A stretch of 48,980 nucleotides of DNA from an uncultured Bacteroidales bacterium. GTDB lineage: Bacteria > Bacteroidota > Bacteroidia > Bacteroidales > UBA932. The stretch lies in the NCBI GenBank assembly GCA_946055165.1, contig CAMGFA010000009.1, positions 1 through 48,980 on the forward strand, read 5' to 3'. Below the pieces are notes generated by a model, which saw nothing but the letters and a program-made list of their open reading frames with translations, did no database searches and had not been told where the DNA came from. Shown here one piece after another: positions 1-48,980 of this stretch (within the stretch, counting starts at the first letter, position 1; each line of letters opens with the position of its first letter). The position numbers and the translations under genes are program-made.

Positions 1-71
1 ATTCTGCCCGGTCGGCGCGCGGAGCCATCCACAGAGCTCAGGCGCGACGACAGTGCGCGGAAATAACTTTC
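1..71. repeat. Palindromic intergenic repeat, copy 1 (cut by window edge)
   Basis: This stretch is nearly the same as 2190-2259: both share a run around GTCGGCGCGCGGAGCC, then CCACAGAGCTCA, and both end with ATAACTTTC. In copy 2 the outer arms GAAAGTTAT/ATAACTTTC and inner arms TGTCGGCGCG/CGCGCCGACA pair perfectly. In copy 1 the inner stem has a mismatch and the left outer arm lies outside the window. The two copies are in the same orientation and bracket the Nudix and vWA genes. Class unknown; a REP/MITE-like element is an inference. Confidence 0.7.
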
Positions 72-348
72 GCTCTGCGGTGATCAATAAAAGAAAACAC
101 TCCACAAGCAACTCGCAAATTGGAAGAATTGCCTTCAAGAAAAACATCGAGCACATCGACAATACTTAACACACTGATTATCAGTAATAAGACAATCCGT
201 AAGGTGCTCAATGGCACCCAAATTGATGCCGTTGAGCACAAGGATATGCCACTCACGCACGTAGAATGGACTTTGCCGTGCGCGATGAATTTCACGAGGC
301 AAGCCCCCCCCAAAAAAATGGCGTAACAGGACCAGCGATTTAAATGGG
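72..348. other. Gene-free stretch with a C8A7 homopolymer tract
   Basis: About 280 bases between the repeat and the stop codon of the Nudix gene. Only short overlapping frames are present and none looks like a real protein, so this may be decayed coding DNA or plain spacer. A run of eight C followed by seven A at 304-318 is the one striking feature. It is a slippage-prone tract but lies outside any recognised gene. I see no RNA gene or clear terminator here. Confidence 0.4.
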
Positions 349-1215
349 CTAGAACTCGGTTTTCCCGCCATCTTCTTTCATCTCGTCATACTTGGCGCGA
401 TTGAGACGGAAATGGGATGCAACACGACCGGGACGTCCTTTGCGAGAACGAGGTAGTTCCGATTCTGCCATGGCAGTCTTCAGGCAGCATTCCTCCATCA
501 TCGGCTCTGGCATGGCGGCGAAGAAGTCCATGTCGGCCATCATTATGGGCGCAGGTGCAGCCTCATAAAGCATTGCGGATTCGTCTAAAGCCGGAGCATC
601 AGCCTCCTCAAGGATTCCGGAGGCCATAATCTTTCGCTGGAAGTTTCGACGGTCGAACTTGACCCCAAGGATGACTTCGTAGAGTCGCTGCAGGTCGGGG
701 ATGGTGAAGGTATCGTCCAGAAGATCAAAGCCGATGGGCTCGAAATGGATGTCTCTACGAAGGCGCTCTAAAGCAGCCTCGAAGATCTTGTCGTGGTCAA
801 AGGCAAGTTCGGGAAGTTGGTCTATAGGGAACCAGGCAGCTTCGTCAGCATCGTCTCCGCCTATGACTTCGGAGGGCTTGACCAGCGCATAGTATGCAAT
901 GGTGATGACGCGTTCGCGAGGGTCACGGTTCGGGTCAGAGAAAACGCCAAGTTCACCGATGGCGGCAGCCTCCAGGCCAGTCTCTTCACGCAGTTCACGA
1001 AGTGCTCCGTCTTTCGCAGTCTCGTTCTGTTGCAGGAAACCACCGGGGAATGCCCAGCTTCCTTTATACGGCTCACTACCGCGACAGACCAGCAAGACCT
1101 TAAGTTGGCGGTCTTCATAGGTAAAGATTACGCAATCAGTCGTTACGGCCATGTGCTCGTAGCGATACTGATACGGGAATTCCGCACCGGGATCGTATGT
1201 GAAATTCTTTCCCAT
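349..1215 (-). CDS. Nudix-domain transcriptional regulator, NrtR/AraR-like
   Basis: A 288-residue protein with an N-terminal Nudix domain and a C-terminal winged-helix region, the layout of NrtR-type regulators (Nudix homologues that bind ADP-ribose or other ligands and control NAD or sugar genes). The Nudix box is intact at residues 59-81 (G-x5-E-x7-REL-REETGL), so pyrophosphatase activity cannot be excluded. The winged helix starts near residue 168 (FTIPDLQRLYE) and ends with the basic KGRPGR segment typical of the family. Between these, about 45 residues rich in Ala, Met and Glu form an insertion. The ATG lies only 7 bases beyond the -7 promoter element, so the message is probably leaderless or nearly so. 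It is divergent from the vWA gene, whose promoter carries matching palindromes, so that gene is a likely target. Cytosolic; no signal peptide. Confidence 0.85.
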   Translation of the reverse strand: MGKNFTYDPGAEFPYQYRYEHMAVTTDCVIFTYEDRQLKVLLVCRGSEPYKGSWAFPGGFLQQNETAKDGALRELREETGLEAAAIGELGVFSDPNRDPRERVITIAYYALVKPSEVIGGDDADEAAWFPIDQLPELAFDHDKIFEAALERLRRDIHFEPIGFDLLDDTFTIPDLQRLYEVILGVKFDRRNFQRKIMASGILEEADAPALDESAMLYEAAPAPIMMADMDFFAAMPEPMMEECCLKTAMAESELPRSRKGRPGRVASHFRLNRAKYDEMKEDGGKTEF

Positions 1216-1222
1216 TGCCCTG

Positions 1223-1253
1223 CAAAGATAGGTGATTTCGGGCTATTTGCAAA
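1223..1253 (-). promoter_or_regulatory. Promoter of the Nudix regulator
   Basis: Reading the minus strand, TTTG (1253-1250) is followed after 19 bases by TATCTTTG (1230-1223), an exact match to the Bacteroidota TTTG-N19/21-TAnnTTTG pattern. The start codon at 1215 follows almost at once, leaving a leader of only a few bases or none. Confidence 0.75.
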
Positions 1254-1257
1254 ATTT

Positions 1258-1273
1258 TGTGTCATTCTGACGC
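1258..1273. promoter_or_regulatory. Operator-like palindrome 1
   Basis: Core GTCA-TTC-TGAC at 1261-1271. The 16-base site TGTGTCATTCTGACGC is the reverse complement of the site at 1311-1326 apart from one base. It lies just upstream of the Nudix -33 element and upstream of the vWA -33 element. The centres of the two sites are 53 bases apart, about five helical turns. Binding by the Nudix regulator is an inference. Confidence 0.55.
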
Positions 1274-1279
1274 GAAAAA

Positions 1280-1311
1280 TTTGGAGGGTTCGGAATATTG
1301 TTTTATATTTG
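1280..1311 (+). promoter_or_regulatory. Promoter of the vWA gene
   Basis: TTTG (1280-1283), 20 bases, then TATATTTG (1304-1311): an exact Bacteroidota promoter. Transcription should start near 1318, which rules out the upstream in-frame ATG at 1298 and supports a start at 1352. Confidence 0.75.
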
Positions 1312-1326
1312 CGTCATAATGACACA
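1311..1326. promoter_or_regulatory. Operator-like palindrome 2, over the vWA start site
   Basis: Core GTCA-TAA-TGAC at 1313-1323. The site covers the end of the -7 element and the expected transcription start of the vWA gene, a classic repressor position. It pairs with the site at 1258-1273. Confidence 0.55.
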
Positions 1327-1351
1327 ATTAATAATTAAAACGAGACGCATT

Positions 1352-2047
1352 ATGGAAAAGATGATTGAAAAGACAAGGGTTTACAACGTGATCATCATGG
1401 ACCGCAGCGGTTCCATGTGGGATATTCAGAAGCCAGCCATTATGGGCTATAATGAAGTGCTGGGCGGCGTGAAGGCTGCCGCCAAGAAGTTTGACAAGAC
1501 GCAGGAGCATTACTTTACGCTTGTTCTGTTCGACAGTGCGTCTATTGATGAAGTGTATTGGAATGCACACAGCGGCGATGCGACCATCCTGACGGAGGAG
1601 ACCTACGTCCCTGGTGCCTGCACGCCACTCTATGATGCGATGGGGCGCACGCTGACCAAACTGGAGAAACAGCTGAAAGGGGATGACAATTACTCCGTAG
1701 TCGTGACCATCATTACCGACGGCTATGAGAACGATTCCCATGAGTACAACCTGGCCGCCATCAAGAAAATGATCGAGCACTTGAAGAAGCAGGGCTGGTC
1801 TTTCGCCTATATGGGGACCGACCACGACGTGGAAGGAGTAACACTGAGCCTCTCCATCACCAACGTCATCAAGTTCGAGAAGACAGCCGAGGAGACGGTC
1901 AAGACCTTCAAGCGTGAGCGGCGCGCCCGAGAGCGATATTTGAAAGAAGTAGATGACTTCAATCACGCGGCTCCATGCTCTTCAATGGAGGACCGCGTAG
2001 CATTCAACGCCTCGCTTGCCGAGAAGTATTATGAAGAAAAGGTCTAA
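1352..2047 (+). CDS. Cytosolic von Willebrand factor A domain protein
   Basis: A 231-residue protein that is essentially one vWA domain, a metal-binding fold used in protein-protein contacts. The MIDAS metal site is complete: D17, S19 and S21 in MDRSGS, T91 in PGACTPLYD, and D123 in TITDGYEND. No signal peptide or membrane segment is seen, so it should be cytosolic, like TerY-type vWA proteins. I chose ATG 1352 over 1298 because the promoter puts the transcription start near 1318. It is divergent from the Nudix regulator with shared palindromes, so it is probably controlled by it. The partner protein and cellular role are unknown. The C-terminal ~50 residues are charged and helical. Confidence 0.8.
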   Translation: MEKMIEKTRVYNVIIMDRSGSMWDIQKPAIMGYNEVLGGVKAAAKKFDKTQEHYFTLVLFDSASIDEVYWNAHSGDATILTEETYVPGACTPLYDAMGRTLTKLEKQLKGDDNYSVVVTIITDGYENDSHEYNLAAIKKMIEHLKKQGWSFAYMGTDHDVEGVTLSLSITNVIKFEKTAEETVKTFKRERRARERYLKEVDDFNHAAPCSSMEDRVAFNASLAEKYYEEKV

Positions 2048-2180
2048 ACCATGTTAGGTGCCGTTATCTGAACTTATCTCACAAATTCTTTCGCCACACA
2101 GCCGTTCCGAATACAATGTCAAAGGCAACTCAGGAACAAACTCCAAGCGCAATGGATGAGTTCGTGCCAGATGCAACAGC

Positions 2181-2260
2181 GCGAAAGTTATTCGCCCTGT
2201 CGGCGCGCGGAGCCTTTCCACAGAGCTCAAACGCGCCGACAGAGAGTGATATAACTTTCT
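2181..2260. repeat. Palindromic intergenic repeat, copy 2
   Basis: Nested inverted repeat: outer arms GAAAGTTAT (2183-2191) and ATAACTTTC (2251-2259), inner arms TGTCGGCGCG and CGCGCCGACA, with CCACAGAGCTCA in the loop. It is nearly identical to 1-71. It sits just downstream of the last gene of PUL 1 (stop at 2276, minus strand) and could fold in that transcript, but no U-run follows, so a terminator role is unproven. Confidence 0.75.
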
Positions 2261-2275
2261 ATTATTTGACGTTCT

Positions 2276-3775
2276 TTACTTTTCGATAAGCTGGAAGAGG
2301 TCGAGGGCTGGATAGTATGTAATAGTACCAGCCGGATTTCTGTCTGTAGCCTCTACGCCTATATCCAGAACCGTATAATCACCAGTCGTGAACTCCTGTG
2401 TGATAGTACCTACTTCTGTCGTGGAATTGACTGTATTCCAAGAATCTACAGTATTGTCCTTATATTTGAATACTGTAGTAGTGTTGTACTCTCCAGTATC
2501 TTTTAATGAGCCCTTGGACTTGTTATATTTAAAGATATAAGTGGTATTAGCCTTTACCTTTATGCCCTTGATATAAAGACCAGAATTTGCAGTTGTAGCA
2601 GAAGTAGCAGGAAGTTTTACAGCTGCACCTTCAATCACTGTTCCGTAGTAATTCGGATTATTAATCTTATGAGTGTTAGTTCCAGCTGCAATCGAAGCAT
2701 TTCCAGTAATAGAATAAGAATAATTCTCTTTATCCGACTCGACAGCTGTCGTCAAACCAGCCTTTCCATAAGAAGGAACTTTTTCCTTAGCAACACTATT
2801 CTCCCCAAAAGTCTCTGTAAAGACTATATTAATCGGTTCATAAGGAAGAGTCGCAGTATTATATGTTCCGGCAGCGAACTTCGTCTCTTCAGAGAATGTC
2901 TTGGTAAGCGTGGCTGTACCTGCAGAACCAGTGACAGTAAGGTTGAGGGACTTGCCGGCAGGGATTGTAAACGGAGCCACTACAATATAGAGATCCACAC
3001 TTTCCCCATTTTCAATCGTCGTCTCGATAGGCTGATAATCAGGAACTTCAGCAGTTCCGTTATTCTGAACTACCGACAAGGCACAGGTATAAGACTTGCT
3101 GCTTCCCATCTGATTGGCATCCAGACTTGGATTCACTCCCTCTGCACCCCAATTCATAGTGAAAGAACCGGTAATATAGCTTCCCCCGGCAGAAGCATTA
3201 AGAGTAAGACCTGTAATGCTGGAAGCCTTACCGGAATTATTGACTACAGTAAATTTCAGCAATGTCCCCACATGATGAAGACCGACATTTGGCGCAGTAC
3301 CATCTGCGACAGCCAAAGCCTTTCCTGCAATAATATCATTCCCGGCCACATGATTATTGTTGTTATAACCGACCTGCATGGGAGCAAGTGCCACAGTATA
3401 GCCTTTGGTTCCGCCAGGATTGGAACCATACTGCATATAAGGGTAGCACACATACCAGTCATAAGAAGCACATTCCGTAACGAGAGCCTTGTCATCGGCA
3501 TCCTTGATAAATTTACCAGTCGCTGTCTCGCTGATAGTAAATCGACAATTATCTGAATAAGTACTGCTTCCAGCCTCAGCATTGAAGACTGTCAAGGCAT
3601 CTCCTTCCACCCAGGACACTTTGAAGTCACTTGACAGAATAGTTTTGGAAGAGCTCTCGTTAGCATACAGCACGACTTGACTTTCTTCCTTCTCCGAAAA
3701 ATTAGTCTCATTTTTCTGACATGACACTGCAGCAACTAAAGCTGCCATCATAATAATATTAAAAGTTCTTTTCAT
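2276..3775 (-). CDS. Fimbrillin-like surface lipoprotein of PUL 1
   Basis: A 499-residue lipoprotein, with the lipobox cysteine at residue 19 (AAVSC) followed by QKNET. The N-terminal two thirds look like the fimbrillin (Mfa/FimA-clan) fold of Bacteroidales: a beta-rich protein starting with a WVEGDALTVF segment and containing the alternating VALAPMQ and LHHVGTLLKF strands usual in that group. Roughly residues 320-499 form a second beta-sandwich-like module that could bind carbohydrate. It is the last gene of the PUL 1 operon, 21 bases after a 54-residue ORF. A role as an accessory surface glycan binder or adhesin is inferred; the family assignment is by eye. Confidence 0.6.
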   Translation of the reverse strand: MKRTFNIIMMAALVAAVSCQKNETNFSEKEESQVVLYANESSSKTILSSDFKVSWVEGDALTVFNAEAGSSTYSDNCRFTISETATGKFIKDADDKALVTECASYDWYVCYPYMQYGSNPGGTKGYTVALAPMQVGYNNNNHVAGNDIIAGKALAVADGTAPNVGLHHVGTLLKFTVVNNSGKASSITGLTLNASAGGSYITGSFTMNWGAEGVNPSLDANQMGSSKSYTCALSVVQNNGTAEVPDYQPIETTIENGESVDLYIVVAPFTIPAGKSLNLTVTGSAGTATLTKTFSEETKFAAGTYNTATLPYEPINIVFTETFGENSVAKEKVPSYGKAGLTTAVESDKENYSYSITGNASIAAGTNTHKINNPNYYGTVIEGAAVKLPATSATTANSGLYIKGIKVKANTTYIFKYNKSKGSLKDTGEYNTTTVFKYKDNTVDSWNTVNSTTEVGTITQEFTTGDYTVLDIGVEATDRNPAGTITYYPALDLFQLIEK

Positions 3776-3796
3776 AATGTCATTTATTTTAGTTCA

Positions 3797-3961
3797 TTAA
3801 AACCAACCGATGTTTCCTTCTTCCCAGTCATCAAGACTATCGTAAGTTTCCGGTTGATAAGATAAACATAGCACTGCTTGAGAATGCAGTATCAAAGATT
3901 GTATTTCAGGAGCCACATAGGTTTTCTTCTGAAATGGTTCAAATGATTGTTTCATTGGCAT
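3797..3961 (-). CDS. Small hypothetical protein, 54 residues, inside the PUL 1 operon
   Basis: ATG at 3961 (or the in-frame ATG at 3955) to TAA at 3797. The product starts MPMKQSFEPF, has the core YVAPEIQSLILHS, a Cys near residue 32, and an acidic Trp-rich tail (DDWEEGNIGWF). It is 17 bases after the GH3 stop and 21 bases before the lipoprotein start, so spacing and frame fit a real operon gene. No signal peptide or membrane segment. From memory, Bacteroidales carry many short proteins with a similar K-x-Y-x-x-P-x-I opening and an acidic aromatic tail next to lipoprotein genes, but their function is unknown to me. Confidence 0.6.
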   Translation of the reverse strand: MPMKQSFEPFQKKTYVAPEIQSLILHSQAVLCLSYQPETYDSLDDWEEGNIGWF

Positions 3962-3978
3962 AAGTATTTGTGTTTAAA

Positions 3979-6210
3979 TTAATAATTCAACTTAAAATAT
4001 GACACCAGACCTCCTTCGCTCGATGTGCCCACAGTCAGGACATAATTGCCCGGCTCAGTTCCCCAGCTTAGGTCTTTGCGGCAAAATGCCAGACTTTCAA
4101 CCGGAATCTCCAGTCTGACCGTTCTGCACTCCCCTGCTTCGAGGCTCACTCTTTCATAAGCTTTCAGTTCTTTCATCGGACGTGTTGTCGAGGCACTTTT
4201 TCGCCCTGTGTAAGCCTGAACAACTTCACAACCTTGCCTATCTCCTGTATTCTTCACATCAACATAGACTACTACAGAATCCGAAGCCCGAACTTCAGGA
4301 GTCTCCACCCTGAGATTGCTCAGCTCAAAAGTCGTATATGACAGTCCGAAACCGAAAGGCAGGAGTGGAGTTGGAGCCACATCCAGATAGGAAGATGTAT
4401 GCCCCATAACAGACTGAGGCATCTCTCTTGGAACATTGTCCAGATTGCCTTCCGTGCCCTTGGCTATATGACTGGTATGTTTATGATTATAATAAATCGG
4501 TATCTGTCCCTCATTTCGAGGGAAAGTTACCGGCAGTTTTCCCGAAGGATTAGCCTTTCCCCACAGGAGATTATATGCTGCCTGTCCTCCCATGGTTCCA
4601 GGATGCCACATATACAGAACAGCATCGGAAAGCTCCATTTCAGAAGCGATTACAAGAGGTCTTCCTGCCATAAACACCGTTACCAAAGGCTTCCCTGTAG
4701 AAGCCAAGGCTTCAAGCATTTCACTTTGCTGGCCCTGAAGATGAAGATCAGACAGGGAATGGGCTTCTCCAGACATCATCTGCTCCTCCCCGACGAAAGC
4801 AATCAGCACATCAGCTTTGCGGGCAGCCTTCTTCAGCGCCTTGAAATCGTCCGTACTCTTATCTCTCGGATAATCAAGAGAATTGACATAAATGAGCTTG
4901 ACGCCTGAAGGCAGATTCTTTCGGATAGCCTCGACAGGAGTAAGCGTATGTGCCTTATCCCCGTCAAGAGCCCAAGTTCCCATCTGGTCATAAGCCGCAT
5001 CAGCCATAGGACCAGTAACAAGAACAGTCTTAATATCTTCACCTAATGGCAGAATCCCGTCATTTTTAAGCAAAACAGAAGATTCCTCGGTAAGCCTGCA
5101 AGCTGTCTCCAAGACATTTTCTGAATAAATCACGCTTTCCGAAGTCTTTCTCGTATAAGGTTTTTCTAATAAACCAAGTCTCACCTTCAGCCTAAGCACG
5201 CGCCTTACTGCTTCATCAACAACATACATACTGACATCACCCTCCGCAATAAGTTCCTTAAGATTATTTAGATAGGAATACGACATCATATCCATATCAC
5301 ATCCGGCTTCCAAACAGATCTTTGCAGCCTCCTTCTTGTCCTTTGCCACGCCGTGAGGAATAAGGCCCCCGACTGAACCCCAGTCCGATACAACCATGCC
5401 TGTAAACCCCCACTCATCCCTGAGAACTTCAGTCAAAAGCCATCTGTTCCCAGTCGCAGGAACCCCATCGTTATCATTGAAAGATGACATAAAAGAGGCC
5501 ACTCCCGCTTCGACACAAGCCTTAAATGGAGGAAAATAAGTATCATACAAAGACCTTACAGGAACATAAGTGGTATTATAATCCCGGCCACCTTCAGCCG
5601 CACCATAGCCAGCAAAATGCTTGGCACAGGCAGCCATCGATAGTTCATCACTCAAAGAATCGCCCTGATATCCTTTCACTACAGAGACTGCCAATCTGGA
5701 TGCCAAATAAGGATCCTCCCCGAAACCTTCTGCAATCCTTCCCCACCTCGGGTCCCTCGCTATATCCATCATAGGAGCGAAAGCCCATTTTATACCGATT
5801 TCCGTTGCTTCCAGTGCAGTATTTCGAGCTGCACTGCAGATGAGAGCATCGTCAAAAGACGCCGCTTGGCCAAGCGGAATTGGCAGAATAGTTTTAAAAC
5901 CGTGAACGATATCCCTTGCGAAAAGTATTGGGATACCAGAAGGGCTCTCCTCTACTGCTATCCTCTGCAGAGAATCGATGACGGAGGCATCGACTATATT
6001 CATGATGGAAGATACTTGACCCTTCCGTATCATATCACACACTTTTGTGAGATCAGTCCTGCCGTCAATCTGGTGAAGCTGTCCGATTTTATCGTCCAGA
6101 CTCATCCTTGACATAATCTCTTCCACAATATTATCCACCTCTTGATGTGCAGCAGAAGGAATAAAGGCAAGACAAAAAGCCAACAAAAAAGTAATCAAAT
6201 ATTTTTTCAT
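3979..6210 (-). CDS. GH3 beta-glucosidase-like enzyme, periplasmic (PUL 1)
   Basis: A 743-residue glycoside hydrolase family 3 protein of BglX type that removes terminal sugars, usually beta-linked glucose or xylose. It has an N-terminal signal peptide ending near residue 21 without a lipobox cysteine, so it should be soluble in the periplasm. The GH3 barrel carries the KHF motif (K197-H198) and the nucleophile D276 in VVSDWGS. A GH3_C domain and a C-terminal fibronectin-III-like domain (from about residue 650) follow. I chose ATG 6210, since the TTG two codons upstream overlaps the previous gene. The start is two bases after the TGA of the FAD oxidoreductase, so the genes are co-translated. 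It is a clear paralogue of the GH3 at 28494-30698. Confidence 0.9.
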   Translation of the reverse strand: MKKYLITFLLAFCLAFIPSAAHQEVDNIVEEIMSRMSLDDKIGQLHQIDGRTDLTKVCDMIRKGQVSSIMNIVDASVIDSLQRIAVEESPSGIPILFARDIVHGFKTILPIPLGQAASFDDALICSAARNTALEATEIGIKWAFAPMMDIARDPRWGRIAEGFGEDPYLASRLAVSVVKGYQGDSLSDELSMAACAKHFAGYGAAEGGRDYNTTYVPVRSLYDTYFPPFKACVEAGVASFMSSFNDNDGVPATGNRWLLTEVLRDEWGFTGMVVSDWGSVGGLIPHGVAKDKKEAAKICLEAGCDMDMMSYSYLNNLKELIAEGDVSMYVVDEAVRRVLRLKVRLGLLEKPYTRKTSESVIYSENVLETACRLTEESSVLLKNDGILPLGEDIKTVLVTGPMADAAYDQMGTWALDGDKAHTLTPVEAIRKNLPSGVKLIYVNSLDYPRDKSTDDFKALKKAARKADVLIAFVGEEQMMSGEAHSLSDLHLQGQQSEMLEALASTGKPLVTVFMAGRPLVIASEMELSDAVLYMWHPGTMGGQAAYNLLWGKANPSGKLPVTFPRNEGQIPIYYNHKHTSHIAKGTEGNLDNVPREMPQSVMGHTSSYLDVAPTPLLPFGFGLSYTTFELSNLRVETPEVRASDSVVVYVDVKNTGDRQGCEVVQAYTGRKSASTTRPMKELKAYERVSLEAGECRTVRLEIPVESLAFCRKDLSWGTEPGNYVLTVGTSSEGGLVSYFKLNY

Positions 6211-6212
6211 AA

Positions 6213-8210
6213 TCAATGCTTTACAAATAGAACAGCATCGGCACGTGCCGCAGCGTCAGCTTCATCGGCGAGAATAGACACACAAACCTCATCATTCTTA
6301 CCGAAATGATACTCCCCTATAGGAACCCAAGTTGTCGTAGTCTGACCTGAAACATGCATCTCAGATCTCGGAATGCTGATTAGATAATTTTTGTTATTAA
6401 ACTTTACTCGAACATCGAGGGAAGAGGACAATTGGCCCTTGACTGGCTGGTAAGTATAGAGAGTATAAGTACCATCTGATGGAATGATAGTCTTATAATC
6501 AATCGTTCCTCCCGAAAAAGCATCCGCACGACAGTATGACAATCCATATCCTCCACGCCCCTCTACTCTGCTCCAAGCCCCGCTCATAGTCACATTCGCA
6601 TCATTATCGTCAATCAAGATATCCGCCTGGCTTCCGTCCATAAAGGGATTTTCATCCATAAGCACATTTATCTCCCGACTATCAACATCCTGAACATCAC
6701 AATTACCCCTGTGTATCGCCTGCACCACGGCTAGAGCAGATACTTGACCCAGCACCATGAATACGGGCTCCATTCGGATAGAGCCATATGCGATATGACT
6801 GGCGGAAAGACAGACAGGTACAAGAAGATTTGTACAATCCTGTCTCTTCGGAGTGAGGGAACGGTAAGAAATCGGATATGGCAGTCCTCCGCCCACCTCG
6901 ACATTACCCTCATTCTTAACCATAGGAACTCCGTCTTTAACGACCACAACCCTCTGACAATTATGTGAATCCATCTGATAAGCCGCCATAGCCACACCAT
7001 CAAAAGGACATACAAGTCCCTGACAGTCAGCCTGAGTAGCCACATACTCCCCTATCATCCTGCGCGACTCCCTGACATAAATCTGAGGAGTCCAGTGGCC
7101 ATTGGACACATACTCATCCTTTGGATATCCCCACTGCAGCATCTTCTTTCTCAATATCTCCGGGACTCTTTCGTCATGACCTATGAAGTAGAGCAGTCCC
7201 TTGGTATATGCTATATGGGCCGCCAAAATCGAGTCTCTCTGCTCATAACTAGCCTCTGGATACAAATGATTCATCCCAATCATATCGGAAGAGAAACCAC
7301 CTCGGTTATTGATATCTGTCTTACCGTTCGGCATCCTGCTCCAGATAAAATAATCATTCAGAGATTTCTTTTCCGGCTGGGCCTGCATCAGTCTGAGCAG
7401 AAGTTCGTACCTGGAAGGGTCATAATCTTCCGTCTCCTCGATAGGAATCATATTCTCGGGAACGTCTGTAAGACATATACGGTAGTTATAAGCCTGCACC
7501 AAACTGTCTTCAGAACCCGTCTCGGCAAGTTTCCTGTCGGAGATACCCCACAGAAGTCCGCTTGCAGGATTTCCTGGCTCAATAAAGGGATCGATGCCAT
7601 CAGGAAATTGGTGACCTGTCATCATCTCCACTCCATTCAAAGTCTCTCCATACCTTTCATTTCCTTCCCTGCCGACAAAATACTCCACATCACTATGGGC
7701 CATAAGATCCCCTTCATATGATGCATCTATAAAATACTTGGCACTTATGAAAGTATTTTTCTCCGGCTTATCGGAGCGCTCCACCCTTATCCGACGGATA
7801 CGGCTTTCATCTTTTTCGACCGATGCCAGCCTGTGCATACTCAATACAGTAAGACCGTCCACTTTCAAATATGAGCGCATTATACTGTCCGCTACCGAAG
7901 GTTCAAAGATGTATTGCTCAAGACAGCCATAGTGTTCCCCCACTTTGCGATAAAACTGCTTGGCCACCCCCTTGATAACCTGTTTGTTTCCTATATCCGT
8001 AAAACCCAGTCCGCCGGAAGTCATGCCCCCGAAATGCTCTGTAGGTTCCACCAGAACCACCTTCAAACCACTCTTTGCAGCAGAATATGCAGCTACGACA
8101 CCGGACGAAGTTCCTCCATAGACACACAGGTCATAATCCCGAGTTGCACATCCACTGACAAGCACGACACTAACTGCAGCTATGGCCAGCCTAATAAATA
8201 ATTGTCTCAT
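6213..8210 (-). CDS. Exported FAD-dependent oxidoreductase lipoprotein with golvesin-like C-terminus
   Basis: A 665-residue member of the FAD_oxidored family (PF12831 type). It has a lipobox cysteine at residue 21 (LVSGC), then the FAD-binding start DLCVYGGTSSG. Conserved blocks shared with the PUL 1 paralogue are DASYEGDLMA, RRMIGEYV and NLLVPVCLSASH. From about residue 530 there is a beta-rich module ending GEYHFGKND...ARADAVLF, which fits the golvesin C-terminal-like domain found on secreted carbohydrate-active proteins. As a lipoprotein it should act at the envelope, with FAD loaded after export or carried folded. An oxidation of sugars or glycosides is inferred from context; the substrate is not known. 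Its stop is two bases from the GH3 ATG, and AGGAG lies directly before its own ATG. Confidence 0.8.
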   Translation of the reverse strand: MRQLFIRLAIAAVSVVLVSGCATRDYDLCVYGGTSSGVVAAYSAAKSGLKVVLVEPTEHFGGMTSGGLGFTDIGNKQVIKGVAKQFYRKVGEHYGCLEQYIFEPSVADSIMRSYLKVDGLTVLSMHRLASVEKDESRIRRIRVERSDKPEKNTFISAKYFIDASYEGDLMAHSDVEYFVGREGNERYGETLNGVEMMTGHQFPDGIDPFIEPGNPASGLLWGISDRKLAETGSEDSLVQAYNYRICLTDVPENMIPIEETEDYDPSRYELLLRLMQAQPEKKSLNDYFIWSRMPNGKTDINNRGGFSSDMIGMNHLYPEASYEQRDSILAAHIAYTKGLLYFIGHDERVPEILRKKMLQWGYPKDEYVSNGHWTPQIYVRESRRMIGEYVATQADCQGLVCPFDGVAMAAYQMDSHNCQRVVVVKDGVPMVKNEGNVEVGGGLPYPISYRSLTPKRQDCTNLLVPVCLSASHIAYGSIRMEPVFMVLGQVSALAVVQAIHRGNCDVQDVDSREINVLMDENPFMDGSQADILIDDNDANVTMSGAWSRVEGRGGYGLSYCRADAFSGGTIDYKTIIPSDGTYTLYTYQPVKGQLSSSLDVRVKFNNKNYLISIPRSEMHVSGQTTTTWVPIGEYHFGKNDEVCVSILADEADAAARADAVLFVKH

Positions 8211-8216
8211 CTCCTT

Positions 8217-9494
8217 TTACTCTCCCTTCAATGTGATATTGTCAAATCTAAGATGTGCAGAACCGGAATCTTCAGTAAATCTGATTTGTATGCTCTCTGT
8301 TCCAGACTGCACAGTGAAATCAGACCTGACATTGTCCGTGGTGCTGCTCTTACATATCTCTGTCCAAGATTCTCCATCGAGAGAATACTCAACTTTAACT
8401 GAACCACCACACTGATCAAATGCAAGCGTAAGGTCAGTGCAACCATGCAATTTGATTCCTGCTATGTTAAGCCAACCGTTTCCCGCCCTGCGTGCCCAGG
8501 CATAGGTGCCTGATATCAGCTTCATCGAAGAATATGCATATTTGGAAAGACAGATCTGAGTCCCGTCTGAAGTGTAATTAATGAAAGTCTTATCTCCATC
8601 ATATACTGTGAGACCCTCTTTTATTCCTTCTGTAACTTCCGCATTGTCACCATTATAAGAAGAAATGTTAGCAGGCGTAAACTGAGTTGCAGTATTCCCG
8701 CTGATACCGCCTTCAGTGGTGTCGAAAGCAATTGTTCCGGAAATACTTATCTGAGTATCGAAGATTTCAGAATACAGTGCCTTAGGTTCTCCTTTCCTGA
8801 CATGAAGTTTATAATCTGCCGTTCCGAAATTACCCTTGACATCGCTGACTTCAAATACGAAGGCAATATCCTTTCCTCCGTCTTCCGAGGTAGTGGTATA
8901 GACAAAATGATAAGCATCCTCTTTGTTGGAAGCAAATCCCTCTGTCTTGGTAAGGGATGCCAATTCCACCCCGTTTTTAAATGTCCTTATCTTCGCGATG
9001 CTGTATCCGGTAGACACCTTAACATCGAACTCCACACTTTCACCCATAATTACTTCGGAAGGCAGTTCTTCCGGTAGAGAAAGGGTTACGGTCTCGGAAA
9101 TCGAACGGACATACACGGGATAATCAATGCTATGCTTATAGCCGTCCACGCCCTCTGCCGTAAAGACAAAATCTATGGACTGGCCTATTTGCTCTGCACT
9201 GAATATATAACCGAAAGAATATAGCACCTCTTCTGTGGTACCCTCATATGTCTTTTCCGAACCATCGACGATTACTCCGTCAATAGATGTGTACACAGAC
9301 TTCAGTCCTTCACTATAACTGACATTAAGATTATAATGTACATTATCTTCCGGATAGGCAAGCACAGGAGCTTCTCCTATCAAAGTCATGCTTAGACTTC
9401 CGTGATCTTCTTTCACATCAACAATATTCTTTTCCTCACAACCAATCAAGGCAAGTGAGAAAAGAGTCACCATTATTATCGTAATTTTTTTCAT
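8217..9494 (-). CDS. SusE-like surface glycan-binding lipoprotein (PUL 1)
   Basis: A 425-residue lipoprotein, cysteine at residue 19 (LALIGC). Two Ig-like/SusE-like beta modules at roughly residues 28-132 and 133-230 are each bounded by a Y-x-V-x-V-R type strand (YPVYVRS, YKLHVRK). The remaining ~190 residues form a jelly-roll-like module ending SAHLRFDNITLKG, similar to the discoidin or choice-of-anchor folds that bind sugars. Position after SusCD and the GH2-like enzyme, and before the second oxidoreductase, is that of a surface glycan-binding protein. Stop and next start are six bases apart. Ligand unknown. Confidence 0.65.
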   Translation of the reverse strand: MKKITIIMVTLFSLALIGCEEKNIVDVKEDHGSLSMTLIGEAPVLAYPEDNVHYNLNVSYSEGLKSVYTSIDGVIVDGSEKTYEGTTEEVLYSFGYIFSAEQIGQSIDFVFTAEGVDGYKHSIDYPVYVRSISETVTLSLPEELPSEVIMGESVEFDVKVSTGYSIAKIRTFKNGVELASLTKTEGFASNKEDAYHFVYTTTSEDGGKDIAFVFEVSDVKGNFGTADYKLHVRKGEPKALYSEIFDTQISISGTIAFDTTEGGISGNTATQFTPANISSYNGDNAEVTEGIKEGLTVYDGDKTFINYTSDGTQICLSKYAYSSMKLISGTYAWARRAGNGWLNIAGIKLHGCTDLTLAFDQCGGSVKVEYSLDGESWTEICKSSTTDNVRSDFTVQSGTESIQIRFTEDSGSAHLRFDNITLKGE

Positions 9495-9505
9495 CGCCCA
9501 AAAAC

Positions 9506-10837
9506 CTATTTAACACAGAATGGAATTACTGAAAGAGCAGCCTTCCTGTTTGTATCCCTGACGAATACAAGAAGACGATAGTTGCCGGCTGCCTTAGGAG
9601 CCGTAAAAGCGATAGTCTGCAAAGTTTCATTCTCTATCAGACCGCTTATGCCTTCTGGCAGGCTCCCGTCGGTGTCTGCACTTCCCTCCTGATATATCAT
9701 CCACTTATATGAAAGTGAGGAGCCCCAAGGGGACGAAGCACTGACAGATGCCGTATTCTCGCTGGATGGACTGACCACTATGCTGTCATCGGCAATCTTC
9801 CCATTCATAACCATAGCAGTACGATCAGCAATTACAGGTGCCAGCTTCTCCGGATACTTTCCTGTCCAGTAATGTTGAATCTCATCAACAGCTCCGAATG
9901 TATTTCCGGATTTATCGAAAAGGCCATACCAGGTCAACACTTCTCCATGATTCTGATACCCCCAGACAAAAGGGAAAGAACCCAAGCAGCCATTATCCAG
10001 ATTAGGAATAACCGCTTTCTCATATATCTCCTTATATTTCTCAGCTTTCTGTGTACTTGTTTCCTCAATCAAGCTGCCAAATGAAGTCTTGGGTACACTT
10101 GTAGTCCAAGTTCCCAGCTGTCCGAACTCGGTAAGCATCCAGGGTTTGGTCCAGCCGGCCGATTCAAGATTGGCCTGAATATTCATAGGATTTGGATAAT
10201 ATGAGTTGATGCATAGAAAATCCAGTTCCGGAGCCATCTCGATTATCAGCTTTACATTTGCCACATTTGAACTGGCAAGCGTAGTGGTTACAGGATGATT
10301 TGGATCTTCCTCATGAATCATCTTGGCGATATCGTTGATAGCCGTCCAAAGTTTAGTATTCTTATACATCGATTCAGCCTCATTTCCTATACTCCAGCAC
10401 ATGACCGCCGGATGATTTCTGAAGCGTCGGACCAAACTACGGCAATTCTCAAGCTGAGCGGCGACCTTCTCTTCATTGTCATAATCAAATCCATCCCTCT
10501 CCCTTGAGATATAAAGACCCATGTGAACGTATAGGTTGTTCTTGTATGCCTCACTGAGAATGCTCGGAGTAGTCTCTTCCGAAGTCGAATAAGTTCTTAT
10601 GCAGTTACCGCCCAATTCGGCAACTCTCTTATAATTACGGTTGGTCGCTGCACCCTTGGCAAGCCATTCCTCACCGTTCTTGTACAGCCTCCAAACACCG
10701 CTTTCGTTATTAATGCAAAATACCGTTGCCTCATTGACATCTGAGCCCTGCGGTATTATCGTCTCCCTCTCCTTACTGCAAGAAACGAGAGCAAGTCCCA
10801 TCAGCATCAGGGGAAAAATTACTTTTGAGTATCTCAT
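9506..10837 (-). CDS. GH2-like TIM-barrel glycoside hydrolase lipoprotein (PUL 1)
   Basis: A 443-residue lipoprotein (cysteine 20 in LALVSC) with a TIM barrel of GH2/clan A type. The acid/base glutamate is E153 in CWSIGNEAE and the nucleophile is E237 in MLTEFGQ, so both catalytic residues are present. It lacks the N-terminal jelly roll and Ig domains of full-length GH2 enzymes; after the barrel only ~95 residues of beta-rich sequence follow (from about residue 345). So it is a minimal GH2-like enzyme and could instead belong to another clan A family. Its ATG overlaps the TGA of the upstream oxidoreductase by four bases. Substrate unknown, probably a beta-linked glycan. Confidence 0.75.
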   Translation of the reverse strand: MRYSKVIFPLMLMGLALVSCSKERETIIPQGSDVNEATVFCINNESGVWRLYKNGEEWLAKGAATNRNYKRVAELGGNCIRTYSTSEETTPSILSEAYKNNLYVHMGLYISRERDGFDYDNEEKVAAQLENCRSLVRRFRNHPAVMCWSIGNEAESMYKNTKLWTAINDIAKMIHEEDPNHPVTTTLASSNVANVKLIIEMAPELDFLCINSYYPNPMNIQANLESAGWTKPWMLTEFGQLGTWTTSVPKTSFGSLIEETSTQKAEKYKEIYEKAVIPNLDNGCLGSFPFVWGYQNHGEVLTWYGLFDKSGNTFGAVDEIQHYWTGKYPEKLAPVIADRTAMVMNGKIADDSIVVSPSSENTASVSASSPWGSSLSYKWMIYQEGSADTDGSLPEGISGLIENETLQTIAFTAPKAAGNYRLLVFVRDTNRKAALSVIPFCVK

Positions 10838-12456
10838 TTTATTTTAGTGTTAACATTATATTCAAGTATCTGACCATCAGCTCTTAATCGAGCCACAAGA
10901 CTATCTCTGTCTATTTTTTGGACAGAGCATTTGGACTTGGCGGCCATAGCAGCAGCCGTACCACAAGACTGGCCAAGCACCATATACACAGGCTCCATCC
11001 GTATGGAGGAATAAGCCACGTGAGATGCAGACAGGCACACAGGCACCAGCAGGTTAGAGCATTCTTCCGCCCTCGGTACCAGTGCAGCATAATCAATCTG
11101 ATAAGGCTTGGTCGGGACAAAGATTCCACCTTCTATCATAATGCTGTCCCCTTGAGCTACATATGAGACAAAATGACAATCCATCGGATAGGAGCCCATA
11201 CCGACAGGATGGGTAATCTCCTCATTTCTTTTTCCTTCGATATTATGTTGAGTCATAACATACTCCCCAAGCATTCTTCTGGCTTCCCTGATGTAAAGCT
11301 GATGTGGGAAAGAGCCATTGTCCATAAATTCATCCTTTGGCCATCCCCATCTTGCCATCTCCTGCCTCATAGTCTCGGGCACCCTTTCATCGTGACCGAG
11401 AAACCATAACATCCCTTCGGCATAAAGACGGTGCTCATCGGCGATTTCTTTTCTGGTCTGATAATCCCCTTCCGGATAATCAAAGCTGCCGCCTATATAA
11501 TCCAGATGGTTGGTATCTGTCTTTCTATTCGGCATAGGAGTGAAAGTAATCACATCCTTCAGTTCGGATTTCCCATCGGATTCAATCCTGCGAAGTACCA
11601 TCTCAAACATCGCAGGGTCATATTCTTCAGGCTTTCGAAGCGGAATCATATTATCAGGATCATCAGTCAAAGTCACTCGGTAACAATAAGCTTGTGTGCG
11701 CTTATCCCCTTCCCCAATTTCTCCATAAAGAGTTGGAGCCAACCTTGGAATAAGCTGTCCATTTTCAAGAAATGCTGAGCCTTTTATCATTCCATGATTA
11801 CGTATTCCGGCCAATGTTTCCCCATACGTAGAGACAGCCTCCCTTCCAGTCACATAACTGACTCCTGCCTGCGCCATCAAATCACCCTCATATGAAGCAT
11901 CAACAAAGACCTTTGCACGGATTCGGATACCATTTAGAGTACAAATAGACTTGATTTTGCCTTTTTTTAGCTCGACCCCGTCCACAAGTTCAATAGGTGA
12001 ATTATAAAGAATTTCTACTCCGGCTTCTTCCAGCATGTCTTTCATAATTCTCTCCCCTACCCCTGACTCATATACCCACTGCATTCTGCGAGAATCATTC
12101 TTGCCCGAAAAAGTCCGTTTTTTAGTTGACTCCATAAACTGCTCGCGGCTTTGATTATGCCATGACTCTTCAGCCAGGTAATATGAGTATATCCTCTTAT
12201 AGAACTCTTCTGCGATTCCGCCGACTACACTATGCTTATTGATGTCTGTAGCAGTAAGTCCTGATGTAGCCAAACCTCCTACGTGGCCATCCTGACAGAC
12301 CAGCAGGACTCTTGCACCCATTCTGGCAGCTTCAATAGACGCACAAACTCCTGACGCAGAGCCACCATAAACGCACACGTCATAAGTCTTGAAGACAGGA
12401 GCAGAAATCTGCAACACGGCCCAAAGGCTCATTAATAAAAAAACTACTCTACGCAT
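10834..12456 (-). CDS. Exported FAD-dependent oxidoreductase (PUL 1, second copy)
   Basis: A 540-residue FAD_oxidored family protein, paralogous to 6213-8210. It has a signal-peptide-like N-terminus but no lipobox cysteine, so it is probably periplasmic. The FAD motif is DVCVYGGSASG; further shared blocks are DASYEGDLMA, RRMLGEYVMTQ and LLVPVCLSASH. It ends after the FAD domain and lacks the golvesin-like C-terminal module of its paralogue. It starts one base after the SusD stop and overlaps the GH2-like gene, so it is the first enzyme gene of the operon. The reaction is unknown; oxidation of a sugar or an aglycone in the periplasm is the likeliest reading. Confidence 0.8.
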   Translation of the reverse strand: MRRVVFLLMSLWAVLQISAPVFKTYDVCVYGGSASGVCASIEAARMGARVLLVCQDGHVGGLATSGLTATDINKHSVVGGIAEEFYKRIYSYYLAEESWHNQSREQFMESTKKRTFSGKNDSRRMQWVYESGVGERIMKDMLEEAGVEILYNSPIELVDGVELKKGKIKSICTLNGIRIRAKVFVDASYEGDLMAQAGVSYVTGREAVSTYGETLAGIRNHGMIKGSAFLENGQLIPRLAPTLYGEIGEGDKRTQAYCYRVTLTDDPDNMIPLRKPEEYDPAMFEMVLRRIESDGKSELKDVITFTPMPNRKTDTNHLDYIGGSFDYPEGDYQTRKEIADEHRLYAEGMLWFLGHDERVPETMRQEMARWGWPKDEFMDNGSFPHQLYIREARRMLGEYVMTQHNIEGKRNEEITHPVGMGSYPMDCHFVSYVAQGDSIMIEGGIFVPTKPYQIDYAALVPRAEECSNLLVPVCLSASHVAYSSIRMEPVYMVLGQSCGTAAAMAAKSKCSVQKIDRDSLVARLRADGQILEYNVNTKIK

Positions 12457-12457
12457 A

Positions 12458-14062
12458 CTAATATCCTACATTTTGAGGGAAGTTTTCTGCTCCCATATTA
12501 ATAATCTCAGACTCCGGAATAGGCCAACGGATGAAATGCGGATTGGCAGGAAGATTGGTTCTCCCCTTCATGGAAGCCTGATAGATAGGGTTTCCTGCAT
12601 ATTTGGTCACTTGATCAATAAGGATTCCAAGCCTCTTGAGGAAGAACCATCTGTCATTTTCGAAAGACAACTCTCTGGCCTCCTCATCGATGATATCCTG
12701 CATCGTCAAAGAAGCAGTAAACTCTGCATTGCCGGCCCTCTGCCAAGTCTTATTATAATAATATTTGGCCTTGGTCTGATCTCCCAACCTGAGCGCGGCC
12801 TCAGCACCTACAATATAAGCATCGGAGAGCCTGTACAGAATAAAATCCTTGTAACCTCTTTTCTCTGAAGGAGTCTTTGTATATATGTCACCCCATTTTG
12901 TACAACCAGGCATAGTATAGCGGGGATCCCCGCTTCCTGAAGTATAGGCAGGCAGATACTCCCCAGGAGCAACCTGCTTACCGCTATACTGCACAGATAC
13001 CTTTCTGGTGTTACGGTATTTGTGAATATACCAGTCGTTATACCTTGTATCTTTCGCTTCATCGTACAAAGAAAGAAGATATGGATTGGGAAGAATTCTT
13101 CCGAAGGTATAACCCCAGTTCTCTGCAGAACAGGACTCCTCTTCAGTACCTCCGAGAGCCGTTCTGTACTGGGCTATGAACAAAGTGCACATCTGATTCC
13201 CTTTTGGGGTGGTGACAGAGAAGTTTCCTCCAGGATTTTCGCTCCATTGCTGGACCATGATTGCTTCCGCATGATTGAGATCGGCATTTTGGAACACCTC
13301 AGCGGTGGAAGCCAAAAGATGGAAAGCATTCGATTGGTCGATAAGATCAATCTGCTGAAGAGCAGTTTCCCAATCTTTCTTCCAAAGGGCGACCTTAGCC
13401 AAAATCAGTCTTGCCGCTCCCTGATTGAATCTGCCAGCCTCATACGAAGTCCATGGGAGATTCTCAGCAGCATAATTCAAATCCGAATACAGGAGTTCAT
13501 AAACCTCTGCAGCTGTAGCAGCACGGTAATCCCTCTCATCATTCACATTCTCTGATGTGACCGGTACGGTATTGAGCCAAATTCTGTCAAATATCCTGAA
13601 AAGATGGAAGTAAGACTGGGCCCTGAAGCCGTGAGCCTGTGCAAGTGTCCTTTTGAGTTCCTCGCTCTGCTCCATCTGCTCACCATACCAGATAATTTCG
13701 TTACAACGGCTTATTATCTGATAATTTATCTTCCACATATACAGCACCTGAGCTGCGGAAGGCTTCAAATAATTCGGATCATAGATTCCGAAAAAATTAC
13801 CCGTTCCCCCACATGTTGCCACGATATCGGTTCCCCTCTCCAGCGCCCACCAGGTAGGACTCTCATTGCCACTGTTATCGGCTAACAATGTCCTGTGCAG
13901 TGAATAAACAGCATTCATTGCAAGCTCAAGACCTGATGGAGTGGAATAAATATAATCCACAGAGTACTGGGTCTCGTTATTTTCCTCGAGAAACTTGGCA
14001 CAAGAAGATAGACAAAGCACCAAGGTACAAACAAATCCAGCAGATATAATTTTCTTATCCAT
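12458..14062 (-). CDS. susD: SusD/RagB-family outer-membrane glycan-binding lipoprotein (PUL 1)
   Basis: A 534-residue SusD homologue that caps the SusC transporter and binds the glycan at the surface. Lipobox cysteine 21 (LCLSSC). The N-terminal TPR-like helices (YIYSTPSGLELAMNAVY, then AHGFRAQSYFHLFRIF) and the C-terminal RagB/SusD block (DEEARELSFENDRWFFLKR) are typical. Its ATG follows the SusC stop by 12 bases, the usual SusC-SusD pairing. Specificity cannot be read from sequence. Confidence 0.95.
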   Translation of the reverse strand: MDKKIISAGFVCTLVLCLSSCAKFLEENNETQYSVDYIYSTPSGLELAMNAVYSLHRTLLADNSGNESPTWWALERGTDIVATCGGTGNFFGIYDPNYLKPSAAQVLYMWKINYQIISRCNEIIWYGEQMEQSEELKRTLAQAHGFRAQSYFHLFRIFDRIWLNTVPVTSENVNDERDYRAATAAEVYELLYSDLNYAAENLPWTSYEAGRFNQGAARLILAKVALWKKDWETALQQIDLIDQSNAFHLLASTAEVFQNADLNHAEAIMVQQWSENPGGNFSVTTPKGNQMCTLFIAQYRTALGGTEEESCSAENWGYTFGRILPNPYLLSLYDEAKDTRYNDWYIHKYRNTRKVSVQYSGKQVAPGEYLPAYTSGSGDPRYTMPGCTKWGDIYTKTPSEKRGYKDFILYRLSDAYIVGAEAALRLGDQTKAKYYYNKTWQRAGNAEFTASLTMQDIIDEEARELSFENDRWFFLKRLGILIDQVTKYAGNPIYQASMKGRTNLPANPHFIRWPIPESEIINMGAENFPQNVGY

Positions 14063-14074
14063 TTCAATAATAGT

Positions 14075-17000
14075 TTAGAATGATACATTTACACCTATAA
14101 GTGCCGTTCTTGGCTCCGGATATGCTCCGGTATTCCCTTCCGGCCCATAGCCAAGCACTTCCGTTTTAGTCCACACATTGGTAAAAGTGGCATAGAGACG
14201 CAATCTCTGAATGGACAAAGCTTTAATCATGTTCTTAGGAAAGGTGTATCCGATCTGGATATTCCTCAACCTGAAATACGTCGCATCCTGATAACCCAGA
14301 GAATTAATGTACGCAGGAGCTTGTGTCATATTAGGAGCAGGAGCCTCATTGGATGGATTATTGACCGTCCAGTAGTTTCTCCTGATACCGTTTCGTTTGC
14401 CTGTCATATCTCCACCGGTATTGAAAGATGTCAGATACTCATTGTAAATGTATCCTCCGACAGAAGCATACAGTTCTAAGGACAAGTCTATTCCACTGTA
14501 TTCAAAAGTGGAGACGATAGTGCCTATCCAATCAGGATCTCTATTGAAAATCACCCTGTCATCCGCATTGATTGTATTATCCAAATTGACATCCTTTACT
14601 TTGATATCGCCAGGATTGGCATCAGGCATATAAGAATTTGATATTTCATCCCCGATTTGCCAGATACCATCAAATGCATAATCATAGTACACATTCATTG
14701 GCTGACCGATAAACCATTTGTTATTCACATCATTCAAAGGCTTGCCGTTTTCATCCACCCTGTCATCGATTCTGATAATCTTATTCACATTCTTTGAATA
14801 AGTGAAGTTCAGCATCCATTCAAAATCTCCTATTGAAAGAGGAACAGTATTGAGTGTCAATTCCACGCCTTTGTTTTGAACCGCGCCCAGATTCACCAAT
14901 TGATTGACATAACCTGTAGAGTTACTCAAAGACTTATATATGAGCAAGTCATCAGTATCTGTCTGGTATAATTCGAGAGAGCCGCTTATCCGGCCGTTGA
15001 AAAAACCAAAATCCAAACCTGCATTCATAGAAGTGGATGTCTCCCATTTCAATTCCGGATTTGACAAAGTCGTGTCAGGCAGATATCCGATGGCTGTCTT
15101 ATCAAACTCAGTAAGGTATTTTTCCGTTAGACCAAGAGTAGTGTATGGGGAGACTCCCTGGTTACCGACCTGGCCCCAGCTTAAACGCAGTTTCAGATTG
15201 GAAAGCCAATCCACATTATTCAAGAAATTCTCTTTATTGATTCTCCATGCAAAAGAAACTGATGGAAAACAGCCAAACTTATGATTTTTGCCGAATACTG
15301 AAGAGCCATCAACCCTGACAGCAGCAGTAAAAAGATACCTGTCGTCATAGTTATACCTCGCACGGGCGAGGAAAGATAACATCTTTCTATTTGAAAGCCC
15401 ATATGAAGGAACGCCATAATTCAGTGCAGAACCTATAGCCTTATAAGACAGGTCGTCATTTGCGAAATCAGTTCCATTGATGCTAATCGACTTGTAATCG
15501 ATAACATTAAGACTCTGCATTAGGGTAGCATCAAAATGATGGACAGACTTGAAGTCTTGTTTATAATTAAGAATATTCTCAAGCAGATAATCATTGTTTG
15601 TACTCCTGCTTACAGTAGCTTTACCGAGATAGCCGGCAGACAAGCATGACGTATGATTTCGTCCAAGATAAGTATCGCTTTCGACAGCTCTACTGGTCAT
15701 GCTCGTATTTAACTTGTAAGTCAATCCGTCAACTATCTTCCAATCCAGAAATACATTATATAATTGTCTGACTATATTGGTTCTATATTCAGAATTATTT
15801 ATATTCCATAAAGGGTTATAATGAGATTCTCCCGCTTCAGTAACATCTTTTCTCAATGTCTGAGCATCATCTTCATAGACCTTTGCCAAAGGTGGCATGG
15901 AAATAAAAGTATTAAAAGTGCCGTCCGCTGTCTGTTTCCAGGACTGGACATAATTAAGATTGGCACCTATACTCAAGTTTTTACTGAGCTTATGATCTAT
16001 ATTTATACGTGCTGAGACTTTGTCGAAACCAGAATTAATGACCATTCCATCCTGTTGAAAAAGGCCCAGCCCGATGACGAACTTGGTGCTTTCATTTCCG
16101 CTTTGAACCAGAATATCGTGCTTCTGCTGAAGAGCTTTATGTATCATCAGTTCTTCCCAGTTGACGAATTCCCCGCTCTTCAGCACTTCGCCCATAATCC
16201 CAGGAAAACAACTTGCCTCATCATAGGTACCAAATGCCTGAATATAAGCCTCCTTGCGATAAGCAGCCCATTCTTCCCCGTTATAGAATTCACAATTTCG
16301 ATCTATCCCCTGAACGGACATATAGCCATCATAGGAGACTTTAACTTTTCCCTCTATTCCCCTCTTGGTCGTAATCAGAATAACTCCATTTGCCGCTCTG
16401 GCACCATAGATTGATTGAGAGGAAGCATCTTTGAGAATCTCCATAGACTCGATATCGAAAGCATTGATATCATCAATCCCACTCATAGGCACCCCATCCA
16501 CGATATACAAAGGAGAATTGTCGGCCGAAAGAGAGCGTCGCCCACGAATAAGAACAGATGAACTGCCTCCAGGCTCTGCACTGTTCATTTTTACCTGAAC
16601 ACCGGCAGCTGTACCCCTTAGCATCTCGCCTACACTTACCGTAGGCATCTTGTTAAGCTCTTCCGCCTTAATGGATGTGATTGCCCCTGTGATATCGCTT
16701 TTTTTCTGGGATCCGTAGCCCACGAAGACCAATTCATCCAACATTTGAAAGTCTTCCTTCAAGATGAAGGTCTGACTATTACCCCCCCCCAATTTCGCAC
16801 TAACGATGAGATCCGTAAATCCCATACAGGTCAGTTTAAACTTCTCCCCTTCCTTTGCGGAGACAGAGAAGTATCCGTCCGTATCGGCAATGGCATAAGC
16901 TCCACCTGCCAAGGAAATAATAGCTGCACCACATACTGCCTCTCCGCTCGAATCTATTACACGTCCCACAAAGGATGGCGTTTGCGTTCGAGTACCTTTC

Positions 17001-17320
17001 GAAGTATTTGTATTATTGGCCTTGGATAATAAAATGGTATTATCCTCTATCGAATAAGTGAGTCCCAGGGGCTGGAACAGTTGCTTAAGCACCTTTGGAA
17101 GTGGTTCTTCAGAGACAGATAGCGAGACCTTAATCGAAGGATCCATCACTTCTTCGCTATAGAAGAACGATAGTCCGCACTGCCCCTCAATTTCCCTAAG
17201 GACTAAAGAAATTGGCCTTGATTCCAAATTCACCGTTATCCGCACATCTCCCTGGGCAAAGGCAGAAAAACAGTGAGTGCATATAACCATGCAGAGCATG
17301 GCAACAAAGGTTTTCTTCAT
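14075..17320 (-). CDS. susC: SusC/RagA-family TonB-dependent transporter with STN domain (PUL 1)
   Basis: A 1081-residue outer-membrane importer. In order: signal peptide (to about residue 23), STN signalling domain (24-100), carboxypeptidase-regulatory-like domain (116-195), TonB-box region FVGYGSQKK, plug with the PLYIVDGVP motif, and a beta-barrel ending in GVNVSF. The STN domain is used by transporters that signal through a FecR/ECF pair, and that pair lies just upstream. Nine consecutive G (coding strand; 16782-16790) encode Gly178-Gly180 between the carboxypeptidase-like domain and the plug. A one-base slip there would stop translation early. The frame is intact here. Confidence 0.95.
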   Translation of the reverse strand: MKKTFVAMLCMVICTHCFSAFAQGDVRITVNLESRPISLVLREIEGQCGLSFFYSEEVMDPSIKVSLSVSEEPLPKVLKQLFQPLGLTYSIEDNTILLSKANNTNTSKGTRTQTPSFVGRVIDSSGEAVCGAAIISLAGGAYAIADTDGYFSVSAKEGEKFKLTCMGFTDLIVSAKLGGGNSQTFILKEDFQMLDELVFVGYGSQKKSDITGAITSIKAEELNKMPTVSVGEMLRGTAAGVQVKMNSAEPGGSSSVLIRGRRSLSADNSPLYIVDGVPMSGIDDINAFDIESMEILKDASSQSIYGARAANGVILITTKRGIEGKVKVSYDGYMSVQGIDRNCEFYNGEEWAAYRKEAYIQAFGTYDEASCFPGIMGEVLKSGEFVNWEELMIHKALQQKHDILVQSGNESTKFVIGLGLFQQDGMVINSGFDKVSARINIDHKLSKNLSIGANLNYVQSWKQTADGTFNTFISMPPLAKVYEDDAQTLRKDVTEAGESHYNPLWNINNSEYRTNIVRQLYNVFLDWKIVDGLTYKLNTSMTSRAVESDTYLGRNHTSCLSAGYLGKATVSRSTNNDYLLENILNYKQDFKSVHHFDATLMQSLNVIDYKSISINGTDFANDDLSYKAIGSALNYGVPSYGLSNRKMLSFLARARYNYDDRYLFTAAVRVDGSSVFGKNHKFGCFPSVSFAWRINKENFLNNVDWLSNLKLRLSWGQVGNQGVSPYTTLGLTEKYLTEFDKTAIGYLPDTTLSNPELKWETSTSMNAGLDFGFFNGRISGSLELYQTDTDDLLIYKSLSNSTGYVNQLVNLGAVQNKGVELTLNTVPLSIGDFEWMLNFTYSKNVNKIIRIDDRVDENGKPLNDVNNKWFIGQPMNVYYDYAFDGIWQIGDEISNSYMPDANPGDIKVKDVNLDNTINADDRVIFNRDPDWIGTIVSTFEYSGIDLSLELYASVGGYIYNEYLTSFNTGGDMTGKRNGIRRNYWTVNNPSNEAPAPNMTQAPAYINSLGYQDATYFRLRNIQIGYTFPKNMIKALSIQRLRLYATFTNVWTKTEVLGYGPEGNTGAYPEPRTALIGVNVSF
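16782..16790 (-). repeat. Nine-G homopolymer tract inside susC of PUL 1
   Basis: Plus strand reads nine C; on the coding strand it covers the last base of a TTG codon, two GGG codons and two bases of GGT. Such tracts are prone to slipped-strand mispairing. Whether length varies among cells is not visible here. Confidence 0.8.
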
Positions 17321-17366
17321 TTGTATCAGTATTATTTGTTATTAATTTCGTGTGGTCAGGGCTTGG

Positions 17367-18377
17367 CTAAATATATACTTCTATAATCTCCGGCCCTGTA
17401 ATATTTCCATTATCCCTGCTTATCCTTTTAAACTTGAGACTTGAAGTACGGCTAAAGAAATCGAGCATTACATCAAGTCGCTGATCGGATAACTGCCCTG
17501 TAAATTTCTGCCCGTAAACATGAGTATCCTTTATAACAAAACGGACATTGTATCTATTCTCAATCTGGCGCAGGGCATCCTCTATCGGAGTCCTGTTCAT
17601 TATTATCTTTCCATATCGCCAAGCTGTCATCGTATTCGGGTCAAGTGTCTGGACAGATATGCTTTTTTCGACAGGATCAATGGATACGCATTGACCAGGA
17701 TAGATCTTCATGACCTCTTCCCTTGAATTATCATTCAGATAATGCATATTGATAGCTCCGTTTACAAGAGTAGTCCGGATAGAACGGCCATCTTCCCCAT
17801 AAGCATCGACATTAAATTCTGTTCCCACTACTTCGATCGTCATTGCTGAAGTCTTTACATGAAAACTGTGATCAGGGTCTTTTGTGACCTTAAAGTACCC
17901 TTCACCCAGTAGTTCCACATCTCTGGTATTTGAAAAACTTGAGGGATATCTTAGAACTGAACCGGAATTAAGCCATACTGTAGAACTATCCGGCAAAACC
18001 ACAGTCGAAGTCATTCCTGCAGTTGTTCGGACTTCAATCATCTGAACGGGATCAGTTTTTATGCTGTTTTTGACAAGAATAGCGGAAACAATCAAGAGTG
18101 GAAGCAGCAAGACTGCTGCAATTCTCTGATAAATTTTGGAATAATGCTTTCTTATGGCTGCATTTCTGCGCTTATACACTTTGGAAAGTGCTATCTCAGT
18201 AGAACCATCTCGGGAAAACTTCATCGCCTGCTCGGATGACCAGTATAAATAAGCCTCACGAGCAAGTTCCCTATGGCTTTCATCTTCAGCAATCCAGTGA
18301 CTTATATTCTCCGCGTCGGAGTCTGAAAGTATTCCTTCAAAATAGCCTAAAAGCGAATTAAAAATATCTTGATCCAT
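17367..18377 (-). CDS. FecR-family anti-sigma factor
   Basis: A 336-residue inner-membrane anti-sigma factor. The cytosolic N-terminus (1-85) holds the sigma; one membrane segment spans about 84-103 (IAAVLLLPLLIVSAIL). The FecR domain follows at roughly 115-215 (LPDSSTVWLNSGS, then GEGYFKV and GTEFNVDAY), and a C-terminal DUF4974 domain at about 258-330 that would contact the SusC STN domain. It is divergent from the ECF sigma gene and 46 bases upstream of susC in the same direction, so the three form a trans-envelope induction circuit for PUL 1. Confidence 0.93.
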   Translation of the reverse strand: MDQDIFNSLLGYFEGILSDSDAENISHWIAEDESHRELAREAYLYWSSEQAMKFSRDGSTEIALSKVYKRRNAAIRKHYSKIYQRIAAVLLLPLLIVSAILVKNSIKTDPVQMIEVRTTAGMTSTVVLPDSSTVWLNSGSVLRYPSSFSNTRDVELLGEGYFKVTKDPDHSFHVKTSAMTIEVVGTEFNVDAYGEDGRSIRTTLVNGAINMHYLNDNSREEVMKIYPGQCVSIDPVEKSISVQTLDPNTMTAWRYGKIIMNRTPIEDALRQIENRYNVRFVIKDTHVYGQKFTGQLSDQRLDVMLDFFSRTSSLKFKRISRDNGNITGPEIIEVYI

Positions 18378-18467
18378 AATTTTTAGCCTTTATAATACTA
18401 TATGACTAACAAAAACTAAAATGTCCTAAAAGTTTTTTTTCTGCTTTTATTTGAATACTCCATTTAT

Positions 18468-18475
18468 TAAGTTTG
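18468..18475 (+). promoter_or_regulatory. -7 element of the ECF sigma gene
   Basis: TAAGTTTG matches TAnnTTTG, 12 bases before the ATG at 18488. I find no good TTTG at the proper distance upstream, so the promoter is weak by housekeeping standards or relies on another factor. Confidence 0.45.
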
Positions 18476-18487
18476 CATAGAATAATT

Positions 18488-19027
18488 ATGACCAATTCTT
18501 CTGATATTCTCTTTAAAGAGGTAGTACAAGGCAATAGAGCAGCGTTTGATGCTCTGTTTAAATTATACTATCCATCTTTGCTTGCGTACTCCATGCGTTT
18601 CTTAACAAAAGAGGATTCTGAAAATATCGTGCAAGATGTCATGTTGTATCTTTGGGAAAACAGACGCACCCTAAAAATCAACAATTTGCAGAATTATCTA
18701 TTTACCTCAGTAAGAAACAAAGCTTTAACTCAATTAAATCACGGATCAGTTAAACAAAGAGTGCATGCTGAGATGATAAATTCATTATTTAAATCTTATT
18801 CTTTCAATGAGATAGCGATTCTGGAAGTAACGGAGAGAATGGAGAAAACCCTGGGCTCCATTCAAAAAGAATATCGGGAAGCCTTTGAATTGAACAGATT
18901 CTACAACAAAAGCTATAAAGAGATTGCCGATATTAAAAATATCTCACCAAAGACTGTTGATTACCGTATTCAACAAGCCTTACAGGCCCTGAAGAAATCC
19001 CTGAATGATTATCTAAAAAAGAACTGA
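18488..19027 (+). CDS. ECF-family RNA polymerase sigma factor
   Basis: A 179-residue sigma-70 of the ECF type common in Bacteroides PULs. Region 2 covers roughly residues 15-85 (FDALFKLYYPSLLAYSMRFL, then ENIVQDVMLYLWENR) and region 4 about 115-172 (YKEIADIKNISPKTVDYRI, the helix-turn-helix). I chose ATG 18488, since the in-frame TTG at 18473 overlaps the -7 element. It is divergent from the FecR gene and probably drives susC and the following operon when released. Visibly AT-rich compared with the genes to its right. Confidence 0.93.
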   Translation: MTNSSDILFKEVVQGNRAAFDALFKLYYPSLLAYSMRFLTKEDSENIVQDVMLYLWENRRTLKINNLQNYLFTSVRNKALTQLNHGSVKQRVHAEMINSLFKSYSFNEIAILEVTERMEKTLGSIQKEYREAFELNRFYNKSYKEIADIKNISPKTVDYRIQQALQALKKSLNDYLKKN

Positions 19028-19034
19028 CTAATCT

Positions 19035-19054
19035 CGGGAAATGATTATTTCCCG
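19035..19054 (+). terminator. Hairpin after the sigma gene
   Basis: Arms CGGGAAAT and ATTTCCCG around a GATT loop, 7 bases after the sigma stop codon. An A-run rather than a U-run follows on the plus strand, so termination is only likely. Confidence 0.45.
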
Positions 19055-19126
19055 GATTCAAAAACACAAAAAGATAGAAATAAGTATAAATTTCGTAAAT
19101 TGCGGGGATTTTATTATTTGAATGAT

Positions 19127-19678
19127 ATGACAGCCATTATTATCGTTATTGCACTTGTGCTTTTGCTTGTGCTTTGGATTGTGTCCACACAGCGTAAACT
19201 CGTTTCTGCCGATGAAATCTGCGGCAATTCCCTCAGCCAGATAGGCGTTCAGCAGCAGAGCCGCTGGGATGCCGTATCGGCCCTGGTAAAGTTGACCAAA
19301 TCCTATAACGAGCACGAATACAACACTTTGGTAGATGTTATCAAACAGCGCAAGGAGATTGGCTCGGGCTCCACTGCCGCCGATGTTAACGCACAGGAGC
19401 AGGCCCTGACTTCAGCTTTCTCCCAGATCAAGCTCGTTGCCGAGCGCTACCCCGAGCTCAAGGCCGATGCCACCTATGCCAAGACCATGGACAGTCTGAA
19501 CAGCTACGAGAATAAAGTCCGTACCAGCCGTATGGTCTATAACGACAGCGTTACCAAATACAACAGACTGGTCCGCCAGTTCCCCGATTCTTTTGTAGCT
19601 TCCATGCTGAAATTCAACACCAAAGAATACTTGCAGGAAGTCTCCGAGAAAAAGGATATGCCCGAAATCAACATCTGA
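19127..19678 (+). CDS. lemA: LemA family protein
   Basis: A 183-residue LemA homologue: an N-terminal membrane segment (residues 2-22), then a long helical bundle with the LemA signature (an early AEQ-like region replaced by QQQSRWDAVSALVKLTKSY, then VRTSRMVYNDSVTKYN and FPDSFVASML near the end). ATG 19127 is chosen over an upstream TTG because it begins the membrane segment. Its stop is three bases before the DUF2207 gene; LemA-DUF2207 pairs are common in bacteria and are thought to act at the membrane, with no firm function. Confidence 0.9.
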   Translation: MTAIIIVIALVLLLVLWIVSTQRKLVSADEICGNSLSQIGVQQQSRWDAVSALVKLTKSYNEHEYNTLVDVIKQRKEIGSGSTAADVNAQEQALTSAFSQIKLVAERYPELKADATYAKTMDSLNSYENKVRTSRMVYNDSVTKYNRLVRQFPDSFVASMLKFNTKEYLQEVSEKKDMPEINI

Positions 19679-19681
19679 TTT

Positions 19682-21307
19682 ATGAGCCGGAAGATTGTGC
19701 TGTGCCTGGCCGGTATTTTTACCGCCCTGCTTTCCTATGCCTACAGCCCTGCCATAAGGCAGATAAAAGTGGATGTGGAGCTGTTCGACAACGGCTCCGC
19801 CCTGGTACAGGAGTACTGGGATGTCTGCGTTGCATCGGGCACGGAGTGGTACCTGGTAAGAGACAATCTGGGCGACATCGTGATTGACAATCTGCAGGTC
19901 AGCGACGAAAGCGGCCTGCAGTTCCGCAATGTGGGAGAATGGGATGTGGACAGGAGTTTGGAGTGGAAAACAGGGAAATGCGGTATAGTCCACAAACGCA
20001 AGGGCGTGGAGCTCTGCTGGGGAGTTGGCAGTATGGGAGACCACAAATACAAAGTCTCATATACCATGTCCAATGTTCTCAAGTCCCTGAACGACTACGA
20101 CATGCTGCATATCCAGTTCGTCTCCCCTGGCCTGTCCTCGGCTCCCCAGCAGGTGGAAGTCCGCCTATGGAGCAAAGGACGCTCCTTCGACACTTCCAGC
20201 TGCAGGGCTTGGGGTTTCGGCTATGAAGGCCGATGCGATTTTGTGGACGGGCAGATGCTTCTGAGCAGCAGCGGGCGTTTCCGCAGCAACAGCAGCGTCA
20301 TTGCCCTGATGCGTTTCGACAAGGGAATGTTCCACCCTGTAAGCCAAAGAGATACGGATTTCCAAAGCGTTTTGGACAAGGCTCTGGAGGGCAGCGATGG
20401 TTCCGATGAGGACGATTTGAGTCCGGGTGCATTCCTGGCCGCAGTTCTGTTTCTGATTGCTCTTCTGGTAATCCTCGCCGTACTGGCCCACAGGGCATAT
20501 ATCAAATCCATTTTGGGATGCAGGGAAAAAGAAGTGAACTGGCACAGGGATCCGCCTTTCAATTCCGACCTTGTCGTGAGCAATCATGTACTCAAACTCT
20601 TGGGAAAGAGCACAAAAGGAAGTTCCCTGGCATCGGCTCTGATTCTCAGAATGTTATATCAAGGATATCTAGATGTGAACAAAGATAAGAAGGGACGCAT
20701 TGAGATATCTTTCAACGAAGAAAAGGGCGTCCCTGAGGAAGGTGTTTGCGCATCCCTATATAAAATGATGCTCCAGGCAAGCGGCAAAGACAGGATACTG
20801 CAGGAAAAAGAATTCTCCAGATGGTCCTCTTCTCACGGCAAACAGGTTTCGAACTGGGTCAAGCTTTGCGAAGACGAAGCAAAGGGCAGACTTTCCGAAA
20901 ACAGATGGCAGATTGGCTGGAAGTTCAGTTCCAAAGGACAGGAAGAATCACGCAATCTTTTGGGATTCAGCAAGTTCCTGAACGACTTCACTCTAATGAA
21001 AGAAAAAGACACCCAGGAGGCCACACTTTGGGAGGAATATCTTGTATTCGGCGCTTTGTTCGGAATTGCCGACAAGGTGGCCAAGCAGCTCAAGGACATC
21101 AATCCTGAGCTCTTCGGAGAAGTGGTGAATTGTGATTACGATACTTTCACCGTGCTTGTCATCAGGTCGAATATGCTTTCACGAGCCATCCTCAACAGCA
21201 GCGCCAACTATGCTGCAAGCCAAGCCGGACAGGGTTTTGGCGGCTCAAGTTCCTTCGGTGGCGGAGGCGGTTTCAGCGGCGGCGGTTTCGGAGGCGGAAG
21301 CAGATAG
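19682..21307 (+). CDS. DUF2207 membrane protein with Gly-rich tail
   Basis: A 541-residue DUF2207 protein. A signal peptide (to about 20) is followed by an extracytoplasmic beta domain with the family's early EYW and WYLVRDN segments, one clear membrane span at about 252-272, and a cytosolic helical region. The C-terminus is a Gly/Ser/Phe-rich run (GGSSSFGGGGGFSGGG), the hallmark tail of this family. Typical members have further hydrophobic segments before the tail; here the YLVFGALFGIADK segment is the only candidate. Operon with lemA. Confidence 0.88.
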   Translation: MSRKIVLCLAGIFTALLSYAYSPAIRQIKVDVELFDNGSALVQEYWDVCVASGTEWYLVRDNLGDIVIDNLQVSDESGLQFRNVGEWDVDRSLEWKTGKCGIVHKRKGVELCWGVGSMGDHKYKVSYTMSNVLKSLNDYDMLHIQFVSPGLSSAPQQVEVRLWSKGRSFDTSSCRAWGFGYEGRCDFVDGQMLLSSSGRFRSNSSVIALMRFDKGMFHPVSQRDTDFQSVLDKALEGSDGSDEDDLSPGAFLAAVLFLIALLVILAVLAHRAYIKSILGCREKEVNWHRDPPFNSDLVVSNHVLKLLGKSTKGSSLASALILRMLYQGYLDVNKDKKGRIEISFNEEKGVPEEGVCASLYKMMLQASGKDRILQEKEFSRWSSSHGKQVSNWVKLCEDEAKGRLSENRWQIGWKFSSKGQEESRNLLGFSKFLNDFTLMKEKDTQEATLWEEYLVFGALFGIADKVAKQLKDINPELFGEVVNCDYDTFTVLVIRSNMLSRAILNSSANYAASQAGQGFGGSSSFGGGGGFSGGGFGGGSR

Positions 21308-21328
21308 TGGCTCAATACAGCTTTTGAA

Positions 21329-21424
21329 ATGAAAAAGTTCCTTCCCATCACCGCACTTTTGAGCATCATGCTCCCCTGCTGCAGTCCGGGCAACGGACTG
21401 CTGGAAGTGGTGGAACTCCGCTAA
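21329..21424 (+). CDS. Tiny lipoprotein-like ORF, 31 residues
   Basis: ATG 21329 to TAA 21424, 21 bases after the DUF2207 stop. It encodes a signal-peptide-like start (MKKFLPITALLSIMLPCC) with a lipobox-like LPCC, then only 14 more residues. It overlaps the stop of the convergent 76-residue gene by four bases. It may be a real micro-lipoprotein or the truncated start of a longer lost gene. Confidence 0.35.
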   Translation: MKKFLPITALLSIMLPCCSPGNGLLEVVELR

Positions 21425-21651
21425 TCGGTATATGGGTCGCCTTCGAATTCGAGTTTGTCGAGATATCCGTGCTTAAATTTGCAGTGCTTGTATATCCACT
21501 CCTTGTTTTTCTCGTCAAGAGCGTTCCACACGGCAGTGCAGTGAGGGTAATTGGCGCTGCCTTCCATCTCGGGATGCTTTGCAAGAATTTTTCCGGCTAT
21601 CCTTTCTTTTTCAGGAACCCTCAGTCCTGACCACCAGTTGTTCAAATCCAT
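21421..21651 (-). CDS. Small hypothetical protein, 76 residues
   Basis: ATG 21651 to TAG 21421. A soluble, charged, aromatic-rich protein starting MDLNNWWSGL, with two Cys (CTAVWNALD, KHCKFKHGY). No signal peptide, membrane span or family I recognise. It starts just beyond the terminator of the BamA-like gene on the same strand, so it would need its own promoter or readthrough. Confidence 0.55.
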   Translation of the reverse strand: MDLNNWWSGLRVPEKERIAGKILAKHPEMEGSANYPHCTAVWNALDEKNKEWIYKHCKFKHGYLDKLEFEGDPYTD

Positions 21652-21668
21652 ACTATTAAAAAATATAG

Positions 21669-21710
21669 GGGCTGACCAAGATGATACATAAGGCGCATAT
21701 TGGTCAGCCC
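21669..21710 (-). terminator. Rho-independent terminator of the BamA-like gene
   Basis: Arms GGGCTGACCAA and TTGGTCAGCCC (11 pairs) around a 20-base loop; on the minus strand a T-rich run (CTATATTTTTT) follows. It starts 12 bases after the stop of the minus-strand gene. Confidence 0.8.
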
Positions 21711-21722
21711 GATTTGTTTATA

Positions 21723-23144
21723 CTAGAACAAATAACCAAGGCCGATATAAAGGCCGCCTGTTCCATCCTGACCCTTGAGAGGGTTGTCATCGGAGTAGAA
21801 CTTGCTTACAGGCATACCGTAATCCACCGCGATTATGAAGTTCTCATTCATAATGAAACGGAAACCGCAACCGAGAGTAATGTGCGGAGTATCCTTCTGG
21901 TCTTTTACAAGAATGTCATAAAGAGCCTTGGAGGCAAGCCCTTCAGCATTTACAGGATTGTAGCTTGTATCCATTCCGCGGAACACCATTGCACCGTCGC
22001 TGAAAAGATTGAGACCCAGAGCTATGTTCTGGTTGAACATCTGCTTCTGGAAGAACCTCCAGCGGAGCTCAAGGTTGTAAACACCGGTATCGAGGCCGAT
22101 GATTCTGCCTCTGGTGATACCGCGCACAGTCTTGGAACCGCCCATTCCATCCACATCGTTGTCCACACCGATTACGGTCATGAATGGAAGAAGATAGTAA
22201 GGCATCTTGTTTCCAAAAGTACCTTCCCAGTTCAAGCGGTAGGTCAATGTGAGGATATCGTTCTTTACAAGAGGGAAATACTGCCTCCAGGTGAGAGAGT
22301 ATCGGTAGCTGTCCGAAGAACTACCAAGCCACTTCGGAGCAAGGTTCACGTGGGCATCGGCCCAGATTCCTGAAGTTGGAGCGCCTTCCTTGTCGCGGGT
22401 ATCGTACTCTATTCCGGCGCGGATGCAACTGTAAAGTCCGCCGTTTTTCTCGCTCTCAGGGATAATGCCCCAATCTGTATAGTAATCGAGAAGGGTCTTG
22501 GTGTAATAGTATTGGTCGGCCTCAGACTTGCCCTTGTTCAAACTGCTGAAGTTCACGGTACCCATATCGAAATTGGTAAGGTGATAGCCCAGCATCCAGT
22601 TCAGTCCGGGAAGAATCTCTCCGATAAAGTCGGCTCTGGCCATAAACATATTCCTTTTGACCTTGTAGAAAGGATTGAAGTAAGGCAGATTGTCCGAACT
22701 GAAACCCTTGGAGACCAGATCAAGATGGGCAAGGCTTCCCGTAGGCCAATAGAAAGCTCCCGTGCGGTCCACATAGGCGCCATAGCCGTTGAAACCGGAA
22801 AAATCGTATGCGGAGTCATTGATGTATTTGGCATTGGCACAGAACCTTACGCCAGGGAAAAGTTCCACTTTGTCATACATCACGTTCACCTGAAACGAGC
22901 CCTTGGTATATGCGGAAATCTCAAAATACCATTTGGATTTGTACATAGGATAGGAACTGCCGTCACCATAATTGTACAACTGAAGAAGTCCACCATACTG
23001 GAAACCTTTGTCCGCATCGAAAGAGATTGCAGGAAGGGGGCCGTAGCTGTAACCCGTTTTAACAATCTGTTCATTGTCAGCGGCTTTAAGCCCAAAGCTC
23101 AAAAGCAATGCCGCAAAAGCGGCAAAAATAGTCTTAACTTTCAT
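21723..23144 (-). CDS. Omp85/BamA-like outer-membrane beta-barrel protein
   Basis: A 473-residue secreted barrel protein. A signal peptide (to about residue 21) leads straight into barrel strands with no POTRA domains. Features of the Omp85 (bacterial surface antigen) C-terminal domain include YDTRDKEGAPTSG, GSKTVRGI (a VRGF-like loop motif) and the last strand GGLYIGLGYLF ending in an aromatic. It resembles the short POTRA-less BamA-like proteins of Bacteroidales, with substrate unknown. Transcribed alone, divergent from metX, with its own terminator. Confidence 0.85.
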   Translation of the reverse strand: MKVKTIFAAFAALLLSFGLKAADNEQIVKTGYSYGPLPAISFDADKGFQYGGLLQLYNYGDGSSYPMYKSKWYFEISAYTKGSFQVNVMYDKVELFPGVRFCANAKYINDSAYDFSGFNGYGAYVDRTGAFYWPTGSLAHLDLVSKGFSSDNLPYFNPFYKVKRNMFMARADFIGEILPGLNWMLGYHLTNFDMGTVNFSSLNKGKSEADQYYYTKTLLDYYTDWGIIPESEKNGGLYSCIRAGIEYDTRDKEGAPTSGIWADAHVNLAPKWLGSSSDSYRYSLTWRQYFPLVKNDILTLTYRLNWEGTFGNKMPYYLLPFMTVIGVDNDVDGMGGSKTVRGITRGRIIGLDTGVYNLELRWRFFQKQMFNQNIALGLNLFSDGAMVFRGMDTSYNPVNAEGLASKALYDILVKDQKDTPHITLGCGFRFIMNENFIIAVDYGMPVSKFYSDDNPLKGQDGTGGLYIGLGYLF

Positions 23145-23181
23145 AACTTTTAGATTAAACTAAAAACAGTGCAATTTAGAA

Positions 23182-23233
23182 AAAATGCCCGTATTATGCA
23201 AAAGTTGCATTTTTTTACTAAAATGCCCATATT
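23182..23233. promoter_or_regulatory. Direct repeats and palindrome in the metX promoter
   Basis: AAAATGCCCGTATT (23182-23195) recurs as AAAATGCCCATATT (23220-23233), spaced 38 bases start to start. Between them ATGCAA-AAG-TTGCAT (23196-23210) is a perfect palindrome covering the -33 TTG. This arrangement looks like binding sites for a repressor or activator of the methionine/threonine operon. Confidence 0.45.
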
Positions 23234-23235
23234 TG
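23205..23235 (+). promoter_or_regulatory. Promoter of metX-thrA
   Basis: TTG (23205-23207), 20 bases, then CATATTTG (23228-23235), one mismatch from TAnnTTTG. The metX ATG at 23247 follows after about 11 bases, so the leader is very short and no riboswitch can fit. Confidence 0.6.
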
Positions 23236-23246
23236 CAGCTGTTTTT

Positions 23247-24269
23247 ATGACAAGACAGGAATTCATATACAATGAGGGCTTCGATTTCGAAGCGGGAGGA
23301 CATATAGACAGTCTGAAAACGGTCTATCACTGCTCCGACAAACTATGGAACAAAGGCGACAGCCGGAAAGTAATCTGGATTTGCCATGCTCTCACAGCCA
23401 ATTCCGACCCCACCCAATGGTGGCCGGACATGGTGGGGCTGGGAAAATTTCTGGACCCGGAGCGCTATTTCATAATCTGCGCAAACATCCTCACATCGGC
23501 CTACGGCTCCAGCAGCCCGGCCTCCCCCGCTCCCGGCAGCGGACAGCCCTATTTTCTGAGCTTCCCACCCACTACGGTAAGGGACATGGTCCGCGCAATG
23601 GACCTGCTGCGCAAGCATCTGGGCATTGAATCCATAGACCTGCTCATTGGTGCCTCCATCGGCGGATTCCAGGCTTTGGAATGGAGCGTGATGTGTCCCG
23701 AAGTCATAAAATCGGCAGCCTACATAGCCTGCGGAGCAAGAGTAAGCCCTTGGATGACAGCATTCAACGAATCCATGCGCATGGCTTTGGAGGCCGATCC
23801 CAGCTTCGGCCGCTGCGAGAGCCTGCACGACGGCCGCAAGGGCCTCGAATGTGCCAGAAGCATAGCCCTGCTCTCCTACCGAAGCTACGAAGGCTATACC
23901 CGCAGCCAGAAGGAGGCCGATCCGGACTGCATCTGGGCCTCGAGAGCCTGCTCCTACCAGCGGCATCAGGGCGAAAAACTCTCGGCCCGCTTCGATGCCT
24001 ACTCCTACTACTACCTCTGCAAAGCCGTGGACAGCCACAACCTCGGACGGGGCCGCAATGGAGTGGAGGCCGCGCTGGCAACAATCCGCGCCAAAAGTCT
24101 GGTCATAGGCATAGACAGCGACTTCATCTTCCCTGTGGAAGAACAGAAATACCTCGCCGCCCACATCCCCGGAGCCAGCTACAGACAGATCAGCTCCCTT
24201 TTCGGACACGACGGCTTCCTCTTGGAGTATTCACAATTAACAGACATACTAAAACCTTATTTACCATAA
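23247..24269 (+). CDS. metX: Homoserine O-acetyltransferase (MetX-type alpha/beta hydrolase)
   Basis: A 340-residue alpha/beta-hydrolase that acylates homoserine with acetyl-CoA in methionine synthesis; cytosolic. Visible: the HALTANSDPTQWW block near residues 48-59, the nucleophile S137 in GASIGGFQALEW, the acid D292 in GIDSDFIFP and the base H321 in GHDGF. I chose ATG 23247 because the promoter excludes the longer frame beginning at 23169. The downstream thrA supplies homoserine and starts four bases after the stop, so both steps are co-expressed. Acetyl versus succinyl use cannot be settled by eye. Confidence 0.9.
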   Translation: MTRQEFIYNEGFDFEAGGHIDSLKTVYHCSDKLWNKGDSRKVIWICHALTANSDPTQWWPDMVGLGKFLDPERYFIICANILTSAYGSSSPASPAPGSGQPYFLSFPPTTVRDMVRAMDLLRKHLGIESIDLLIGASIGGFQALEWSVMCPEVIKSAAYIACGARVSPWMTAFNESMRMALEADPSFGRCESLHDGRKGLECARSIALLSYRSYEGYTRSQKEADPDCIWASRACSYQRHQGEKLSARFDAYSYYYLCKAVDSHNLGRGRNGVEAALATIRAKSLVIGIDSDFIFPVEEQKYLAAHIPGASYRQISSLFGHDGFLLEYSQLTDILKPYLP

Positions 24270-24273
24270 AATT

Positions 24274-26736
24274 ATGCAAGTTCTCAAGTTTGGCGGCACT
24301 TCCGTAGCCAACGCCGCAAATATGTCAAGAGTCGTTGACACCGTTGCAAAAGCGGTAGAAAACGACCGCTGCATTCTCGTATCGTCCGCAATCAGCGGCT
24401 GCACCGACAGCCTCATCGAAATCGGCCGACGAGCCGCAGCCCGCGACGAAAGCTACAAAACTCTGATAGCCTCGCTTGAAAAGGCTCATCACCAGATTAT
24501 CAAGGACTTGCTTCCTCCCGAAAAACAGGAGGAATCGCTCGAGGTCTGCGACAGGCTGCTGCAGTCGCTCAGCGACATTGCCCAGGGTGTAAGCCTTTTG
24601 GGCGAGCTGTCCGATACCAGCCTCGACGCCATCCAGGGTTTCGGCGAACTCTGGTCCACAAAGATTCTTGCAACAAAGCTGGCATCGATAGGGATAGCCA
24701 CCAAATGGATAGATTCCAGGGAAATTGTTGTCGGCAGCTGCCGCAATGGCAAATTCACCGTGGATTTCGCCAAGACCTTTGCCCGCACCGAAAAAATGAT
24801 AGAGGAACATCCTCTTGCACAGCTCTTTGTACTTCCGGGCTTCATAGCATCGGACAAGGAAGGGCGCAGCCGCACCCTCGGACGCGGAGGCTCGGACTAC
24901 ACTGCCTCGCTTCTGGCAGCCGGTTGCAAGGCCCGCAGCCTCGAAATCTGGACCGATGTGCCGGGAATGATGACAGCCAACCCGAAAATCGTTCCGGGAG
25001 CACGATGCATACACAACATCTCCTACAAAGCCGCCCTGGAGCTTTCCCACTTCGGCGCCAAGGTAATTTATCCGCCGACCATCCAGCCGGTAGTAAGCGA
25101 AGGCATACCTATATATATAAAGAACAGCTTCGACCCTCTCGCTCCCGGCACGGTGATTGAGAAGAATCCTCCGCGCAGCAAAGGCAAACTCATTGGAATC
25201 TCCAATTCCGACAACATCGCCCTGCTTTCCCTCGAAGGCAGCGGAATGGTGGGCATTCCGGGCTTTTCCAGCCGCCTCTTCGACACCCTCAGCCGCAGCG
25301 GAATTAACATCATCCTCATCACCCAGGCCTCGTCGGTGCACACCATGTGCATTGCAGTGGCCGAAAAGGACGCGCAGAAAGCAAGGGAAGCTGCCGACAA
25401 CTGCTTCGAGTTCGAGATTTCCCAGGGCAAACTCAAGCCACTCAAAGTTGAGACCGGCTTTTCCATCGTCTGCCTCGTGGGTGACGATGTACTCAACCAG
25501 AGCGGTACCACCGGACGCATGCTCGAGGCCCTGAGCCGCCACAGCATCCCTGTCCGCGCCATAGCCCAGGGCTCGTCCGAGAGGAACGTGTCGCTCGTGG
25601 TCAAGGCCGAAGACAGCGAAGCCGCCATCCTGCACATACACAATGAATTCTTCGACAACAGCCCGCTCAAGGACATCCACCTGTTCATCGCCGGCTACGG
25701 TGTTGTGGGCAAGGCACTTGTCCAGCTCATAGCCCAAAAGCGCAAGCTCATCGCGGGCCGATGCGGCAAAGAGCTCCACATCTGCGGACTCTCCAACAGC
25801 AAACGCTTTGTCATCGACCGCGAAGGTCTGGACCCCGACAATCTGGAGCAGTTGCTTGCCGAAGGACACAGCGCAACGGACGATGCCTACTTCGAGCAGC
25901 TTGCGGGAATGAGCCTGGAAAACAGCATTTTCGTGGACTGTACCGGCTCGTCGGACATAGCCTACAAATATCTGAACCTCTTCCGCAAAGGCTACAGCGT
26001 TGTGGCCTGCAACAAAATCACCTTCTCCTCCCCTTACAAGCAGTACAGCGCGTTGAAAGAAGCCGCTCTGGAAAACTCAGTATCCCTGCGCTACGAGACC
26101 ACCGTGGGGGCAGCCCTGCCAATACTCGACACCATTTCCCGCAGCATTGAAAGCGGAGACGAAATCCTCAAGGTGGAAGCCGTACTCAGCGGCACCCTCA
26201 ACTACATCTTCAGCAGCTACGACGGCGGAAAGAGCGGCAGTTTTGCCGATGTAGTGGCCCGTGCACAAAAAGCCGGCTACACCGAACCCGACCCGAGACT
26301 CGATTTGAGCGGGCGCGATGTACTGCGCAAACTGCTCATACTCAGCCGCGAAGCCGGTATTCCACTGGAAGAGGTATCAGTTGAGCAAGTGCCACTGCTC
26401 ACAGAAGAGTTCTACGGCTGCAAACTGGCCGATTTCTACGCCCTGCTCGAACAGAGAGAAGACTATTTCGCCGGACTTTACAATGCAGCCGCCGAAAAAG
26501 GACTCAGGCTGCGTTTTGTGGCCAGTCTGGAAAAAGACGACAATGCCGAACTGGGATACAAAGCCAAAATAGGCCTTCAGGAAGTGGGCCCGGAACATCC
26601 TCTCTACAACCTCAAAGGCACCGACAACTGCGCTATCATCCTGAGCGACTTCTACCCAAGCCCGCAGGTAATACGCGGAGCCGGAGCCGGAGCAAGACAG
26701 ACAGCCTCCGGAGTGCTTCACGACATTCTGAAATAA
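24274..26736 (+). CDS. thrA: Bifunctional aspartokinase I/homoserine dehydrogenase I
   Basis: An 820-residue fusion, the same length as E. coli ThrA. It catalyses the first and third steps from aspartate to homoserine for Thr and Met. The N-terminal kinase starts with VLKFGGTSVA and includes GRGGSDYTA; regulatory ACT domains lie at about 315-460; the dehydrogenase starts near residue 465 with the NAD(P) motif G474-x-G-x-x-G479. It keeps ECSG-like VDCTGSSD, the SGTLNYIFS block and EPDPRLDLSGRDV with the catalytic Asp/Lys region. Feedback control by threonine is the family norm. It forms an operon with metX. Confidence 0.96.
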   Translation: MQVLKFGGTSVANAANMSRVVDTVAKAVENDRCILVSSAISGCTDSLIEIGRRAAARDESYKTLIASLEKAHHQIIKDLLPPEKQEESLEVCDRLLQSLSDIAQGVSLLGELSDTSLDAIQGFGELWSTKILATKLASIGIATKWIDSREIVVGSCRNGKFTVDFAKTFARTEKMIEEHPLAQLFVLPGFIASDKEGRSRTLGRGGSDYTASLLAAGCKARSLEIWTDVPGMMTANPKIVPGARCIHNISYKAALELSHFGAKVIYPPTIQPVVSEGIPIYIKNSFDPLAPGTVIEKNPPRSKGKLIGISNSDNIALLSLEGSGMVGIPGFSSRLFDTLSRSGINIILITQASSVHTMCIAVAEKDAQKAREAADNCFEFEISQGKLKPLKVETGFSIVCLVGDDVLNQSGTTGRMLEALSRHSIPVRAIAQGSSERNVSLVVKAEDSEAAILHIHNEFFDNSPLKDIHLFIAGYGVVGKALVQLIAQKRKLIAGRCGKELHICGLSNSKRFVIDREGLDPDNLEQLLAEGHSATDDAYFEQLAGMSLENSIFVDCTGSSDIAYKYLNLFRKGYSVVACNKITFSSPYKQYSALKEAALENSVSLRYETTVGAALPILDTISRSIESGDEILKVEAVLSGTLNYIFSSYDGGKSGSFADVVARAQKAGYTEPDPRLDLSGRDVLRKLLILSREAGIPLEEVSVEQVPLLTEEFYGCKLADFYALLEQREDYFAGLYNAAAEKGLRLRFVASLEKDDNAELGYKAKIGLQEVGPEHPLYNLKGTDNCAIILSDFYPSPQVIRGAGAGARQTASGVLHDILK

Positions 26737-26781
26737 TTCAAATATTTTTCAGCATTGTCAAAAGTTGACAAAAAGCCGCCA

Positions 26782-26789
26782 TATCTTTG
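26782..26789 (+). promoter_or_regulatory. -7 promoter element of a 31-residue ORF
   Basis: TATCTTTG is an exact TAnnTTTG. The nearest upstream TTG (26755-26757) is 24 bases away, slightly too far, and TGTCAA-AAG-TTGACA (26757-26771) forms a palindrome in the -33 region. The next ATG is 25 bases downstream. Confidence 0.5.
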
Positions 26790-26813
26790 TACCGTAACAA
26801 AAACGGAAAAGAT

Positions 26814-26909
26814 ATGGCAGCAGAAATCAAATTATGGCTTGAGAGCAATCCCGAAATCGAGAATCTCATCAAGGAGCTTGAGCTCGATATAATTTCTACA
26901 ACTTGTTGA
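26814..26909 (+). CDS. Short ORF, 31 residues, possibly a truncated gene start
   Basis: ATG 26814 to TGA 26909. The product begins MAAEIKLWLESNPEIENL and is helical and acidic, with a natural-looking coding start behind a good -7 element. It then runs 14 bases into the 3' end of the convergent CotH gene and stops. Either it is a genuine micro-protein or the first part of a gene cut off when the PUL 2 DNA was joined here. No family recognised. Confidence 0.35.
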   Translation: MAAEIKLWLESNPEIENLIKELELDIISTTC

Positions 26910-28491
26910 TATTGGTGTTCAGCCACTTCAGACGCTCTGTATAGAACTCCTTGAGCCAGGCCACTTCACCTGAATAGGAACCTGTGACCTTCACATTCGG
27001 CCACACATATTCATTGAGTATTTCCCACTTCTGGAAGTTGCGCTCAGGACCCTTGCCAAGTTCGGCGGCAGCCTTGTCTATGAACTTGTCCATGGTGCAG
27101 AACTGCGGGTAGAGTTCGTTCCAGCGGTCCTTTACTTTCTGGACAAAGTTCTTGTCCTGAAAAAGACGGTAGTACCAACCGGTATACTTGGTAGAGTTGG
27201 TTCCGTAATCCTTTATCCACCAGCCTGTAGGCCCGTTGTTTCCGTCTGGGAAATAATCGGCATTGCCAAAGCAGAGGTCGAAATCCCACACGTGGTAGAA
27301 CTCCAGTTTTCCTCCCTGAACCAGGGTGAAGAAGGAACTCTTGCGGGTATTGCCGTCCACGTTCTTGGACAGTTCCATAAGGATATAGTTGTCCACCCAG
27401 CTGTCAACATCTATATAGGCGGCATAACCTTTCACAGGATCGGCGAAATCCGAGCCTCTCAAAGCGCTTTCGAAACGCTTGAAATAATCCTGCACGTATG
27501 CAATGCGCTCGTCACCAGGCTCGTCAGGGTCCTTGAACTGGATTGGGACTCCATAAGAAGTCCAGAAAGAGTGAGGCTCGTCTATATTTTGCTCTATCTC
27601 AAGGTAAAAATCTGTGTCCGTATTGATGTTCACCTTGTACTCGCCGGTTTCCTTGTGCTCAAAGAAATCATACACTCCCTGGTACTGCCCGTTGAAATAC
27701 ACCTCACAAGGCACGTGGGATGGAGTCCAGCTGAATCCCATTATGCGAGAAAGCTCCATTCCCAAAGTGTTGCGGAGCAAAGACTTGTCGGCATAGTTCG
27801 CGATGAGGGCCCAGTCTTTTTCCGGATGCATTCCAAGAACGCTATTCTTGGAGTCCAATTTGAGTTTTACAGGCTTCTTGGGCATTCCCCAAGTTGAATT
27901 TCCCCGCCCGCGGATTTTCATGGTGCCGCTTATCTCGCTTTCATCGGAGAAAGCCTTGTCTGGATCGGTAATAACATAAGAGCCAGTCCGATAGGTTTCC
28001 AGATCAAGGGCTCCGCTGAACGTGAGTTTCACCACAGGAAGGGTGAATTTGCGCGGGATGCCGCTGTCGTCGTAAGGGAAATCAAGCTGCTGGCCGTTGC
28101 TTATCTTCAGATGAAGAGTCTTGCTGTCGTACCAGCCGTAAACCAGAGTGGCCTTCTCGGCCGTGAGGGTAGGCTGGTAGGCAATACCCGAAAGAAGGCT
28201 GTTGATTACCCACATATTCTGCTCTTTGTTCACGCTGACAGCTGCCGGAGCGCTGCTGCGGCAGTCGTTGAGCTGAACGCCGAAAGAAGGGATGAGGAGC
28301 TCCGTATCCGTGAAAAGCACAAGAGTGCCCTCATCCGTCTTTCTTGCTTCAACATAAACTTTTCCGGCATTGTATGCTGTGAGCAAATCCTGATATCCGG
28401 CCTTCTGTTTGGGCAGGGATATCTCTGGAGAGGGCTTGTTGCAGCAAACAAGCAACAAGCCCAGCATAAGATATTTGAAAAAATTCTTCAC
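26896..28491 (-). CDS. CotH-kinase-fold lipoprotein (PUL 2)
   Basis: A 531-residue CotH family protein. CotH proteins are kinase-like enzymes, known for phosphorylating spore-coat proteins in Bacillus, and appear in many secreted Bacteroidota proteins of unclear role. Visible blocks are MKIRGRGNSTWG with KKPVKLKL (about residues 192-213), DWALIANYADKSLLRN, and VWDFDLCFGN near residue 400, the expected metal/ATP-site aspartates. The N-terminus has a lipobox (LLVCC) and about 170 residues of beta-rich sequence. The start codon is GTG at 28491, two bases after the GH3 stop, since it begins the signal peptide. It is the last gene of the PUL 2 operon and converges on thrA. Confidence 0.85.
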   Translation of the reverse strand: MKNFFKYLMLGLLLVCCNKPSPEISLPKQKAGYQDLLTAYNAGKVYVEARKTDEGTLVLFTDTELLIPSFGVQLNDCRSSAPAAVSVNKEQNMWVINSLLSGIAYQPTLTAEKATLVYGWYDSKTLHLKISNGQQLDFPYDDSGIPRKFTLPVVKLTFSGALDLETYRTGSYVITDPDKAFSDESEISGTMKIRGRGNSTWGMPKKPVKLKLDSKNSVLGMHPEKDWALIANYADKSLLRNTLGMELSRIMGFSWTPSHVPCEVYFNGQYQGVYDFFEHKETGEYKVNINTDTDFYLEIEQNIDEPHSFWTSYGVPIQFKDPDEPGDERIAYVQDYFKRFESALRGSDFADPVKGYAAYIDVDSWVDNYILMELSKNVDGNTRKSSFFTLVQGGKLEFYHVWDFDLCFGNADYFPDGNNGPTGWWIKDYGTNSTKYTGWYYRLFQDKNFVQKVKDRWNELYPQFCTMDKFIDKAAAELGKGPERNFQKWEILNEYVWPNVKVTGSYSGEVAWLKEFYTERLKWLNTNINKL

Positions 28492-28493
28492 GA

Positions 28494-30698
28494 TTATTTT
28501 ATGACTTTGAAATTAAAGGCTTCTCCGCTGGCGGCATCCGGGGCTACCCAAAGCCTGAATTCGCCGCTTTCAAGTGCAAATTTATCATTAATTCCGTAGA
28601 AAGCCAACTCCTTCACCGGAAGTTCGAAACGGATGTGCTGGCTCTGGCCGGCCTTGAGATGCACTCTGTTAAAGCGCTTGAGCTCTTTAACAGGGCGGAC
28701 GATGGAACCCGTTACGTCCTGAACAAAAAGCATAGGAACTTCGTCGGCATCGTAAGAACCGGTATTGATGAGGTCGAAGTCGACTTTGAGCACATCGGAC
28801 GGCTTGAGTTCCGTCTTGGAGAGTTTCACATTGGCATAATCGAAAGTGGTGTAGGAAAGACCGTAACCGAAGGTGTAGAGAGGGCCGTAACCTGCATCGA
28901 GATAGTAGCTCTGGCAACCGGTGGAAGTCTGCCCCGCATTGAGCGGAATCTGGTCCAGAAGCAGCTCGTGTCCGGTATTCGGACGGCCTGTGTTCGGACG
29001 GTTGTAGTAGAGCGGATACTGGCCGGCACTGCGGGCAAAGCATACAGGCAGTTTGCCGGAAGGCACTTCCCTGCCGCTGATGAGCTCGGCAATGGCCTGG
29101 CCTCCCATAGTTCCCGGATGGAAACAGTAAAGGGTGGCATCGCTCAGGCCTATTTCCTCCTCTATAGTGAGCGGACGGCCTGCCATTACTACAAGCACCA
29201 GAGGCTTGCCGCAAGCGGCAGCATAGTCCACAAGTTCACTCTGTGCTCCCTGCAGGTGCAGATCGGCAAGACAATGCGCTTCACCCGAAAGAATGGCTTC
29301 CTCTCCGAGGAAAAGCACGATGGCATCGGCCTTCGAAGCAGCCGTTCTCAACTTTGGAAAGGCAGAAACATTGTTGTCGCGGCTGTAGGCAAGCATCGGC
29401 TCGTAAAGCACTTTGTAATACTTCCGCAAAGCCTGCAGCGGAGTCAGAGTATATTCAGGGTTCCCGTCGAAACACCAGGTTCCGAGCTGGTCGGCAGGAG
29501 CATCGGCCAGAGGACCGCACACGAGCAGGGTCTTGCCTTCTCCGATTGGCAGCGCACCTTCGTTCTTGAGCAGAACGGCCGATTCCACAGCGCACTTGCG
29601 GGCTGCTTCCAGATGCTCCGGGCAATAGTCGAGACTGCCGGCAAAACTCTCATCGACATAAGGATTGTCGAAAAGTCCGAGCTCGAACTTGAGCTTGAGG
29701 ATGCGGCGTACGGCCTTGTCGATCTGGGCCTGCTTCACCTCGCCCTTTTCGATGAGTTTCTCAAGATTGGAGATATAGGCATAGGCCATCATATCCATAT
29801 CCACGCCTGCATCGAGGCTGAGCTGTGCAGCGTGTTCAAGATTGGAAGCAAATCCATGGGCAATAAGCTCTCCGGCAGAGTTCCAGTCGGTCACTATCAT
29901 TCCGTCCCAGCCCCACTCGCCGCGCAGGACATCGTCCAAAAGCCAGCGGTTGCCGGTGGAAGGCACGCCGTTCACATCATTGAAAGAAGTCATGAAGGTG
30001 CAGGCTCCGCTCTTGGCTGCAGCCTCGAATGGCGGCAGATACACATTGCGGAGCACTCTCTCCGGGATATTGGCGGTGTTGTAGTCCCTTCCGCCCTCGG
30101 AAGCGCCGTAGCCTACAAAATGCTTGGCACATGCAGCCATGGTGTTCGGCTTGGAGAGGTCGTCGCCCTGATAGCCGCGGACCATAGCCTGTCCCATAAG
30201 GCAGGTAAGATAAGGGTCCTCGCCGCTACCTTCGGCAATTCTGCCCCAGCGGGCATCGCGGGCAATGTCCAGCATAGGCGAGAAAGTCCACCTTACGCCA
30301 TAGGACGATGCCTCCACGGCAGCAATCCTCGCGCCCTGCTCCACCAGAGCCGGGTCAAAGGTCGCAGCCTGTCCCAAAGGAATGGGGAAAATGGTATGGA
30401 AACCGTGGATGACGTCCCTTGCGACAAGCAGAGGAATCCCCAAACGGCTTTGCTCCACAGCCACTTTCTGCATTGCGTTGACCTTCTGTGCATCTACACA
30501 ATTAAGTACGGAACCCACTTTTCCGGCTGCAATGAGGCCATCATTCACTGAACCGTAGTCCAGCTGGTTCATCTGGCCGATTTTCTCCTCAAGAGTCATC
30601 CTGGAAAGAAGATCATCCACCTTGCGGTCGATTTCCGAAGTCTTAGTGCAGGAGAGGGCCACACAGGCAAGTCCCAACATAAGATATTTGAATTTCAT
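28494..30698 (-). CDS. GH3 beta-glucosidase lipoprotein (PUL 2)
   Basis: A 734-residue GH3 enzyme, lipobox cysteine at residue 17 (ACVALSC). The nucleophile is D271 in MIVTDWNS; the KHF motif is at about K192-H193. GH3_C and a fibronectin-III-like C-terminal domain follow. It should release glucose from beta-linked oligosaccharides made by the GH16 and GH30 enzymes of this locus. It is a close paralogue of the PUL 1 GH3, but lipid-anchored where that one is soluble. It lies three bases after GH16 and two before CotH. Confidence 0.92.
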   Translation of the reverse strand: MKFKYLMLGLACVALSCTKTSEIDRKVDDLLSRMTLEEKIGQMNQLDYGSVNDGLIAAGKVGSVLNCVDAQKVNAMQKVAVEQSRLGIPLLVARDVIHGFHTIFPIPLGQAATFDPALVEQGARIAAVEASSYGVRWTFSPMLDIARDARWGRIAEGSGEDPYLTCLMGQAMVRGYQGDDLSKPNTMAACAKHFVGYGASEGGRDYNTANIPERVLRNVYLPPFEAAAKSGACTFMTSFNDVNGVPSTGNRWLLDDVLRGEWGWDGMIVTDWNSAGELIAHGFASNLEHAAQLSLDAGVDMDMMAYAYISNLEKLIEKGEVKQAQIDKAVRRILKLKFELGLFDNPYVDESFAGSLDYCPEHLEAARKCAVESAVLLKNEGALPIGEGKTLLVCGPLADAPADQLGTWCFDGNPEYTLTPLQALRKYYKVLYEPMLAYSRDNNVSAFPKLRTAASKADAIVLFLGEEAILSGEAHCLADLHLQGAQSELVDYAAACGKPLVLVVMAGRPLTIEEEIGLSDATLYCFHPGTMGGQAIAELISGREVPSGKLPVCFARSAGQYPLYYNRPNTGRPNTGHELLLDQIPLNAGQTSTGCQSYYLDAGYGPLYTFGYGLSYTTFDYANVKLSKTELKPSDVLKVDFDLINTGSYDADEVPMLFVQDVTGSIVRPVKELKRFNRVHLKAGQSQHIRFELPVKELAFYGINDKFALESGEFRLWVAPDAASGEAFNFKVIK

Positions 30699-30701
30699 AC
30701 A

Positions 30702-31805
30702 CTATAATTTTTGAAACACTCTCACATAATCCACTTCCATAGTGCAAGGCAGGGCATTTTCGTCAACTCCCTTGTAACCGCCCCAGCTTCCGCCCCATGC
30801 AAGATTGAGAGTGATGTAAAACGGCTTGTTGAAAGGCCAGGTGTCGTTGTCCAGTTTCTGGTCATTCTTGAATTCGAAGAACTGAACGCCATCGGTATAG
30901 AATTTGAGCGCATCGGCCGTCCATTCACAGGCATAGGTATGGAAATCGCTCTCAGCCCCGGCAGTATAAATCTCGCGGGTCTTCTGAGTGCTCTGAACGT
31001 GGTTGTAGGCCTTTGTATGGATGGAAGAAGAAGTGTAATTCGGATTGGCACCCACCTCTTCCATAATATCGATTTCTCCGCAGGCCGGCCATCCTTTGCT
31101 CTGGTCGTTCGGCATCATCCAGAAAGCAGGCCAGGTTCCGCGGCCCTTCGGCAGCTTGATGCGAGCCTCCATATAGCCGTATTTCCAGCTCTGCAGGCTA
31201 TTCATTCTGGCCGATACCACCTCGCCGTTGTGCTTCTGAGCAGTAATTCGGAGCACTCCGTCCACAACTTCAGCGGTCTTCTTGCCATCGATTTCTCCAC
31301 CTGCGACATAACGCTGGAGCTCGTTGTTCACAAAACCCGGAGCCCAGTTCTCGAAACGCCATTTGGCCTTGAGGTTTGGCTGGTCGAACTCATCGTGCCA
31401 GACAAGGCTGTAGCCCTCGGGAACAATGATTTCAGGATCTTCCACCACGGGCTTTTCAGCTGCAGCAACGCTCACGCTCACAGGAGTGCGGCCGCTTCCG
31501 TGCATAAAAGTAATCGTTCCCTCAAGAGGCTCGTAGCTCTTGTTGGCCAGCACGCTCACCTTGATCTCATGTTCTCCGGCTGCACCGTTCGATGGAGTTG
31601 CGCTGCACCATTCCTTGTCGGAAATGGCAAGCCCCCAGTCCGATTCGGCTTGCACCCTGATGGACTGTGTGCCTCCCTCAGCGGCAAAACTGAGACTCTG
31701 CACACTTACTTCAAGCCCCGGGGCCTGTCCGCCGGAATTTTCATTCCGGCAGGACACGAGCGCCAGGGGCATCAATAAAGTCAATATTGCTAAACGGACT
31801 TGCAT
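30702..31805 (-). CDS. GH16 endo-beta-glucanase (laminarinase type) with BACON domain (PUL 2)
   Basis: A 367-residue lipoprotein (cysteine 19 in LVSC). A BACON-like beta module at about 30-115 (LSFAAEGGTQSIRVQAESDW) is followed by a GH16 domain from about 128. The catalytic motif is E244-I-D246-I-M-E249 with flanking Trp residues (TWPAFWMM), typical of GH16 subfamily 3 laminarinases and lichenases. It would cut beta-1,3 or mixed-linkage glucan at the cell surface. Its ATG overlaps the stop of the glycan-binding gene by one base. Subfamily and exact linkage are inferred. Confidence 0.92.
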   Translation of the reverse strand: MQVRLAILTLLMPLALVSCRNENSGGQAPGLEVSVQSLSFAAEGGTQSIRVQAESDWGLAISDKEWCSATPSNGAAGEHEIKVSVLANKSYEPLEGTITFMHGSGRTPVSVSVAAAEKPVVEDPEIIVPEGYSLVWHDEFDQPNLKAKWRFENWAPGFVNNELQRYVAGGEIDGKKTAEVVDGVLRITAQKHNGEVVSARMNSLQSWKYGYMEARIKLPKGRGTWPAFWMMPNDQSKGWPACGEIDIMEEVGANPNYTSSSIHTKAYNHVQSTQKTREIYTAGAESDFHTYACEWTADALKFYTDGVQFFEFKNDQKLDNDTWPFNKPFYITLNLAWGGSWGGYKGVDENALPCTMEVDYVRVFQKL

Positions 31806-34360
31806 TATCTCTCCTGATGTTTCTGGAAGCAGATATCGGTAATGGTAATGTTAGAACCAACAGGGCTGCGACCAAGGTCAACAATGAAGCCGACTTCAAA
31901 ACCTGTAGGAGTGTCGGTAGCGATTTTAATTTTCTCCATTTTCAAGGTATAAGGAGTGTCTTCTTCCAAAACGACTGCAGAGTTACAAAACATCTCATTC
32001 AAACCTTCTTGGCCTCTCACTTCCGGGAATGTTCCCACCTTGCAGGTAATGGTCATATCTTGACTTGCCTCAATAGTGCAGCAGAAATCATACAATTGGC
32101 CCAGTTCAGCCTGAATATTGCTGACAAGTTTGTTCTGACCTTGCCATTCATTGCCTCCGACTCCAGGAACCGTTGCCTTGAAACCATTGTTCTCGGTAAT
32201 CTCAGCATCGGCTTCAAGAATAGTTTCCCAGTCAGATGAATACCAGTATTCAGGGGTAATGACTGCACTTCTCCAAAGGTTGGTTTCTCCGGTGATGTCA
32301 TAATAAGTCTCCTTTACTGTATCCATCACGATATCAAGAGTTCCGTCATTGTCGGTAACAGTGAATACGTACCAGCCTGCAGGCGCAGCATCGGCGTAGA
32401 TATTGCCGTTGTCGTTACGCTCGCCTCCGGTGCCGTCTCCTATATGGAAAATACCGTTGCCTTCTATGCTGTTGTATTTGTTTTTGGTGAATTCCATTCC
32501 CCAGCCTGCTTGACCGTAAATCTTCACAGAAGCATTCTGAGCCGATTCTGAGCCAAGATAATAAACACTGATTCTGTAAGTGTTCTCGCTCAGGCGCACG
32601 AATGGGAGAGCCTTAGTCTCACCCTCGCCCCAACCGATAACAGAGCCCTGCGGCTTGCCGAAGCCATCGCCAATGAGCCAGAGAGCCTTTCCATTATCGT
32701 ATGTTGCAGCTTCGCCATTCTCAAGAGGAATAAGTTTGAGATAATTGGACAGTACATAAGCTCTGTACTCACCGTCAATGCCAACGAACTTGAGAGTGTT
32801 CGGGTCTACAAGCTCAAAGAAGTCGCAATCCGGCCAAACGCTTGTCAAATCAATACCGTTCACTGCCAAAGTTTGTCCGTTGGTGAGGTTCAAATCTGCC
32901 TTGCCGTCAACAACAGCAACTCCACCGATACTCTGGGCAGGAGCCTCGATATCGCGAGCCTTGAAGATGTACTGCCAGCAGATACCAGGGCAAACTGCCA
33001 CGAGAACAAGTCTTGTCTCGGTGATTTCCGTAACCGTAAATACAGGAGTGGTGTAGTTTCCGTCGTTAGGAACATATCCTATTACAACACCCTCAGGGAG
33101 CGTAATAGTCTCACCATCAAACTTATAAGTACTTTCCTGCTTTGGCCATTCTGCCACATAATCCTCGCTGGCAGGACCGCCAGGTACTAGAGTTACATCC
33201 TTGTTGGCATAAATCTTTCCGTCTTCGCCCGGATCGAAAATATATTTTCCGTCAGGGAAGAAAGTCAGCACATTGTCGTACAATCCGAAATCTTTCTTCT
33301 CATATTCTCCGGCAGCCCACCAGCCTGCAGGATTTTCAAGGCTTTCTCCACAACCAAGGTGACCCTTTGCTGTAGCATCCATAACCCAGGCCTTTCCATC
33401 AGCTGTGGTACCTGCAAGCAATTCCTCAGCAGTAACAGTCTTCACATAAGGAACGAAGCTGTAGAGCCAGGCGATAGAACCACCATCATTGGCTGTTTCC
33501 GAATAGTTGATAAGGCGGAGATTCTTTTTGATGTCGCTTTGCTTGGTGTTCACGAACAAATAGCGGGTATTTGTGGTAACAGCATCATCGTTCGGAATGT
33601 AGGAAAGGTTCTTGCCCTCAGGAAGAACAAGGTAGATTTCCTCGATTTCGGCATCGTTCCAGTTGTTCTCAATGGTGAAGTTGCAAGTATATTCATCAAT
33701 TGGAATCTCATAGTCTTCGTCGTGTGATGAAGCACCAGGAACAGCAGTAACACCCTTATTTACATAAACGGTTCCGCCTTCGCCCGGATTGAAAGTGTAC
33801 TTGCCCTCGGCAGTGAAGGTGAGGATGTCGTCGTAAAGACCCATTCCTTCCTTTCCATTTGCGCCGCAAGACCACCAGCCGGTAGGATTTTCAGTATTTA
33901 CGCCACATCCGAAGTGACCGTCTTTAGTGCTATCCCAAACCCAGGTGTTGGCTATAGCCTTGAGATAAGGAGTAGGATCGAAAGGATCGCGATAGGTATT
34001 TTTAAGTTTGAAAGTTACAGTTTGCGAGCCTTGTGAAATACCGTTTGAATTGTAGGCCCTGAGTTCCACAGTGTGGGTTCCGGCCTCGCGGATACGGAGT
34101 GTAAGATGGTTCTGGGCATAGGAATACTTCTTGTTGTCCTTGCCGTCTATCTTCTCCTCTCCAAAAATCCAGAGAGGAATCACATTGCTTTCTTCAATCC
34201 AGAAAGTTACCTGGTTGGTTTCATCGTCCACATCGGCATGTGCGTGCAGATCGCTTGCAACAGGAACCTTTCCCTGGTCTGGAGTCGGAATCTGAGGGTT
34301 GCAGGCAGCTACGGCCGCAATACCCAGCAGAACAGCTATATTACGAATAATATTTTTCAT
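31805..34360 (-). CDS. Large surface glycan-binding lipoprotein with a duplicated domain (PUL 2)
   Basis: An 851-residue lipoprotein (cysteine 20 in AAVAAC). Residues 30-120 resemble a PKD/Ig module. Residues 139-305 and 324-470 are two copies of one domain, each with a GHxGCG motif, an ENPxGWW motif, then GLYDxxLTF, PGExGxxYxNK and later a YVPNDD or YVPNDG-like segment. The Trp and aromatic clusters suit sugar binding. The last ~380 residues hold two or more further beta-sandwiches (including GQAGWGMEF and DITGETNLWRS). It sits between SusD and GH16, as expected for the surface glycan-binding protein of a beta-glucan PUL. No catalytic motif seen. Confidence 0.75.
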   Translation of the reverse strand: MKNIIRNIAVLLGIAAVAACNPQIPTPDQGKVPVASDLHAHADVDDETNQVTFWIEESNVIPLWIFGEEKIDGKDNKKYSYAQNHLTLRIREAGTHTVELRAYNSNGISQGSQTVTFKLKNTYRDPFDPTPYLKAIANTWVWDSTKDGHFGCGVNTENPTGWWSCGANGKEGMGLYDDILTFTAEGKYTFNPGEGGTVYVNKGVTAVPGASSHDEDYEIPIDEYTCNFTIENNWNDAEIEEIYLVLPEGKNLSYIPNDDAVTTNTRYLFVNTKQSDIKKNLRLINYSETANDGGSIAWLYSFVPYVKTVTAEELLAGTTADGKAWVMDATAKGHLGCGESLENPAGWWAAGEYEKKDFGLYDNVLTFFPDGKYIFDPGEDGKIYANKDVTLVPGGPASEDYVAEWPKQESTYKFDGETITLPEGVVIGYVPNDGNYTTPVFTVTEITETRLVLVAVCPGICWQYIFKARDIEAPAQSIGGVAVVDGKADLNLTNGQTLAVNGIDLTSVWPDCDFFELVDPNTLKFVGIDGEYRAYVLSNYLKLIPLENGEAATYDNGKALWLIGDGFGKPQGSVIGWGEGETKALPFVRLSENTYRISVYYLGSESAQNASVKIYGQAGWGMEFTKNKYNSIEGNGIFHIGDGTGGERNDNGNIYADAAPAGWYVFTVTDNDGTLDIVMDTVKETYYDITGETNLWRSAVITPEYWYSSDWETILEADAEITENNGFKATVPGVGGNEWQGQNKLVSNIQAELGQLYDFCCTIEASQDMTITCKVGTFPEVRGQEGLNEMFCNSAVVLEEDTPYTLKMEKIKIATDTPTGFEVGFIVDLGRSPVGSNITITDICFQKHQER

Positions 34361-34381
34361 ATAATCCAGTTTTACAATTTA

Positions 34382-35896
34382 TTATAAGCCGTACTTGTTC
34401 TGATCGATATTAGGGTCCTTGTCCCTTTCAGACTGAGGGATAGGCCAATATTTGAGAGATTCGTTCCAATCCTTTTTACGATAGAGATGGTTCTCTGCCT
34501 TGAGGACATTCGTTGCAAGTCCGCTGCGGACAAGGTCCCAGTAGCGTTTGCCCTCGCCCACAAACTCCTTGTGGCGTTCCTCGATAATATCTTCACGGGT
34601 TGTGCCGGTATCTGGGCAATGGGCTCTGTTGCGAACTCTCTGGAGATAGTCCTTGCCGTCTGCTCCGGTAAGGACTGCAAGTTCTGCCGCATTGAGAAGA
34701 GTCTCTGCAAAACGGTAAACACGGATGTTATTGCCATAGTTCAAGGTATTGTCACCAAGGTAGCCGTGATTGTCATTGGTGCGGGCAATGTACTTGTAGA
34801 GGAAGTAACCTGTAGCCTGCCAGCGGTCGTTGGCGTGGTCGTAAGTTACATTGTTCTCCTCGCAGAACTTGTCGAGGTTGAGAATGCCTCCGTCCCTGCG
34901 GATATCGGCATCGTCATACATATCGTATGCGCTCTTTGCAACAGGAGAGAAACCCCAGCCGTCGTCGAAATAGCCTGGAACACCGCCAGGGATGCCAATG
35001 AGGATGGAATATACGTTGCCACCGGTTGCAATAGGAGAACCCCAGCTACGGACACCGCCTGCAGAAATGTAGTTGATTTCCCAGATGGATTCCTTACCCC
35101 ATTCACCGCCTTCTACCCAAAGGGAAGCATAGTCGCTCACAAGGTCGTACTGAGTGGACTCGATGATGTCCTCCATATATCCGAGAGCAGTTGCATAACG
35201 GCTTTCGTCTTTCTGGTACATTACAACTTCGGCATAAAGCATATATGCCATAGCAAGGCTCACACGGCCCTCATTGCCTCCGGCAACCTTCATAGGAAGG
35301 ATATTGAGTTTGAAGACGTCCTCGAGTTTGTTCACAATCTTCGTATAAACATCATCGTGATTGAGCTGCTCTGCGAAATAAGGTGCAGTAAGATTCTCAT
35401 CGTAATAAGGGATATTGCCCCAGAATTTCCAGAGAATGGTATAGTAGTAAGCAGCCAGAACATTGGCCTCGGCCTTGTAAAGAGTCTTGGTTTCATTGCT
35501 CATGCCGGGAACGCCGTCCACATACTCCAGTACGTGATAGCAGCGGTTGATTCCGGAATAGGCAATAGTCCAGATCTGGTTGCAGAGATCGGTAGCGGTC
35601 ACCTCATAATAGTGGGTCTTCACGAGAATAGGCTGGTCGCCCTCGTTGGAACCGCCGCAATAGATATCATCGGCCATAATGTCGGATACCAGCGGAAGAG
35701 GATTGTACTGATAGAAGTAGTCGAACCACTGGAGAGGGTCGTAAGCAGCTACAAGTCCCTGGAACATACGGTCTTCATTGATGAAGTACTCGTCCATAGG
35801 CTCGGAAGAGTTGTGCACTGCTGTTACGAAATCCGTAGAGCAGGACGAAAGGCTCAGACAGAGCGCTGCTGAAAGAAGGTATATGATCTTTTTCAT
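34382..35896 (-). CDS. susD: SusD/RagB-family glycan-binding lipoprotein (PUL 2)
   Basis: A 504-residue SusD homologue, lipobox cysteine 19 (LSLSSC). Typical helices (KAEANVLAAYYYTILWKFWGN is in the expected place) and the C-terminal block RHKEFVGEGKRYWDLVRSGLA are present. It follows the SusC gene by 12 bases. It would bind beta-glucan at the surface with the neighbouring lipoprotein and gate the SusC importer. Confidence 0.94.
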   Translation of the reverse strand: MKKIIYLLSAALCLSLSSCSTDFVTAVHNSSEPMDEYFINEDRMFQGLVAAYDPLQWFDYFYQYNPLPLVSDIMADDIYCGGSNEGDQPILVKTHYYEVTATDLCNQIWTIAYSGINRCYHVLEYVDGVPGMSNETKTLYKAEANVLAAYYYTILWKFWGNIPYYDENLTAPYFAEQLNHDDVYTKIVNKLEDVFKLNILPMKVAGGNEGRVSLAMAYMLYAEVVMYQKDESRYATALGYMEDIIESTQYDLVSDYASLWVEGGEWGKESIWEINYISAGGVRSWGSPIATGGNVYSILIGIPGGVPGYFDDGWGFSPVAKSAYDMYDDADIRRDGGILNLDKFCEENNVTYDHANDRWQATGYFLYKYIARTNDNHGYLGDNTLNYGNNIRVYRFAETLLNAAELAVLTGADGKDYLQRVRNRAHCPDTGTTREDIIEERHKEFVGEGKRYWDLVRSGLATNVLKAENHLYRKKDWNESLKYWPIPQSERDKDPNIDQNKYGL

Positions 35897-35908
35897 ACTT
35901 TCAATTCT

Positions 35909-38900
35909 TTAGAAGTTGAGATTGAGTCCCACGGAGAAAGTACGGGCCTGCGGATAAACACCGCGGTCGATTCCGACTTCCGTTCCATAACCTGAGTTGC
36001 TGCCGGTAACTTCCGGATCGCAACCTGTGTAACGGGTGAGAGTGAAGAGGTTCTCTGCCTGCAGATATACGCGCAGACGGCTGATTCCGGCCTTGCGGGT
36101 AAGATCCTGAGGAAGAGTGTAGCCGAGCTGAACATTACGTGCCCTGAGGAAGGAAGCATCTTCCACCCAAAGGTTGGAAACGCGGTAGTTCTCGTTGCTG
36201 CCGCCGTCCCAAGTGAAACGTGGAGCAGAATTGGTGCTGCCCTCTCCGGTCCAGCGGTTGAGGATGGTACGAGGCAGGTTGATATAGTAGAGGTCGGTAC
36301 GGCGGGTAACGTTGAAAGCCTGTGCGCCGAGCTGGCCCTGGAGCAGAACGCTCATATCAAAGCCCTTGTACTCGAAACCGAAGTTGATACCGAAGGTCCA
36401 GTCCGGAATACCCTTGCCGATGTAGGTACGGTCGTTGTCAGCATCGATGACACCGTCACCGTTGATATCTTCGTACTTCACATCACCAGGAACTGCATTC
36501 GGCTGAATGAGATTGCCATCCTTTCCTACATAAGAATTGATTTCTTCCGTATTCTGGAAGATGCCGAGAGCGTGGTATCCGTAGAAATAAGGGAACGGAA
36601 GACCAACAACACCTCTTGTAAGCTGGCCAATCTTGTGGCTTGAGCCGTAAAGGGATGTGGCATCGTCGCCCAGATAGGTGAGTTCGTTGCGGTTATATGT
36701 TGCATTTGCACCGATATAGTAGTTGAAATCGCCTACTGAGCTGCGCCAGTTGAGGTCGAACTCATATCCGGAGTTCACCATATCACCGAGGTTTCCGGTA
36801 GGAGCGGAGTCACCTGCGTAACCTGGAACAGGCATGGAAAGAAGCATACCGGAGGTCTTCTTCATATAATAATCCACGGTGAAAGTGAGCTTGTTGGCAA
36901 AGAATCCGAGGTCGAGACCAAGGTCGGTCTGAATGGACTCTTCCCACCTCACATTAGGATTGGCAAGACCTGAAGGCTTGGTACCTATGCTGACATTCTC
37001 GGAACCGACAGCTCCCGAACCGAACACGTAGTTGTTGCCGGAGCTCATATATACAGCGTAGGTGAAGTTACCGATAGCATCGCTACCATTGACACCCCAG
37101 CTGGCACGGAGCTTACCCATTGACAGGTTGTTGAATGCAGACATAAACTCTTCGTTGCGGAAGTTCCAGGCTGCGGAAACCGATGGGAAATTACCCCATT
37201 TGTTGTTGATACCGAAGCGGGAAGAACCGTCGCGGCGTAGCGTAGCCTCGAGCATATAGCGCTCGTCGTAATTGTAGGAAACACGGGCGAAGTAGGAAGC
37301 AAGGCTGTAAACGATGGAGTTCCAGCTGCCCCAACCGTTGCGGTCGCCGTCTTTCTGCTGACCGAGGGTGTTGTTCACGGAAATCTTCCAAGGGTCGTAG
37401 CCATACATAAGACCGTTGGCCGATGCACCCACATTGGATGAAGAAGAACGCAGGGCACTCTGTCCGAGCAGGACGTTGATGCTGTGCTTGCCGAAGGTCT
37501 TGTCATAGGTGAGCACGTTCTCCACCTGCCAGAGCAGAGAGCGGTTCATTTCCTGAGAAGCTGAAGAACCGTAGTTTGTCTTGCTGGTCGTGGAAGGGTT
37601 GCCCTTATCGTCGTAAACTGTTGTATTGGAGACAGTATCGTACTTGAAATTCTTGGAAGAGAGGAAGTAAGGGGTAGAGTAGGAGTGGTTGCCCCAGAAT
37701 GCGAGGTCAACACCCACGCTGCTCTTGAATTTGAGATTGTCCCAAATCTGGAGAGTGGCCGATGCGTTTGCAACGAACTTGTCGGTTGTATAGACAGCAC
37801 CCGGACGGTTGAGCATTGCCATAGGGTTGCTCTGCTCGTTGTACTTCACACCGTCCACGATGGTGAAGGCACGTCCGTCGGCATCGCGTACTATATAAGG
37901 ATAGCCTTCAGGATAGAGGGTCTTGTAGAGCTCCTCAGTGGCCTCATCGGCATAGATAGTCTCGATTGGGGACATACCAAGGGCCGATCCGAGGATGGAG
38001 CCATATTCGGTGTTCTCGCTGATGCCGGTAGAAGTGATATGGGCATAGGAAGCGCTGGTCGAGAAGTCTGCGGCATTGAAATAATTGCGCTCGCTGCTCT
38101 TGTCGAAGAGCTTGGCTTGCAGGGACTCCCTGAGGGTGAAACGGTCGTAGTTGGAAAGACCGTAATTTCCTCCGATAATACCTTCTCTTGAATAGTAGCC
38201 GCCGCTCACGGAGTAGGTAAGATCCTTGTTACCTCCGGAAACGGTGATGTCGTGCTTCTGGACAGGAGCATTTGCATTGAATACTGCACCTACCCAATCG
38301 GTAAGGAGTAAGGATCGTCATAAAGAGGAAGAGAGCCGTTGTTGATGGCGGCCTCGTTCATTATTATGGCATATTCCGTGGCATTGAGAACTGCAGGCTT
38401 GCGCCAAGGGTTCTGGATACCGTAGGAGAAGTCGTAGGAAACCTTCGTTGCGCCGGCAGAACCTTTCTTTGTGGTAACGAGGATAACGCCGTTGGCACCG
38501 CGGGCACCGTAAACTGCTGCAGAAGCGGCATCCTTGAGCACCTCAATACGCTCGATGTCATTAGGGTTGATATAATCTATACCACCGGAAATGGCAAGAC
38601 CGTCCACAATATAGAGAGGTGCCGATTCGTGGATGGAACCCACACCGCGGACACGGACCTGGGACGATGCACCCGGAGCACCTGAGCTCTGAGTTACGGT
38701 AACACCGGAGGTCATACCCTGAAGAACCGCATCGATGCGCGCATTGGACTGATGCTTGAGCGCGTCTTCTGTGATACTGGAGATGGATGCGGAAACAACG
38801 CTCTTTTTCTGAACGCCGTAACCCACTACCACAACCTGGTCGAGAAGTTCGGTGTCGAGTTGCAGGATGACTTCAATCTCAGTGCGTCCGTCCACAGGAA

Positions 38901-39150
38901 CGAGCTGAGTTACAAAGCCGATTGAAGAAACTTCAAGGACAGCATCTGCCGGGCAGGCAAGCGTGAAGAGACCTTCGAAGTCGGTAATGGTTCCCTGGGA
39001 AGTTCCAGAAACCAGAACACCGGCCTGAATTACAGGCTCTCCAGCCGCATCCTTGACAATGCCCCGCACGGTATGTTGACCAAATGCCAAGGCACAGTTG
39101 ACTCCCATAAAGAAAAGAATGAGAGCGATGAGACGGAATTGTTTTCTCAT
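35909..39150 (-). pseudogene. susC: SusC/RagA TonB-dependent transporter, split by one frameshift (PUL 2)
   Basis: One susC gene in two frames. The 5' part (39150-38290, 286 residues) has a signal peptide, carboxypeptidase-regulatory-like domain, VVVVGYGVQKK region and plug (PLYIVDGLA), then stops after YDDPYSLPIG. The 3' part (open from before 38209, 766 residues from a GTG) has the whole barrel ending SVGLNLNF. Extending it upstream gives TDWVGAVFNANAPVQKHD, the expected continuation. The break lies at about 38302-38307; adding one base (CTCC to CTCCC) would restore PYSLTDWVG and a protein of about 1080 residues. No STN domain, so regulation is not by sigma/anti-sigma. It may be a real mutation or a sequencing or assembly error; the rest of the operon is intact. 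Confidence 0.88.
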
Positions 39151-39278
39151 TTTACTGGGTTTTAATGTTAATAAAAAAATATTGGTTGGTTGTTAAAAAA
39201 ATTTAAAATTTAATAATTTTACAAACTCAAGCTACAGTCCGTAAAAAAGAAGTGGACAAGTTGGAGGCACATCCAAAG

Positions 39279-39313
39279 AAAATGCCTGTAAATCAAATGT
39301 TTACAGGCATTTT
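39279..39313. terminator. Terminator after the PUL 2 regulator gene
   Basis: Arms AAAATGCCTGTAAA and TTTACAGGCATTTT, 14 pairs with a 7-base loop, flanked by A-rich and T-rich runs on both sides. It lies 26 bases after the stop of the minus-strand regulator and before susC. Confidence 0.85.
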
Positions 39314-39338
39314 TATACTTGAAAAAAGTGGACGCTTT

Positions 39339-40952
39339 CTAAAGCGGATTTCCAAGATTTTTGACTCTTTCCTCAAAGTCCTCTCTGTCGGAAAGTGCCA
39401 TATTCTTGACCTGCGCCCTGTAGTTGTAGATAGTGTTCACACTGTAGCGCAAAAGCGAGGCAATATTGGACGACTGCGTAATACCCAGACGGATGAGGGC
39501 AAAAATGCGCAATTCCGTTGTGAGCAGCTCTCCCCTGCGTGGAACAATACGCCCTTCCGGCTTGAGAAGAGCATTGAAATCATCTATAAAGCTTGGGAAA
39601 ATCTTGAGGAAGGCATCGTCGAAAGTGTCATAAAAGAATTTCAGTTCGGCCTCCACCTCGCTGCGGTTGAGGAACTTCTTCAGCTTGCCTATGTAAGACG
39701 AGCACATCGACAGGAAAAGGGCAAGTTCCTCCTCCTTTGCACGGTTCGACTTCTCCGCCTCGGCCAAGGCCAGCTGCAGCTTATTGTTCGACTGCTCGAG
39801 CGAAGCGCTGTAATCGGCCACCCTTTCATTGAGCAGCTTCACCTCGGACAAGGCCAGCCTCTGCTTGTGGAGCACCACCATAAGGCTCACAAAGGAAGCA
39901 AAGAGCAGCACAGATATGGACAGGGCCAGAATGAGCATCGAGCGCATATCCTTCTTGTGATTCTGCTCATTCTCCAGATAAGCCTTTTCTATGGTAGGTA
40001 GGCTTCGGCCAACCTGCCAGGGACGCAGCTGCGAATTGAAGAAGATGGCATCGTCCAGAGAAACCTGCACATATTTGAAAGCCCGGGCAATGTCTCCCCT
40101 CGCGAAGAGTTCTAAGGCAAGACAGCAGAGCGAAGCATTGTCCTTTACCGCATTGCGCAAATCCGATATGGACGATTCTATCAGGCAGTCTATGCGGCCG
40201 GAGACATCGTCCTTCTCTTCGCAGATTACGGCCTGATAATAGTAATTGATGGCATAGTCGTGGGAATATGGCACACAGGTGCGGATGAGGCAGCGGTTGA
40301 GGCTGTCGGCCCTGTCGAGAGCCCCGTCCTCTATATAGTGCCGGACATACATCTGCCCGAAAAGCTGCTCGTTCTCGCTGCCCAGCTCCATGAGCTTGCG
40401 TCCGTAGTACTCCCTGAGCCGGCTGAGGTCGTTGTCAAGGCCGTTGTTCTCCAGATACTCCCCATAGTCTATATAGAAGCACAGGCAGTAATTGTAATAG
40501 TCCACCAGCTGGCTCCGGTTGAGGGAAAGGGTGTCTATCTGTTCGTCCACAATCTGCTGGCTCTCCATAAAAAGGCCGGACTTGCACAAAAGCAGAGCCT
40601 TTTTCAAAAGCACATCCGCAAGCAGGGAAGGCTTTTCCATTTTCTGGCAGAGGCTCTCCATTTGCTCCAGAATATTGATGCAGGCATCGTACTGATATGC
40701 CCAATAGGCAGAATAGAGCTGCTCGTAATGACTGTAGCGGAGCACGTCATCCATACTGTCGTCCTTCAGTTCCTCTTCTATGGAACGGATACGGGCAATG
40801 CGGGCCTGTTCATATTCTCCCGCCTTCTCGATGGTTTCGTCCAAAAGATTCAATTTCTGCTCAATAGACATAGGGATATCGGTCGCCGAAGCGGCACTCC
40901 CTGCAAAAATCGCAAACAGGACAAATAATTTCTTACAAAGATTAAAATTCAT
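39339..40952 (-). CDS. Membrane-bound transcriptional regulator, DUF6377 type (PUL 2)
   Basis: A 537-residue one-component sensor-regulator. A signal peptide (to about 23) leads into a periplasmic helical, TPR-like region (about 30-325), then one membrane span at about 338-361, a coiled coil (365-410) and a cytosolic C-terminus. The LuxR-like helix-turn-helix is at about 478-515 (LRIFALIRLGITQSSNIAS, then YSVNTIYNYRAQ). I chose ATG 40952, since the frame open to 41000 runs through the promoter. It probably senses a glucan fragment in the periplasm and activates the susC operon and the divergent GH30 gene. The family name is from memory; the layout is clear. Confidence 0.8.
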   Translation of the reverse strand: MNFNLCKKLFVLFAIFAGSAASATDIPMSIEQKLNLLDETIEKAGEYEQARIARIRSIEEELKDDSMDDVLRYSHYEQLYSAYWAYQYDACINILEQMESLCQKMEKPSLLADVLLKKALLLCKSGLFMESQQIVDEQIDTLSLNRSQLVDYYNYCLCFYIDYGEYLENNGLDNDLSRLREYYGRKLMELGSENEQLFGQMYVRHYIEDGALDRADSLNRCLIRTCVPYSHDYAINYYYQAVICEEKDDVSGRIDCLIESSISDLRNAVKDNASLCCLALELFARGDIARAFKYVQVSLDDAIFFNSQLRPWQVGRSLPTIEKAYLENEQNHKKDMRSMLILALSISVLLFASFVSLMVVLHKQRLALSEVKLLNERVADYSASLEQSNNKLQLALAEAEKSNRAKEEELALFLSMCSSYIGKLKKFLNRSEVEAELKFFYDTFDDAFLKIFPSFIDDFNALLKPEGRIVPRRGELLTTELRIFALIRLGITQSSNIASLLRYSVNTIYNYRAQVKNMALSDREDFEERVKNLGNPL

Positions 40953-40958
40953 ACCGCA

Positions 40959-40989
40959 CAAAATTAAATAATTTCTATCTTTGCGCAAA
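40959..40989 (-). promoter_or_regulatory. Promoter of the PUL 2 regulator
   Basis: On the minus strand, TTTG (40989-40986), 19 bases, TAATTTTG (40966-40959). The ATG at 40952 lies only 6 bases further, so the leader is almost absent. The element overlaps the GH30 promoter on the other strand. Confidence 0.7.
40976..40983 (+). promoter_or_regulatory. -7 element of the GH30 gene
   Basis: TATCTTTG, 29 bases before the GH30 ATG. No TTTG is found at the standard distance upstream, as expected for a promoter that needs an activator. It lies inside the regulator's own promoter on the opposite strand. Confidence 0.6.
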
Positions 40990-41012
40990 AGATTTTTCAA
41001 AAATTCACGTCT

Positions 41013-42497
41013 ATGAATATGTCCACAATCACTCCCCTTTTAGCCATCGTTCTCGCCCTGGCTTCCTGCGGCAACAAAGCCGAATCGCAGCCGGGTCCGG
41101 ACAACAAACCGGAAGAAAAGCCTCAACAGCAATACGCTACAGCATATATCACCACAGGCGACCAGAGTTCCCTTTTCGAGAAAAAGCAGATTCCACTGCA
41201 GTCTTTCCTCGAACCCAGCCAGGCATCGTACGCTGCCGAAATCGACGACAAGACGCAATATCAGGAAATCGACGGTTTCGGAGCTGCCCTCACGGGCGCG
41301 AGCTGCTACAACCTGCTCAAGATGAAGCCCGAACTGAGGACTGCCCTGCTCAAGGAACTTTTCGACCCCGAAGAAGGTCTGGGATTTAGCCTTGCAAGAA
41401 TTTCCATAGGGGCATCGGACTTCAGCGTGGACGAGGAATTCACCTGGTGCGACAGTCCGGGTCTTGAGAATTTCGCCATCCACAAGGAAGACCGCGACTA
41501 CCTCATCCCCATACTTCACGAAGTATATGAAATCAATCCGGGGCTCAAGCTCATAGCATCGCCATGGTCGGCTCCGAAATGGATGAAGAAATCTGCCGAC
41601 GCCAACCCGGCCAAATGGACCAACGGTACCCTCAAGCTTGAATGCTACGAAACTTATGCACAATACTTTGTAAAATGGATTCAGACAATGAAGGCCGAAG
41701 GGTTCGACATCTATGCAATGACCATACAGAACGAACCCCTCAACCGCGGCAACTCCATGTCCATGTATATGAGCTGGCAGGAACAGAAGGACTTCATAAA
41801 GGACGCTTTGGGACCGGCCTTCGAAAAGGCCGGAATAGATACCAAAATTCTGGTTTTCGACCACAACTACAACTACGACGGCATTGCCAGCCAGAAGAAC
41901 TATCCTCTCAACATCTACGACGACCCCGATGCAGCCCGCTATGTGGCAGGTTCGGCCTGGCACAACTACGGCGGCTCTCCAAGCGTTCTGGCAGGCATCC
42001 ACAACAGCGCACCTGAAAAGGACATCTATTTCACTGAGGCATCGATCGGCACATGGAACTACAACTTCCTCTCCTGCCTGATAATAGATTTCAGGGACAT
42101 CTTCATCCAGACAATGAGCAACTACAGCCGTGGAGTAACTCTCTGGAACCTTATGCTGGACGAGAACCGCGGTCCTTACCGCCCGGGAGGCTGCAGCACC
42201 TGCTTCGGAGTAGTGACCCTCAATTCCTCCGGAGGCACCGTTGCCTCCCGCCAGAGCCACTACTACAATCTGGCCCACGCCTCCAAAGTCATAAAGCCCG
42301 GAGCCGTGAGAATCAAGACAAGCGGCTACAAACCTACAGGTGTGAACTACCTCGCCTTCCGCAATCCGGACGGCAGCACGGCCGTAATTATTGTAAATGA
42401 AAACACAAAGGACCAGACCGTACATTTCAAATGCAATGGAAAGGTAATCAGTTGTGGAATTGCAGGATCGAGCATTGAGTCGCTAATCTGGGAATAG
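41013..42497 (+). CDS. GH30 endo-beta-1,6-glucanase-like lipoprotein (PUL 2)
   Basis: A 494-residue GH30 enzyme, lipobox cysteine 19 (LALASC). The barrel begins with YQEIDGFGAALTGAS; the acid/base is E241 in TIQNEPLN and the nucleophile E342 in YFTEASIGTW. ASPWSAPKWMK is a further family landmark. A C-terminal beta-sandwich covers the last ~75 residues. The sequence looks most like subfamily 3 (beta-1,6-glucanases), so it would trim beta-1,6 branches of laminarin or fungal glucan. It is transcribed alone, divergent from the regulator. Confidence 0.9.
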   Translation: MNMSTITPLLAIVLALASCGNKAESQPGPDNKPEEKPQQQYATAYITTGDQSSLFEKKQIPLQSFLEPSQASYAAEIDDKTQYQEIDGFGAALTGASCYNLLKMKPELRTALLKELFDPEEGLGFSLARISIGASDFSVDEEFTWCDSPGLENFAIHKEDRDYLIPILHEVYEINPGLKLIASPWSAPKWMKKSADANPAKWTNGTLKLECYETYAQYFVKWIQTMKAEGFDIYAMTIQNEPLNRGNSMSMYMSWQEQKDFIKDALGPAFEKAGIDTKILVFDHNYNYDGIASQKNYPLNIYDDPDAARYVAGSAWHNYGGSPSVLAGIHNSAPEKDIYFTEASIGTWNYNFLSCLIIDFRDIFIQTMSNYSRGVTLWNLMLDENRGPYRPGGCSTCFGVVTLNSSGGTVASRQSHYYNLAHASKVIKPGAVRIKTSGYKPTGVNYLAFRNPDGSTAVIIVNENTKDQTVHFKCNGKVISCGIAGSSIESLIWE

Positions 42498-42505
42498 CAG
42501 ATTGT

Positions 42506-42545
42506 GGAAAAAGAAATGAGTTGTGACCTCACGGCAACAACTCAT
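42506..42545 (-). terminator. Terminator of the candidate small RNA
   Basis: Arms ATGAGTTGT and ACAACTCAT (42516-42524 and 42537-42545), followed on the minus strand by TTCTTTTTCC. On the plus strand no T-run follows, so it acts for the minus strand. Confidence 0.85.
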
Positions 42546-42619
42546 ACTAACCACATAATTAATAACACTAAAACTAATAACCAATAGGTTGATGGCTTAG
42601 AACAAGCACTTGCTCAACC
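42508..42619 (-). ncRNA. Candidate small RNA between GH30 and yggS
   Basis: A consensus promoter (42656-42626) and a strong terminator (42545-42506) on the minus strand bound a ~110-base transcript with no useful ORF (the longest ATG frame ahead of the terminator is four codons). A hairpin GAGCAA-GTGC-TTGTTC lies near the 5' end, then an AU-rich linker, then the terminator stem. It lies antisense to nothing but the region just after the GH30 stop. Function unknown. Confidence 0.6.
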
Positions 42620-42625
42620 CGAGTA

Positions 42626-42656
42626 CAAAGGTAATATATTTTATTTAATTCGCAAA
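42626..42656 (-). promoter_or_regulatory. Promoter of the candidate small RNA
   Basis: TTTG (42656-42653), 19 bases, TACCTTTG (42633-42626) on the minus strand: an exact Bacteroidota housekeeping promoter with no gene behind it. Confidence 0.75.
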
Positions 42657-42691
42657 ATTTTTTATTAATTTTTTGAAAAATTTTTCATAAA

Positions 42692-42731
42692 AATTTCAGC
42701 AGGCTTCGATAATTTTCGGCCTGCTGAAATT
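42692..42731. terminator. Terminator of the yidC-apbE-yggS operon
   Basis: Perfect 13-pair arms AATTTCAGCAGGC and GCCTGCTGAAATT with a 14-base loop, 25 bases past the yggS stop on the minus strand. T-rich sequence follows on both strands, so it may be bidirectional. Confidence 0.85.
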
Positions 42732-42756
42732 ATTTTATTGATATATAATGCTTTAA

Positions 42757-43425
42757 CTATTCTCTCTCCCCAAAGATAGCAGTTCCTATTCTAACCATAG
42801 TGCTGCCGTGTTTTACGGCCAGAGGCCAATCATGCGACATTCCCGTGGAAAGCTGGTTGAAATCCTCCAGTTCGGGGAAGAGGTCCACAAGGTAGGCCAT
42901 AAGAGAATCGGCCCTTTCAAAATCGGCTTCCACTATGGAAGAATCGTCCGTGTTGCTCGCCATTGCCATGAGACCGCGGAAACGGATGTTCTTGTAGGTC
43001 TGAGCCCTGAAGAGGAGCTCCACGATTTCCTCCTCGTAAAAGCCCTGCTTGCTGTCTTCCATGGCCACATGGAGTTCCAGAAGCACATCGACAATGCGGT
43101 AATTCTTTGCGGCCCAGGACTGTATTTCGTCGAGGAGCCTGATGGAGTCCACCGATTGAACCAGACTCACATAAGGGAGCACCATCTTGAGCTTGTTGGT
43201 CTGGAGGTGGCCTATGAAATGCCATTCAAGTCCGGGATAGTCCGACTCCGGGAGTTCCTGCACTTTTTTGAGCAGTTCCTGCGGACGGCTCTCGGCAAAG
43301 ACCCTCTGCCCTGCGGCATAGGCCTCGGCAATAGCCGTGGAGGGGTGAAATTTGGACACTGCCACAAGGCTGGTTCCTTGTGGCAGCGTTTCCTTCAGTT
43401 GCTTTATGTTTTCTGCTATGCTCAA
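42757..43425 (-). CDS. yggS: YggS/PROSC family pyridoxal-phosphate homeostasis protein
   Basis: A 222-residue member of the PLP-binding YggS family, which keeps free vitamin B6 and amino-acid pools in balance; cytosolic. The PLP lysine is in the LVAVSKFHP motif (about K25). Other landmarks are ESRPQEL (EN-x-VQE-like), WHFIGHLQTNK, the GLMAM block and the LSTGMSHDW and VRIGTAIFGER ends. The start codon appears to be TTG at 43425, overlapping the apbE-like stop by four bases; I find no ATG or GTG that fits. It ends the operon. Confidence 0.92.
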   Translation of the reverse strand: MSIAENIKQLKETLPQGTSLVAVSKFHPSTAIAEAYAAGQRVFAESRPQELLKKVQELPESDYPGLEWHFIGHLQTNKLKMVLPYVSLVQSVDSIRLLDEIQSWAAKNYRIVDVLLELHVAMEDSKQGFYEEEIVELLFRAQTYKNIRFRGLMAMASNTDDSSIVEADFERADSLMAYLVDLFPELEDFNQLSTGMSHDWPLAVKHGSTMVRIGTAIFGERE

Positions 43426-44111
43426 AGGTCGAAGTATTGAGGTTCCACTCCTTTGAAATTATATCCCATGTCCATTCTCTGGGACGGAGAGGCCTGAAGA
43501 TAGGCCAGGCTCAGGATCTTGCATTCAAGAGGGTCCTTACCCCTTATGCAGCAATATCTTGAGTCGTCGTGAGAGATTGCAAGGACTTCGTTTCCGAGTT
43601 CGAAGAAGGCAATTTCATCTTCAGTTTCAGGATTCTCGAGGGTAAAGCACCAGTTGGGGCAGTACGGCTGCTTGCCTATGGCCCAGATAATGGAGCCTCC
43701 GAAGTTCACAAAGGCATCTTTCACCTTTGCGGCGAGGATGAGCTTTGCAATCTTCTGCATTGCATAGCCCTTGATGAAGCCTCCGAAATCGAGTTTTCCG
43801 TCCTTGTCTATGTTGAAAATCTTTTTTGTCTTGATCAGATAGGCTTCGCACAGGTTCAGAGCGTCCTTCAGCTCCTCCGATGGCTCTATTTCCGTTTTGG
43901 AGCCATTGAGAACGGAGACCTCACTTGCAGGATTGTCAGAATTGAAAACCTTGTCTATTCTCGACAGTTCCTTGCAGATGTCGCTCCAAAGTCGGCAGGC
44001 CTTGCTTTCGTTGGGCAAAACCAGCTGGAGCTCGAGTCTTGAGCCGAAACAATCCTGGGCACTTCCCTTGAGAAGGGAGGCGGACGATGAATATGAACTC
44101 TGTGTACGCAT
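43422..44111 (-). CDS. Short ApbE-like protein (FAD:protein FMN transferase homologue)
   Basis: A 229-residue ApbE-family protein, shorter than the usual ~330 and without signal peptide. Landmarks: the SRIDKVFN segment (usual ...DxxxS.....SEL), DFGGFIKGYA (usual DLGGIAKGYA) at about 108-117, and FVNFGGSI (usual NLGGNI). The C-terminal DA-x-ATA metal-binding block is not recognisable, so catalysis is doubtful, or it has a changed role. ATG 44111 is one base after the YidC stop, and its stop overlaps yggS, so it is a true operon member. Confidence 0.75.
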   Translation of the reverse strand: MRTQSSYSSSASLLKGSAQDCFGSRLELQLVLPNESKACRLWSDICKELSRIDKVFNSDNPASEVSVLNGSKTEIEPSEELKDALNLCEAYLIKTKKIFNIDKDGKLDFGGFIKGYAMQKIAKLILAAKVKDAFVNFGGSIIWAIGKQPYCPNWCFTLENPETEDEIAFFELGNEVLAISHDDSRYCCIRGKDPLECKILSLAYLQASPSQRMDMGYNFKGVEPQYFDL

Positions 44112-44112
44112 T

Positions 44113-45969
44113 TTATCTTCTTCTCTGCTGTTTCAATTGCTGTTCCTGAATTTTCTGGGCTTCTTCCAGACGCTGCTGCCACTTGGACTTAGGAAGCGGT
44201 TTGCCCTTGCTGGCCTCTACCTTTGCAACAACTTTCTCCGGTTTCACGCAGAACTTGCGGATGATGAAGATTTCCACCATTGCAATGAGCTGAGAAAGAA
44301 GGTAGTAATAGCTCAATCCGGAAGAGAGGTTGTTACATACGAAGAACATCATTATAGGCATGAGCCAAACGGTCATAAACTGCATCGACTTCACGCTCGG
44401 ATCGTCCGAATTCGGCTGCTGCGACATGGTGATTTTGCTGTAAATCAGCATCACAACTGCCATAAGCAGGGCAAAGAGGCTCAAGTGGTCGCCCAGAAGA
44501 GGAATCCTGAAGCCGAAGTCCACAATGGAATCGTATGCGCTCAAGTCCTCGGCCCAGAGGAAGGACTGCTGACGGAGCTCGATGGATGCAGGGAAGAAGC
44601 GGAACATCGCCCAGAGGATAGGGAAGGTGAGCAGCGTAGGCAGACAGCCTCCGAGGGTGCTCACACCCGCACGCTTGTACAGGTCCATGGTGGCCTGCTG
44701 CTTCTTGAGGGCATCGTCCTGCTTCGGATATTTCTTGTTGATTTCCTCGATGTATGGCTTGAGTGCCGACATCTTGGCCGATGATGAGTAGGACTTGTAG
44801 GTGAAAGGAAGTACCACGAGCTTGATTATGATGGTCATAATCAGGATGATGAGTCCGAAGTTGGCGATGTACTTGTGCAGGAAGTTGAACATCGGGATAA
44901 TGAAGTACTTCGTGAACCAGCCTACCAGCCAGCCGCCCAGAGGGATTACCTTCTCATATTTGTGGTCGAAGGATTTGAGGGTGCTGTAATGGTTCGGGCC
45001 GAGGTAAATCTCGAGCGGGATGTGGTTGTCACGGCCACCGTCGAGGTCCACCCTCATCTTGGCCTCGCAGGCCATAAGGTTATGCTCCTTGTTCTCCTCG
45101 CCCAGGAACTCCACCTTGAGGTCGCCGCTGGCAAAATCCTTCGGAGCGCGGACTATCATGGAGAAGAACTGCTGCTGGAAGGCGAACCACTCGAGACGGG
45201 AACTGATCTTTTTGGAATCGTTGCGTCCGCGTCCCATTTCATTGTGCTTCTTTTCGCCTGAGAAGTAGTAGTTTATCTTTGAATACTGGCTTTCGTTCTT
45301 GTAGCCTTTCTCCATTCGCGGGATAATGGTGTTGAAGTCCATATCCACGGAACTTACATTGCGGGGGATGTTGTCCATCTCAACGAAGGAAAGTTCGCTG
45401 TTCAGGAGGTAGGAGCCTTCTTCAAGGCTGTAGCGCTGCTCGATGTAGCCGCCGTTGTCACAAGGGAGCCTGAGCACCAGCTGCTGCGGATCGGCCGAAA
45501 ATACGTCGAAGACAAAATTCTCTGTCTGGATGTACTGGCCCACATAAACGCTCACATTGTAGCTGTTCTGTCCGGGCTTGAGGATGTAGAGGTCGGAACC
45601 GCCGTAATTGGTGTAATCCTTGAGCCTGGCGCTGTAAAGCTGAGCACCTTTTGTGTTGACCTGCAGCTCGATAAGATCGTTCTCGATAGTCAGGACACTG
45701 CCTTCGAGTTTGCTGTGGGCATCGAGCGAGGCATCTTTGTAGATGCGCTCGGGCACAGCGTCCTTGGCAGCGGGGCTCGCCTTGTCTGCAAGTTCGAGCG
45801 GTGCAGCTGCAGCCTCAAGGGCGGCCAGAGAATCCTGCCTTGCCTGGGCTATTGCACGCTGCTCACGCTGTATTTCAATTTGTTTTTTTTGTTGATTCGA
45901 CTGATAGAAGGAAAAGCCCAAAAGGACAAGTCCCATCAAAATAAAACCGATTACCGAATTTTTGTCCAT
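44113..45969 (-). CDS. yidC: Membrane protein insertase YidC
   Basis: A 618-residue insertase that places proteins in the inner membrane, with or without SecYEG. An N-terminal membrane span (about 5-21) is followed by a coiled-coil stretch, a large periplasmic domain (about 85-350) and the conserved five-helix core, including the LPFTYKSYSSSAKM region, QPNSDDPSVKSMQFM and a SYYYLLSQL end span. The C-terminus is Lys/Arg-rich (KQQRRR), as expected for ribosome contact. It lies six bases after the DUF349 gene. Confidence 0.96.
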   Translation of the reverse strand: MDKNSVIGFILMGLVLLGFSFYQSNQQKKQIEIQREQRAIAQARQDSLAALEAAAAPLELADKASPAAKDAVPERIYKDASLDAHSKLEGSVLTIENDLIELQVNTKGAQLYSARLKDYTNYGGSDLYILKPGQNSYNVSVYVGQYIQTENFVFDVFSADPQQLVLRLPCDNGGYIEQRYSLEEGSYLLNSELSFVEMDNIPRNVSSVDMDFNTIIPRMEKGYKNESQYSKINYYFSGEKKHNEMGRGRNDSKKISSRLEWFAFQQQFFSMIVRAPKDFASGDLKVEFLGEENKEHNLMACEAKMRVDLDGGRDNHIPLEIYLGPNHYSTLKSFDHKYEKVIPLGGWLVGWFTKYFIIPMFNFLHKYIANFGLIILIMTIIIKLVVLPFTYKSYSSSAKMSALKPYIEEINKKYPKQDDALKKQQATMDLYKRAGVSTLGGCLPTLLTFPILWAMFRFFPASIELRQQSFLWAEDLSAYDSIVDFGFRIPLLGDHLSLFALLMAVVMLIYSKITMSQQPNSDDPSVKSMQFMTVWLMPIMMFFVCNNLSSGLSYYYLLSQLIAMVEIFIIRKFCVKPEKVVAKVEASKGKPLPKSKWQQRLEEAQKIQEQQLKQQRRR

Positions 45970-45975
45970 AGAAAA

Positions 45976-47574
45976 TTACTGCTCGCTTCGAATCTGCTCC
46001 TCAATCTTGACAAGTTCCTCCTTGGCCTTTGCAATCCTCTCACGCATCTGCGCAATCAGCGGCTCACTGTTCTTGGAATTCGAGAAGAATCCGATGTTGT
46101 TTTCGTAAGTTACAATTTCCTGCTGGAGAGCATTGTATTTGCGGATGAGCTCGTTGCGTCCGAGCACAGGTGGGAAGGCCTGCTGCATGGCTTCCTTGAA
46201 AGCCTTGGCAATGTTGTCCTTCTCCTTGAACGGCACAAATCCGATTTCCCTGTATCGGCGCAGGAACTCTGCCTGTGCGGCCTCGCGGGACTCCCCTTCC
46301 TTCGGCACATAAGCCTCTATCTCGGCAATCAGGGCCTTCTTGGCCTTGAGGTTGCCGTGGAAGTCGTTCTCCGGCTTGGCGTTGGCATCGCGGTTGGCGA
46401 AGAATTCGTCGCAGGCGGCGCGGAAGCGCTTCCAGAGCTGCTCGCTCTTCTTGCGCGGTACGGCGCCAATCTCCTTCCACTGCTTCTGCAGGGCTATGAA
46501 CTGGTCGGTGGTCTTCTTCCAATCGGTGGATGTCTTGAGCTGCTCGGCCTGGGCAATGATGGCTTCCTTTTTGAGGATGTTCTGGTCCATAACGCCCTTC
46601 ACATTGAGGAAATAATCCCTCTTTCTTGCATAGAAGCAGTCGCAGGCAGCGCGGAAACGGTCGTAAATCTTCTGGTTGTCCTTTCTGGAAGCGAAGCCTA
46701 TCGTTTTCCATTTCTGCTGGATCTGCTCTATCTGCTTGGACAGTGCGTTCCACTGGGCTGCATCTTCAATGTCCTGTTTTCCAGCGATTTCCTCTACCTC
46801 CACACACAGAGCCTCCTTGGCTTTGAGATTGGCGGCAAAGCCAGCCTTAATTTCCTCGAAATGGGCCTGATATGCTTTGTTTATCTGTGAAGTGGCGGCT
46901 TTGAAGCGCTCCCAGATACTATCCCTGTACTCTTTTGCCACCGGGCCAATCTCCTTCCACTGCTCATGCAGTCTCTGAAGGGTATTGAAGGCAGAGAGCA
47001 CATCTTCGCTCTGGGCAAGCTGCTCGGCCTGGGCGCAGAGTTCCTCCTTGGCTTCGAGATTCTTTTTGAAATCCAGATCCCTGAGGTCGTGGTTTATCTG
47101 CACCATATCGTAGAACCTTTCCACCAGATACTGGTAGGTATCGTTCACATTGCGGTAGTCGCTTGCCGGCACCTGACCGATTTCGCGCCAGCGGGCCTGA
47201 ATGTCCCTAAGGGCAGGGAAAGCCGCCTGGACATCGTTCAGATTGTCAACCAGGTCCTTGAGTTCCTGAATGAGAGCTGTTTTCTTATGAAGGTTCTCGA
47301 GTCTTTGCTGCTCCTGTTCCTTATTGAATTCGGCTTTTTCACGTTTGAAATCACCGTAAACCGCCTTGAATTCTTCTTCAAGAAGGGTAAATTTGTCCGA
47401 CACCGCTTCGCCTGCTGCTCCGGCATCTGCCTTCTGCTTGGCCAACAGGCGGTAAAATGCCGACTTGATGGCTTCCACATCCTTACTGTAAGACATACGG
47501 TCTTCGAGGGTTCCGAGGCGCTTCAATTCGAGTGTCAATTCCTCCAGGCTGAATTTTTCAAGTTCACTGCTCAT
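45976..47574 (-). CDS. DUF349 repeat protein
   Basis: A 532-residue, highly charged helical protein with about five DUF349 repeats of ~75 residues, each with a WKEIG-like motif and a W-x-RF-x-AA motif (LHEQWKEIGPV, QQKWKTIGFA, LQKQWKEIGAV and variants). It is cytosolic, likely an elongated coiled-coil rod. Function unknown; it is widespread in Bacteroidota beside envelope genes. I chose ATG 47574; the frame two codons further opens with TTG. Confidence 0.85.
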   Translation of the reverse strand: MSSELEKFSLEELTLELKRLGTLEDRMSYSKDVEAIKSAFYRLLAKQKADAGAAGEAVSDKFTLLEEEFKAVYGDFKREKAEFNKEQEQQRLENLHKKTALIQELKDLVDNLNDVQAAFPALRDIQARWREIGQVPASDYRNVNDTYQYLVERFYDMVQINHDLRDLDFKKNLEAKEELCAQAEQLAQSEDVLSAFNTLQRLHEQWKEIGPVAKEYRDSIWERFKAATSQINKAYQAHFEEIKAGFAANLKAKEALCVEVEEIAGKQDIEDAAQWNALSKQIEQIQQKWKTIGFASRKDNQKIYDRFRAACDCFYARKRDYFLNVKGVMDQNILKKEAIIAQAEQLKTSTDWKKTTDQFIALQKQWKEIGAVPRKKSEQLWKRFRAACDEFFANRDANAKPENDFHGNLKAKKALIAEIEAYVPKEGESREAAQAEFLRRYREIGFVPFKEKDNIAKAFKEAMQQAFPPVLGRNELIRKYNALQQEIVTYENNIGFFSNSKNSEPLIAQMRERIAKAKEELVKIEEQIRSEQ

Positions 47575-47601
47575 AAACAATAGGGTTTAAAGAAAATCGG
47601 A

Positions 47602-47609
47602 CAAATATA
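47602..47609 (-). promoter_or_regulatory. -7 element of the DUF349-yidC operon
   Basis: TATATTTG on the minus strand, 27 bases before the ATG at 47574. No TTTG is placed correctly upstream. It is divergent from the trmD element. Confidence 0.5.
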
Positions 47610-47623
47610 GTAATATTTTTTGG

Positions 47624-47631
47624 TATTTTTG
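47624..47631 (+). promoter_or_regulatory. -7 element of trmD
   Basis: TATTTTTG matches TAnnTTTG, 20 bases before the trmD ATG. The -33 region is not a clear match. Confidence 0.5.
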
Positions 47632-47651
47632 CAGTCTCAAACACTAATGAT

Positions 47652-48332
47652 ATGCGTATAGATATTCTCACCGTTGTTCCGGAACTTCTCGACAGCCCTC
47701 TCAGCTACAGCATCGTGGGCCGCGCCCGCAATAAAGGCCTGGTAGACATTCACATTCACAATCTCAGAAAATATGGCATCGGACCGCGCCAGAACGTGGA
47801 CGACTACTCCTACGGGGGCGATGCCGGAATGGTTATGAGAATCGAGCCCATCTTCAACATGATTCAGGAACTCAAGGCTGAGCGCGACTACGACGAAGTC
47901 ATCTTCCTCTCCCCCGACGGCGAAAGGCTGAACCAGGGCATTGCCAACGAGCTCTCGCTCAAGGAGAATATCATCCTGCTCTGCGGTCACTACAAGGGTG
48001 TTGACCACCGCGTGCGGGAGCATCTGCTTACAAGGGAGATCTCCGTTGGCGACTATGTGCTCAGCGGCGGGGAGCTGCCTGCCGCCATTTTGGCCGATGC
48101 GATCGTGAGACTCATCCCCGGTGCCCTCACCGACGAGACTTCCGCGCTCAGCGATTCCTTTCAGGACAATCTGCTTTCCGCTCCGGTCTATACCCGCCCT
48201 GCCGAATTCAATGGGTGGTCCGTACCCGAAGTATTACTGAGCGGAAACCCTAAGCTCATCCAGAAATGGCAGGACGAGCAGGCCCTGGAAAGAACCCGCC
48301 TCCTGCGCCCCGAACTTCTCAAAGAAGACTGA
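47652..48332 (+). CDS. trmD: tRNA (guanine-N1-)-methyltransferase TrmD
   Basis: A 226-residue SPOUT-class enzyme that methylates G37 of tRNAs read by CNN codons, guarding the reading frame; an essential cytosolic homodimer. Landmarks: [13 protein letters not shown], the [12 protein letters not shown] loop, [16 protein letters not shown] and [12 protein letters not shown] of the knot that binds S-adenosylmethionine, and the C-terminal [10 protein letters not shown] segment. It stands alone, divergent from the DUF349 operon. Confidence 0.97.
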
Positions 48333-48429
48333 ATCCCCCGCCGTTTTACGCCGAAATGAGCAAACAATTCTTGGTTATTAAAATTTTTAAATAACTCAAA
48401 AATATTTCACACAAATTTTCATTAAAAAT

Positions 48430-48460
48430 TTTGCGGATATAAAAAATTGGAGTATCTTTG
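48430..48460 (+). promoter_or_regulatory. Strong orphan promoter after trmD
   Basis: TTTG (48430-48433), 19 bases, TATCTTTG (48453-48460): exact consensus, with no protein gene of normal size behind it. Confidence 0.75.
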
Positions 48461-48466
48461 TGTCCG

Positions 48467-48584
48467 GAAATGATAAACAACTCGACTTACAGAAATGTAA
48501 GAATTCTAACCAAACAATAATTAACCTTCTTAATAGGTATACACTACTAACTAATCGATAAGGCTCGCAGTGATGCGAGCCTTA
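48467..48584 (+). ncRNA. Candidate structured small RNA downstream of trmD
   Basis: From the promoter a ~118-base transcript would carry a hairpin CTTACA-GAAA-TGTAAG (48486-48501, a GNRA loop), an AU-rich linker, and an 11-pair hairpin with a GTGA loop (48559-48584). A 16-codon ATG frame (48469-48519) covers the first hairpin, so a leader peptide is possible. The overall shape matches the candidate at 42508-42619: 5' hairpin, AU-rich linker, 3' hairpin with GTGA in the loop. The 3' end is uncertain because no U-run follows. Confidence 0.45.
48559..48584 (+). terminator. Hairpin ending the orphan transcript
   Basis: Arms AAGGCTCGCA and TGCGAGCCTT (plus one T-A pair) with loop GTGA. A strong stem, but followed by CCAATTTAGG rather than a run of T, so it may be an RNA domain rather than a terminator. 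Confidence 0.5.
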
Positions 48585-48605
48585 CCAATTTAGGTATAAC
48601 ACCTA

Positions 48606-48683
48606 CTCCGCACCGCAGCTCCGCACCGCAACTCCGCACCGCAGCTCCGCACCGCAACTCCGCACCACAGCTCCGCACCGCAG
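48606..48683. repeat. Six tandem 13-base repeats
   Basis: Six units of CTCCGCACCGCAG, alternating mostly between a final G and a final A; the fifth unit has CCACAG. Perfect phase, GC-rich, intergenic. Confidence 0.9.
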
Positions 48684-48715
48684 CTGCCACCAAGGATCAG
48701 TCAGGCTCGTGGCTT

Positions 48716-48825
48716 TCGCTAAAATGAAGTAATTTTAGTCAAAATAGCGATAAAAGGCCCTATTTTCGCCAAAATGAAGTATTTTCAGTCAAAATAGCGA
48801 TAAAAGGCCCTATTTTCGCTAAAAT
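48716..48825. repeat. Tandem 50-base repeat with internal inverted arms
   Basis: Units at 48721-48770 and 48771-48820 differ at a few bases, and a partial third copy (AAAATGGCAC) begins at 48821. Within each, AAAATAG and CTATTTT are inverted arms 12 bases apart, and TCGCTA/TAGCGA pairs also occur, so single strands would fold. No ORF runs through it. Confidence 0.85.
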
Positions 48826-48830
48826 GGCAC

Positions 48831-48980
48831 CTTGTTCCAGCAACTCAGTTCTGTAAAAGTTCTGCAATGCATCCATTGCGCTGCAAGTCAGCGTTCTCCT
48901 CATCTTTCTGCGCGCTCTTGAGGGGCCTTGCCTTCAGAGACTCCTTCCCACTTCGCTTCGCTTGTGGGCCCCTTCCTTCC
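48831..48980. other. Unassigned right edge
   Basis: No convincing gene. A 26-codon open frame enters from the right edge on the minus strand and stops at 48900, so it could be the tail of a gene beyond the window. Short GGGGCC/GGCCCC and CCCAC/GTGGG arms are present. Confidence 0.3.

Follow-up and report, generated by a model that had tools for sequence, protein, structure and literature searches.

A 3-keto-glycoside pathway was reportedly described by Nasseri et al. in 2024 (Nature 631:199). Oxidative breakdown of glycosides is exemplified by the 3-ketotrehalose hydrolase BT2157 and a lactose 3-dehydrogenase (PMC9007349), and for glucosides a route in which flavin-dependent oxidation at C3 precedes beta-elimination is well established (PMC10628242). 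The premise of the original prediction, that the PULs described so far depend on hydrolases and lyases, was therefore too narrow. In the 3-keto-glycoside pathway, lactose is oxidized in the periplasm (PMC9007349). The beta(1,3)-glucan locus BACUNI_01484-01490 encodes SusC, SusD, an extra surface glycan-binding protein, a GH158, a GH3, a GH16_3, and a hybrid two-component system; no flavoenzyme is named for it, the word oxidoreductase being absent from the main text of the report (PMC7157763).

The locus described here lies in a window of 48,980 nucleotides (the whole stretch of DNA analyzed) from an uncultured Bacteroidales bacterium. It likewise combines SusC, SusD, a probable further surface glycan-binding protein, GH158, and GH3, but its operon has no GH16, its regulators are an ECF sigma factor and a FecR-type protein, and it includes two predicted flavoenzymes, FADa and FADb. 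All seven core genes were located on the minus strand in the order first proposed, with intergenic gaps of 1 to 12 bases and a 4-base overlap at two junctions. The SusC-type TonB-dependent outer-membrane transporter (1081 amino acids [aa]; 14075 to 17320) scores 795 bits with TIGR04056 against a cut-off of 368 and matches the Pfam Plug and barrel models. It is followed by a SusD-type surface lipoprotein (534 aa; 12458 to 14062; PF07980 and PF14322), by the predicted exported flavoenzyme FADa (540 aa; 10834 to 12456), which has a signal-like N terminus and no lipobox, and by a GH158 family glycosidase lipoprotein (443 aa; 9506 to 10837). The remaining genes encode a SusE-like surface lipoprotein (425 aa; 8217 to 9494), the predicted flavoenzyme lipoprotein FADb (665 aa; 6213 to 8210), and a GH3 beta-glucosidase-type enzyme (745 aa; 3979 to 6216) with PF00933 and PF01915 that scores 673 bits with the NCBIfam BglX model (cut-off, 666). 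The GH3 gene starts with TTG and has an in-frame ATG two codons downstream. Its stop at 3979 sets the operon at 3979 to 17320, and the start of 3797 given earlier falls beyond it. SusC and SusD lie side by side and share the packed operon with GH158 and GH3, the gene content by which a PUL is recognized.

Lipoboxes were recognized by pattern match in SusD, GH158, FADb, and the SusE-like protein. For the last of these, the lipobox (CEEKN) and the position of the gene agree with the proposed SusE-like identity, whereas no SusE model matched and the sole profile trace was a sub-threshold F5/8C hit; it is a probable glycan-binding protein. A relative occurs in 28 of the 35 related loci, mostly 3' of GH158 and, in L032 and L034, 5' of FADa. 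Besides the seven core genes, the unit includes a FecR-type anti-sigma regulator on the minus strand (17367 to 18377; PF04773 and PF16344), a relative of which is present in 25/35 related loci, and a divergent ECF sigma factor on the plus strand (18473 to 19027; Sigma70_r4_2 and r2). A lipoprotein encoded downstream on the minus strand (2276 to 3775) has a lipobox and no Pfam match, and its relatives are found downstream of GH3 in L010, L012, L013, and L014; it probably belongs to the unit as well, as an accessory part.

Both oxidoreductases match PF12831, the family to which the original prediction had pointed, far above the cut-off of 27 (347.3 bits for FADa and 347.1 bits for FADb), and neither matches GMC_oxred_N or GMC_oxred_C in the Pfam scan. 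They are paralogues with 42% identity, each with clade-specific invariant residues. In dinucleotide-binding flavoproteins, an acidic residue ending strand 2 usually binds the FAD ribose. Relatives of FADb mostly retain it (E in 25, D in 1, and S in 3 of 29), whereas FADa lacks it, the position in its group being occupied by S in 39, A in 6, and C in 2 of 48. Both proteins are described here as flavoenzymes whose flavin binding is predicted from sequence. The structural matches listed cover mainly the dinucleotide-binding part and not the large insertion. Because this part dominates the VIA-align rows, the absence of other families among them is not evidence. The AF2 model of FADa has a mean pLDDT of 76.6 with poor stretches, and fold matches were used for fold class only.

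FADb also scores above the cut-off of Golvesin_C (PF25275), which together with its lipobox pattern agrees with the proposal of a lipid-anchored protein with a golvesin-like module. Golvesin_C shares its fold with the C-terminal domain of the PL8 xanthan lyase 6f2p. The resemblance is confined to this domain (FADb residues 527 to 665), and nothing indicates that FADb is a lyase. Some PF12831/Golvesin_C members carry the database name xanthan lyase (P0106 and P0337), which may stem from the domain held in common with 6f2p. By pattern match, a lipobox is present in 85 of 120 FADb relatives among the proteins listed and in 9/23 locus open reading frames (ORFs), compared with 26 of 118 and 1/36, respectively, for relatives of FADa. 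Since it is commoner in the former but not universal, anchoring of FADb is a tendency and not a rule. This, together with the five loci in which FADb was not found (see below), leaves little weight to the idea that one soluble and one membrane-attached enzyme act in sequence.

The hydrolase, initially taken for a minimal GH2-like enzyme, is a GH158. Its best solved relative is 9oro (6.9e-70; residues 26 to 440), followed by BuGH158, 6pal (2.1e-44; residues 47 to 442). These matches to solved members cover both GH158 domains, and GH2 enzymes rank far behind, which rules out a GH2 identity. The Asn-Glu acid/base pair and the Glu nucleophile (N152, E153, and E237) are conserved in 29/29 FAD-locus sequences and in 14/14 others compared, as they are between the present enzyme and the GH158 of BACUNI_01484-01490. 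In the tree, however, a branch (100/99; 38 of 39 rows) separates the GH158s of FAD loci from BuGH158, 9oro, and 12 of the 13 non-FAD GH158s; the GH158 of BACUNI_01484-01490 thereby falls outside the clade. The one non-FAD row that groups with the FAD clade, L078, has a long branch. The tree is rooted at its midpoint, and long branches meet in it (PDB9oro, L063, L078, and L023, among others), so the limits of the clade are uncertain. The GH158 of L012 is split into two ORFs and was too short for the tree. A loop with H297, G298, and V300 is present in 29/29 FAD-locus GH158s, in contrast to mostly Q (86%), E (100%), and T (100%) in the others, in a comparison that left out L040_1709 and L078 and set aside eight second-copy GH158s. 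The GH158s of FAD loci thus form a clade of their own with an altered loop. Given this split, a beta-1,3-glucan substrate cannot simply be transferred from BuGH158, and a plain endo-beta-1,3-glucanase reading was not adopted.

FADa directly precedes GH158 in 30 of the 35 related loci, usually as SusC-SusD-FADa-GH158-SusE-(GH3)-FADb, and the gene set is present in Bacteroidales, Sphingobacteriaceae, and beyond. This recurrence in distant Bacteroidota, on which the original prediction had staked its case, shows that the association in the operon goes beyond chance. The arrangement is nonetheless rare, with FADa adjoining GH158 in 1 of 395 phylum-wide genomes, the present one, in searches in which the number of first-look candidates scored for each genome was limited, which means that absences are not absolute. 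FADb is present in 23 of the 28 assessable loci, that is, those not cut by a contig end. It has no match within the fetched flank of the other five (L018, L022, L028, L029, and L030), which weakens the notion of a fixed FADa-FADb couple, and it has been deleted from one Sphingobacterium locus (S. alkalisoli) that is 98% identical to an intact one (S. olei). The genes of the operon have diverged together. Pairwise distances of FADa correlate with those of SusE (r = 0.93; 26 loci), FADb (r = 0.90; 22 loci), and GH158 (r = 0.79; 29 loci), and all 21 gene pairs tested gave a permutation p of 0.001, the weakest correlation being SusD-FecR (0.41). The genes are therefore inherited as a unit, which is not evidence that their products interact. 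Some loci contain sulfatases, a hint of other substrates. A CstA-type gene is present in 14 loci, none of them from Bacteroidales, and Pfam confirmed two of these genes. In the openly licensed PMC literature, no description of this gene set was found; PMC6987092 and PMC11345257 each name a FAD-dependent oxidoreductase once, in passing.

PF12831 proteins accompany many different glycosidase families, and single proteins join FADb-like domains to GH3, GH28, GH97, and GH20, four families confirmed by profile search, as well as to sialidase-type domains according to precomputed Pfam. Natural fusions include P0262 from Pseudobacter ginsenosidimutans and the FADb-GH3 protein of L039. Recurrence, joint divergence, and these fusions make a glycan-related role of the flavoenzymes likely, as judged from sequence. 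That the PF12831 proteins simply travel along with the operon and serve no glycan-related function is hardly credible, since it is at odds with the 30/35 adjacency, the co-divergence, and the glycosidase fusions; in its favor, no reported activity for the family was found in the openly licensed PMC literature.

Among the described oxidative routes, the 3-keto-glycoside pathway (BT2157 and LacABC with DUF1080) is alike in oxidizing glycosides during breakdown, also in Bacteroidota (PMC9007349), but it uses other enzyme families, whereas the present locus has classical glycosidases with SusC/SusD. No match to the 3-keto-glycoside hydrolase family PF06439 was found at an E value of 0.001 in the 96%-complete genome; a GH16 at 30702 to 31805 shows a sub-threshold PF06439 overlap (20.6 bits versus a cut-off of 26.8). 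A GFO/IDH/MocA oxidoreductase is absent among the operon proteins, with one match in the genome, on another contig. The pathway was rejected as the home of the locus, its partner enzymes being missing from it. The GlycDH/AtOGE/PuCGE route involves oxidation at C3 by a flavoenzyme followed by bond cleavage (PMC10628242), as proposed here. AtOGE carries the annotation sugar phosphate isomerase/epimerase (PMC10628242), and P0272 is a fusion of a FADb-like domain with a PF01261 xylose-isomerase-like TIM barrel. In contrast to that route, no eliminase was recognized among the operon proteins in the Pfam scan, nor was a cytochrome.

The reading that we tentatively prefer, at somewhat less than an even chance, is that the two PF12831 proteins, which have export signals and are predicted to be flavoenzymes, oxidize a hydroxyl on the ring of a beta-glucan-type oligosaccharide, enabling the neighboring glycosidases to finish cutting it. 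We infer this substrate class from the GH158, the BglX-type GH3, and a second PUL with GH16 and GH3 about 9.6 kb away, beyond which lies a GH30 that closely resembles the BT3312 endo-beta-1,6-glucanase model. The lipoprotein GH158 would cut the glycan at the cell surface, and SusC/SusD would take the pieces in. In the periplasm, FADa and FADb would oxidize a sugar hydroxyl, by analogy most likely at C3, with the Golvesin_C domain perhaps holding FADb to the glycan. The weakened bond could then be lost through beta-elimination or hydrolysis, and GH3 would trim the remaining oligosaccharide. The quinone pool and a fumarate reductase would receive the electrons. Elsewhere, the genome encodes the flavoprotein and the iron-sulfur subunit of a fumarate reductase/succinate dehydrogenase, though the enzyme is common and proves little as an electron sink. 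What the sequence shows is the packed operon, its recurrence, the catalytic residues of GH158, the paralogy of FADa and FADb, and the joining of FADb-like domains to glycosidases; the class of substrate, the site of oxidation, the flavin content, and the electron acceptor are inferred.

The Pfam scan recognized no electron acceptor in the operon, which would suit a redox-neutral pair in which one flavoenzyme oxidizes the sugar, the bond is eliminated or hydrolyzed, and the keto sugar is then reduced back by the other flavoenzyme, with no need for an outside acceptor. The relation of FADa and FADb as paralogues with their own invariant residues agrees with such a division of labor, as do tandem FAD-FAD proteins (P0004, P0083, and P0242) and fusions of FADb-like domains to GMC oxidoreductases, which include glucoside 3-dehydrogenases. 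Yet FADa stands without FADb in 5/28 loci, FADb-like genes without FADa adjoin SusC/SusD in L086 and L090, and we know of no precedent for two flavins swapping electrons via a sugar product. The redox-neutral pair is less favored and, in our judgment, unlikely.

It is likewise improbable that the flavoenzymes target the non-sugar part of the glycoside (an aglycone, phenolic or otherwise) or an uncommon modified residue, with GH158 and GH3 doing no more than releasing it. The company of many glycosidase families, as if the target were common to many glycosides, fits this, and so do the esterase and SGNH-hydrolase genes or domains that adjoin or are fused to PF12831 proteins. Against it stand the loop peculiar to the GH158 clade, which could reflect a sugar modification close to the scissile bond, and the likeness of Golvesin_C to a polysaccharide lyase domain. 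Reductive repair, in which keto or aldehyde groups left by lytic oxygenases or reactive oxygen would be reduced so that GH3 can hydrolyze, is very unlikely. The structural matches include fumarate-reductase-type flavoproteins, and several host genera of these loci are anaerobes, where reduction would be easier than oxidation, but the Pfam scan recognized no electron donor in the operon and the GMC oxidoreductase fusions suit oxidation better.

Beyond the single locus, exported PF12831 flavoenzymes may be an unrecognized glycan-oxidizing class, of the auxiliary-activity type, that aids ordinary glycosidases in Bacteroidota PULs and in some relatives shares a polypeptide with GH3, GH28, GH97, GH20, or a sialidase-type domain; FADa and FADb would then oxidize sugar residues so as to permit cleavage. 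We would put the chances of this proposal somewhat below even. Should it hold, glycan breakdown in Bacteroidota would regularly employ, next to glycosidases and lyases, a large flavoenzyme family, and the fusions would be ready-made single-protein systems for finding its chemistry. An oxidation step would also take place in the periplasm of organisms several of which are gut anaerobes, so that the fate of the electrons becomes a question in its own right.

The operon occupies positions 3979 to 17320 on the minus strand and encodes, in closely packed genes, SusC, SusD, FADa, a GH158 enzyme, a SusE-like lipoprotein, FADb, and a GH3. A FecR anti-sigma factor (17367 to 18377) lies upstream, with an ECF sigma factor (18473 to 19027, plus strand) divergent from it. 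The hydrolase, originally predicted to be a minimal GH2, proved to be a GH158: residues 26 to 440 align to PDB 9oro (6.9e-70), residues 47 to 442 align to the solved enzyme BuGH158 (PDB 6pal; 2.1e-44), and the catalytic places are occupied by N152, E153, and E237. The GH3 exceeds the NCBIfam cutoff for BglX-type beta-glucosidases (673 versus 666 bits). Lipobox pattern matching predicts that GH158, the SusE-like protein, SusD, and FADb are lipoproteins, and that the N termini of FADa and GH3 are hydrophobic and non-lipid.

This gene set recurs, as the original prediction had required. Scanning 84,980 species genomes with two peptide patterns from the FADa alignment, which gives a lower bound, retrieved at least 35 loci with FADa relatives, and GH158 directly follows FADa in 30 of the 35. 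Of the five exceptions, two loci lie at contig ends (L011 and L038); the other three, from Opitutae (L036, L037, and L043), have the FADa-like gene in a different neighborhood, near a PEP_hydrolase-like gene and one for a large protein, whose domains in L036 are ThuA-DUF7133-cytochrome c (neighbors assigned by Pfam in L036 and by BLAST cluster in L037 and L043). SusC is present in 28 of the 35 loci and FADb in 23 of the 30 FADa-GH158 loci; L009 and L042 run into contig ends, and no FADb was found within the fetched flank of L018, L022, L028, L029, or L030. Loci from Bacteroidales and Sphingobacteriaceae, together with one from Flavobacteriaceae (L031), share the gene order SusC-SusD-FADa-GH158-SusE-(GH3)-FADb. 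Variants include an additional GH158 ahead of FADa (L023), a SusE-like gene ahead of FADa (L032 and L034), and, in some loci, a sulfatase or second GH158 ahead of FADb. The hosts are Bacteroides (B. acidifaciens and B. congonensis among them), Tidjanibacter, Alistipes, Proteiniphilum, Pedobacter, Parapedobacter, Sphingobacterium, Chitinophaga, Flavobacteriaceae, and Marinoscillum.

Pairwise gene distances are correlated for FADa-SusE (0.93), FADa-FADb (0.90), and FADa-GH158 (0.79), with SusC-SusD at 0.95; all 21 pairs reached a p of 0.001, the weakest being SusD-FecR (0.41). Four loci (L018, L028, L032, and L034) carry a different SusC/SusD lineage (approximately 450 to 505 bits for SusC and 64 to 82 for SusD), and the FADa-GH158 module is therefore attached to different transporters.

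A CstA-type transporter gene occurs in 14 loci (L022 to L027, L029 to L034, L040, and L041) and in none from Bacteroidales. Sulfatase-family proteins lie in or beside L017, L018, and L020 (Pfam) and L025 and L029 (BLAST cluster), hinting at sulfated substrates there. The GH158 gene at L012:11646-13020 shows up as two overlapping open reading frames, possibly through a frameshift in that assembly.

The FADa-GH158 gene set is rare and patchy. Among 198 genomes surveyed order-wide, 18 have GH158, and FADa was found beside it only in the window genome; among 299 genomes of the family, four have GH158, with the full set in the window genome and G372, apparently the record that also gave L015. Phylum-wide, 46 of 395 genomes have GH158, and six of these besides the window genome hold a PF12831 relative (1e-60), located on another contig than GH158 or more than 400 kb away. 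GH158 thus usually occurs without flavoenzymes, and this kind of FADa mostly with GH158.

In a tree of 53 GH158 sequences, a branch with support of 100/99 sets apart 39 rows, of which 38 are GH158s from FAD loci and the 39th is a long-branched non-FAD GH158 (L078); 12 non-FAD GH158s, BuGH158, and 9oro lie on the other side. The catalytic residues are unchanged in all sequences compared. A loop with H297, G298, and V300 is present in 29 of 29 FAD-locus GH158s compared; at these positions the remaining sequences carry mostly Q, then E and T. Clade and loop suggest that the FAD-locus GH158 may have adapted to a changed substrate, and plain beta-1,3-glucan is therefore not to be assumed.

In the window genome, a second PUL-like region (26896 to 42497) starts approximately 9.6 kb from the operon and encodes a CotH protein, GH3, GH16 with BACON domains, a DUF5121/5125 protein, SusD, and a SusC split into two adjacent open reading frames (plug, 38290 to 39150; barrel, 35909 to 38209). 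Past these genes, on the plus strand of this region, lies a GH30 near the model of the endo-beta-1,6-glucanase BT3312 (637 bits, below the cutoff of 700). Together these make a beta-glucan-type substrate plausible for the neighborhood. Elsewhere in this genome, a third, distant PF12831 protein (L101:1535-3478, contig C4) adjoins a CE2-type esterase, with a six-hairpin glycosidase-like protein nearby.

Over 13.5 kb ending at the FADb start, the PUL of Sphingobacterium alkalisoli (L022) shares 98% DNA identity with that of S. olei (L026). Most of FADb is gone from L022 between two short ATGCA repeats, leaving a stub (L022:16600-16800 versus L026:16600-18740, where FADb is intact), and FADa, GH158, and CstA are retained. 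If the gap is not an artifact of assembly, FADb would be dispensable or recently lost in S. alkalisoli, which speaks against a two-step couple that needs both enzymes.

Long proteins with an FADb-like domain gave 2080 matches at 1e-40. Among the 120 listed, precomputed Pfam assignments showed fusions to GH28 (6), GH3 (3, one being the L039 query itself), GH20 (2), GH97 (1), sialidase-type domains (9), GMC oxidoreductase (7), and a PF01261 TIM barrel (1), along with SGNH-type esterases and PA14 domains. Profile search confirmed eight fusion proteins: GH20 (P0341), GH97 (P0252), GH28 (P0256), GH3 (P0340), PF01261 (P0272), GMC (P0304), Exo_endo_phos (P0246), and tandem FAD (P0242); P0004 and P0083 are additional tandem FAD proteins. 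In L039, a single 1383-amino-acid frame encodes FADb and GH3, the GH3 half being 51% identical to the window GH3. Another PUL of the window's genus (L081:570-17992) encodes FAD-Golvesin_C-GH28, a second FAD protein, GH97, an esterase, and GH92 (Pfam), and L082 has similar genes.

FADb-like, Golvesin_C, and GMC oxidoreductase domains are combined in P0299, P0300, P0302, P0304 (the profile-confirmed one, representing 469 member sequences), P0305, P0306, and P0309; P0272 joins an FADb-like domain and Golvesin_C to its xylose-isomerase-like barrel. A further genome of the genus has SusC, SusD, and then three consecutive FADb-like genes (L090:7355-12654).

Oxidative breakdown is reportedly known from Nasseri et al. 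2024. In the openly licensed papers searched, we found no report that treats PF12831 proteins as a conserved part of PULs or describes their fusion to glycosidases. Oxidative breakdown as such is already described in PMC9007349 and PMC10628242. The known 3-keto pathway was rejected as an explanation, since no PF06439 3-keto hydrolase was found in the window's genome and its sole GFO/IDH/MocA match sits on another contig.

We tentatively favor a reading in which the imported oligosaccharide is oxidized, a step that would aid the glycosidases. The fumarate reductase/succinate dehydrogenase flavoprotein and iron-sulfur subunit, encoded elsewhere in the genome, could take the electrons. That the flavoenzymes instead form a redox-neutral pair is rather unlikely, even with the tandem FAD-FAD and FAD-GMC fusions and an operon without a recognized electron acceptor in its favor; that they act on an aglycone or on some rare residue is about equally doubtful. 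Reductive repair is improbable, and it is hardly credible that the PF12831 proteins are hitchhikers. The domain fusions are the best evidence that this family of FAD proteins acts on the glycan or close to it.
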